DNA of 35,231 nt, taken from a virus. Positions 1 to 35,231 of the stretch are shown here, one piece after another (position 1 is the stretch's first letter; each line of letters opens with the position of its first letter). The notes under the pieces are model-generated. The model was not told the origin of the DNA, searched no databases, and was given only the letters and a program-made list of their open reading frames with translations. The position numbers and the translations under genes were made by a program. Location: the IMG/VR virus record IMGVR_UViG_3300035698_017019, positions 1 to 35,231 of that record, one strand, 5' to 3'.

Positions 1-403
1 TCATTTTTTCTTTTATTTCTTTTGATTGAGAAGTGTACTCAACTCCATACTTTTCTAAATTAGTTTTTTTTATCTTTTCTTTTATTTTATTAGACTGAAA
101 AACATTCTCTACTCCATGCCTTTTCAAATTAGTTTGCTTTCTTTTATTATCTATCATTTTTTTTATTTCATTATTTTCATCTTGCATGCATAAATTTTTA
201 CATTTCAAACTGCAAAATAATTGATAACCATTTCTAATACCTAAAAATTTAGTTGGACCGGAACAATATGCGCAAAAACACTCCGAGGTTCCCTTTCTAA
301 AAAAAGTATCATAATATTGTTTTGAAGTATAATTATGAATTTTCAAATGAGTAGCCAAACCTCGGAGTGTTTTTAATTCTTTTTTGCATATTAAACAAAT
401 CAT
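1..403 (-). CDS. Partial zinc-finger protein, homing-endonuclease-like family (C-terminus beyond window edge)
   Basis: The gene runs off the left edge; about 134 codons are visible. The start is an ATG at 403 preceded by AAGGAG at good spacing. Residues 3-23 form a C2H2-type finger (C3, C6, H19, H23), followed by a second Cys cluster (C42, C44, C47, C64, C68) of the treble-clef type. After these come repeats of the form K-x-TNL-x3-GVE-x3-QS-x3-IKEK, which are typical of phage proteins that join such fingers to Vsr-like or other homing-nuclease domains. The nuclease part would lie outside the window. It is homologous to the gene at 13359-13871 over both fingers. It sits just downstream of a virion gene with its own promoter element, as expected of a free-standing mobile gene. 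The nuclease role is inferred; the fingers and repeats are seen directly. Confidence 0.8.
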   Translation of the reverse strand, partial: MICLICKKELKTLRGLATHLKIHNYTSKQYYDTFFRKGTSECFCAYCSGPTKFLGIRNGYQLFCSLKCKNLCMQDENNEIKKMIDNKRKQTNLKRHGVENVFQSNKIKEKIKKTNLEKYGVEYTSQSKEIKEKM

Positions 404-422
404 AAAGGCTCCTTTTTAATTT

Positions 423-443
423 ACATTTATAATTTGTTCTAAT
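423..443 (-). promoter_or_regulatory. Putative phage promoter element, copy 1
   Basis: On the minus strand this reads ATTAGAACAAATTATAAATGT and ends about 20 nt before the start at 403. It matches the repeated intergenic element TTAGAACAAAATATAATAA seen before several genes in the window. Confidence 0.55.
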
Positions 444-448
444 TAATT

Positions 449-1192
449 TTAGAAATATATATACCAAAGGAATGAAAGTTGAGTTGAGCCTGACCCAGAA
501 TCTATTTTTCTTCTTGTACTGAAAGTGCATCTCGCCCACAATTTAAATACTGCATTTGGATCGGATGAATCTCTAGTATTAGTCAACCAAAGACCAGCTT
601 CACTAATATCATTACCATTAGCTTCACCATAATCTAAAGTAACATTTATTTTAGCGATCAAGTATGGGGGTGTTGCTGTGATTTGTTCCATGTCTTGTTC
701 AAATGTTAAAGTATTACCTGGGTGGGACCCTGTTGATATTAATTCAATTGGAACTTTCTTCCCACTATTAGCATAAGCAGCGTTTCCGGCGTCTATAACT
801 ATTTCTTCACCACCACCATTGGGAGATAATGATGTATCTTCTGCATTTGGGTGTTCCGGACTTAGAACATCATCAGATTTAGATCCACCAGTACCGACAC
901 TAAACCAATAAATAAAAAGATCTTTTCTACTTATAGGATCAGCAGAATCTCTATTCTTATCAAAAGCCATTTGTATGAGATTTTCTCTTCCCTCATAAAC
1001 TATTAAGTTACCTTTAGTTTCTGATACTATATTTCCTTTTATATCCTTTTCCATTATGGTAACTATCCCACCGCGAGGTATTCCATATTTATTGCAAAGA
1101 AGACTATTATCATTTTCTTTAAAATTATCTTTAATATTTCTAGCCTCATTATCTATTATGGCAACTGGGCGAAGTTTTTCAATTTTATTCAC
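449..1192 (-). CDS. Tail/baseplate structural protein, likely fibre-attachment type
   Basis: A 247-aa protein starting with GTG at 1192, preceded by AGGAGG. It has no signal peptide or membrane segment. The middle is a Gly/Ser/Asp-rich beta-type sequence (VGTGG near residue 96, then SLSPNGGG). The C-terminus has the layout typical of phage tail and baseplate proteins, with an 'EAGLWL' strand, an 'LWARCTFSTRRK' strand and a final hydrophobic-aromatic end (SFLWYIYF). It has its own promoter element upstream and follows the 693-aa wedge protein, so it is probably part of the distal baseplate or a fibre connector. The exact T4 equivalent cannot be named. Confidence 0.6.
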   Translation of the reverse strand: MNKIEKLRPVAIIDNEARNIKDNFKENDNSLLCNKYGIPRGGIVTIMEKDIKGNIVSETKGNLIVYEGRENLIQMAFDKNRDSADPISRKDLFIYWFSVGTGGSKSDDVLSPEHPNAEDTSLSPNGGGEEIVIDAGNAAYANSGKKVPIELISTGSHPGNTLTFEQDMEQITATPPYLIAKINVTLDYGEANGNDISEAGLWLTNTRDSSDPNAVFKLWARCTFSTRRKIDSGSGSTQLSFLWYIYF

Positions 1193-1220
1193 TTAATTTC
1201 CTCCTGTTTTTAAATAAAAT

Positions 1221-1241
1221 GTTATTTTAATTTGTTCTAAA
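1221..1241 (-). promoter_or_regulatory. Putative phage promoter element, copy 2
   Basis: The minus strand reads TTTAGAACAAATTAAAATAAC, ending about 29 nt before the GTG start at 1192. It lies in the gap between the two tail genes and matches the repeated element of the window. Confidence 0.55.
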
Positions 1242-1249
1242 AAATTTAA

Positions 1250-3331
1250 TTATGGTAACTCTGCTGGTGGCTGTGGAATATAGTTTAAAATATTCACAGG
1301 ATATGTGACCAAATCCCAATCCTCAAATGGATACTCGGGATCTTGAGTAACTATTAGTTCATCTTTATAATATTGAGAATCTGTCCTTTCTGTTTTCCAT
1401 ATTGAACCTGTCCATATATAAACTTTTTCTTCATCCAATACCTGATATGAATCTGCTATATTAGGAGATGATGGTAGATTTGAATATGATTGAACATCTC
1501 CAAGATAATTAACATTATATGCATACCTACCATTTAATGTATCTTGATATGGATTCCAATATAACCAATCAACAAATTCCAAAGTATCAATCTTATCAAC
1601 TTTAATATTTCTAATATCAAATCTATCATAAATTTTATCAAATACTTTAATATTAAAAGCATCATAAACATTAACATCAGTTATATCTTTTTTATTAAAA
1701 CCAAGACGATCTATTTTTTTATCTATTATCAAGTGATCCATCTTATCTAACCAATAATGTTTCCATGGCATGTCTGGTGGTAACTCATCTTCTGGCAAAG
1801 CAAATCTACCATCAATTGAATCTCTATATGGATGCCAATAGCACCAATCAACAAACTCTTGTTGATCTTTCATATTTAATTTATCTTGATATGTTTGACA
1901 ATCACCTGGGAGATCCTTTATTACATAATGAACATCATAATTTAATAATCTAACATGATATGGTTTGAAATAATTTATAAGATTTAAAATCTTTTCTTTT
2001 TCTTTTGTTGTTGATGGATCATATAGCATATATTTAAAATTAGATGGACCAAAATTCCAATTCTGACAATAGAAATCTAAGTTTTCTAATAAACCTATTA
2101 AAGTATCTTCAGCACTACCTTGATCTATCTGATAATTGATTGCTTTATATAATTGATAATTAATTTTCATTAATAATAATTCTTGATCTTTTATGTTATC
2201 AAATTCAATATAATTTTTCTCTCTTGTATAATCAATATCAATTTTATTTAATAATTCTTCTCTTATCTCTCTACTCGATTTTACGAGGTCTCCTTCTTCA
2301 TCAAATTCATTTTTAGGTCTAATGAAAGTATTATTAAACTCATCTATAAGTTCAGCATCTTCAGGAAGATCTTCATATATGCCGCTGGTTCTTTTTGCAT
2401 ACTCATAATGATTCACATAATTAAAAGCGTGAACTGTTGTTTCATATATTTTATTATATAAATAATTTATAGCTGTTATCAACTCCAAAATAGAAACAAT
2501 ATCATCTGTTAAATTTATATATATTTTTTTAGAAGATGTTTCAATACTTTTATTTTCTTTGTAATATTTATGTTGATCTCTTATCAACTTATTCATTTTT
2601 ATAACTATCATTTTTTGAGCTTTATTCCAGTCAATGAAAAATGATAAACCATAATACGGTGTTAGTGATGGAAGATTGATTTCATTATTTGCATGTAGAG
2701 TTTTAATATTTTCAGGTGTATAGAACCAATGAGAATCGAGTTTATCATTATTATCATATGAAATAGTCATATCAGAAACATCAATAAACTCCCCCTGGGA
2801 ATTTCTGGTAACTACCTCTGGAGTAAAGAGTAAATCGTCTCCTTGTTTAGTAAGCCAATATTCTAATAAATAAAAGTTTTGAATTTGGGTATATGATAAT
2901 ATATCTTCAACACTATTAGGAGTTCCTTTAGTTTTTAAAAGATCAACATAATTAAATAACAAACTTTTCTGTGTATTTTCATTATGATATTCTGGATAAG
3001 GATATCCGAATGATTTTAATAATAATTCTTTATTATTATAATCAGCATCAGAAATATTTTTATGAACATTCATATAAAAATTAAATGTTGTATACCAATC
3101 CTTAATTAGATCTCTAAAATTGAGATAATCTTCTGAAAAGAATACTTTCTGATCAACCACTTCTTCAAAATAAGCGTCTGTTTCTGATTTTGATTTCAAT
3201 AAAACAGATTCTAATTTTGAATTTAAAAATTCTGGCAATTCTGCTGGTATTTTTTCCGCTGGCTTTGTAGTTTGTTTCCGCAGATATTTTATCAATTCCC
3301 AAAATTCTTCAAAATTAAAATTTATAGACAT
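1250..3331 (-). CDS. Baseplate wedge/tail protein, gpI/gp6-7-like
   Basis: A 693-aa structural protein (ATG at 3331, AAAAGGA upstream). Around residues 125-160 is the segment 'LLKTKGTPNSVEDIL', the 'Y.xKGTP' signature of phage tail protein I and baseplate wedge components that join the baseplate to fibres. The C-terminal third carries an internal duplication: 'FVDWCYWHPYRDSIDGRFA' and 'FVDWLYWNPYQDTLNGRYA', about 110 residues apart. Close to the end is a short beta module (GDVQSYSNLPSSPNIADSY...VYIWTGSIW) that recurs in many phage tail proteins. It is followed by the fibre-type gene at 449-1192. A tail role is well supported; the specific wedge name is inferred. Confidence 0.7.
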   Translation of the reverse strand: MSINFNFEEFWELIKYLRKQTTKPAEKIPAELPEFLNSKLESVLLKSKSETDAYFEEVVDQKVFFSEDYLNFRDLIKDWYTTFNFYMNVHKNISDADYNNKELLLKSFGYPYPEYHNENTQKSLLFNYVDLLKTKGTPNSVEDILSYTQIQNFYLLEYWLTKQGDDLLFTPEVVTRNSQGEFIDVSDMTISYDNNDKLDSHWFYTPENIKTLHANNEINLPSLTPYYGLSFFIDWNKAQKMIVIKMNKLIRDQHKYYKENKSIETSSKKIYINLTDDIVSILELITAINYLYNKIYETTVHAFNYVNHYEYAKRTSGIYEDLPEDAELIDEFNNTFIRPKNEFDEEGDLVKSSREIREELLNKIDIDYTREKNYIEFDNIKDQELLLMKINYQLYKAINYQIDQGSAEDTLIGLLENLDFYCQNWNFGPSNFKYMLYDPSTTKEKEKILNLINYFKPYHVRLLNYDVHYVIKDLPGDCQTYQDKLNMKDQQEFVDWCYWHPYRDSIDGRFALPEDELPPDMPWKHYWLDKMDHLIIDKKIDRLGFNKKDITDVNVYDAFNIKVFDKIYDRFDIRNIKVDKIDTLEFVDWLYWNPYQDTLNGRYAYNVNYLGDVQSYSNLPSSPNIADSYQVLDEEKVYIWTGSIWKTERTDSQYYKDELIVTQDPEYPFEDWDLVTYPVNILNYIPQPPAELP

Positions 3332-3342
3332 ATTTTTTCCTT

Positions 3343-4212
3343 TTAATTATTCTCTATAACTTCCATCATGCTCATGGTTTCTCCTAAATACTTACCCATA
3401 CTGGCAGAAGTTTTATCTGATATTTCCTGGATATATGAATTTACTTTATAATCTGCAATATTCACATGTCTTCTCAAACTAAATATACTATCGGAAGCTA
3501 AGTCATCAGAATTATAACTTTCAATTGCATATTTCTTATGAGCCCATTTTGAAAAGAAAATCCATGCAACTGCACCAACAAGAAAAAATATTGCTAATGG
3601 TCCCATTAAACTGTTATTTAAAAATATTGATTGGAAATTATCAATTATCCACATAAAAATATCACTCAGCCAGGCCAAAATGGATGTGATACCGGCCCAG
3701 TTAGGGAACTCAGATAATAAATTTTGTTCTTTAGCATAAAGATATGACCCTCTTAAAAATAATATTCCTAATACAAGCAAAGTAGTCCCAACCATTTCCC
3801 ATCGATTAAAACTTTTGGCAAGTTTAACTCTAGCGGCCACCTTAAATTTTGTTAATAATTCTTCGCCAATATTAATATTTACAAATGTCTGGATTGATCT
3901 AATTATAGATTTAAATTTTCCCAATTTTACAAGTTTATTTCCATTTGATATTGTTGCCTTTATACTAGGATCTATTTTTTCTTTCATTAAAGATCCTCTA
4001 ATTTTTTTAACCTCAGTGGAAAGCGCGTCTATGGATTTAAAAAGAATATCAACCTTACCATTCCCTTGTAGATTTCCCAAAATCCCAGACATATTACTTG
4101 AAGCGCTCGAACTCATACTTATCAGATTTTGTTTAACTTCTGGGGATAATTTAATACTTCTTTCCATAAGTACAATATTATCTAAATAATTATATATGTT
4201 TATATTTTTCAT
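3343..4212 (-). CDS. Membrane-spanning virion-type protein, unknown function
   Basis: I chose the ATG at 4212, preceded by GGAG 8 nt upstream, giving 289 aa; an in-frame ATG at 4254 overlaps the previous gene by 26 nt and is less likely. The first ~150 residues are Ser/Lys-rich and probably helical. Two or three hydrophobic segments follow (TTLLVLGILFLRG, SILAWLSDIFMWIIDNF, LAIFFLVGAVAWIFFSKW). The tail is polar and ends in a Met/Glu-rich helix. It is one of four hydrophobic proteins of this layout in or near the tail module, which suggests a protein that enters or lines the host membrane at ejection, though this is inference. No family is recognised. Confidence 0.55.
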   Translation of the reverse strand: MKNINIYNYLDNIVLMERSIKLSPEVKQNLISMSSSASSNMSGILGNLQGNGKVDILFKSIDALSTEVKKIRGSLMKEKIDPSIKATISNGNKLVKLGKFKSIIRSIQTFVNINIGEELLTKFKVAARVKLAKSFNRWEMVGTTLLVLGILFLRGSYLYAKEQNLLSEFPNWAGITSILAWLSDIFMWIIDNFQSIFLNNSLMGPLAIFFLVGAVAWIFFSKWAHKKYAIESYNSDDLASDSIFSLRRHVNIADYKVNSYIQEISDKTSASMGKYLGETMSMMEVIENN

Positions 4213-4228
4213 TGCGCTTGCTCCATTT

Positions 4229-4780
4229 TTATGAATAGTATTTATATATCTCATTTATCATCCAAATATAAAGACAAACATCAAAATCGCTTGTCTTCAT
4301 ATTTAATGAATTATAATCATCATTTAAATTTCCATTTATATATTGATCCAAATATATATAAACACACTTAGATCTATCCTCTGATAATGAATCATAATCA
4401 ATGTCTGATAAATCGGAGTAATTATTTAATCTATATTCCAACAATTTATCAAATAATTGTAAGTTTTCATTAGATATATTATGAAGATTTAATTCACTAT
4501 CAACGGTATTGATCACTTGATATAACTTTACATCAGATGATCTTGTCCTATCCTTTAATTCACCATTAGGCAAATTATTTTTATTTATTAATAATAGACC
4601 ATATTCATATATACTTCCATTATATAAATCATTAAATATTAATTCATATAATGAGTTGATGTGTTTTTCAAATGGATCTATATTGGAAAAATAAAAATTA
4701 AAATTTGATGTTACAACAACACCATTTTTAGTATAATAATTGAACCAATAATTAAAATCCAAAACAATATTTTTATTCAT
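4229..4780 (-). CDS. Hypothetical protein in tail module
   Basis: A 183-aa protein. A longer frame opens at 4867, but the ATG at 4780 forms a TAATG overlap with the stop of the 441-aa gene, typical of translational coupling, so I use it. The sequence is rich in Asn, Tyr, Asp and Leu, soluble, with no Cys cluster, membrane segment or recognised motif. It sits between two hydrophobic virion-type proteins and is read from the same transcript, so it is probably a structural, assembly or chaperone component. Its function is unknown. Confidence 0.6.
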   Translation of the reverse strand: MNKNIVLDFNYWFNYYTKNGVVVTSNFNFYFSNIDPFEKHINSLYELIFNDLYNGSIYEYGLLLINKNNLPNGELKDRTRSSDVKLYQVINTVDSELNLHNISNENLQLFDKLLEYRLNNYSDLSDIDYDSLSEDRSKCVYIYLDQYINGNLNDDYNSLNMKTSDFDVCLYIWMINEIYKYYS

Positions 4781-6105
4781 TAAAACATCCCGGATAAAGC
4801 ATTCTTTGTTTCTAATATTCCACCAAACATAGTAATAAACATCATTATCATTGTTACCGATGTCCATGAATTAAATAAAGAGAATCCCATGAATACAATA
4901 TTACCAACAAAACTGATTCTCTCAATTCCATATTTTTCCATGCTCTTCATCGATTTATTAAACCACTCACTAGTTTGAGCTTCTGGTGGAACCTTGAATA
5001 AATTTTTTGCATTTTTAATTATACCTTCACTCTCTGCCGCTGTCGGTGTATAATTTTTATCAGTCATTCTGCCAGCCAATTTTTTTAAACCATCGGCATT
5101 ACCATCTGCTGTCATTTTAGCTTTAGCAGCTAGATCACCCCTGGAAGTTTTTGACTTACTCATTTTATCCCCAATTGTTCCCGGTAAAAGTGCCATGAAA
5201 CCCTGTAAAAAATCTAAAAAATATTTACCCTTATCTTGAACGCATTCTATAAATGGAACTATCGCTTTTAGAAAAACAGCTTCAGCAATTCCCCATATCT
5301 TTTTCAATAACCACCAAACCCCGGCTAATACTTTACCAAGAAACCACATAACCTTATCACCGAGCCAGCCTTCGGTAACAACATTACTTTCTTTTTTATT
5401 TTTGGGAGCTGATCCGAAAGCACTTTTAGCCCAATTCATTGCTTTAGATATATATTCCATCATCGATTGCACGATCTTTCCTAATGTTGAACTAGTACAA
5501 TTAAAAATTATATCAAAAACTGATCCCATTAATTTTTTCATACCAAGAGGAGTGAATGATTTTAGCATTTTTGAAATACTACCCATATAATTAGCTTTAC
5601 CTGCAAGTCTACCCAACCCGCCGAAGATAGGAATGAACTGTAGGAATGTTAATGCTATATCTTTAAGAGGCCCAGGTAACAAAGCATCCAGAAAACCGTT
5701 AAGCCAATTTACAACATATTCAATTGCGTCAGCAGAAAACATAACAACCTTTGTGTAACCACTTGCTTTACCGCCGGCTTCAGCTTCATATTTTTTTATA
5801 TCACTGCCAAATTTTTTAATAATCCCATCATCCCACTCTGTAAATATTTTTGGAATGTTCTGAAAGAATAATTTGATTCTACTCGCAATAAATTTGAATA
5901 TATTTTTAAATAATGTCAACCAACCACGTTTTTCCTCTGGCATCTTTTTAGGATCTATTTTAGCCTTTTCACCGTTGGCACCTGTCTTGGTTGATGATGA
6001 TGCTGCATTCACCGTTTTATCAAACCCATTTTGAATTGGGTTGTTTGATATCAACTTATTATACATATCATCAATTTTTAATTGAACTTTTTGATTTACT
6101 GGCAT
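4780..6105 (-). CDS. Large hydrophobic virion-type protein with VVTEG motif
   Basis: A 441-aa protein (ATG at 6105, GGAG upstream). The N-terminal ~60 residues are polar and disordered. Several amphipathic or hydrophobic helices follow (about 62-90, 124-165, 252-300) and a strongly hydrophobic stretch lies near the end (about 395-435). Residues 242-246 read VVTEG, just before a Trp-rich hydrophobic helix. The same pentapeptide precedes a helix in the 447-aa protein at 17647. It resembles (I/L/V)-x-E|(G/A/S) maturation cleavage sites of T4-type prohead proteases, but cleavage is only inferred. It probably belongs to the virion and may act on or in the host membrane. No named family is recognised. 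Confidence 0.55.
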   Translation of the reverse strand: MPVNQKVQLKIDDMYNKLISNNPIQNGFDKTVNAASSSTKTGANGEKAKIDPKKMPEEKRGWLTLFKNIFKFIASRIKLFFQNIPKIFTEWDDGIIKKFGSDIKKYEAEAGGKASGYTKVVMFSADAIEYVVNWLNGFLDALLPGPLKDIALTFLQFIPIFGGLGRLAGKANYMGSISKMLKSFTPLGMKKLMGSVFDIIFNCTSSTLGKIVQSMMEYISKAMNWAKSAFGSAPKNKKESNVVTEGWLGDKVMWFLGKVLAGVWWLLKKIWGIAEAVFLKAIVPFIECVQDKGKYFLDFLQGFMALLPGTIGDKMSKSKTSRGDLAAKAKMTADGNADGLKKLAGRMTDKNYTPTAAESEGIIKNAKNLFKVPPEAQTSEWFNKSMKSMEKYGIERISFVGNIVFMGFSLFNSWTSVTMIMMFITMFGGILETKNALSGMF

Positions 6106-6119
6106 ATCATCTACTCCAT

Positions 6120-6617
6120 TTACAGTGTTTTTATTAACATTTTTTTAGAAAAATATGATCCTGGACATGTTTTTGAATTTGGATCTATATCTGAATGAAA
6201 ATATATATTTTTATATGATATACCGAATAATTTAAATAAAGGTCTAATTATTCTTTTTGATAAAGATTTATATAAATCCAAATTTGCTGCATATTGATCA
6301 AAGTCCCCAAGAACCATAACATGTATTGCTTTTCTATATTTTTTTGGAAGATTGTAATCACATATAAAATTCAAAGGTCTTCCAACAATTATCTGAGGCT
6401 CATTATCAGTCATCTCAATAAAATAATGAACATTAACATCATCTGATTTTATAGGAAATATTTTATTCTTTAGGCTCTTCCAATATTCATACTCAGATGT
6501 ATCTCTTAAAAATTTAGACTCTTGTGATAACTGAGGGCAATTTGTTGAATGTATTATTATGCAATCAGGACCACTTCTAAATGAAGATGCTTTATTTTTT
6601 TGTGTATATATTGGCAT
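6120..6617 (-). CDS. N-acetylmuramoyl-L-alanine amidase-like endolysin
   Basis: A 165-aa protein with an Amidase_2/PGRP-type fold (T7 lysozyme family), which cuts the amide bond between MurNAc and the stem peptide of peptidoglycan with a zinc ion. Zinc ligands can be placed at H23 (IIIHST), H141 (YFHSD) and C151 (KTCPG). K149, two residues before the Cys, corresponds to the catalytic Lys of T7 lysozyme. The 'AIHVMVLGDFD' strand is also typical. The length is close to that of T7 lysozyme (151 aa), so it is a single catalytic domain without a wall-binding domain or signal peptide. Lying inside the tail module rather than a holin cassette, it could be a virion-associated lysin or the endolysin. 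Start ATG at 6617 with GAGGA upstream. Confidence 0.8.
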   Translation of the reverse strand: MPIYTQKNKASSFRSGPDCIIIHSTNCPQLSQESKFLRDTSEYEYWKSLKNKIFPIKSDDVNVHYFIEMTDNEPQIIVGRPLNFICDYNLPKKYRKAIHVMVLGDFDQYAANLDLYKSLSKRIIRPLFKLFGISYKNIYFHSDIDPNSKTCPGSYFSKKMLIKTL

Positions 6618-6634
6618 TTTAAAAAATCCTCAAC

Positions 6635-7363
6635 TTAAACTAAATTTATATAAGCTAACAGTGATATGAATAAACCTATTACTAAAATATATGGTGGCGC
6701 TGTTATTGACATTGAATTTTTAATCATTTTTGATATGTATAATTGCTTAGAACTTTCACCAATCACTTGATCAAAACTTTGATTGAAACCAAAAAATGAT
6801 GCAAGTAGAAATATAATAACTCCAAATAATAATACATATACCCAGTCATTTGAAGAGCCTGATAAATTATTCATTTTTTTATTAACTGTATTTACAAGTT
6901 TTCGTATATTTAATATGTTATGTTTAAAATCATTATCTATACTAGATTTATTAATATAAGAATCAAATTTTTCGAAAAAAGGAACAAGTGAAGTTGTATA
7001 AATTTTATTTACCCAAATGACAATATTAGAAATTTTTAAATTTTTTGAAATATCTTGAATATCACCAATTACTCTAAATGAATTACTTCCCTTTAAAGCT
7101 TTAACCAAAATCACTATTGAAGTTTTGATCTCATTTTCAATAGTGATTTTGGTGAGAGAAGTATTTAATTTTTTAAACTCATCTAATATTTCATCACTTG
7201 GTGATTGTATATTTTTGAAAGATTTTAAAATGAATGATATATTTTTAAAATCTTTAAATAAATCAAAAATATTTATATCTTTCACTTTCTTAATCTTGTC
7301 TTGTTGTTCTAATAAAACTTTCATTTTACTATTATACATATTCACTTCTCTAATGATATCCAT
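6635..7363 (-). CDS. Membrane protein with two C-terminal transmembrane segments
   Basis: A 242-aa protein. The first ~170 residues are Lys/Ile-rich and probably coiled-coil or helical. Two transmembrane segments follow, near residues 176-193 (WVYVLLFGVIIFLLASFF) and 224-241 (PPYILVIGLFISLLAYINL). A clear promoter element lies about 25-45 nt upstream. It is placed directly before the amidase, so a holin- or spanin-like helper role is possible. The long cytoplasmic N-terminus and likeness to the other hydrophobic proteins of this module fit a virion membrane protein equally well. The start is either 7363 (used) or the ATG at 7339. Confidence 0.5.
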   Translation of the reverse strand: MDIIREVNMYNSKMKVLLEQQDKIKKVKDINIFDLFKDFKNISFILKSFKNIQSPSDEILDEFKKLNTSLTKITIENEIKTSIVILVKALKGSNSFRVIGDIQDISKNLKISNIVIWVNKIYTTSLVPFFEKFDSYINKSSIDNDFKHNILNIRKLVNTVNKKMNNLSGSSNDWVYVLLFGVIIFLLASFFGFNQSFDQVIGESSKQLYISKMIKNSMSITAPPYILVIGLFISLLAYINLV

Positions 7364-7385
7364 TTATATTATTTACCTCTCAAGT

Positions 7386-7406
7386 TATTATTATATTTTG
7401 TTCTAA
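7386..7406 (-). promoter_or_regulatory. Putative phage promoter element, copy 3
   Basis: The minus strand reads TTTAGAACAAAATATAATAA, in the gap between the PAAR gene and the membrane-protein gene, ending about 23 nt before the start at 7363. Together with copies 4 and 6 it is one of the three best matches and defines the consensus. Confidence 0.6.
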
Positions 7407-7421
7407 AAAATATTGATAGAA

Positions 7422-7706
7422 TTAACCAACTATAAAGTTTGGAGAATATGATGCATTAGTAGCCCCACATATTCTTTGATCACTTTTTCTATGGACTGCT
7501 TGATTGCCTACGAAGAATTTTTTAGATCCTTCCGCGGTTGCGGGATAACAATGAGGAGGACCAACTGGAAAACATAAACCATCAGGGGCTGCCCCATCGA
7601 AGTGAGTCGAGATTAATCTACTATTAACATTATATCTTTCATTAGAGGCCGTTATTGCCCCGCCACCATGAGTATTAGTATCACCATTTCTACAAGCATT
7701 AGTCAT
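7422..7706 (-). CDS. PAAR-repeat spike tip protein
   Basis: A 94-aa protein of the PAAR family, the small cone that caps the central spike of contractile tails and type VI secretion systems. It is Gly-, His- and Cys-rich, as expected for a metal-holding tip. The pattern 'GGGAITASNERYNVNSRLI', then 'CFPVGPPHCYP', then 'VHRKSDQRICGA' follows the PAAR layout, in which the last 'V.R..D....CGA' segment is the most conserved. It is encoded right after the gp5-like hub, as in many myoviruses, so the tip would sit on the hub's beta-helix. Start ATG at 7706 with AGGAGAG upstream. Confidence 0.85.
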   Translation of the reverse strand: MTNACRNGDTNTHGGGAITASNERYNVNSRLISTHFDGAAPDGLCFPVGPPHCYPATAEGSKKFFVGNQAVHRKSDQRICGATNASYSPNFIVG

Positions 7707-7711
7707 TTATT

Positions 7712-9637
7712 TTACTCTCCTAACACAGCGTTCGTGTCCATATAAACAACAGGATCATATGAAGCTCCATCATATAATATTTCAAAATGAAGATGTGGCC
7801 CAGTAGATGCACCGGTGCTACCTTCCATTGCTATAACTTGACCTTTTTTAACTTCTTGCCCAGCTTTAACATATAACTTACTACAATGTAAATATCTAGT
7901 CTTGACCTTTTCACCATGTTTCATGATTATCATTAAACCACCACTACTAGAATTTATTGCATGCAAAACTTTACCATCAGAAGCAGCGACAATATTACTA
8001 ATATTTCTCCCAGGGGTACTTATATCAATACCTCTATGAAAAGTTTTATTGTGAGTAATAGGATGTATTCTATATCCATATGGTGAAGTTATACATTGAT
8101 TAGTACCTATTTTTATAGTAGGCATTGGATGTATAAATGTATAAGCTTTATTATCAAAAGATTTTAATCTATAAACTTGACTATCTAATTCCTCATCGGC
8201 GGCATTTTTTATCATTAAGTTTATTTTAACATCAACATCTTTATCTAATGTTCCTGAAATGATACCGCTCGGGTTCAATGAAATATTATTTGGTAAACTA
8301 CCCGATTTTAAACTCCATGTAACTGGAACTGAATTGTTAGTTGTTTCAAGATTAGTTTTTATTTCATTATCTTCATATGTAGGAATGAACTTAGTTTTGA
8401 TTTTATTCTCTTCCTCTTCTTCTGGCTCCGAATATTTTGGATCCGTTTTATCATTAGTTGCTTTAGAATATGAATACTCAGTTTTCATTGATTCTTCCCC
8501 AGCAGTATCATTATTTTTATTGTATTCTGTAAGGTTAATATATTCTATAAGATCGGTTTCTTTAACCTTAATATCTGTTTTATATTCAACTTCTCTCTCA
8601 TCATCTGAACCATTTGGCTTCCCACCGGACATATCTTGATTACGATCACCATTTGGTGTTGCAACATTTGCCGGCTTGCCTGGTTTTGATTTATTAGATT
8701 GCCCCCAATATATTGAAGCGTCCATATTATGTGTTCCTATTGATTTATCATGAATTTCAGAACCAGATCCTCTATAAAAATTTTCAGATGAATATAAATG
8801 CATTTCTTTATTGGCTGACATGTATATATTTTTATTTGATAAAAAATGCATATCCTTTTCAGATGTCAATCTAAATTCATCTTTAGTATACATATTTATA
8901 GGACCTTCAAAGAAAATATTTAAAGAATCATCTTTCAATATCATATTTATATAATCACCATTTTTATTTTTAATTAATATTTTCATTAAACCGGTTCCAT
9001 CAACAGCGACGCCTTCTCTTTCATCAATTAAAATTGTATTCTGATTGCCTTTTATTTTATAAACATGCTTTTTAACATCAGATTGTTTTCTTTCATTGAA
9101 CATATAATCAGAAGAATTTTCAGGTCTTTTTTCCGGGAACAATTTTTCATTTTTATTTCCAGTTAATTCAATTCTTTCATCAAATGGATCATCTGATACC
9201 ATAATTGTCTTTCCTTTTGGGGAACGATGTTTGACCCATTTTTTATACCAATCAGGATTTTTTTCCCATGCACCGGCCTTACCTATTTGATTTTCTGGCG
9301 GGAGCTCTATGTGTTCTATATCTAAAACACCATCATAGAATGCTCGATTGGGGTTACCCGATTCAAAAAAAATCCAAACCCAAGAACCAGGAATAGGAAT
9401 ATTACTTTCCCCATAAAATTGATCATTTTTCTCATTGCTATTTCTCCCACCTATTGAATTATTTGCAGGACAGGCCCAAGTAAAATCGGAACTATCATCT
9501 ATCATATAATCAGGAATAAATACTTTAACTCTACCAAATTGTCGAGGATCTACATTATCTTTTACCAATCCTCTATATCTTCCATCCAACTTTGCTCCTG
9601 GGGACTCATTGAGAATTGGCTGTTTAGAAATATCCAT
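7712..9637 (-). CDS. gp5/VgrG-like baseplate hub spike with C-terminal M23 peptidase
   Basis: A 641-aa tail spike. Residues ~15-120 form a gp5-type OB domain (GRYRGLVKDNVDPRQFGRVKVFIP ... WVWIFFESGNPNRAFYDG). Residues ~150-330 are repetitive beta-strand sequence consistent with a triple-stranded helix. Residues ~335-425 are a charged linker, and ~430-495 resemble an Ig-like 'putative Ig' domain (SLPNNISLNPSGIISGTL). The C-terminal ~130 residues are an M23/LytM zinc endopeptidase: H534 and D538 (FHRGID), H584, and H615-x-H617 (GPHLHF). In T4 gp5 the cutting domain is a lysozyme placed between OB and helix; here a peptidase at the C-terminus serves to cut the peptide cross-links. ATG at 9637 follows the previous stop directly. 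Confidence 0.88.
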   Translation of the reverse strand: MDISKQPILNESPGAKLDGRYRGLVKDNVDPRQFGRVKVFIPDYMIDDSSDFTWACPANNSIGGRNSNEKNDQFYGESNIPIPGSWVWIFFESGNPNRAFYDGVLDIEHIELPPENQIGKAGAWEKNPDWYKKWVKHRSPKGKTIMVSDDPFDERIELTGNKNEKLFPEKRPENSSDYMFNERKQSDVKKHVYKIKGNQNTILIDEREGVAVDGTGLMKILIKNKNGDYINMILKDDSLNIFFEGPINMYTKDEFRLTSEKDMHFLSNKNIYMSANKEMHLYSSENFYRGSGSEIHDKSIGTHNMDASIYWGQSNKSKPGKPANVATPNGDRNQDMSGGKPNGSDDEREVEYKTDIKVKETDLIEYINLTEYNKNNDTAGEESMKTEYSYSKATNDKTDPKYSEPEEEEENKIKTKFIPTYEDNEIKTNLETTNNSVPVTWSLKSGSLPNNISLNPSGIISGTLDKDVDVKINLMIKNAADEELDSQVYRLKSFDNKAYTFIHPMPTIKIGTNQCITSPYGYRIHPITHNKTFHRGIDISTPGRNISNIVAASDGKVLHAINSSSGGLMIIMKHGEKVKTRYLHCSKLYVKAGQEVKKGQVIAMEGSTGASTGPHLHFEILYDGASYDPVVYMDTNAVLGE

Positions 9638-10522
9638 TTAAAAACTCCATTTGTAAATAGTGTTATCATAATATCTTAATAAACTATTATATGCGCCTTC
9701 ATTAAAAATTTTAAAAATTGGAGGGAATAATTTATTATGAAATCTTGTTGATATAATACTCGCACCAAAATACATACCATCTTCAAATATCACAAGATTG
9801 TTTGGGCCAAGCCTTTGCAAAATGGTTGATGTGAATTGAAATTTATCAAGGCCAACAAATAAATCCTGTGATAATAATTCAATGAATGAATCAATTGTAT
9901 AAAAATTACCAATATCTATTTTTGATGCTTCAATAAAATTACTCACTGGTGTAGTATATCTTGAATGTTGAAGAATTTTTGCTACTGCATCTTTAATATT
10001 TTTCTGTTTATTCATCCCCAAGTAACTAAATAATTTACAATAAAAATCTAATAATTCTTGTTTATCAACTTCTAAAGAAAAAAGACCGTATTTTCTTCCG
10101 AACACCTTAGCCATTATACCAGTAAGCATTGATCCCATATTTATCCACTCAACAAAAGGAACCAAATCTCTTCTCAAAGCAAAATAAATAAATGAACAAT
10201 ATGTAAATACAGATAAATTTAAATTTCTATCCTTTAATGGTATCCCTCCCAAAGATGCAATATTTAATGCAACTCGTTTATTTTTATCTATTTTACAAAT
10301 CAATGGATAATTCGGATCACTATCAATTAAAAATTTTGAATCTGGTTTGGAAATATTATTTTTTAAATATTCAACTATCATCCCAAAATAATTTCTAATT
10401 TTGTCTGGTTGTCTTATAGAATCTAACCTCAAAGCATCAACCATGAGCATATAATCATCCCGGGGGATCCTAAATATTTCCGGGTATTTATCTTCTTTAA
10501 GTAAAATGAATTTTTCTGACAT
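9638..10522 (-). CDS. Conserved-looking tail-module protein, unknown
   Basis: A 294-aa soluble, mainly helical protein with no signal peptide, Cys cluster or recognised motif. The middle (about 85-150) is hydrophobic and could form a buried core (LNIASLGGIPLKD, SVFTYCSFIYFALRRDLVPF). Its stop codon touches the start of the hub gene, so the two are surely co-translated. In T4-type phages the hub is built with small assembly factors (gp26, gp28, gp51), and this gene could hold such a place, but I see no sequence proof. The upstream ribosome site is weak (AAAGG 13 nt away). Confidence 0.55.
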   Translation of the reverse strand: MSEKFILLKEDKYPEIFRIPRDDYMLMVDALRLDSIRQPDKIRNYFGMIVEYLKNNISKPDSKFLIDSDPNYPLICKIDKNKRVALNIASLGGIPLKDRNLNLSVFTYCSFIYFALRRDLVPFVEWINMGSMLTGIMAKVFGRKYGLFSLEVDKQELLDFYCKLFSYLGMNKQKNIKDAVAKILQHSRYTTPVSNFIEASKIDIGNFYTIDSFIELLSQDLFVGLDKFQFTSTILQRLGPNNLVIFEDGMYFGASIISTRFHNKLFPPIFKIFNEGAYNSLLRYYDNTIYKWSF

Positions 10523-10539
10523 TATTACAGGAACCTTTC

Positions 10540-12654
10540 TTAATTATTTCTATAACTTATAATTTTTGATTTTATTTGATTATCTAATATATTAGTTAAA
10601 CTTTCATTAACAACAGTTTCTTCTATAATATTAGAAATTATTGGCATATATTCCATCCTGGTATATACAATATCGTATTTGTTTTCAGTTGTAAATTTTG
10701 ACCATGAGATAATAAAACTTCCATCACTAAAACCAAAAACATCAGGATATGAATTTTCCAAATCTTCTTCATTATTAATAATGAATTCATTCAATAATTT
10801 TGTACCATTGCTATTAAAAATCTTTGCCATTATTTTTGAATAATAATCTTCATGATGCAAGTCCTGCCAAACAATAATAAATCTCCCAGAATTTAATTCT
10901 GAAATAACCGGGTTGATTTGATCACCTAAAAAATAATTATCATTCACATTAGTTTCATTTAATATAACAATTACTTCTTTTGTACTAATATTATAAGTAA
11001 AACTTTTCATAAAAATATTATAACCATCTTCCACAGTTTTACCCTGCCATGATATAATAAATGAATCATCTTCTTTAACTAACAACGACGGGGATTTTTG
11101 ATGATCATCTTTAAATGAACTAACAATCAAATCACTTGATGTTTCTTCTATCTTTCCTAGAATATTATATTCTGGTTTTAATATTGGGGTGCCATTTATA
11201 TCATATATAGCATAAACTATTTCAGTTTCAACATTACCAATGGGACCAAAATCTGTTGACCAAGTAATTATAAAATCTCCATTGCTAAAAAAATCAACAG
11301 TGGGGTTCATTTCAAAATATAATGAATTATTAGTTATTTTAAATTCATCTTTTACTATTTCAAATATATTAGAGGAACCGATTCTATATATCTTGCACAT
11401 CAAATTATATTTTCCCTCATGAAAACTTTGCCATATTATAGAAATATAATGATATATCATTCCACCGATATTTTTTTCATATGAAGCAATGCATGGATTT
11501 CTTTGATCCATCCATGTATTATTAGAATTAATAAGAAACTGTTCAGTTGTACTTCCAGTCCCTGTAAATAATTTTGCATATATACCCTTACCAAAAACAT
11601 CTTCACTTTTAGTTTTTGTCATATCAATTTCAATTATAGCAGTACCATTTGTGATATATTCTTTACCCAATTCAAATTTAATTCTAATTCCATATTCTAA
11701 AATATATCCTTCATCAATACTTGCATTTGAAATATTAATGGGTCCAAATTCTGATGACCATGTTCCAGATGAGCCTTCTTTTCTACTCCAACTGAATGTA
11801 TTATTGTCACTTAAAATTTTTATCTTATAATAAATGAAATCAATAGTATCACTTGGATCATTATAAGTTAAACCACTAACCCAAGATAATAAATTATCTG
11901 ATCCAAAATTATCATAAGTAACATCAAACAAGTCAGTTTTTTCCGTTGCTTCCCAAACTGAAACATATTTTCCATCATTCAAGTTTGCAGTTGAAACATT
12001 CTCTCTGTTTATGTAAAGATCCTCAGTTGTGTATCTTAATTTAGTATCACCTTTTAGAATGGTTCCATCATATTTAAAGTTCTTAAACCAGATATTCCAG
12101 TAAAAATTATCTACATTTTGAATATCATAATCTTGCCATGACAACAAGAAATCATTTTTAACAGGAGTCAAGTTTAAATTTTCTAATATTATTTCTTCTG
12201 TCACTTCAAAAGTATCTGAAGTTATTTCAACTAATATATTAGAATTTTTAATATAATCATCATAATTTATATCTAATGGTTCAAGGGATGTTACACCATT
12301 TCTTGCAACATCATTTATTATATTTACTAGATGGGTTCTATTTGGAACTATTATTTCATCTTTTATAAAATCTTCATTACAGAAACAATTATTTATAAAT
12401 AATAATATATAAGAAAATGATTTGTTTTGATATTCATCCTCTGCTAAATATTCTGGGCGTTTATAATATCTAGGAATCATTTTAACTTTCTTAGAATTCA
12501 ATAATAAATTATATTTATATTTTTCTAATATGTTTAAATCACATGACACAAAATCAATACCATCATTTGTTATATACGAATTTCTAATTTTATCCAAATT
12601 GGTTATAGATGATTCGTATGTAATTGCTTCATTATATATATTGGTAGTTGGCAT
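10540..12654 (-). CDS. Tail protein: gp53-like N-terminus fused to beta-propeller-like repeats
   Basis: A 704-aa protein (ATG at 12654, GAGGAG upstream), first gene after a strong terminator. Residues ~1-125 resemble the T4 gp53 baseplate-wedge domain (IPRYYKRPEYLAEDEYQN, then an LLFINN segment). The rest is beta-rich and holds at least six spaced repeats built around '(F)IISW': for example IITWSTDFGP, FIISWQGKTV, FIIVWQDLHH and FIISWSKFTT, each followed by a strand 'Y.I..K.F...G'. Such W-repeats resemble bacterial adhesin and hemolysin-associated propeller repeats, so the C-terminus probably binds the host surface or sugars. There is little Cys and no membrane segment. The gp53 link is moderate; the repeats are plain. 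Confidence 0.65.
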   Translation of the reverse strand: MPTTNIYNEAITYESSITNLDKIRNSYITNDGIDFVSCDLNILEKYKYNLLLNSKKVKMIPRYYKRPEYLAEDEYQNKSFSYILLFINNCFCNEDFIKDEIIVPNRTHLVNIINDVARNGVTSLEPLDINYDDYIKNSNILVEITSDTFEVTEEIILENLNLTPVKNDFLLSWQDYDIQNVDNFYWNIWFKNFKYDGTILKGDTKLRYTTEDLYINRENVSTANLNDGKYVSVWEATEKTDLFDVTYDNFGSDNLLSWVSGLTYNDPSDTIDFIYYKIKILSDNNTFSWSRKEGSSGTWSSEFGPINISNASIDEGYILEYGIRIKFELGKEYITNGTAIIEIDMTKTKSEDVFGKGIYAKLFTGTGSTTEQFLINSNNTWMDQRNPCIASYEKNIGGMIYHYISIIWQSFHEGKYNLMCKIYRIGSSNIFEIVKDEFKITNNSLYFEMNPTVDFFSNGDFIITWSTDFGPIGNVETEIVYAIYDINGTPILKPEYNILGKIEETSSDLIVSSFKDDHQKSPSLLVKEDDSFIISWQGKTVEDGYNIFMKSFTYNISTKEVIVILNETNVNDNYFLGDQINPVISELNSGRFIIVWQDLHHEDYYSKIMAKIFNSNGTKLLNEFIINNEEDLENSYPDVFGFSDGSFIISWSKFTTENKYDIVYTRMEYMPIISNIIEETVVNESLTNILDNQIKSKIISYRNN

Positions 12655-12687
12655 TTTGTTATATTCTCCTCAAATAAATATAATATA

Positions 12688-12720
12688 AAAAAAGGCCCCT
12701 CATTGAGAGGGGCCTTTTTT
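12688..12720. terminator. Strong bidirectional rho-independent terminator
   Basis: Perfect stem GGCCCCTC (12694-12701) / GAGGGGCC (12707-12714) with a 5-nt loop, flanked by A-tracts on the left and T-tracts on the right, so it works on either strand. It ends the transcript of the HNH-like gene, whose stop codon overlaps it, and insulates the tail operon starting at 12654. Confidence 0.92.
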
Positions 12721-13381
12721 ATTCAGTTGGGTAATTATTTTTTACCCATGAGGAATTATGAACCTTAATATCCTCATATTTTTTAATTAAATCTTTAACA
12801 TCCTGATCAAATTGAAATTGATCTAATAAATTTTTCCAATTACCATGAACCATGTCTATTGGAATATCTAACTTTCCGTTGTGAAATTTTTCATGCATGG
12901 AAGTTATCAATGGAATATAACCAACCTTATTTTCATAATGCAACTTCATGACTTGTTCTGCCACATCATATGTAGTAAATTTACTATGGGTGTTCATATA
13001 GTTTCCTATAACACCTTTAATAATATTTTCCAAATTTATAGGATGATGATGAATATCTATACTACAATCTTCATTTGTTTCCTTTGTTATAAAACAATAA
13101 TCATCATTTAATACATCGGTAACATATTTCCGCCAAATTGAATATTCAGGAGAAGATCTAACCATTCTTTTTATTGAATTTAAATATTTGCGTTCTTCTT
13201 TATAATCACAGAAATCTCCAATTTTATAAGAAAGATCATAGAACCCCTCAGATTGTAGGGTTGGGTTTTCTATGTCTTCATCATCAGATAAAATTAAAGT
13301 TTTTGATCTATCATAATCCAAAGACATACTTGGAAGAATTTCAATTTCATTAGATTCTTCAAATAATAAATCGTCGTTCAT
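12719..13381 (-). CDS. HNH-like protein, unknown role
   Basis: A 220-aa protein with an acidic N-terminus (Asp/Glu-rich, residues 1-50). From residue 95 it has a pattern recalling HNH/treble-clef nucleases: C96 (YCFITKE), then IDIHHHP with H111-H113, a helix, and H163-x3-H167 in 'SMHEKFHNG'. The classical CxxC pairs are missing, so metal binding would rest on His and one Cys. This could be a phage recombination or packaging nuclease or an inactive relative. It is the last gene of a four-gene unit (15119-12719), and its start overlaps the previous gene by 23 nt, so translation is coupled. Nuclease activity is inferred only. Confidence 0.55.
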   Translation of the reverse strand: MNDDLLFEESNEIEILPSMSLDYDRSKTLILSDDEDIENPTLQSEGFYDLSYKIGDFCDYKEERKYLNSIKRMVRSSPEYSIWRKYVTDVLNDDYCFITKETNEDCSIDIHHHPINLENIIKGVIGNYMNTHSKFTTYDVAEQVMKLHYENKVGYIPLITSMHEKFHNGKLDIPIDMVHGNWKNLLDQFQFDQDVKDLIKKYEDIKVHNSSWVKNNYPTE

Positions 13382-13871
13382 GATTCAAGCTCCCTTCATA
13401 ACCCTTCTCTCTTTTTTCTCTGGCCTTTCTTTTTAATTCGTCTCTCTTCTTAATTTCGAGTTCATCTTTTCTTCTTGGATAATCCAAAACTGCATGTTCT
13501 CTAGAACAATATTCTTGAAATCCCTGTCTAAGATTAACAAACCTGGTTTTATTATTACATAAGGGATACATACATATACCTTCAGTTTTATTTTTCTTTA
13601 TAAATCTTTCATAGTATTTTTCAATACCAATTTCAGGATGCATTTTTTTAATATGTATAGCCAAACCCGCTATACCTTTAAGTTCTTTATTACATATTTT
13701 ACATTCAACCATATGCCGTGCCATAAGCATTTTCTCAAAATATGAATCTGCATCTGTTTTATTTTTTTTATATGGACTTAATGATTGAGGAACACTACTT
13801 CTATATCTTTTATATTCCACTTGTTCTTTATCATTTAAAAAAGTTTCTTTAGTTCTTGCATCTCTATCCAC
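13359..13871 (-). CDS. Zinc-finger protein with C2H2 and treble-clef-like fingers
   Basis: A 170-aa protein starting at a GTG (13871) with no clear ribosome site, probably coupled to the upstream gene ending at 13880. The N-terminal ~50 residues are charged. Residues 57-78 form a C2H2 finger (C57, C60, H73, H78). A second cluster C100, C105, C122, H126 follows, with the spacing of the 'C..C...T.F.....G...+CS..C' module common in phage proteins. The C-terminal ~45 residues are a Lys/Arg/Glu-rich helix. It is homologous to the partial gene at 1-403 over both fingers but lacks its TNL..GVE repeats. Nucleic-acid binding is likely; the role in the phage is unknown. Confidence 0.7.
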   Translation of the reverse strand: MDRDARTKETFLNDKEQVEYKRYRSSVPQSLSPYKKNKTDADSYFEKMLMARHMVECKICNKELKGIAGLAIHIKKMHPEIGIEKYYERFIKKNKTEGICMYPLCNNKTRFVNLRQGFQEYCSREHAVLDYPRRKDELEIKKRDELKRKAREKREKGYEGSLNHERRFII

Positions 13872-13879
13872 TGGATTAT

Positions 13880-14359
13880 TTAAATTTTTTTTTCCGGTTG
13901 ATCAATATTTTCTTCTTCTTTTGGTTGTTCTTTAGGAGTGGGAGGGGTTTCCTTCTCGGATCCTCCATCCATTTCATTTTCCATTTTTTCTAAGTAATCA
14001 TAATATTTTAAATTTTCAGATAAATGATCCAATGAAATTTTCTTTGAAATTTCATTATCATCGGTATGTTCATATTCAACTTTAATGCCTTTATCCAAAT
14101 CAGATTTGGATAATTTTCTTAGATTAATTGAAGCTGGGCCATTTGATTTACCCTCAGTTAACAAAAACTTGGCCAGTCTTTGTGCTGATTTGAAAATTAT
14201 AAGTTTAACTTGTTCTATATTTACATTAGCTTCTTTTGACCAAACTTCAATATCATTCTCAGATATTTTATCGGTCATGGAAATCCAATTTAAAACGGAT
14301 CTTTCTAATTTATTAGCTGGATCTTCCATTGATTCAATAAGATATTTGTATATTTTCAT
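13880..14359 (-). CDS. Hypothetical protein with acidic Pro-rich tail
   Basis: The frame can be opened at a TTG (14383), but the ATG at 14359 follows AAAAGGA by 7 nt and is preferred, giving 159 aa. The N-terminal ~80 residues look like a small helical domain (LERSVLNWISMTDKISENDI). Residues 85-130 are mixed and charged. The last 30 are disordered, acidic and proline-rich (ETPPTPKEQPKEEE). No cysteines, membrane segments or recognised domain. It is co-transcribed with an unknown protein upstream and a zinc-finger protein downstream. The function is unknown. Confidence 0.6.
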   Translation of the reverse strand: MKIYKYLIESMEDPANKLERSVLNWISMTDKISENDIEVWSKEANVNIEQVKLIIFKSAQRLAKFLLTEGKSNGPASINLRKLSKSDLDKGIKVEYEHTDDNEISKKISLDHLSENLKYYDYLEKMENEMDGGSEKETPPTPKEQPKEEENIDQPEKKI

Positions 14360-14372
14360 ATCATGTTCCTTT

Positions 14373-15119
14373 TTATCTTCCAAAAAGTTGATTGGATGAT
14401 TTATTGATATAACCCATTGTTGGTTCTTTAATACCCAAAACTCTATCCATTTCTTTATATGATACTATAGAAGGTCTAGAGCCTAAATGTTTAGAATATA
14501 AAGTTATAATTGATTGGGTAGTATCATCTATTACAATTTCACTCCAACCAATTGAATATAATGTTTCCATTAATTTTTCATCACTAAGATATGATTCCAA
14601 ATTAACAACATCACCTTTAGTTAGGAAAACAACATTATCTTTTATATTGAGATATTGGGATCCTTTTTTGAAAAAAGTTTTGAAATAATTGGATAACATT
14701 GAGACTGCTGACTTTTTAAAAGTTGAAGCTTTATATATACCCTTCGCCAAATTTCTAGCAAGTTCTTTACCATTTTCAAATTTAACCAATACCTTACATG
14801 ATACAACATAATCTATAGGTCTCATTGAACCATCTGGCATTCTGCTTGGGATTGAAATTGTTACATCCGTTGGTGCCATACCTGTTGTTGACATAGAAGA
14901 GAACTTATTTTCATTTAGAATTCTATTTGAAACTTTTTTCATATTAATAGAATTTGTGCGAGTTATAAAATTTCCAACCATGTCTACAGAGTTTCCAACT
15001 TTTTCTAATATATTATCTTTATATAAACTAATATAAAAGATTTCCATCAATTTTGTGATATTCGCAGCCATTTCCGGATTAATGGAATCACTGCTAACTC
15101 CTGATACACTTACTAACAT
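14373..15119 (-). CDS. Hypothetical protein, possible virion or assembly protein
   Basis: A 248-aa protein with ATG at 15119 and AGGAG upstream; first gene of the 15119-12719 unit and placed after a terminator. The sequence is mixed alpha/beta without Cys clusters or transmembrane segments. A stretch around residues 80-125 (TDVTISIPSRMPDGSMRPIDYVVSC) looks like a beta-sheet core, and the 170-215 region has a run of short strands. I do not recognise a family. Phage genes in this position, between recombination and tail genes, are often neck, tail-completion or head proteins, but this is only context. Confidence 0.55.
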   Translation of the reverse strand: MLVSVSGVSSDSINPEMAANITKLMEIFYISLYKDNILEKVGNSVDMVGNFITRTNSINMKKVSNRILNENKFSSMSTTGMAPTDVTISIPSRMPDGSMRPIDYVVSCKVLVKFENGKELARNLAKGIYKASTFKKSAVSMLSNYFKTFFKKGSQYLNIKDNVVFLTKGDVVNLESYLSDEKLMETLYSIGWSEIVIDDTTQSIITLYSKHLGSRPSIVSYKEMDRVLGIKEPTMGYINKSSNQLFGR

Positions 15120-15146
15120 GGTTTATCTCCTGATCGTATAATTAAA

Positions 15147-15184
15147 AAAATAGGATTTGATTTACGCAAATCAAATCCTATTTT
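15147..15184. terminator. Rho-independent terminator with 17-bp perfect stem
   Basis: Left arm 15147-15163 (AAAATAGGATTTGATTT) pairs perfectly with 15168-15184 around the loop ACGC. On the minus strand it is followed by a T-tract (15150 downward), and it lies 24 nt after the stop of the 176-aa gene. Confidence 0.88.
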
Positions 15185-15208
15185 ATATTCTTTAAAAATT
15201 TTAATCAA

Positions 15209-15739
15209 TTAAAATTTTTCATATTTAGTTACGATATCAAGGATGTCTTCCTTCACTGCATTATAAGTTTCAGTGAGAAGTTCACTCTCAAGACAATTAG
15301 TAGTTACAACTGAGCTTTCAGCATTTATCATTGGCATTGCAAGAATTAGTGAATCGAGTGCTATACCCTTAATTGTTTTAATTGTAGTATTTTTAACTTC
15401 AATCTTGGCAGTATTAGTATTCTCAAGAGATACTAAATTCTTAATATAATTTTTACCCTTTTTAGTTTCAATTATATTAATTGCATTTTCCTTGGCTATA
15501 TTTGCTTCTTCAATGGATTCACCAAAAATATTCTGAGGATTTCTAAGAGCATTCTTAAGAGATGTTTTATAGAATCTGTGAAGATCTAAAGCTGTGGAAA
15601 TGAGAGTAGCTTTATCAGAGATATAATTCTGATAATCTTTTACAGTCATAACATCCTTTGGTGCTGCATTTTCAAAACATATATGATCAATTGATTTCCA
15701 AAATTTAATAGCCAGTATCTTTTGTGTTTTTTTGTTCAT
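15209..15739 (-). CDS. Stand-alone 176-aa protein, probably strongly expressed
   Basis: This gene forms its own transcription unit: a near-perfect copy of the promoter element lies about 36-55 nt upstream, a good ribosome site (GGAG) precedes the ATG at 15739, and a 17-bp stem terminator follows the stop. The protein is soluble and mainly helical in its first 95 residues, with Lys/Asn-rich surface and a second half richer in Val/Thr/Ile. There are no cysteine clusters or membrane segments, and codons look a little less AT-extreme than in neighbours. Such an insulated unit suggests a protein needed in many copies, such as a decoration, DNA-binding or internal protein. No family is recognised. 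Confidence 0.6.
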   Translation of the reverse strand: MNKKTQKILAIKFWKSIDHICFENAAPKDVMTVKDYQNYISDKATLISTALDLHRFYKTSLKNALRNPQNIFGESIEEANIAKENAINIIETKKGKNYIKNLVSLENTNTAKIEVKNTTIKTIKGIALDSLILAMPMINAESSVVTTNCLESELLTETYNAVKEDILDIVTKYEKF

Positions 15740-15774
15740 TGAAATTTACTCCTTAATAGATATTTTTTAGAAAG

Positions 15775-15793
15775 TTATTATATTTTGTTCTAA
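15775..15793 (-). promoter_or_regulatory. Putative phage promoter element, copy 4
   Basis: The minus strand reads TTTAGAACAAAATATAATAA, identical to copy 3 over 20 nt, in the gap between uvsX and the 176-aa gene. It drives a single gene closed by a terminator. Confidence 0.62.
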
Positions 15794-15822
15794 AAAAAAT
15801 TTTATTTTATATTGATAATTTA

Positions 15823-17025
15823 TTAATCATCAATTGTTTCGCTTTTTCTTCCTTTTTTATTCTCTGTCTTATCTTCTGCTTCTTTTATAAGTGAATCAAC
15901 ATTGCTTTTTTTATCAACTTTAACAGTTAATTTTACTTCACCAATATCTTCTTCTTCAATATCAACTTTAAATTTTTCTTTTATAGATGTAACATAGTTA
16001 TCCCAAGCTTTTTCAAATGCATTTCTAAATGCTTCATCTTCTTTATATTTCTTTGGGAATTTTTTTCTCTGAAATTTATCTTCCCAATGTCCCGGTATTA
16101 TCCATCCTTTACCTGAAGAAATTACGATGTTCTCTTTCTTTAAAACAAAGAATTTGGACCAGTGAGGAACAAAACCACAGGTAAAATCAAATGCCATATC
16201 TATTTCTATATTAGGTGGGAATAATTTATTTTTTACACATGTAGCTCTAACGAGATTTCCTTTAAATCCCCAATCTTCTTCTTTCAATGTAGCAGCATCA
16301 TTGAGATCTATCAAATGGAATGCTGCAAACCTAGGAGCATTACCACCTGGGAGCGTTTTACCACTTCTAAGATATTTTAATTCATCATTTGCAGCAGATG
16401 AGAACATACTCATATCAACTTTATCTTTAAGCTGATTTATAATTATTAAAGATATATTATTCTGAACAAGTTTTTGTGTATATTTTGGAATTAAAAATGA
16501 AAGAAGTCTTGCTTTCCATCCAATAATTTCTTTTGGATCTAATGCCTTTTCTTCTTTTTCTGTTATTGTATTTGCTAATGAATCCCAGACTATGATGGTT
16601 GGCATGTGGGTTAGCTTCTTCTGTTCTTTGAAATTACATATACCATCTATAACTTTAAAAACATCTTCGACTTTTATATCCTGGTGAGGTTTAACTAATG
16701 GATTTCTAACTCCCAATTGAGCCAATCTATCCAAAGACATTGTTGACTCACTATCAAGATACATACAAATACAATTGCCATTATATTTCTTCTGGGCAGA
16801 TCCTAAAATATTTCCGCATAAAGCCGATTTACCAGATCCAGGTCTACCAACTATAAGAGTGATCTTACCCAAACCAATTCCACCACCCAATATCAAATCT
16901 AGAGGTGGGACTCCCGTTTCCATAACCTCGGCATCTTCACACTGAGTAATGCCATATGATTCACTAATAAAAAGATTTAACTCCGCTTGAATGTTCGCAA
17001 CTACTGATGCTTTCTTTTTAGCCAT
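15823..17025 (-). CDS. uvsX: UvsX/RecA-family strand-exchange recombinase
   Basis: A 400-aa RecA-fold ATPase that would form filaments on single-stranded DNA and carry out strand exchange in phage recombination, repair and recombination-dependent replication. Walker A is GRPGSGKS at residues 60-67. The glutamate that activates water is probably E93 (YLDSES). Walker B is TIIVWD ending at D148. A RecA-type segment with 'IIINQLKDK' follows near 195, then a loop region around residues 205-230. The N-terminus is short, as in T4 UvsX (391 aa), and the C-terminal ~60 residues are acidic-basic and disordered. It has a promoter element upstream (17051-17072) and AGGAGG before the ATG. The next gene upstream (161 aa) may be a partner. 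Confidence 0.88.
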   Translation of the reverse strand: MAKKKASVVANIQAELNLFISESYGITQCEDAEVMETGVPPLDLILGGGIGLGKITLIVGRPGSGKSALCGNILGSAQKKYNGNCICMYLDSESTMSLDRLAQLGVRNPLVKPHQDIKVEDVFKVIDGICNFKEQKKLTHMPTIIVWDSLANTITEKEEKALDPKEIIGWKARLLSFLIPKYTQKLVQNNISLIIINQLKDKVDMSMFSSAANDELKYLRSGKTLPGGNAPRFAAFHLIDLNDAATLKEEDWGFKGNLVRATCVKNKLFPPNIEIDMAFDFTCGFVPHWSKFFVLKKENIVISSGKGWIIPGHWEDKFQRKKFPKKYKEDEAFRNAFEKAWDNYVTSIKEKFKVDIEEEDIGEVKLTVKVDKKSNVDSLIKEAEDKTENKKGRKSETIDD

Positions 17026-17050
17026 ATATTTTTAAATTCCTCCTGTTTTT

Positions 17051-17072
17051 CTAATTTAAAATTTGTTCTTAT
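17051..17072 (-). promoter_or_regulatory. Putative phage promoter element, copy 5 (weaker match)
   Basis: The minus strand reads ATAAGAACAAATTTTAAATTAG, about 26-47 nt before the uvsX start. It keeps the AGAACAAA core but differs in the AT-rich half. Confidence 0.45.
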
Positions 17073-17082
17073 TTTTTTAGTG

Positions 17083-17568
17083 TTATTTTTCTATTTTTTC
17101 TATTTTCTTTTTAGGTCTGCCCTTTTTCTTTTTTGATGCAATTTGTTTAGATAATTCAGAATTTTCACCTGCATCAAATTTATCTATTATCATACCACCA
17201 ACATCCATTTCAGATACTCTTTGCAATATTTGACTACTTAATGCTTTCATTTTAGCTAAATCTAAATCATCATCACCATCTAATTTCATTCTCAATGATA
17301 TCTCATGTTCAACACTCTTTTGAATCTCTGCTCTAAATGATAGCACAGTTTTATATAATTCTGTTAAATTTTTTATCTTTTCTGCATAAACATGCCTTGT
17401 TCTATATTCAAATTTAGATGGAAACACTTTTTCGATATTTTCTAATATAATATTAAATTTATCAAGTATACAATATAATTCTTCTCTATTACTTTTACCT
17501 TCACCAAATAATTCATCAGTTTTTGATGTAATATCTTCATCGAAATTTATATTCATTGCATCTGTCAT
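17083..17568 (-). CDS. Small basic-tailed protein with AT-hook-like motif, next to uvsX
   Basis: A 161-aa protein (ATG at 17568, AAAGGAG upstream). Residues ~25-120 look like long helices with coiled-coil character. The last 20 residues are strongly basic with KKKKGRPKKK, an AT-hook-like core around Gly-Arg-Pro that would bind the minor groove of AT-rich DNA. It lies just upstream of uvsX but behind its own terminator. T4 places recombination mediators (UvsY, 137 aa) near this function, and size and helical nature would fit, but sequence proof is lacking. The basic tail could also mark a DNA-packing or packaging protein. Confidence 0.55.
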   Translation of the reverse strand: MTDAMNINFDEDITSKTDELFGEGKSNREELYCILDKFNIILENIEKVFPSKFEYRTRHVYAEKIKNLTELYKTVLSFRAEIQKSVEHEISLRMKLDGDDDLDLAKMKALSSQILQRVSEMDVGGMIIDKFDAGENSELSKQIASKKKKGRPKKKIEKIEK

Positions 17569-17611
17569 ATTAATGTTTCTCCTTTAAAGTTTAAAATAAA
17601 AATTATAGTAC

Positions 17612-17646
17612 AAAAAAACTCCCCCAATTAAGAGGGAGATTTTTTA
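17612..17646. terminator. Rho-independent terminator
   Basis: Stem CTCCC (17619-17623) / GGGAG (17634-17638) flanked by an A-tract on the left and a T-tract on the right, so usable on both strands. It lies between the 447-aa gene, whose stop codon sits at its edge, and the 161-aa gene. Confidence 0.8.
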
Positions 17647-18990
17647 TTATAAATTAACTCTAGTTGCATGATTATTCCATATACCATAAAAACCGAGACA
17701 GATCAAAGCAATTCCCATTACCCCATAGACAGAACTTTCAATTTTGCTACCTTGGGCAGATATATATTTAAAAAACGTATTAACTAATTCAGATATTTTA
17801 TTATATATAAATCTCAATGCATCCATAAATGAAGATACCATACCTTCAGTTACAACATGATATTCATCTGCTGGGATTTTTTCTTTACTAAATTCATCGG
17901 CTTTGGAATCTGCATCCCAATTATTATAGGCAAAGAAAAGCAAAAGAATTCCAGCAAGAACTGCAAATGAATAACCTGCGAGTTTTGTATATTTATGAAT
18001 TATGAAATTTTTTACACTGTTATATATAGATTCTAAAAATTTAAAAACTTTACCTTGTTTTATATCCATTTCACCGGATTTATTTTTTTCAGCTATAAAA
18101 GTAAACATATAATCCAAAACAGAACCGAAAACCGATCCCCAACTTTCCTCTCTCGCTTCCCAACCACCTACCATAGTCTTTTGAAATTCTTCCCATAACA
18201 ATGGCATTCTTGTGAAAATCCCTATAACACCAATACCACCAACCAAAACAGGTCCCAAGTTATCCCCCGATATATTAAAATTAACATCAGTTGAAGCTGC
18301 TTTTACTTGGGCGGCTCTAATTTGACCATCTTTATTAGCATCTGCTATATATTTTTGATAATTTCTTCTTATATCTTCAACTCCCCTAGCAGCGTTAGCC
18401 CTAAGTACTTCAACATCTAAAGAACCAGTGGCTCTAATTCTTTCTGCGTCAGTTTTTCCTTGGTTTTTTACTTTTTCAATTCTACTCTCCAAAGCCGCTT
18501 TATATATATCAACTTTTTTCTGTTCAACTCCAGCGTCTTTCATAAATTTAACTTGTTTTTCAATGTATGTATCCATCGCGGTTGCCCACTCCTGCATATT
18601 TTCTGGGGAGAGTTTTCTGACATCTAACAGTACAGGATCACCATTAGCATTTAGTACTGGGTTACCATATTTATCAAACCAAGTTCTTTTATAACTTTCA
18701 CCCATATTCCCAGTTGGTAACGGTCCTAAAGTGGAACCGCCGCTACCGCCCAAAGTGGAACCGCCGCTACCGCCCTTTGCTTCCCTCATAATATTTGCAG
18801 GTCTAGGGCCATTACCACCTTGCGTAGCTTTAATTAATATGCTACCGGCGTTTTTATTTAGTTCATTTAATATAGGATCTATATTAATTTTAAGTCCATT
18901 TAATTTATTTTTTAATCCATTTATAAATGAACTATCATTAGCATTTTCTCGTATTATAGATTTATTTTCCATATAAGTATAAAGATTCAT
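17647..18990 (-). CDS. Multi-pass virion-type membrane protein with VVTEG motif
   Basis: A 447-aa protein. Residues 70-100 are a Gly/Ser linker with two exact 8-residue repeats (GGSGGSTL). Residues ~130-235 are a long charged helix (coiled-coil likely). Three hydrophobic segments follow at about 244-263, 337-356 and 420-438. VVTEG at 379-383 lies between the last two and matches the pentapeptide of the 441-aa protein at 4780. A promoter element lies upstream and a terminator at its stop, so it is a one-gene unit. It probably belongs with the hydrophobic virion proteins of the tail module, perhaps as an ejected or internal protein; function is unknown. The start (18990, AAAGGA 12 nt upstream) could also be the ATG at 18972. 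Confidence 0.6.
   Translation of the reverse strand: MNLYTYMENKSIIRENANDSSFINGLKNKLNGLKINIDPILNELNKNAGSILIKATQGGNGPRPANIMREAKGGSGGSTLGGSGGSTLGPLPTGNMGESYKRTWFDKYGNPVLNANGDPVLLDVRKLSPENMQEWATAMDTYIEKQVKFMKDAGVEQKKVDIYKAALESRIEKVKNQGKTDAERIRATGSLDVEVLRANAARGVEDIRRNYQKYIADANKDGQIRAAQVKAASTDVNFNISGDNLGPVLVGGIGVIGIFTRMPLLWEEFQKTMVGGWEAREESWGSVFGSVLDYMFTFIAEKNKSGEMDIKQGKVFKFLESIYNSVKNFIIHKYTKLAGYSFAVLAGILLLFFAYNNWDADSKADEFSKEKIPADEYHVVTEGMVSSFMDALRFIYNKISELVNTFFKYISAQGSKIESSVYGVMGIALICLGFYGIWNNHATRVNL
18728..18775. repeat. Perfect 24-bp tandem repeat, two copies
   Basis: The GC-rich unit AAAGTGGAACCGCCGCTACC plus GCCC occurs twice in tandem (18728-18751 and 18752-18775) with no mismatch. It encodes the two GGSGGSTL linker repeats of the 447-aa protein. 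Confidence 0.92.
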
Positions 18991-19016
18991 TTTTTTAAAA
19001 ATCCTTTCATCATGTT

Positions 19017-19039
19017 TTTATATTATATTTTGTTCTAAA
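19017..19039 (-). promoter_or_regulatory. Putative phage promoter element, copy 6
   Basis: The minus strand reads TTTAGAACAAAATATAATATAA between the end of the beta subunit gene and the 447-aa gene, about 28-48 nt before the start at 18990. It separates the virion gene from the RNA polymerase operon. Confidence 0.6.
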
Positions 19040-19041
19040 TT

Positions 19042-22000
19042 TTAATCAGCAATAAGGTGCATCGCAAGTATATACGCTTGAACCAATTTTCTGGTTTTTC
19101 CTCCACCGCTTGTTATAAGAGGAGTTTCACCGTTTTCCATTATATTACTAAGCATTTGATTTTTAGCTTGTTGCTCATCTGATAAAGGACCGAACAATTC
19201 CTTCATTACATTTGTTGCATTATAAGTAGCGTAAGCCCAGGAATCATTCTCACCAGTTCTCTGACCACCTTCATTTTTTCTCCCTGATAATGGCTGACCT
19301 GTTTTGCCTGTATATGAACTAATACTTCTACTTGCCAATTTATGACTTGAAACATGTTCAAGTTTTTCCATATACATATAACCTAATGGTATTTTATACA
19401 TTGTTCTAGAATTTAAATGTGGTATTTCTAATTTATAACCGGATTCCAAACCCATCATTTTTAGAGCGACTCTAATATTTTTATATGAAGGTCCAGCAAA
19501 TGGTGGTGCATATAAAGGCATACCATCTTCCATATGATCTTGAACATATTTTTTATATTCGCCTTCATTCAATGACATGAAACCTTTAATTAAATCTTTA
19601 GATAACATTTTATCTTTTGTTCCATCTAATTCTGATAAAACTTTTCCAAGGAAAAGAACCCCCTGTTGTTTTGTCATTTTTTCCAATTTTCTAGGAAGAT
19701 GTTTCGCTATTAAGGCAACATATAATTCAAATATTTGGCCTATATTAGTTCTTGAAAAAATTCCAAGTGGCTGTAAAATTATTTCAACTCTTTCGCCCCA
19801 TGGAGTTAATGGCATATTCTTTTCATCTTCTATTTTCATAACAACACCTTTAGAAGCATGTCTGTTTGTATTGCCTGACCAACATGGTTTACCATTTCTC
19901 CTTACATATAAAATATGAGTTGGAACAGTACAACAATAAATTTTATCATTATATTCAACCCATTTTTCAATTGTATTTTTCTCATCATGAAAGACCGGGA
20001 TTTCTTGATCCATGTTTTTATAATAAACATCAATTCCTTCTATATCCTTGGCTGGTGTTAGTTTATATTGTTCATGATTTCTTTTCTTTATATACATATT
20101 ATGATCGGCGTTGACCATTAGATCTAAATTTCTATTTTTTATATAATACATTGGTTCATTATGATCCCAGCTATCAACTAAACTAGGATTATGATATTCA
20201 ATTTCATCTGATTCTGAATTCAAACAACAAACCGTGTGATTCATTGTCAAATCTTTAAAAAGAATCCATCCATCTTCCTTTGTCAAAACCTCGGTTTCTT
20301 TATCATAACATAATTTGTCTCCAATATTTATTCGCTCTTTATAAGCTATAAAAATTCTAACATGAATACCTTCGAACTTCTCTCCTCTAAAAGTACATCT
20401 ACCCTCTATATCAGTTTTGCCTTTTTTCTTTAAAAAATCCTTATATTGTTTACTTATAATAGGATATTTTCCCATATCATCATTAGGATATATTTCAACT
20501 TTTACTATTTCACATTCATCCTCATGTCTCACTGATATAATTTTACCCTTCATCTCATCAGGATCAAGATCAAGATATTTTGAAATATCACTAGGAGAAA
20601 AAGAAATAAGAGGATCTCCGGCAGGAACCATATCACCAATTGAAACACAAGAATATATATGAGAATCTGGTTCAATATCTAATTCATATTTTTTAACATG
20701 AGTACTGGTCATTTTATTTTTATCAAATAAAGCACTACTAACAGTTATACCGTCCTGATAATTTCCACCATCCCAGTTCATATAACAACATAATAAATTT
20801 TTTCCAAGAGTTATGCGACCATCCTTCATTCCACTACCTTCAGCTAATGGATAATCTTTTTTAACAATAGCGCCGGGTTTAATGTTAGGTTTTACTGTGA
20901 ATCTAATTCTTCCATGTATAGCCTGGCCACTAATACTTATAATATCTGAAGTATCAACAAAATGAACCATTTGTGAATTATCAATCATTTTAATTCTATC
21001 TTTTTCAATTGTTAATATTTTTCCATCAACTGGGGATCTTTTTATAAAATTGCTAGATATTAAATTTGAGAGAGCGCCTTCATAACCACTTTGAACCAAT
21101 GGTATATCAGCATCATCGAGGGGTAGAGATTGTCTTACCTGGTTAACTGAAAGTATAGCCCTTGTTGATTCATTCCTATCTATAAATGGAATCATTGCAG
21201 CCGAAACACCAAGTATCCCTGTTGCTTCATCATCGGAGATATTCTTTATTTTAAAAGAACCTCTATCATTTAAAATAATAGACCCGACTGTTAAATGCTG
21301 ATTAACTCCACATAGATCACTTTCAGGAACATCTATTGGATCAATGTTTCCATAATAACTGGGATGTAGATTTCTTAATGACATGGGAACGGCTTCTTTA
21401 TTTGGAATACCACCAATACCAAGAAATGTTGTTCTAGTGAAAACACTCAATTCTTCAAGTGGATTTACATATTCAGCTTGGCGTACCAAATCAGAATTTA
21501 TTATATTACTAAAAGCTTTTCCAGGTTTTAAAAATAATTTGGCATCTCTATTACCACTTATAAAATCAGTTTTATAAATATTATAAGCTGATGAGATTTG
21601 TTTGAAAACATATAATGCTATAATTTCTGATGATCTTAATCTGGAAATATTTAAATCATTTCTTCTATCAGAATAATCATCTTTTAACTTATTACAAATT
21701 TTATATATCAATTCAAATAGATCAGTTGGATAATTTTTTAATAATAAAATATCTTTTGTAAGTTCATCTAATAAATTTTCTAATACATTATCAAAATTGA
21801 ATATACATCCACGGTTTCCTGTTAGTTTTATTAATGCTGTTTTGAAAAAATCTTTTTTATAAACATCTTCAGGAGTATCTATCTTTGAATATTTTTTATA
21901 TAAGGATTCAAAACTTAAAAACACTGATAATTTTACTGGATCTTCCATATCACTCGGAGTAAATATCATTGCATATTTGCCGAGTTTAATTTGAAAATCA

Positions 22001-23631
22001 TATTTCTTAACCGGTTTATCAACTCTAACTATCATATTAAATTTATTAAGAACTTCTGTTAATCCATAATAATATGACATTAATGGCATAAGTGGAACTG
22101 TATAACCACCAAGATATATTCTATAAAATCTTTTATTTCTAAATTTAGTATTTAATATCTCAACGGTCGCATAATTAGTTGCTATTTTACAATGTCTTGG
22201 TTTTGGAAAATATACCGGGAAGACTGATAATTGATTTGCTATTATTTTCTTTCTCCCATTAACATTAAAATATCCATATTGATCAACCTTTGGTATTTCT
22301 ACTGTTGCAGTATGAACTTTATTATTTATATCTTTAAATTGCATTTTTAACTTTAACTTATCCGAACTATCAATATTTATATTATCACTTTTTTCAATAT
22401 CAGCAACTATAACCTTATTAAGTTTTAATGGAACTTCCTTAGTACCAAATGTTATTAATAATTTTTTAAGATCTTTATATACTTGTTCCTTCATATCATT
22501 TTGACGTTTGGAATAAATTTCTAATGGAGATTTATTATCAATTACTTTTGCTATATCAACTTCTTTATATACTTTATCTCTAATATAATTTTCAATTTTA
22601 GATCTTTTAATAATAGTCAAATTAACTTTATTAATTATTTCAATTGTTTTCTTTTTTATTGATGCTTCATCATCAAGTTTTTCTATTTCTTTTTCATATT
22701 CACTCACACTATCAACATCAGAAACTCTATACATTGTCGATCTAATTAATAATTTTGAGGCTTTTTTTATATCTCCTGTTAATATTTCTGATGGTATTTC
22801 TGGGTGAATTTTTGAATAAGTATTTACTGATTCAGTTACTTTTTCTATGGTATCAACATCCATAGTAAAAACATTTTTTAAAAATTTTGCAAGATCTTTA
22901 ATTTTAAATTTATGTTCTCTATTTTTATTTAAGTCTTTCTCATCAATATCCATTCTACTTTTATCTTTTATTAAAGAAACAAATGCTGACAATGTAGATG
23001 CAGGATTATTGTCTATATCTTTATCAAAAACTTTAATGAAAGTAGGATTATCATTATCTATAATGCAAAAGACAATCATATCAAAAGAAATTGCCCCAGT
23101 TCTCATTTGCCTTGCAATAGAATGAATTCTATATTTTGTAAAATCATCTTCCATCTTTTTATTTTGATCTATAACATAAAATAAAACCTTCTTAAAATTA
23201 TCATTAAAATTATCTTCAACTATTTTATTAATAAGAACTGAAACTAAGGGATTATCATATCTCTTTTTAAATACTTCATCAGATCTTCTTAATATTTCAC
23301 TAAAATCAAAAAACACATTTGTATTTCTTTTTTCAAATTGGTTTATATCTGAATTTGAAATTAAACCTTCTTTTTTAGCAAAAGATAATGCATCTTGGGA
23401 AGGCTGTATAACAGAAGATTTTATCATTGTCTTTGGATTTATATAAGAATTAACATCATTTTTACTTATATCTAATGATGGATAAGCAGTTTGAAAATCT
23501 GTATTCTCTGGGTAAAAATATATACAATATTTATGATCATAAATATTTAATGTTGGATTTTGAAATCTTATTTTTGTATTCTTTGAAAGATTTTTCAAAG
23601 TATTTACAAATGAACTTTCTTTAATAATCAC
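19042..23631 (-). CDS. rpoB: DNA-directed RNA polymerase beta subunit, intein-containing
   Basis: The catalytic beta subunit of a phage multi-subunit RNA polymerase. The annotated frame opens at GTG 23640, but the GTG at 23631 has GAGGAG 8 nt upstream and is preferred (1529 aa; about 1382 after splicing, close to E. coli beta at 1342). Conserved segments include the 'SLPLDDADIPLVQSGYEGAL' fork-loop region, 'CYMNWDGGNYQDGITVS' (E. coli reads FED; here YQD), GDKL...TNRHASKG with the two active-site lysine regions, 'GIFSRTNIGQI', and the C-terminal clamp motif LEH...HKLASRSIS...GGQRTGENDSWA. A 147-aa intein splits the GDK motif. The gene follows beta' directly (order beta' then beta, the reverse of bacteria). 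Unlike phiKZ or AR9 enzymes the subunit is not split. Confidence 0.93.
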   Translation of the reverse strand: MIIKESSFVNTLKNLSKNTKIRFQNPTLNIYDHKYCIYFYPENTDFQTAYPSLDISKNDVNSYINPKTMIKSSVIQPSQDALSFAKKEGLISNSDINQFEKRNTNVFFDFSEILRRSDEVFKKRYDNPLVSVLINKIVEDNFNDNFKKVLFYVIDQNKKMEDDFTKYRIHSIARQMRTGAISFDMIVFCIIDNDNPTFIKVFDKDIDNNPASTLSAFVSLIKDKSRMDIDEKDLNKNREHKFKIKDLAKFLKNVFTMDVDTIEKVTESVNTYSKIHPEIPSEILTGDIKKASKLLIRSTMYRVSDVDSVSEYEKEIEKLDDEASIKKKTIEIINKVNLTIIKRSKIENYIRDKVYKEVDIAKVIDNKSPLEIYSKRQNDMKEQVYKDLKKLLITFGTKEVPLKLNKVIVADIEKSDNINIDSSDKLKLKMQFKDINNKVHTATVEIPKVDQYGYFNVNGRKKIIANQLSVFPVYFPKPRHCKIATNYATVEILNTKFRNKRFYRIYLGGYTVPLMPLMSYYYGLTEVLNKFNMIVRVDKPVKKYDFQIKLGKYAMIFTPSDMEDPVKLSVFLSFESLYKKYSKIDTPEDVYKKDFFKTALIKLTGNRGCIFNFDNVLENLLDELTKDILLLKNYPTDLFELIYKICNKLKDDYSDRRNDLNISRLRSSEIIALYVFKQISSAYNIYKTDFISGNRDAKLFLKPGKAFSNIINSDLVRQAEYVNPLEELSVFTRTTFLGIGGIPNKEAVPMSLRNLHPSYYGNIDPIDVPESDLCGVNQHLTVGSIILNDRGSFKIKNISDDEATGILGVSAAMIPFIDRNESTRAILSVNQVRQSLPLDDADIPLVQSGYEGALSNLISSNFIKRSPVDGKILTIEKDRIKMIDNSQMVHFVDTSDIISISGQAIHGRIRFTVKPNIKPGAIVKKDYPLAEGSGMKDGRITLGKNLLCCYMNWDGGNYQDGITVSSALFDKNKMTSTHVKKYELDIEPDSHIYSCVSIGDMVPAGDPLISFSPSDISKYLDLDPDEMKGKIISVRHEDECEIVKVEIYPNDDMGKYPIISKQYKDFLKKKGKTDIEGRCTFRGEKFEGIHVRIFIAYKERINIGDKLCYDKETEVLTKEDGWILFKDLTMNHTVCCLNSESDEIEYHNPSLVDSWDHNEPMYYIKNRNLDLMVNADHNMYIKKRNHEQYKLTPAKDIEGIDVYYKNMDQEIPVFHDEKNTIEKWVEYNDKIYCCTVPTHILYVRRNGKPCWSGNTNRHASKGVVMKIEDEKNMPLTPWGERVEIILQPLGIFSRTNIGQIFELYVALIAKHLPRKLEKMTKQQGVLFLGKVLSELDGTKDKMLSKDLIKGFMSLNEGEYKKYVQDHMEDGMPLYAPPFAGPSYKNIRVALKMMGLESGYKLEIPHLNSRTMYKIPLGYMYMEKLEHVSSHKLASRSISSYTGKTGQPLSGRKNEGGQRTGENDSWAYATYNATNVMKELFGPLSDEQQAKNQMLSNIMENGETPLITSGGGKTRKLVQAYILAMHLIAD
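19870..20310 (-). other. Mini-intein in RNA polymerase beta
   Basis: A 147-residue insertion starting at Cys (TGT, 20308-20310) and ending at Asn (19870-19872) before Thr+1. Block A is CYDKETEVLT, block B has NADH at residues 67-70, block F is KIYCCTVPTHILYV, and block G ends CWSGN. Removing it restores GDKL-TNRHASKG, the universal beta motif. There is no endonuclease domain. The penultimate residue is Gly instead of the usual His, seen in a minority of inteins, and it may make splicing slower or conditional. Splicing itself is inferred. Confidence 0.88.
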
Positions 23632-23646
23632 TTTTATCACTCCTCT

Positions 23647-26600
23647 TTATAATGTAGATGTGGCAAGTTTTTCTAGAACCGAATCACTTCTGGCTTCTCT
23701 GAGAAGTCCATTTTGTATTGCCTTTTCAGCATTTTCAAATAACAAACTTAAGAACCATGATTCTATATACGGTATCTTCTTTAAAGATACCGCTTTATAA
23801 TTTTTATAACCATTTAATCTCCCAGGTTCTTCTGTTTCTTTATCTCTAAAGAATTGACTTGATACTAATTCGAAATGAACCAGATCCGTAGACTTTGAAT
23901 GATTTTTATAATACTCAAATAATTTAACTAAAAATTGATTGGGTGAAAATACTTTCTGATTCATTGCAAATAATCTTTGAATATTTTTCATGACATGACT
24001 CATATTAGACAGAACCAAAACAATTGATGCAAATATAAATTCAGAATGTTTATAATTTATTTCCAATCCATCATCCAAATATTTAATATCTTTACTATCT
24101 TCCGGAACATTAAATACTATATTATTATTTAATGATATATCAAATACCTCATTGGCAGTTTCTAAAGTGAAGTATGGGTTTTCTAATTCTATAACACCAT
24201 CATCAACTTCCAGTTCTTTTTTGGTATACTGCTCATAGTTGATGGTTATCTTAATAGGTTTATAATTTATACAATCATCACCCTCTTGTCTAATACACTC
24301 TTTCAATTTTTTTAAATCAAAATCAGGATCATTCATTGTTATATCAGTAAATATATCAACCTTTTTAACCTCAGCGGCGCCACCTGTGTTATGTGTCCAC
24401 ATACCATTTACAGTTAAAGTCCCGGTTTCAGTAGTCATATCATAAACATAATCGTTTTCATTAAATAAAATTTCTTCACAATAATTAACCAAACCATCTC
24501 TATCATTCCTTTTAAAATCTTTTGGTAATATTGATTTTTCCATTTTTATTGAGTGTTTGAAAAAATTCGAATCTTTAATAGATGGAAATATTTTTATTGT
24601 ATATGATTGATGCTTTGTCAATTCCTTAATTGAAGTTAAAGAAATATTATGCTTAATATTAAATTTATCCAAAATAAAGTGAACTTGTTGAACAAAATCC
24701 AATGATATACACTCAGCCGAAATATAAAATCTAGTTTCATCGTTTATAGCCGAACCATCACCATCTATATATCCGCAAATAATTTTAGATAAGTCTTCAT
24801 CTGAATAATGAATAAAATCCGATGGTAGATGTATATTTTTACTATACCTCCCACATTGATCAAATATTTCCTTTGATAATTTTACATCATTTATAACATA
24901 TTCCTTTCCAGAATTTTCCAATACATTTCCATATTTTTTCATAATAGGAAGAAATTTATTAATAATTTTCATTTCATCATTATTCTGTGATAAGATCCAT
25001 GATCTTGGAACTTGACCCGGGGTTTTTTTGGACCCTTTATAAAACATGAGACAACCCTCGGCAATATGAAATCCCAATAAATAAGGATCAATAAATGGTT
25101 CACATATAATATCATTATCCCATATTGGAAAACTATTTTTAGCGAAATATTTATTTTTAATAAATTCTTTAGGTTCAACCATTTTATAATTATCATCATT
25201 ACAATGCTCTACCGAGTGTGGGTGTTTTTTACAAGAAGGACACTCATAATAACCAAGGGCCTTTGTTTTCTTATATATATCACCACAGGAACAAACATTT
25301 CCAATATTTTCAGATAGCATGTGTGGGTGATTATCTTGGGAAATAATGAAACTATTATTCCTAGATTTTGTCATTACAATTTTACTATCTTCTGATTTTT
25401 TATGTCTTATAATTTTTTCAACATTGGTCCATTTATCATGATCCCAAACTTCAATATCATTAAGCATTTTCTCTTCTTGATCTTTATTTAAGATCATATC
25501 ATTCTCAAGAGATAACCATAATCTTTTAAATGTTGTCAGTTGTTTTATTCCATTTACTTTTATCAAAACTGAACTATCAGAATGCATACAATGCTTGACT
25601 TTCATCATCAACTGAGTACCACGTTCTCCTATTATCTGCGCGGCATTCATTCCTATATATGGAGTTTTAATTTTATCTATTAAATCACCATAACACATTC
25701 TACAGATTTTCTTTGATTTACAATACATGGGACTTCTTAAACTAACAACCTTATCTTTATACTCATCAATATTAGCACTTGTCAATTTAATTAACTTAGA
25801 TTCTTTTTTAATATATCGACCAATAACTCTATCATATAAATCTTCATTTATTTTTATTTTCAATGTTTTCTGAGTTCCACAATCTAAAAGATTTAGATCA
25901 GCTTCAACTGGAGAAATTGCATAAACCAATTGTCTTGTCAAGTAACCGCCTTTGGCTGTGCTCATACTTGTTGATATCTGTCCGTATCTTGCCGCTGAAC
26001 CGGAGATGAAAAAAGAACTAGGACTAAGACCTTCAGTAAAGTTTTCCTTTATAGGATCAAGTATATTGCCATCTGCATCTACAGTTATACCTTTAGTAGC
26101 CATCATAACTATAACATTTTGCCATTTACCTCTAGATCCGGAATCAATTGTTTCTGCTAACTGAGGATAATTCTCTCTAACATATTTTTTAGTTTCCTTT
26201 ACAATCATATCCAAATATTTGTTCTGTTCTTTTTTATCAGATGTTTGTGTCATTTTCTCTCTTAATATTGTGACAGAATCAGGTAGACCCATTTCATCTA
26301 ATATAATACTATGAGATAGAATGGTTGAATATTTAAATCCCATATTTCTAACATTCATAGAAAAATTAATAAATTCTTCTTTATTGTATTTTTGACAAAT
26401 CTCATTTAAATATCCTAATAATTTTCCCTCATTTACAGCATCATCTATAAAAGGAAAACATTCAGGAAATATTGAATTAAATATATGGCGACCGTATGTT
26501 GATAATTTTCCTTTAAACTTTGCATATTTGTATACATCTTCCTGTTTAAAAAGTTCATCAACATGTTTTATAATAGTTGCTGCATTTTTAAAGTTCTTTT

Positions 26601-27894
26601 TATAAGTTTCTTTTTCCAATGTTAAATAATAAATTCCAGCTGTTTCTTCATGTTCCAATGCAAAATTAGTAGTGAGGAATGATTTATGAGATTGATATGG
26701 CATCATCAATCTCTTAGCCTCTTCTTGTGATTCCTCTGAAAGTACATTTAACAATCCCATTTGATCACCATCAAAGTCTGCACCAAACCCAACACAATAT
26801 AATGGATTTATTCCAATGGCATTATGATATCTTACTATTGGATGTGCCGCCCTTATACCATCCCTATGCAAAACTGGATCTCTTTTATAAATTATAACTT
26901 TACCTTCAACAATTTTTTGAAGCATTTCACCCATAAAATGAATAAATTTATCATCTCTAATATGATGCTTTGATAATGCTGAGACTAATGATCTTAGCAT
27001 GTCTATGGAATATGTGTTACCATATTTTGGTATTCCAAACGATGAAACATATTTCTTTTCTTCATCTGATATTTTTTTGGTTAGATAATGTAATAAATGA
27101 AATTCAAACATTTTTATAAGAATTCTAAAAGGCACGCCTACTTCATTAGGACCCAATTCCTTATCAGAAATTATAACAGACCTACCAGAAAAATCAACTC
27201 TTTTACCCAAAAGGTTTTTTCTAATATATCCTTCCTTTTTACTTATCTTTGTTTTTAGATAATCATATAAAAAATAAATTTGATTATTTATATTAGCCAT
27301 TGCATGATTATAAACAATTTCATTTGTGGATTTTACATATTTTAATCTATTTGCAATATTTAAAACTTTGTTATAAATATCATTTACTGGGTCCATCATC
27401 TGTTTGTTAAGAGTTCCATCTTTTTCTATAAAGGCAGGGCGCAAACCTGGGGGAATAATAATAACTTTATTATAAAAAATATTCTCTCCCATTTTTTTCA
27501 AATATTGAATTAGCTTTGCTCTATCATCACTATCTGCTCTCCATTTATAACTGGGATATATTTTTCTAAATGATGACCATCCAAACAAATCTCCTTTTGG
27601 ATCTTCTTCAATTCTGCCCCTCACCAAACTAAATCTCTTTTTTGCAAATATCAAATCTAATAATTTTTTATCAAGCCTTTTGATTATTTTTAATACCGTT
27701 GGATGTATAACTTCTTCATTTAGATTAATATATCCAAACTGTTTATCCCATTGAGGGCTTCCCTCTAATCCAAATATTCTTTCAGAGAATAGGCCATCGG
27801 GGTCCCACTTACCATCTTTCACAATACTTTTATTTGTGATCTCTTGTAATTTATTCTGTAAAATAAATCTATCCACATTTAATAACTTAAGCAT
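23647..27894 (-). CDS. rpoC: DNA-directed RNA polymerase beta' subunit, intein-containing
   Basis: The beta' catalytic subunit, 1415 aa (1014 after splicing; E. coli 1407), ATG at 27894 with GGAG upstream. The Mg-binding triad is D373, D375, D377 in GADFDGDQMG; bacteria have N before ADFDGD, here G. 'LLGKRVDFSGRSVI' is the lid/rudder-side motif. A bridge helix (about 625-660, SGSAARYGQISTSMSTAKGGYLTRQL) and Cys cluster CKSKKICRMC (about 725) follow, then the trigger loop GERGTQLMMKVKH/TGGAA interrupted by the intein right after its histidine. The bacterial N-terminal zinc ribbon (C-x-C...C-x2-C after GLF.ERIFG) is absent, replaced by QWDKQFGYINL. The short C-terminus lacks bacterial insertion domains. 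It is co-transcribed with beta. Confidence 0.93.
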   Translation of the reverse strand: MLKLLNVDRFILQNKLQEITNKSIVKDGKWDPDGLFSERIFGLEGSPQWDKQFGYINLNEEVIHPTVLKIIKRLDKKLLDLIFAKKRFSLVRGRIEEDPKGDLFGWSSFRKIYPSYKWRADSDDRAKLIQYLKKMGENIFYNKVIIIPPGLRPAFIEKDGTLNKQMMDPVNDIYNKVLNIANRLKYVKSTNEIVYNHAMANINNQIYFLYDYLKTKISKKEGYIRKNLLGKRVDFSGRSVIISDKELGPNEVGVPFRILIKMFEFHLLHYLTKKISDEEKKYVSSFGIPKYGNTYSIDMLRSLVSALSKHHIRDDKFIHFMGEMLQKIVEGKVIIYKRDPVLHRDGIRAAHPIVRYHNAIGINPLYCVGFGADFDGDQMGLLNVLSEESQEEAKRLMMPYQSHKSFLTTNFALEHEETAGIYYLTLEKETYKKNFKNAATIIKHVDELFKQEDVYKYAKFKGKLSTYGRHIFNSIFPECFPFIDDAVNEGKLLGYLNEICQKYNKEEFINFSMNVRNMGFKYSTILSHSIILDEMGLPDSVTILREKMTQTSDKKEQNKYLDMIVKETKKYVRENYPQLAETIDSGSRGKWQNVIVMMATKGITVDADGNILDPIKENFTEGLSPSSFFISGSAARYGQISTSMSTAKGGYLTRQLVYAISPVEADLNLLDCGTQKTLKIKINEDLYDRVIGRYIKKESKLIKLTSANIDEYKDKVVSLRSPMYCKSKKICRMCYGDLIDKIKTPYIGMNAAQIIGERGTQLMMKVKHCMHSDSSVLIKVNGIKQLTTFKRLWLSLENDMILNKDQEEKMLNDIEVWDHDKWTNVEKIIRHKKSEDSKIVMTKSRNNSFIISQDNHPHMLSENIGNVCSCGDIYKKTKALGYYECPSCKKHPHSVEHCNDDNYKMVEPKEFIKNKYFAKNSFPIWDNDIICEPFIDPYLLGFHIAEGCLMFYKGSKKTPGQVPRSWILSQNNDEMKIINKFLPIMKKYGNVLENSGKEYVINDVKLSKEIFDQCGRYSKNIHLPSDFIHYSDEDLSKIICGYIDGDGSAINDETRFYISAECISLDFVQQVHFILDKFNIKHNISLTSIKELTKHQSYTIKIFPSIKDSNFFKHSIKMEKSILPKDFKRNDRDGLVNYCEEILFNENDYVYDMTTETGTLTVNGMWTHNTGGAAEVKKVDIFTDITMNDPDFDLKKLKECIRQEGDDCINYKPIKITINYEQYTKKELEVDDGVIELENPYFTLETANEVFDISLNNNIVFNVPEDSKDIKYLDDGLEINYKHSEFIFASIVLVLSNMSHVMKNIQRLFAMNQKVFSPNQFLVKLFEYYKNHSKSTDLVHFELVSSQFFRDKETEEPGRLNGYKNYKAVSLKKIPYIESWFLSLLFENAEKAIQNGLLREARSDSVLEKLATSTL
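24388..25590 (-). other. LAGLIDADG intein in RNA polymerase beta' trigger loop
   Basis: A 401-residue intein from Cys1 (25588-25590) to Asn401 (24388-24390) with +1 Thr and the canonical THN end. Block A is CMHSDSSVLI, block B contains NHPH (87-90), and blocks C and E are the dodecapeptides LLGFHIAEG (171-179) and ICGYIDGDG (271-279), whose acids E178 and D278 are the expected catalytic pair of a DOD homing endonuclease. A Cys cluster C100, C102, C117, C120 suggests an extra zinc module between the splicing block and the endonuclease. Excision gives GTQLMMKVKH-TGGAAE, an intact trigger loop. Confidence 0.93.
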
Positions 27895-27909
27895 TAAAAC
27901 TCTCCAAAT

Positions 27910-28101
27910 TTATAGTTCAACTGATATTAATTCGTTTTCAACATATTCTCTAAAACTTTTAACCAGCGGGCTTTCGTCTTTACTGAGAACTGTTTGAACC
28001 ATTGGTATTATTTCTTTTTCTATTTTTGACATGTCCTTTGATTTTATTTCAATTTTACCACCAAATATAGGTTCAAACTGTGATTTTGAAATTGTTGACA
28101 T
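27910..28101 (-). CDS. Small protein in RNA polymerase operon
   Basis: A 63-aa protein from the ATG at 28101 (a TTG at 28116 could add five residues). Soluble, Lys/Glu-rich, with one likely helix (residues ~22-58). No Cys, no membrane segment, no recognised family. It is placed between the 401-aa protein and beta', 15 nt before the beta' start, and the ribosome site is weak. By position it could be a small polymerase-associated protein (omega-like size), but the sequence gives no support for homology to omega. Confidence 0.5.
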   Translation of the reverse strand: MSTISKSQFEPIFGGKIEIKSKDMSKIEKEIIPMVQTVLSKDESPLVKSFREYVENELISVEL

Positions 28102-28114
28102 TATACTTGAAACC

Positions 28115-28135
28115 AATTTATATAAATATGTTCTA
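28115..28135 (-). promoter_or_regulatory. Weak copy of promoter-like element before small gene and beta'
   Basis: The minus strand reads CATAGAACATATTTATATAAAT in the gap between the 401-aa gene and the 63-aa gene. It keeps AGAACA and the AT-rich half but diverges more than copies 1-6. It could allow extra transcription of beta' and beta. Confidence 0.3.
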
Positions 28136-28143
28136 TGCTTGAT

Positions 28144-29349
28144 TCAAAAATAATCACAGTTAAAACCAAAAATTCTTTCAAGATTCTTACATTTATAATT
28201 AGAATTTTTAGAAACTGAAATGAAACTTCTAAGCAATTCAGCCAAATAACTTTTATCAATATTTTGTTCTAATAAAATATCATCTAAATCTCTAACTATG
28301 AAATATAAAAATAATTGTAATTTATATTTTTGAGAACCTTTAAGATCAATTAAAATATTTATAGGAACATTTAAGAGAAGAGACATTAATGGCAAAACAA
28401 ATAATTTCATAAAACCATTCTCCGCCGGTTTATCTTCTATTGTTTTTTCAAAATCATATAAATTTTTTCTAGTCAATTCATCTTCTTTAGCATATTCTAT
28501 TTTTAATCTTTCTCTTATATATTTATCAATTCTCATTAATACATCATCATATATAATTCTATTTGATACGTCAAGAGATACATAGTTGCTAAGTATAACA
28601 GATGATTCTTTATATACTGTTGTTTCAGTGAATAAAGTTTTAAGAAACCATTTTGTCATTTCACCGACTGATGCAGATATAAAAGTTACTGGGTTATGGA
28701 TTAAATCAAAACTAATTATAATTGAACTTGTTAAAAAATTAAAAGTGCTTAATGCAAATGTTTCTTCACTAACTGATGATCTTAATCTAATTAATTGTAA
28801 ATAGAAATTATCATCCCTGGCACATTTAAATATCTTTACAGTAACAAGTTCATATATTTTTATCATTAAATCTTGAGCTTCTAATTTATTTATCATTATA
28901 GAACATATATCTTTATGCTTATAATTTTCTAATCTTTTATTGCTGGCATAAAATGGCATATAAAGTTTTAATAAAATTGTTAATATAAATAGCTGCTCTA
29001 TTTCAGGTACATCTATAAATATTGTGCTGGAAGTAACTTTCTTTTTATTTATAAATTTATTCAAATCTAGATCTGTTCTAGTTTCTAAATAATCTTTAGC
29101 AATTTTCATAAATTTATCTATTGAATTATAAACTAATTTTTCACTTTGTTTTTTATGAAACTTTACCAATGTGTCACAGTACCATTCCAATTCACCAGTT
29201 CTATTTAATATATCATTTACATGTTCATGAATAGCAAATGTTTTCTTTGTTATGCCAACCTGATTGATTTCAAATTTTACCTCTTCTTTACTATTAGAAA
29301 CTATTAATTCATTATTTCCCTTTTCATCACATCTATAACTATAATCCAT
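28144..29349 (-). CDS. Unknown 401-aa protein heading the RNA polymerase operon
   Basis: First gene of the operon (ATG at 29349, AGGAGG upstream; TGA stop). The protein is soluble and mostly helical with alternating hydrophobic stretches, for example residues ~115-135 (QLFILTILLKLYMPFY) and ~335-355. It lacks Cys clusters or recognisable sigma regions 2 and 4. Its position before beta' and beta suggests it may belong to the polymerase, for instance as a promoter-recognition subunit analogous to AR9 gp226 (464 aa), but no sequence likeness can be shown here. It could equally be a head, tail or regulatory protein transcribed from the same early promoter. Confidence 0.55.
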   Translation of the reverse strand: MDYSYRCDEKGNNELIVSNSKEEVKFEINQVGITKKTFAIHEHVNDILNRTGELEWYCDTLVKFHKKQSEKLVYNSIDKFMKIAKDYLETRTDLDLNKFINKKKVTSSTIFIDVPEIEQLFILTILLKLYMPFYASNKRLENYKHKDICSIMINKLEAQDLMIKIYELVTVKIFKCARDDNFYLQLIRLRSSVSEETFALSTFNFLTSSIIISFDLIHNPVTFISASVGEMTKWFLKTLFTETTVYKESSVILSNYVSLDVSNRIIYDDVLMRIDKYIRERLKIEYAKEDELTRKNLYDFEKTIEDKPAENGFMKLFVLPLMSLLLNVPINILIDLKGSQKYKLQLFLYFIVRDLDDILLEQNIDKSYLAELLRSFISVSKNSNYKCKNLERIFGFNCDYF

Positions 29350-29405
29350 TTTTCCTCCTAAAAATTTAAAAAATCAAAAATCGAAAATTAAAAAAGTTCA
29401 TAAGT

Positions 29406-29422
29406 TAATATATATAGCTAAA
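29406..29422 (-). promoter_or_regulatory. Outward-facing promoter-like element toward RNA polymerase operon
   Basis: The minus strand reads TTTAGCTATATATATTA, about 57-73 nt before the start at 29349. It is the exact reverse complement of the element at 29477-29493, so identical elements face away from each other. The AGAAC-type element is not the best candidate here, which suggests an early promoter class. Confidence 0.5.
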
Positions 29423-29476
29423 ATAATTAAAATTAATTACTCAATTTAATAAAAAAGAAAATAATTTAAAGGATAG

Positions 29477-29493
29477 TTTAGCTATATATATTA
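29477..29493 (+). promoter_or_regulatory. Outward-facing promoter-like element toward plus-strand genes
   Basis: The plus strand reads TTTAGCTATATATATTA followed by TAAAAT, about 49 nt before the first plus-strand ATG at 29542. It is a perfect 17-nt copy of the opposite element at 29406-29422. The whole gene-free gap is 29350-29541 and is otherwise only AT-rich sequence. Confidence 0.5.
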
Positions 29494-29508
29494 TAAAATA
29501 GTTCTATA
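29488..29508 (-). promoter_or_regulatory. Possible degenerate AGAAC element
   Basis: The minus strand reads TATAGAACTATTTTATAATAT within the divergent gap, overlapping the plus-facing element. It shares AGAAC and TATAAT with the main repeated element but lacks AACA. Weak. Confidence 0.25.
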
Positions 29509-29541
29509 AAGCAATGCAACAAGCAACAAAAAATATTTTTT

Positions 29542-29811
29542 ATGCCCCTAAAAAATATTATAAAAAAAAGAAAGGGGTTCCATCAATTGAATTTAAACGG
29601 AGTGTTCAGTGAGATGACAAAAAATGTAAAGATTGAAGTGAAAGGAGGAAAGTCAGAAAAATTATTAAATGAAAATTTAGGTGGAGTGTTCCAAAAATGT
29701 GGGAAACAACTTCACGCAAACATCCAAAAAACAAAACAAAATCAAGAATCAAAGTCAATATTAATTGGAATATTAGATGAATTATTTTCAGGTAATATTG
29801 ATTTTTTATGA
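29542..29811 (+). CDS. Small basic plus-strand protein with internal repeat
   Basis: A frame of 89 codons from ATG 29542, with no ribosome site; an alternative start is ATG 29614. The protein is basic (many Lys/Asn/Gln). It holds an internal repeat in the same frame, NLNGVF-x-EMTKN and NLGGVFQKCGK, which supports real coding. No family is recognised. It is one of only two genes on the plus strand, after the divergent promoter-like element, and ends in TGA 79 nt before the next gene. A role as an early host-takeover or regulatory protein is possible but unproven. Confidence 0.45.
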   Translation: MPLKNIIKKRKGFHQLNLNGVFSEMTKNVKIEVKGGKSEKLLNENLGGVFQKCGKQLHANIQKTKQNQESKSILIGILDELFSGNIDFL

Positions 29812-29890
29812 TTAACAATTATTCTAAGGGGCATCGAAAGTATTTTAAATGGCCCCTCCCAATCAACAGAAACAGAGGAGGAAGAATATA

Positions 29891-30526
29891 ATGTGTAAAG
29901 CAACTGAAGAAGGAATTGAAAGAATTAGAGTGACTTTGAAAAGGGTAACATTTAATCGCAGGACTAATGGATATGAAATGAATGATGGATTTATTTTTAA
30001 GAGTCACCCACACAACCCAGAAAGACCGATAGGGTGTATAACCCATAAATCGGATAATATCAGCCCAAGATGGCTCGATGCTTATCTTTATGCGTTGAAA
30101 GAAATTGGCGAGATAAACGGTACAAAAATTGATTTCACATCCCCCACACCACCATACTGGATGCAAGAAACCAATCGAGGTGAGAGATTTGCATTCTTTT
30201 ATGAAGGTATGATTGAAAAAAGACCATCCAGGTTGAACCGCAATTCATTTAAATACACCATCGCTTTAAGAAATCCGGAAATATATGATCGATCTGATTC
30301 TGATAGATCTATGCAGTATACAAATTTTCGGTGTGTTGTTCTTTCCGAAGTCGAGATTCCTAATGGTGTTAAAATTGACACCACACAAGGTAAAAATCCT
30401 TTACCGGATAATTTTAAAAGACATCTATATCTTTGCAGGGAGGAAGATCTTGAACAATGGATGGGAATGGAAGAAAGAGAACATAGAAAAAAAGTGAAAG
30501 TAATAAAAGAAACATATTTCAATTAA
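29891..30526 (+). CDS. Unknown plus-strand protein
   Basis: A 211-aa protein from ATG 29891, preceded by GAGGAGGAAG; a longer frame from 29849 lacks such a site. The sequence is soluble, rich in Arg, Glu and aromatic residues, with a likely beta-rich middle (residues 70-150) and a charged helix at the end. No Cys cluster or membrane segment; no family recognised. Its composition looks less AT-extreme than that of minus-strand neighbours, a hint of different origin or expression level. A bidirectional terminator follows at 30553-30588. Part of a two-gene plus-strand island. Confidence 0.65.
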   Translation: MCKATEEGIERIRVTLKRVTFNRRTNGYEMNDGFIFKSHPHNPERPIGCITHKSDNISPRWLDAYLYALKEIGEINGTKIDFTSPTPPYWMQETNRGERFAFFYEGMIEKRPSRLNRNSFKYTIALRNPEIYDRSDSDRSMQYTNFRCVVLSEVEIPNGVKIDTTQGKNPLPDNFKRHLYLCREEDLEQWMGMEEREHRKKVKVIKETYFN

Positions 30527-30552
30527 ACAGCATACCATATCTATGAAAAATC

Positions 30553-30588
30553 AAAATAATCCCCCATTAACTTGAGGGATTATTTTTT
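30553..30588. terminator. Bidirectional terminator between convergent genes
   Basis: Eleven-base-pair stem AAAATAATCCC (30553-30563) / GGGATTATTTT (30576-30586), 12-nt loop, T-tract on the right and A-tract on the left. It separates the plus-strand island from the minus-strand gene ending at 30622. Confidence 0.85.
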
Positions 30589-30621
30589 TATAAAGTTTCA
30601 TTAAATTGAGGGATTGTAATT

Positions 30622-31203
30622 TTATTCCATTCTCATAAGTATGGATAATACTGGTACCGGTCCTAATGGCCACGGTGCAATATATGCAGTAAACATTCTT
30701 ATCTCTTTACAATCAACGCCTTTATCTTTAATTATTTTATCAAATGCATTATCAATAAGATCATTCACTTTTTTTAATGAAAGTTCTTTACTAAATAAGA
30801 TTCTTGCATCAGCCTCTAAACTTATTTTAATATGATCATCACATTTTTTATCCACCATTTTAGGATTTACAGTATCAAGAACAGTTACTTTTATATCATT
30901 ATCAATAAGCTTTTTACATAAACCAATAAGAAAAGAAGTGTCCCATATTGAATATGGATTTAAAGAAAACATAGAATTATCTATAACAGTCTTCCTTGAA
31001 TTTTCTGTTAACATTTCAATATCTAAATCATAATCTTTAACTTTATAATGTTCAACATTAAGATCAACATGTTTCTTAAATTTATTATCATCACACAAAA
31101 CTATTTTATGTGATAAGCCGGGCTCCATTATAATATCAACAGGTTTATTAATATCTTTATTATCAGGATTCTTTTTATATAATACGTTCAAAACAATGCC
31201 CAT
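30622..31203 (-). CDS. Unknown 193-aa protein
   Basis: ATG at 31203, whose ribosome site (AGAG) is too close, so translation may be coupled to the tiny gene at 31188-31268 that overlaps it. Mixed alpha/beta, acidic in the middle, soluble. Residues ~30-75 and ~95-130 look like alternating strands and helices (KIVLCDDN, NDIKVTVLDTVNP). The C-terminus has a hydrophobic strand PLGPVPVLSILMRM. No recognised motif or Cys cluster. It is the last gene of the right-hand minus-strand cassette, closed by the terminator at 30553-30588. Confidence 0.6.
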   Translation of the reverse strand: MGIVLNVLYKKNPDNKDINKPVDIIMEPGLSHKIVLCDDNKFKKHVDLNVEHYKVKDYDLDIEMLTENSRKTVIDNSMFSLNPYSIWDTSFLIGLCKKLIDNDIKVTVLDTVNPKMVDKKCDDHIKISLEADARILFSKELSLKKVNDLIDNAFDKIIKDKGVDCKEIRMFTAYIAPWPLGPVPVLSILMRME

Positions 31204-31268
31204 TCTCTAATTTTCATATTTGCCAATTCTTCTTCTAATTTTTTAATTTTTGTTTCTTCAAAAGTCAT
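31188..31268 (-). CDS. Tiny 26-aa coiled-coil peptide, leader-like
   Basis: ATG at 31268 preceded by AAAAGGAGAATTT, an excellent ribosome site. The frame of 26 codons ends in TGA and overlaps the start of the 193-aa gene by 16 nt. The peptide MTFEETKIKKLEEELANM... is an amphipathic charged helix. Good translation signals and overlap suggest a leader or a coupling peptide, or a real microprotein; function unknown. Confidence 0.45.
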   Translation of the reverse strand: MTFEETKIKKLEEELANMKIREWALF

Positions 31269-31290
31269 AATAAATTCTCCTTTTATTTTT

Positions 31291-31767
31291 TTATAAAGTT
31301 TCATCATCTTCTTTAAACACTCTAGCAGTGTTAATTAAAATGTTTTTTAATTGATCTGAAATATTAAATCTTTTGGAATTGATCTCAATGGATTTAAATA
31401 TATTTCCATCGGCATGTCTTTCGGTTGCAGCTAGGCAATCCAAGAAAAATTCACATAGATCGATTAAGTTCATTCCACTAATACCTTCTTCGTGGAATTG
31501 TGGGTGATGTCTATTAACAGAATAATGATGATCTAATGCTGGCTTTAAATCTATTAGTGCTTGTTTATACTCATCCGATCCAAATGTTAATCCTTTTAAT
31601 TTTTCAGTGCTCTTAACAAAATGTTCAAATTCGGGTGGTTCTAATTTTGATGCGTCGTGTTTTTCTGCTTGCTTATTTAGAAGAGTTTCAAATACGCTAA
31701 CATACTCTCTAACCTTCTTAATATGTTTTAAAGTTTCGTCTATAACTTGTTCTTCTGTCATTAACAT
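31291..31767 (-). CDS. DUF5662-like phage protein
   Basis: I chose the ATG at 31767 (158 aa), preceded by GGAGGAG; an upstream ATG at 31833 would overlap the DUF488-like gene. The pattern H-D-x-SK (KHDASK), H..N.HHP (ALDHHYSVNRHHPQF) and a following helix MNLIDLCEFFLDCLAATERH matches the DUF5662 family, small phage and bacterial proteins with conserved histidines, perhaps metal-binding and HD-like. The biochemical role is unknown. Adjacent to accessory genes on the same transcript. Confidence 0.7.
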   Translation of the reverse strand: MLMTEEQVIDETLKHIKKVREYVSVFETLLNKQAEKHDASKLEPPEFEHFVKSTEKLKGLTFGSDEYKQALIDLKPALDHHYSVNRHHPQFHEEGISGMNLIDLCEFFLDCLAATERHADGNIFKSIEINSKRFNISDQLKNILINTARVFKEDDETL

Positions 31768-31792
31768 ATATCTCCTCCTATCAATTTTAAAT

Positions 31793-31972
31793 TTATTTAG
31801 TATATTCATTCCATTCAATATGAAATAATTCATTTATTCTATTAGCAACTAAGCTTCTATGACAATGATTATAATCCTTTTCAAAACAAACTAAAGCATA
31901 TTTTTTATTATTAATATTAATTTCATATGATATTCTTTTTATAATTACATTAAATATAAAATCATCATCCAT
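31793..31972 (-). CDS. DUF488-like protein, C-terminal half (split by in-frame stop)
   Basis: A 59-aa frame starting at an ATG that follows the TAA of 31973-32179 directly and in the same frame. It contains CFEKDYNHCHRSLVANRI, the signature C-terminal motif of DUF488 family proteins (usually CFEK...FCHRH/S). Together with the previous frame it would make one DUF488-like protein of about 128 aa. Possible readings: a nonsense mutation, two-part gene with restart, or stop readthrough. Confidence 0.65.
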   Translation of the reverse strand: MDDDFIFNVIIKRISYEININNKKYALVCFEKDYNHCHRSLVANRINELFHIEWNEYTK

Positions 31973-32179
31973 TTATTTATTAAATTTTATTTTATAATTA
32001 TCCCAATCATTATCATTTTTATATTTAATTAATATTTTCTTTGAAGGTGATAGATTTTTTAATAAAATATGATCAAAAGTATTAATCCATTGTGGTGGAT
32101 ATCGAGTTATAATTAAAATTTTATAATCATGTGGAAGTTTCTTAACTTTTGAAAAATAAGTAGTTATTAAATTTTTCAT
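31973..32179 (-). CDS. DUF488-like protein, N-terminal half
   Basis: A 68-aa frame with ATG at 32179 in a 4-nt ATGA overlap with the previous gene. It begins MKNLITTYFSKVKKLP and holds ITRYPPQW, the N-terminal DUF488 motif (S/T-RYPP-x-W). The usual DUF488 domain continues through a lysine-rich linker into the CFEK..CHR motif, which is here encoded after a TAA in the same frame. See the adjoining entry and finding. The biochemical role of DUF488 is not settled. Confidence 0.65.
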   Translation of the reverse strand: MKNLITTYFSKVKKLPHDYKILIITRYPPQWINTFDHILLKNLSPSKKILIKYKNDNDWDNYKIKFNK

Positions 32180-32481
32180 TTCTTAAATTCTATTTTTCTA
32201 TTTCTATGATTTACAACAACCTCTATAATTTTCTCATCATTATAAATATTAATACATGGTGTTATATGACCATTGGTTTTATGATCTATATCACATAATA
32301 TAGATTTAAATTCTTCACTTTGAATAATAATAGAGGCGTTTTCAAATTCATTAAAATTTTTAATCATATTCACAATATAACTAACCCATCTCATAATATT
32401 CATATCATGCATATATGACTTTGAATTGCATTTAAATGTTTTAGATCCCCATACTATATAACCATCACCGCTCTCTTCCAT
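32176..32481 (-). CDS. Unknown 101-aa protein
   Basis: The frame opens earlier at a TTG (32496), but the ATG at 32481 has AGGAG 5-6 nt upstream and is used. Soluble protein, two Cys (not paired in a motif), probable mixed alpha/beta. No family recognised. Its TGA stop overlaps the ATG of the DUF488-like frame. The sequence before its start (AAAATTGATAGGAG) recurs before the DUF5662-like gene, suggesting that these cassettes were copied or swapped. Confidence 0.55.
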   Translation of the reverse strand: MEESGDGYIVWGSKTFKCNSKSYMHDMNIMRWVSYIVNMIKNFNEFENASIIIQSEEFKSILCDIDHKTNGHITPCINIYNDEKIIEVVVNHRNRKIEFKK

Positions 32482-32498
32482 GCTTTCTCCTATCAATT

Positions 32499-32756
32499 TT
32501 AATTCTCCTGTGATGATTCTTCTGCAATTGGTCCATAATTGCCTGTGATTTTCATCCAGAGTTTTTCATACCATCTTGTGTAACACCATCCTTTGGGGGC
32601 TGAAACTGGTTCATACCTTTCATTCTTAACCATGGATTGAATTAATATCATACCATTAAGCATACCGTGCATATAAGGATCATAATCCCAGTTACCTTCA
32701 CTTGATTGAATATTCACAACAGAATCAATGTTCTCTATAAGTTTATCTTCTTTCAT
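32499..32756 (-). CDS. Small conserved-type phage protein with paralogue at window end
   Basis: An 85-aa protein (ATG at 32756, AAAGGAAATG upstream). The central stretch 'YDPYMHGMLNGMILIQSMV' followed by an aromatic C-terminus (RWYEKLWMKITG) is a layout seen in small phage early proteins. The C-terminus (WMKITGNYGPIAEESS) closely matches the partial gene at 35170-35231 (WMKITGKNKPIASESS). Function unknown. Confidence 0.65.
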   Translation of the reverse strand: MKEDKLIENIDSVVNIQSSEGNWDYDPYMHGMLNGMILIQSMVKNERYEPVSAPKGWCYTRWYEKLWMKITGNYGPIAEESSQEN

Positions 32757-32775
32757 AATACATTTCCTTTCTTTT

Positions 32776-33258
32776 TCAAAATAATTTTAATTCCACAATT
32801 TCTTTCAACTCATTTATTGTTAATTCTTTTATTTCTTTACAATTCCCAACATAAATTTTATTAGGATCACAATTAAGAATCATATTAGCACAGATATTAC
32901 ACGGTCTTATATCAAATTTTAAATCATGATAATCATAATTAAATCCATATAAATACCAATCACCATTTATTATTTTGGTTCCGGTCCTAGCAGCATTCAC
33001 AATACAATTTTGTTCTGAATGGGTTGAAACGCAAAGCTCATAATTCTTCCCACTAGGAGTATTATTTTCTTTTCTATAGCATCTATTTAAATCGCTACAA
33101 TTCTGCATTCCGCGAGGAGAACCATTATAACCAGTTGAAACTATACTATCATTTCTAACTACAACACAACCATAACATCTTCTTAAACAAGTAGATCTCT
33201 GAGATGCTGCTTGGGCAAATGACATATAATATTCTATTTTAGAAATTCTTTCACTCAT
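32776..33258 (-). CDS. Deoxycytidylate (dCMP) deaminase
   Basis: A 160-aa zinc enzyme that turns dCMP into dUMP, supplying dTMP synthesis for phage DNA. Catalytic zinc motif: H80-x-E82 (THSEQN) and C120-x2-C123 (RPCNIC). The N-terminal region matches the T4-type enzyme: 'CLRRCYGCVVVRNDSIVSTGYNGSPRG' (residues 24-50, split here for length) and C54/C60 positions of a possible second zinc site, as in T4 dCMP deaminase (193 aa). Allosteric regulation by dCTP/dTTP is known for the family. ATG at 33258 with GGGAG upstream. Confidence 0.88.
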   Translation of the reverse strand: MSERISKIEYYMSFAQAASQRSTCLRRCYGCVVVRNDSIVSTGYNGSPRGMQNCSDLNRCYRKENNTPSGKNYELCVSTHSEQNCIVNAARTGTKIINGDWYLYGFNYDYHDLKFDIRPCNICANMILNCDPNKIYVGNCKEIKELTINELKEIVELKLF

Positions 33259-33288
33259 TTATATATTCTCCCTTATCATTATAATATT

Positions 33289-33429
33289 TTATTCAAAACT
33301 ATCAAGTTTGATATTATGCTTAAATCTGTTTCTATATTTTAAACTTGTTTTGATTTTATGATCTAATGATATTTCTTCTAAAGATAATTTTAATCCGTTT
33401 ATATGCGCATCATCAATAATGTTAATCAT
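33289..33429 (-). CDS. Unknown 46-aa protein
   Basis: A short frame that starts at ATG 33429, overlapping the previous stop by 8 nt, with GGAG 8-9 nt upstream. The peptide (MINIIDDAHINGLKLSLEEI...) is soluble and ends with a basic, Arg/Lys-rich stretch. Good start context and packing between genes support it. Function unknown. Confidence 0.5.
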   Translation of the reverse strand: MINIIDDAHINGLKLSLEEISLDHKIKTSLKYRNRFKHNIKLDSFE

Positions 33430-33697
33430 TACACTGCTCCATTATTTTTTCTAATGCTATCAAATTTTTTAATGTTTCTATTTCATCTTTTTCTTCATAA
33501 GGAATCATGAAATTAATTTTTTGATAATCTTGATTATACATAATTTTAATTCTATATGAAACTGAAAAAATATTTTTTATTTTTTTATGAACCATTGACA
33601 TATATTTCGTTTTCCAAAATCTAAAATTTAAACAATCACTCGGGGGGTTTTCTAAATTAATACTGATGACAACAAATTCTCCCAATTCTTTAATCAT
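33422..33697 (-). CDS. Unknown 91-aa protein
   Basis: The frame opens at a GTG (33703), but the ATG at 33697 follows GGTGAGG and is used. Soluble, beta-rich start (LGEFVVISINLENPPSDC) and basic middle (KTKYMSMVHKKIK). No recognised motif. It starts 8 nt after the previous stop at 33705 and overlaps the next by 8 nt. Function unknown. Confidence 0.55.
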   Translation of the reverse strand: MIKELGEFVVISINLENPPSDCLNFRFWKTKYMSMVHKKIKNIFSVSYRIKIMYNQDYQKINFMIPYEEKDEIETLKNLIALEKIMEQCND

Positions 33698-33704
33698 AAT
33701 CACC

Positions 33705-34496
33705 TCACCATAAAATTGAAGCTGGATCTTTGCCCGGCCTTAATGGTAAAGCTCTCCAAAATTTCACTTCATCATAGGAACAAATTTTATTTTCAGTTTC
33801 AGGATCTTGCCATTCCATTTTATCAAAATCTAATAAAAAAGTTCTACTTCTGTTATCATGGTAAACCAAACAATTAACTTTTGTTTGGTATGCACCTTGA
33901 TCTCTATATGGGATTTGATCTGGAAAGTTGTTCCATTTATTTAAACGTTCACTTATTCTATCATGTTTTTCCCCTTTCCATCCACAGAAATTACAAACAT
34001 TTGTATTTGTTTCTTTATATTCTTCTTTTTTACTCATATCTAATATAGTTCCCTCATATGTGGATATGAAACTATCGTTGCCACAGTTTGGGCAATATTT
34101 ATGTTTTAAACGATATTCTTTTCTAAATTCTTCACCTTCAATACTATTTTTTAATCTTGCAAGCATCAATGAATAATGATCATCTTCTTCCATAAACTGG
34201 GTGTCAATACATTCATAAAATGCAAAATTTATTTCATTTTCAGTATGCTCACCAATATACTTATCTTTATTAATAACATAAACAACATCAGACATTTTAA
34301 TTTTTTCATGATGGATATCTATTAATAAATTTTCAGTTTCTTCATCCACAATAATATCATTTGATTTTGAAAACATTCCCAATGAAAATACTATATTTCC
34401 TTTTAAAGTTAATTCTTCATTCACTCTATCAAAATCATCTTTAAACTTGCTACTACCAATTAAAGTTATTATTTTATATTTAAATTCCTTTATCAT
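33705..34496 (-). CDS. Nucleoside 2-deoxyribosyltransferase-like / zinc-ribbon / DUF551-like fusion
   Basis: A 263-aa protein from the ATG at 34496 (AAAGGA upstream; the ATG at 34514 is less likely). Residues ~8-100 resemble nucleoside 2-deoxyribosyltransferase-like proteins: LIGSSKFKDDFDRVNEEL, IVFSLGMF, DIHHEKIKMSDVVYVINKDKYIGEHTENEI. This family handles nucleosides or nucleotides. Residues ~134-178 form a zinc ribbon (CPNC at 134-137, CNFC at about 168-171). The C-terminal ~60 residues, ending EVKFWRALPLRPG, resemble DUF551 (W.PLP.PP ending). Such triple fusion is unusual in one gene. The enzymatic role is inferred. Confidence 0.65.
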   Translation of the reverse strand: MIKEFKYKIITLIGSSKFKDDFDRVNEELTLKGNIVFSLGMFSKSNDIIVDEETENLLIDIHHEKIKMSDVVYVINKDKYIGEHTENEINFAFYECIDTQFMEEDDHYSLMLARLKNSIEGEEFRKEYRLKHKYCPNCGNDSFISTYEGTILDMSKKEEYKETNTNVCNFCGWKGEKHDRISERLNKWNNFPDQIPYRDQGAYQTKVNCLVYHDNRSRTFLLDFDKMEWQDPETENKICSYDEVKFWRALPLRPGKDPASILW

Positions 34497-34497
34497 T

Positions 34498-34677
34498 TTA
34501 TTTCCTTTTCTCATGTCTTAAATATGAAAGATAGCTAAAATAATTTGAATCTTTTAATACTTCACCTGTACTATTACAAAATCCACAATAAGTTAATGGA
34601 CCTCTTCCATCATCTGTAATTGCACACTCTTTCCAAGAACCTTCACCATGACAACAAGGACATTGAACTTTTTTCAT
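34498..34677 (-). CDS. Small zinc-binding protein, 59 aa
   Basis: ATG at 34677 with AAGGAAAGGA upstream; the stop overlaps the next gene's start region. Two Cys pairs, CPCC (near residues 6-9) and CGFC (near 32-35), flank CHGEG and TGE segments, recalling half of a DnaJ-type CxxCxGxG zinc domain. Shares 'DDGR' after a Cys motif with its upstream neighbour at 34752-34880. Function unknown. It holds the 15-mer at 34531-34545 discussed in the findings. Confidence 0.6.
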   Translation of the reverse strand: MKKVQCPCCHGEGSWKECAITDDGRGPLTYCGFCNSTGEVLKDSNYFSYLSYLRHEKRK

Positions 34678-34751
34678 TTAATCATTCCTTTCCTTATACA
34701 ACTTATCAATCTATATAATAGAACCCAAAATTATATATTCATGTTCTTTTA

Positions 34752-34880
34752 TTAAAGATTTCGATATTGTATATATTGAAATTTTTTCATATAATAATCA
34801 GTAGAAGCTCTTCCATCATCACACACAGGACAATTAAAGTGAGTATGTATAATATTACTACATAAATCACTATCATTCAT
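34752..34880 (-). CDS. Small Cys-motif protein, 42 aa
   Basis: ATG at 34880 preceded by ATGGAGAAT. The peptide carries CPVCDDGR at residues ~17-24, similar to the neighbour's CPCC...DDGR, but only one Cys pair, then an aromatic basic tail (YYMKKFQYIQYRNL). It may be a shortened relative of the 59-aa protein. The 34681-34751 gap holds only AT-rich sequence. Confidence 0.5.
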   Translation of the reverse strand: MNDSDLCSNIIHTHFNCPVCDDGRASTDYYMKKFQYIQYRNL

Positions 34881-34884
34881 TATT

Positions 34885-35151
34885 TTATTCTCCATTTTTC
34901 AAATCTTCTTTTAATCTTTTCATAAAAGTTTCTTCACTATCATCATCACTCAAAAGATAATCTATTCTTTGAGTATATATTGAAGCTTTTTTTAATAAGT
35001 CAATAGCAGTTTTCATCATTAATATTGTTTCTGTTTTATATTTATAATTATTTTCAATTTTAACATCTTCATTATTTCTTATTACTTCTTCAATTTCATC
35101 TACGATATAATTCAATTCATATTGTTTATAGTTAAAATGTCCACCACTCAT
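34885..35151 (-). CDS. Conserved small phage protein (MSGGHFNYKQYE family)
   Basis: An 88-aa protein (ATG at 35151, AAAGGAG upstream) starting MSGGHFNYKQYELNYIVDEIE, a typical opening of a widespread small phage family of unknown role. The rest is acidic and helical (residues ~30-85). Encoded 4 nt before the 42-aa gene and after a partial paralogue of the 85-aa gene. Confidence 0.75.
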   Translation of the reverse strand: MSGGHFNYKQYELNYIVDEIEEVIRNNEDVKIENNYKYKTETILMMKTAIDLLKKASIYTQRIDYLLSDDDSEETFMKRLKEDLKNGE

Positions 35152-35169
35152 ATAAGAGCTCCTTTATAA

Positions 35170-35231
35170 TTAATTTCCCGGTGATGATTCTGATGCGATT
35201 GGTTTATTCTTACCTGTTATTTTCATCCAAA
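35170..35231 (-). CDS. Partial gene at right edge, paralogue of the 85-aa protein at 32499
   Basis: Only the last 20 codons lie in the window; they read WMKITGKNKPIASESSPGN then TAA. The protein at 32499 ends WMKITGNYGPIAEESSQEN, so the two are paralogues. The start lies outside the window. Confidence 0.7.
   Translation of the reverse strand, partial: WMKITGKNKPIASESSPGN

What the first reader, a model, noticed from the sequence alone, without database searches (positions are those of the whole stretch)
19870..25590. Both catalytic RNA polymerase subunits interrupted by inteins at their most sensitive active-site motifs
The beta' intein (24388-25590) splits the trigger loop right after the histidine of GTQLMMKVKH|TGGAA. 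The beta mini-intein (19870-20310) splits GDKL|TNRHASKG. Unspliced subunits cannot be catalytic, so two separate splicing events gate the phage's own polymerase. One intein still has an apparently intact LAGLIDADG pair; the other has lost it and carries Gly instead of His before the final Asn, which may slow or condition splicing. Block structure and extein joints are seen; gating is inference.
Basis: partly seen in the sequence, partly recalled or inferred. Interest (0 to 1): 0.85.

Follow-up and report, generated by a model that had tools for sequence, protein, structure and literature searches.

The report
Phage RNA polymerase split by inteins
A bacterial virus carries self-splicing protein inserts inside the catalytic core of both large subunits of its own RNA polymerase; the inserts are real and belong to two families found at the same two positions in other phages, but nothing shows that the virus uses them as on/off switches.

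Summary
Observation confirmed to the base. The phage beta' gene (27894-23647, -) carries a 401-aa class-1 intein with a LAGLIDADG endonuclease directly after the trigger-loop histidine (E. coli H936|I937). The beta gene (23640-19042, -) carries a 147-aa mini-intein after GDKL (E. coli M1066|A1067). Both fold as Hint inteins, and both joints are uninterrupted in most relatives. The cases are not isolated: the GDKL site holds an intein in 41 IMG/VR phage contigs, and the trigger-loop-His site in six further contigs. Other phages carry inteins one residue downstream or three upstream in the same loop, in the catalytic NADFDGD motif and in the Zn motif; one polymerase has five. The Gly-Asn end of the beta intein is its family's norm (25/25), not decay; the true outlier is the block-B Thr, replaced by Asn. 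The enzyme resembles the phiKZ virion RNA polymerase, so splicing would most likely occur in the producer cell before packaging. A regulatory gate is unsupported. Best reading: selfish inteins at the most conserved polymerase sites, one still apparently mobile, one stripped to its splicing domain. New alleles of a known kind.

The parts
23647..27894 (-). RNA polymerase beta' gene, 1415 aa including intein (extein 1014 aa), class 1 (phiKZ virion-RNAP-like)
24388..25590 (-). beta' trigger-loop intein, 401 aa, class 1, with LAGLIDADG endonuclease; joint MKVKH|C...THN|TGGAA
25591..25593 (-). codon of beta' His768 = trigger-loop His (E. coli H936), last N-extein residue
25231..25293 (-). Cys-rich ribbon-like stretch inside the beta' intein (CSC...CPSC); a similar CxxC...CxxC stretch is present in the L110/L150 inteins at the same site
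25054..25080 (-). first LAGLIDADG motif (LLGFHIAEG)
24754..24777 (-). second LAGLIDADG motif (CGYIDGDG)
24388..24450 (-). splicing blocks F and G of the beta' intein (VYVYDMTTETGTLTVNGMWTHN region)
19042..23640 (-). RNA polymerase beta gene, 1532 aa including intein (extein 1385 aa)
19870..20310 (-). beta mini-intein, 147 aa, endonuclease deleted; joint GDKL|C...WSGN|TNRHASKG
20311..20322 (-). GDKL codons before the beta intein (Lys = E. coli K1065)
20101..20112 (-). block B of the beta intein (N67-A-D-H70); N67 replaces the Thr found in 25/25 relatives
19870..19941 (-). splicing blocks F and G of the beta intein (IYCCTVPTHILYVRRNGKPCWSGN)

Best explanation
Two autocatalytic class-1 inteins sit in the beta and beta' subunits of a phage-encoded multisubunit RNA polymerase of the phiKZ virion-RNAP type. 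Each should cut itself out of the precursor by the usual route (N-S acyl shift at Cys1, transfer to the +1 Thr, Asn cyclisation), restoring an uninterrupted GDKLTNRHASKG and an uninterrupted trigger loop KVKHTGGAA, most likely soon after translation and before the subunits assemble and are packaged. The beta' intein is a mobile element: its LAGLIDADG endonuclease would cut intein-free trigger-loop alleles of co-infecting phages and copy itself in. The beta intein is the splicing-only remnant of a full-length family at the same site. They persist because the sites are too conserved to survive imprecise deletion. Shown here: sequence, joints, predicted fold, allelic relatives, empty sites, endonuclease loss. 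Inferred: splicing, homing, timing. No regulatory role is needed.
For: Coordinates and joints. Splicing residues C1, block-B His, block F, terminal (H/G)N and +1 Thr present. AF2: beta intein pLDDT 95.2, pTM 0.88, best PDB matches all inteins or Hint domains; beta' intein pTM 0.76, full-length match to TliVMA (Z 23.3), PI-PfuI, PI-SceI. Allelic relatives: trigger-loop-His intein in L150, 27.5% identical over 411 aa, E 5e-44, also L032, L110, L284, L286, L319. GDKL-site intein in 41 IMG/VR contigs. Empty sites in most class-1 relatives, for example RTFHTGGA and GDKLTNRHGAKG. L032 has lost the first LAGLIDADG motif and mutated the second but keeps frame, C1, block-B His, VYD and HN|T. Virion-RNAP affinity: class-1 beta and beta' profiles match PHIKZ178 (E 8e-33) and PHIKZ180 (E 4e-37) best, both annotated as structural head proteins.
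Against: No protein data. The window beta intein has Asn instead of the family's block-B Thr, so its splicing could be slow or impaired. The beta' intein lacks the canonical block-B Thr as well, although its family shares that. Homing activity is inferred from motif integrity only. Pfam Intein_splicing is below its curated cut-off for the beta' intein and gives no hit for the beta intein; the predicted fold and the relatives carry the case.
Confidence: 0.9

Rival explanations
1. Splicing gates the polymerase: the inserts keep newly made beta and beta' inactive until a cue (redox, packaging, entry into a new host) triggers splicing, so that transcription is switched on at a set time.
For: Both inserts split catalytic motifs. 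Splicing-only forms without endonuclease are retained (window beta, L032 beta', a 127-aa trigger-loop form in L319). The window beta intein departs from its family at block B. Conditional splicing is known in other inteins (PMC8987985).
Against: Patchy presence, absence from most relatives, an intact endonuclease in the beta' intein, a standard family C-terminus, no extra conserved sensing feature. A virion RNAP has to be mature when packaged or soon after injection.
Confidence: 0.06
2. The inserts are not spliced but are permanent domains of the subunits, as SI3 is in the E. coli trigger loop.
For: E. coli carries a large permanent insertion in the trigger loop a few residues downstream (visible in the alignment; SI3 by established knowledge).
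Against: Both inserts have the Hint fold and conserved splicing residues; relatives have no insert and an exact joint; endonuclease decay leaves the splicing residues untouched; insertion is directly beside the catalytic His, unlike SI3.
Confidence: 0.03
3. At least one intein (beta, because of block-B Asn67) splices very slowly or not at all, and this gene copy is impaired or a rare variant.
For: Thr at that position in 25/25 relatives; single metagenomic contig.
Against: All other splicing residues and the reading frame are intact; model confidence is very high; the extein keeps the conserved RNAP motifs.
Confidence: 0.08

Closest known systems
Inteins of eukaryotic, giant-virus and chloroplast RNA polymerase second-largest subunits (RPA2, RPB2-a/b/c, RPC2, viral RPO, chloroplast RpoB)
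   Same: Inteins in the second-largest RNAP subunit at highly conserved, cleft-lining sites that probably must be spliced before assembly; Gly-Asn ends occur (PMC1635734, PMC3423634, PMC5784728)
   Different: Here the host is a bacteriophage polymerase. Whether GDKL| equals RPB2-b or any chloroplast RpoB site could not be checked, because the figure alignments are not held.
Archaeal largest-subunit inteins (Mja rPol A', Mja rPol A'', Nph rPol A'', haloarchaeal rpolA)
   Same: Inteins in the largest-subunit family; A'' contains the trigger loop (established knowledge; PMC1635734, PMC4071816)
   Different: No genome of the 84,980-species set matches the pattern of a Cys directly after the trigger-loop His or of a codon not starting with G after the archaeal FHY, so the exact site appears different; other positions in the loop were not excluded.
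Bifunctional LAGLIDADG inteins such as TliVMA, PI-PfuI, PI-SceI
   Same: Full-length structural match of the beta' intein model
   Different: Different host gene; extra Cys-rich ribbon-like stretch between splicing and endonuclease domains
Phage mini-inteins in TerL (Vibrio phages), inteins in thymidylate synthase of Corynebacterium phage P1201, AceL NrdHF intein
   Same: Splicing domain similar to the beta intein
   Different: Host gene and site; the AceL NrdHF intein is class 3 whereas this one has Cys1
phiKZ-type virion RNA polymerase
   Same: Nearest match of the exteins (PHIKZ178, PHIKZ180)
   Different: Here beta and beta' are each single polypeptides interrupted by inteins, not split genes; in AR9 and MarsHill the Mid-beta' polypeptide ends about 16 residues after the trigger-loop His

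Membership tests
Class-1 intein (both inserts) | N-terminal Cys or Ser, block-B His, terminal Asn, +1 Cys/Ser/Thr | tested here: met
   C1, H88/H70, N401/N147, +1 Thr in both
Class-1 intein (both inserts) | Block-B Thr (TxxH), common but not obligatory | tested here: not met
   beta: Asn67, Thr in 25/25 relatives; beta': Gln at the equivalent place, as in most of its family. Not an absolute requirement of inteins (established knowledge).
Class-1 intein (both inserts) | Hint fold | tested here: met
   AF2 models match solved inteins
Class-1 intein (both inserts) | In-frame insert; intein-free homologues continuous across the joint | tested here: met
Class-1 intein (both inserts) | Protein splicing demonstrated | not testable with these tools
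   needs expression or mass spectrometry
LAGLIDADG homing endonuclease intein (beta') | Two LAGLIDADG motifs with acidic residues, above family cut-off | tested here: met
   LLGFHIAEG and CGYIDGDG; PF14528 30.0 bits over cut-off 22.5
LAGLIDADG homing endonuclease intein (beta') | DNA cleavage and homing | not testable with these tools
   needs biochemistry
Mini-intein (beta) | Splicing domain without endonuclease, related to full-length alleles | tested here: met
   147 aa aligning to both ends of 330-355 aa alleles at the same site
phiKZ-type virion RNA polymerase | Sequence closest to virion rather than non-virion RNAP subunits | tested here: met
   in phiKZ, class-1 profiles score PHIKZ178/180 best and the class-2 profile scores PHIKZ074 best
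phiKZ-type virion RNA polymerase | Present in virions | not testable with these tools
   needs virion proteomics
Allelic to eukaryotic RPB2-b or chloroplast RpoB inteins | Same insertion point | not tested
   site alignments not available in the held texts

The most novel reading that the evidence does not exclude
In a phage that packages its polymerase, the two inteins delay maturation so that late-made beta and beta' stay silent in the producer cell and become active only around packaging or after injection, with the altered block B of the beta intein setting the delay: a splice-gated virion RNA polymerase.
Probability: 0.05. Interest if true: 0.85.

Novelty: new member of a known kind. Interest (0 to 1): 0.55.

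Why it matters
Phage multisubunit RNA polymerases turn out to be repeatedly invaded by inteins at catalytic motifs: GDK, the trigger loop at three nearby positions, the NADFDGD motif and the Zn motif, up to five in one enzyme. I found no description of this in the held literature. It supplies a large natural set of allelic inteins (including paired full-length and endonuclease-free forms) for studying homing at conserved sites, warns that such genes are easily misannotated, and offers a candidate source for the split beta' genes of phiKZ-type virion polymerases, which break close to the same loop.

Tried and rejected
Single-sequence searches of IMG/VR with beta and beta' gave no relatives; profiles did. 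TL-His-Cys patterns gave nothing in genome contigs and, in the strict form, nothing in viral contigs; the looser form found L284 and L286 (119). An archaeal FHY pattern gave nothing; no positive control was run in that collection. PDB sequence searches with the inteins gave no hit, so fold comparison was used. Rfam found no intron in the window, L030, L093 or L032 (95). The idea that the upstream 401-aa gene is PHIKZ179-like gave no hit. Assembly chimera rejected: independent contigs carry inteins at the same two sites. dN/dS was not attempted because relatives are too divergent.

Full report
Observation. The window is a 35,231-base virus record. The beta' ORF (27894-23647, -) encodes 1415 aa and the beta ORF (23640-19042, -) 1532 aa. 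The inserts are residues 769-1169 of beta' (nt 25590-24388) and 1111-1257 of beta (nt 20310-19870), with joints MKVKH|CMHSD...MWTHN|TGGAA and IGDKL|CYDKE...CWSGN|TNRHASKG. RNAP domain models are interrupted exactly there, and aligned E. coli rpoC and rpoB give H936|I937 and M1066|A1067, the latter between K1065 and K1073. The trigger-loop His is invariant in the alignment of seven beta' proteins.

What the inserts are. The beta' insert has C1, a block-B His, VYD in block F, HN|T at the end, and two LAGLIDADG motifs (LLGFHIAEG, CGYIDGDG); PF14528 exceeds its cut-off. Its model (pTM 0.76, mean pLDDT 71.7) matches bifunctional inteins over its whole length: TliVMA Z 23.3, PI-PfuI Z 20.3, PI-SceI Z about 16. 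The beta insert has only a splicing domain; its model (pLDDT 95.2, pTM 0.88) matches inteins and Hint domains throughout the list. Its nearest relatives by sequence among sequenced phages are inteins in thymidylate synthase of Corynebacterium phage P1201 and in TerL of Vibrio phages.

Relatives. Profile searches of IMG/VR brought in three types of phage RNAP: class 1 (window type; beta' about 1000 aa, beta about 1370 aa), class 2 (beta' about 900, beta about 1010), and class 3 (beta and beta' fused, about 2100 aa). Thirteen contigs carry both class 1 and class 2 (counted from the contig names). Most members have empty sites, for example RTFHTGGA and GDKLTNRHGAKG. Of 128 distinct beta' sequences in a tree, six have trigger-loop inteins, needing at least four changes of state.

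The trigger-loop-His site is occupied in the window, in L032 (its sister, 46.7% extein identity), in L110, L150 and L286, in L284, and in L319 as a 127-aa form without endonuclease. Window and L150 inteins align over their full length (27.5% over 411 aa, E 5e-44). Other phages have inteins three residues earlier (L029, L325: MK|C... with TFHSGG or SFHSGG after it) or one residue later (L087: FHT|S...HN|SGVAQ); the L087 intein shows no significant similarity to the others and has an HNH-like stretch by eye. L032 has lost the first LAGLIDADG motif and changed the second from DGDG to NEYG, yet all splicing residues and the frame remain: splicing has been kept while homing decayed.

The GDKL site is even more widespread. 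A degenerate pattern for GDKL followed by an intein start hit 41 contigs, all with the RNAP beta context. In the 23 with a resolved end the intein is 325-359 aa and the penultimate residue is Gly; an alignment with two related inteins at other sites gives Gly in 25/25. The same alignment shows Thr at block B in 25/25 relatives and Asn67 in the window, which is the splicing position where the window differs; whether that slows splicing is unknown. The window beta intein aligns to both ends of the full-length alleles, consistent with clean loss of the endonuclease.

Window, L150, L319 and L325 each combine a GDKL intein with a trigger-loop intein. L150 has four inteins in one 3596-aa ORF; L319 has five across its RNAP genes. 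Further sites include the catalytic NADFDGDQ| motif (L284, L319), the Zn motif ICQK| (L110, L150), and beta sites TPE| and VK|.

Which polymerase. In phiKZ, profiles of class-1 beta and beta' match PHIKZ178 (E 8e-33) and PHIKZ180 (E 4e-37) far better than the non-virion subunits; the class-2 beta' profile matches PHIKZ074 best. PHIKZ178 and PHIKZ180 are annotated as structural head proteins, and jumbo phages inject a virion RNAP for early genes and make a non-virion RNAP later (PMC7598289). The window enzyme is therefore most likely a virion RNAP (inference), and splicing most likely happens in the producer cell. In AR9 and MarsHill the Mid-beta' polypeptide ends about 16 residues after the trigger-loop His, and in L030 and L093 the beta' gene is broken about 24-26 residues after it. 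Intein sites, gene splits and E. coli SI3 all fall in this small region; that mobile elements caused the splits is only a hypothesis, already proposed in general terms (intron mobility) in that review.

Mechanism. Standard class-1 splicing before assembly is the best-supported reading. Shown: joints, residues, predicted fold, empty and allelic sites, endonuclease loss. Inferred: splicing itself, homing, timing. Gating is not excluded but nothing points to it: presence is patchy, and insertion at conserved cleft-lining sites is the general rule for RNAP inteins (PMC1635734; PMC5784728). 'Unspliced subunits cannot be catalytic' is likely for these positions but not proven.

Known work. RNAP inteins are known in archaea, eukaryotes, giant viruses and green-algal chloroplasts. 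Group I and II introns are known in phage virion RNAP beta' genes (PMC12350094). Papers on jumbo and crAss-like phages mention inteins in other genes, and broken RNAP ORFs in one crAss-like group. I found no account of inteins in phage beta or beta' at these sites; the library is partial, and archaeal A'' sites could not be read directly.

Limits. All intein-bearing relatives are metagenomic contigs; the 41-contig count comes from a search that selects for the feature; the tree is a quick one; genome-collection negatives cover two exact patterns only.

Noticed in passing
window 2-403 and 13359-13871 (-): Two ORFs with zinc-finger-like starts; the first has repeated KYGVEYTSQS-type units. They look like free-standing homing endonucleases of the CapR/DUF723-like kind described in PMC12350094.
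   Followed up: no
window 28144-29349 (-): 401-aa gene directly upstream of beta', conserved as a roughly 480-490-aa gene near class-1 RNAP in 17 loci (58% identical in L032), without Pfam or PHROG function; could be a promoter-recognition or assembly subunit. No match to ORFs of the PHIKZ178-180 region.
   Followed up: partly
L319 (ORFs +909 and +10571): A phage RNAP with five inteins, including one inside the catalytic DFDG motif of beta' and a 127-aa endonuclease-free one after the trigger-loop His.
   Followed up: partly
L150:4139-5194, 5717-6838, 9323-10552, 10667-11860: Four inteins in one 3596-aa fused beta-beta' ORF.
   Followed up: partly
L284 ORF +0_1708: Intein directly after NADFDGDQ, the catalytic magnesium motif, plus a trigger-loop-His intein.
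   Followed up: partly
L030:6703-6963 and L093:9343-9617: beta' genes broken into two ORFs about 24-26 residues after the trigger-loop His, with roughly 260-275 bases between; no Rfam intron found.
   Followed up: partly
L020 near 12787: Single in-frame stop in the beta gene between two in-frame ORFs; sequencing error or readthrough not distinguished.
   Followed up: no
L159 ORF +1801_2176, residues about 267-597: A large insert in the beta part that is not an intein (SET-like and 2H-phosphoesterase-like stretches by eye).
   Followed up: no
window 7712-9637 (-): Baseplate-spike-like protein with a C-terminal M23-type peptidase; homologues lie near class-1 RNAP genes in eight loci, which fits a virion gene neighbourhood.
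   Followed up: partly
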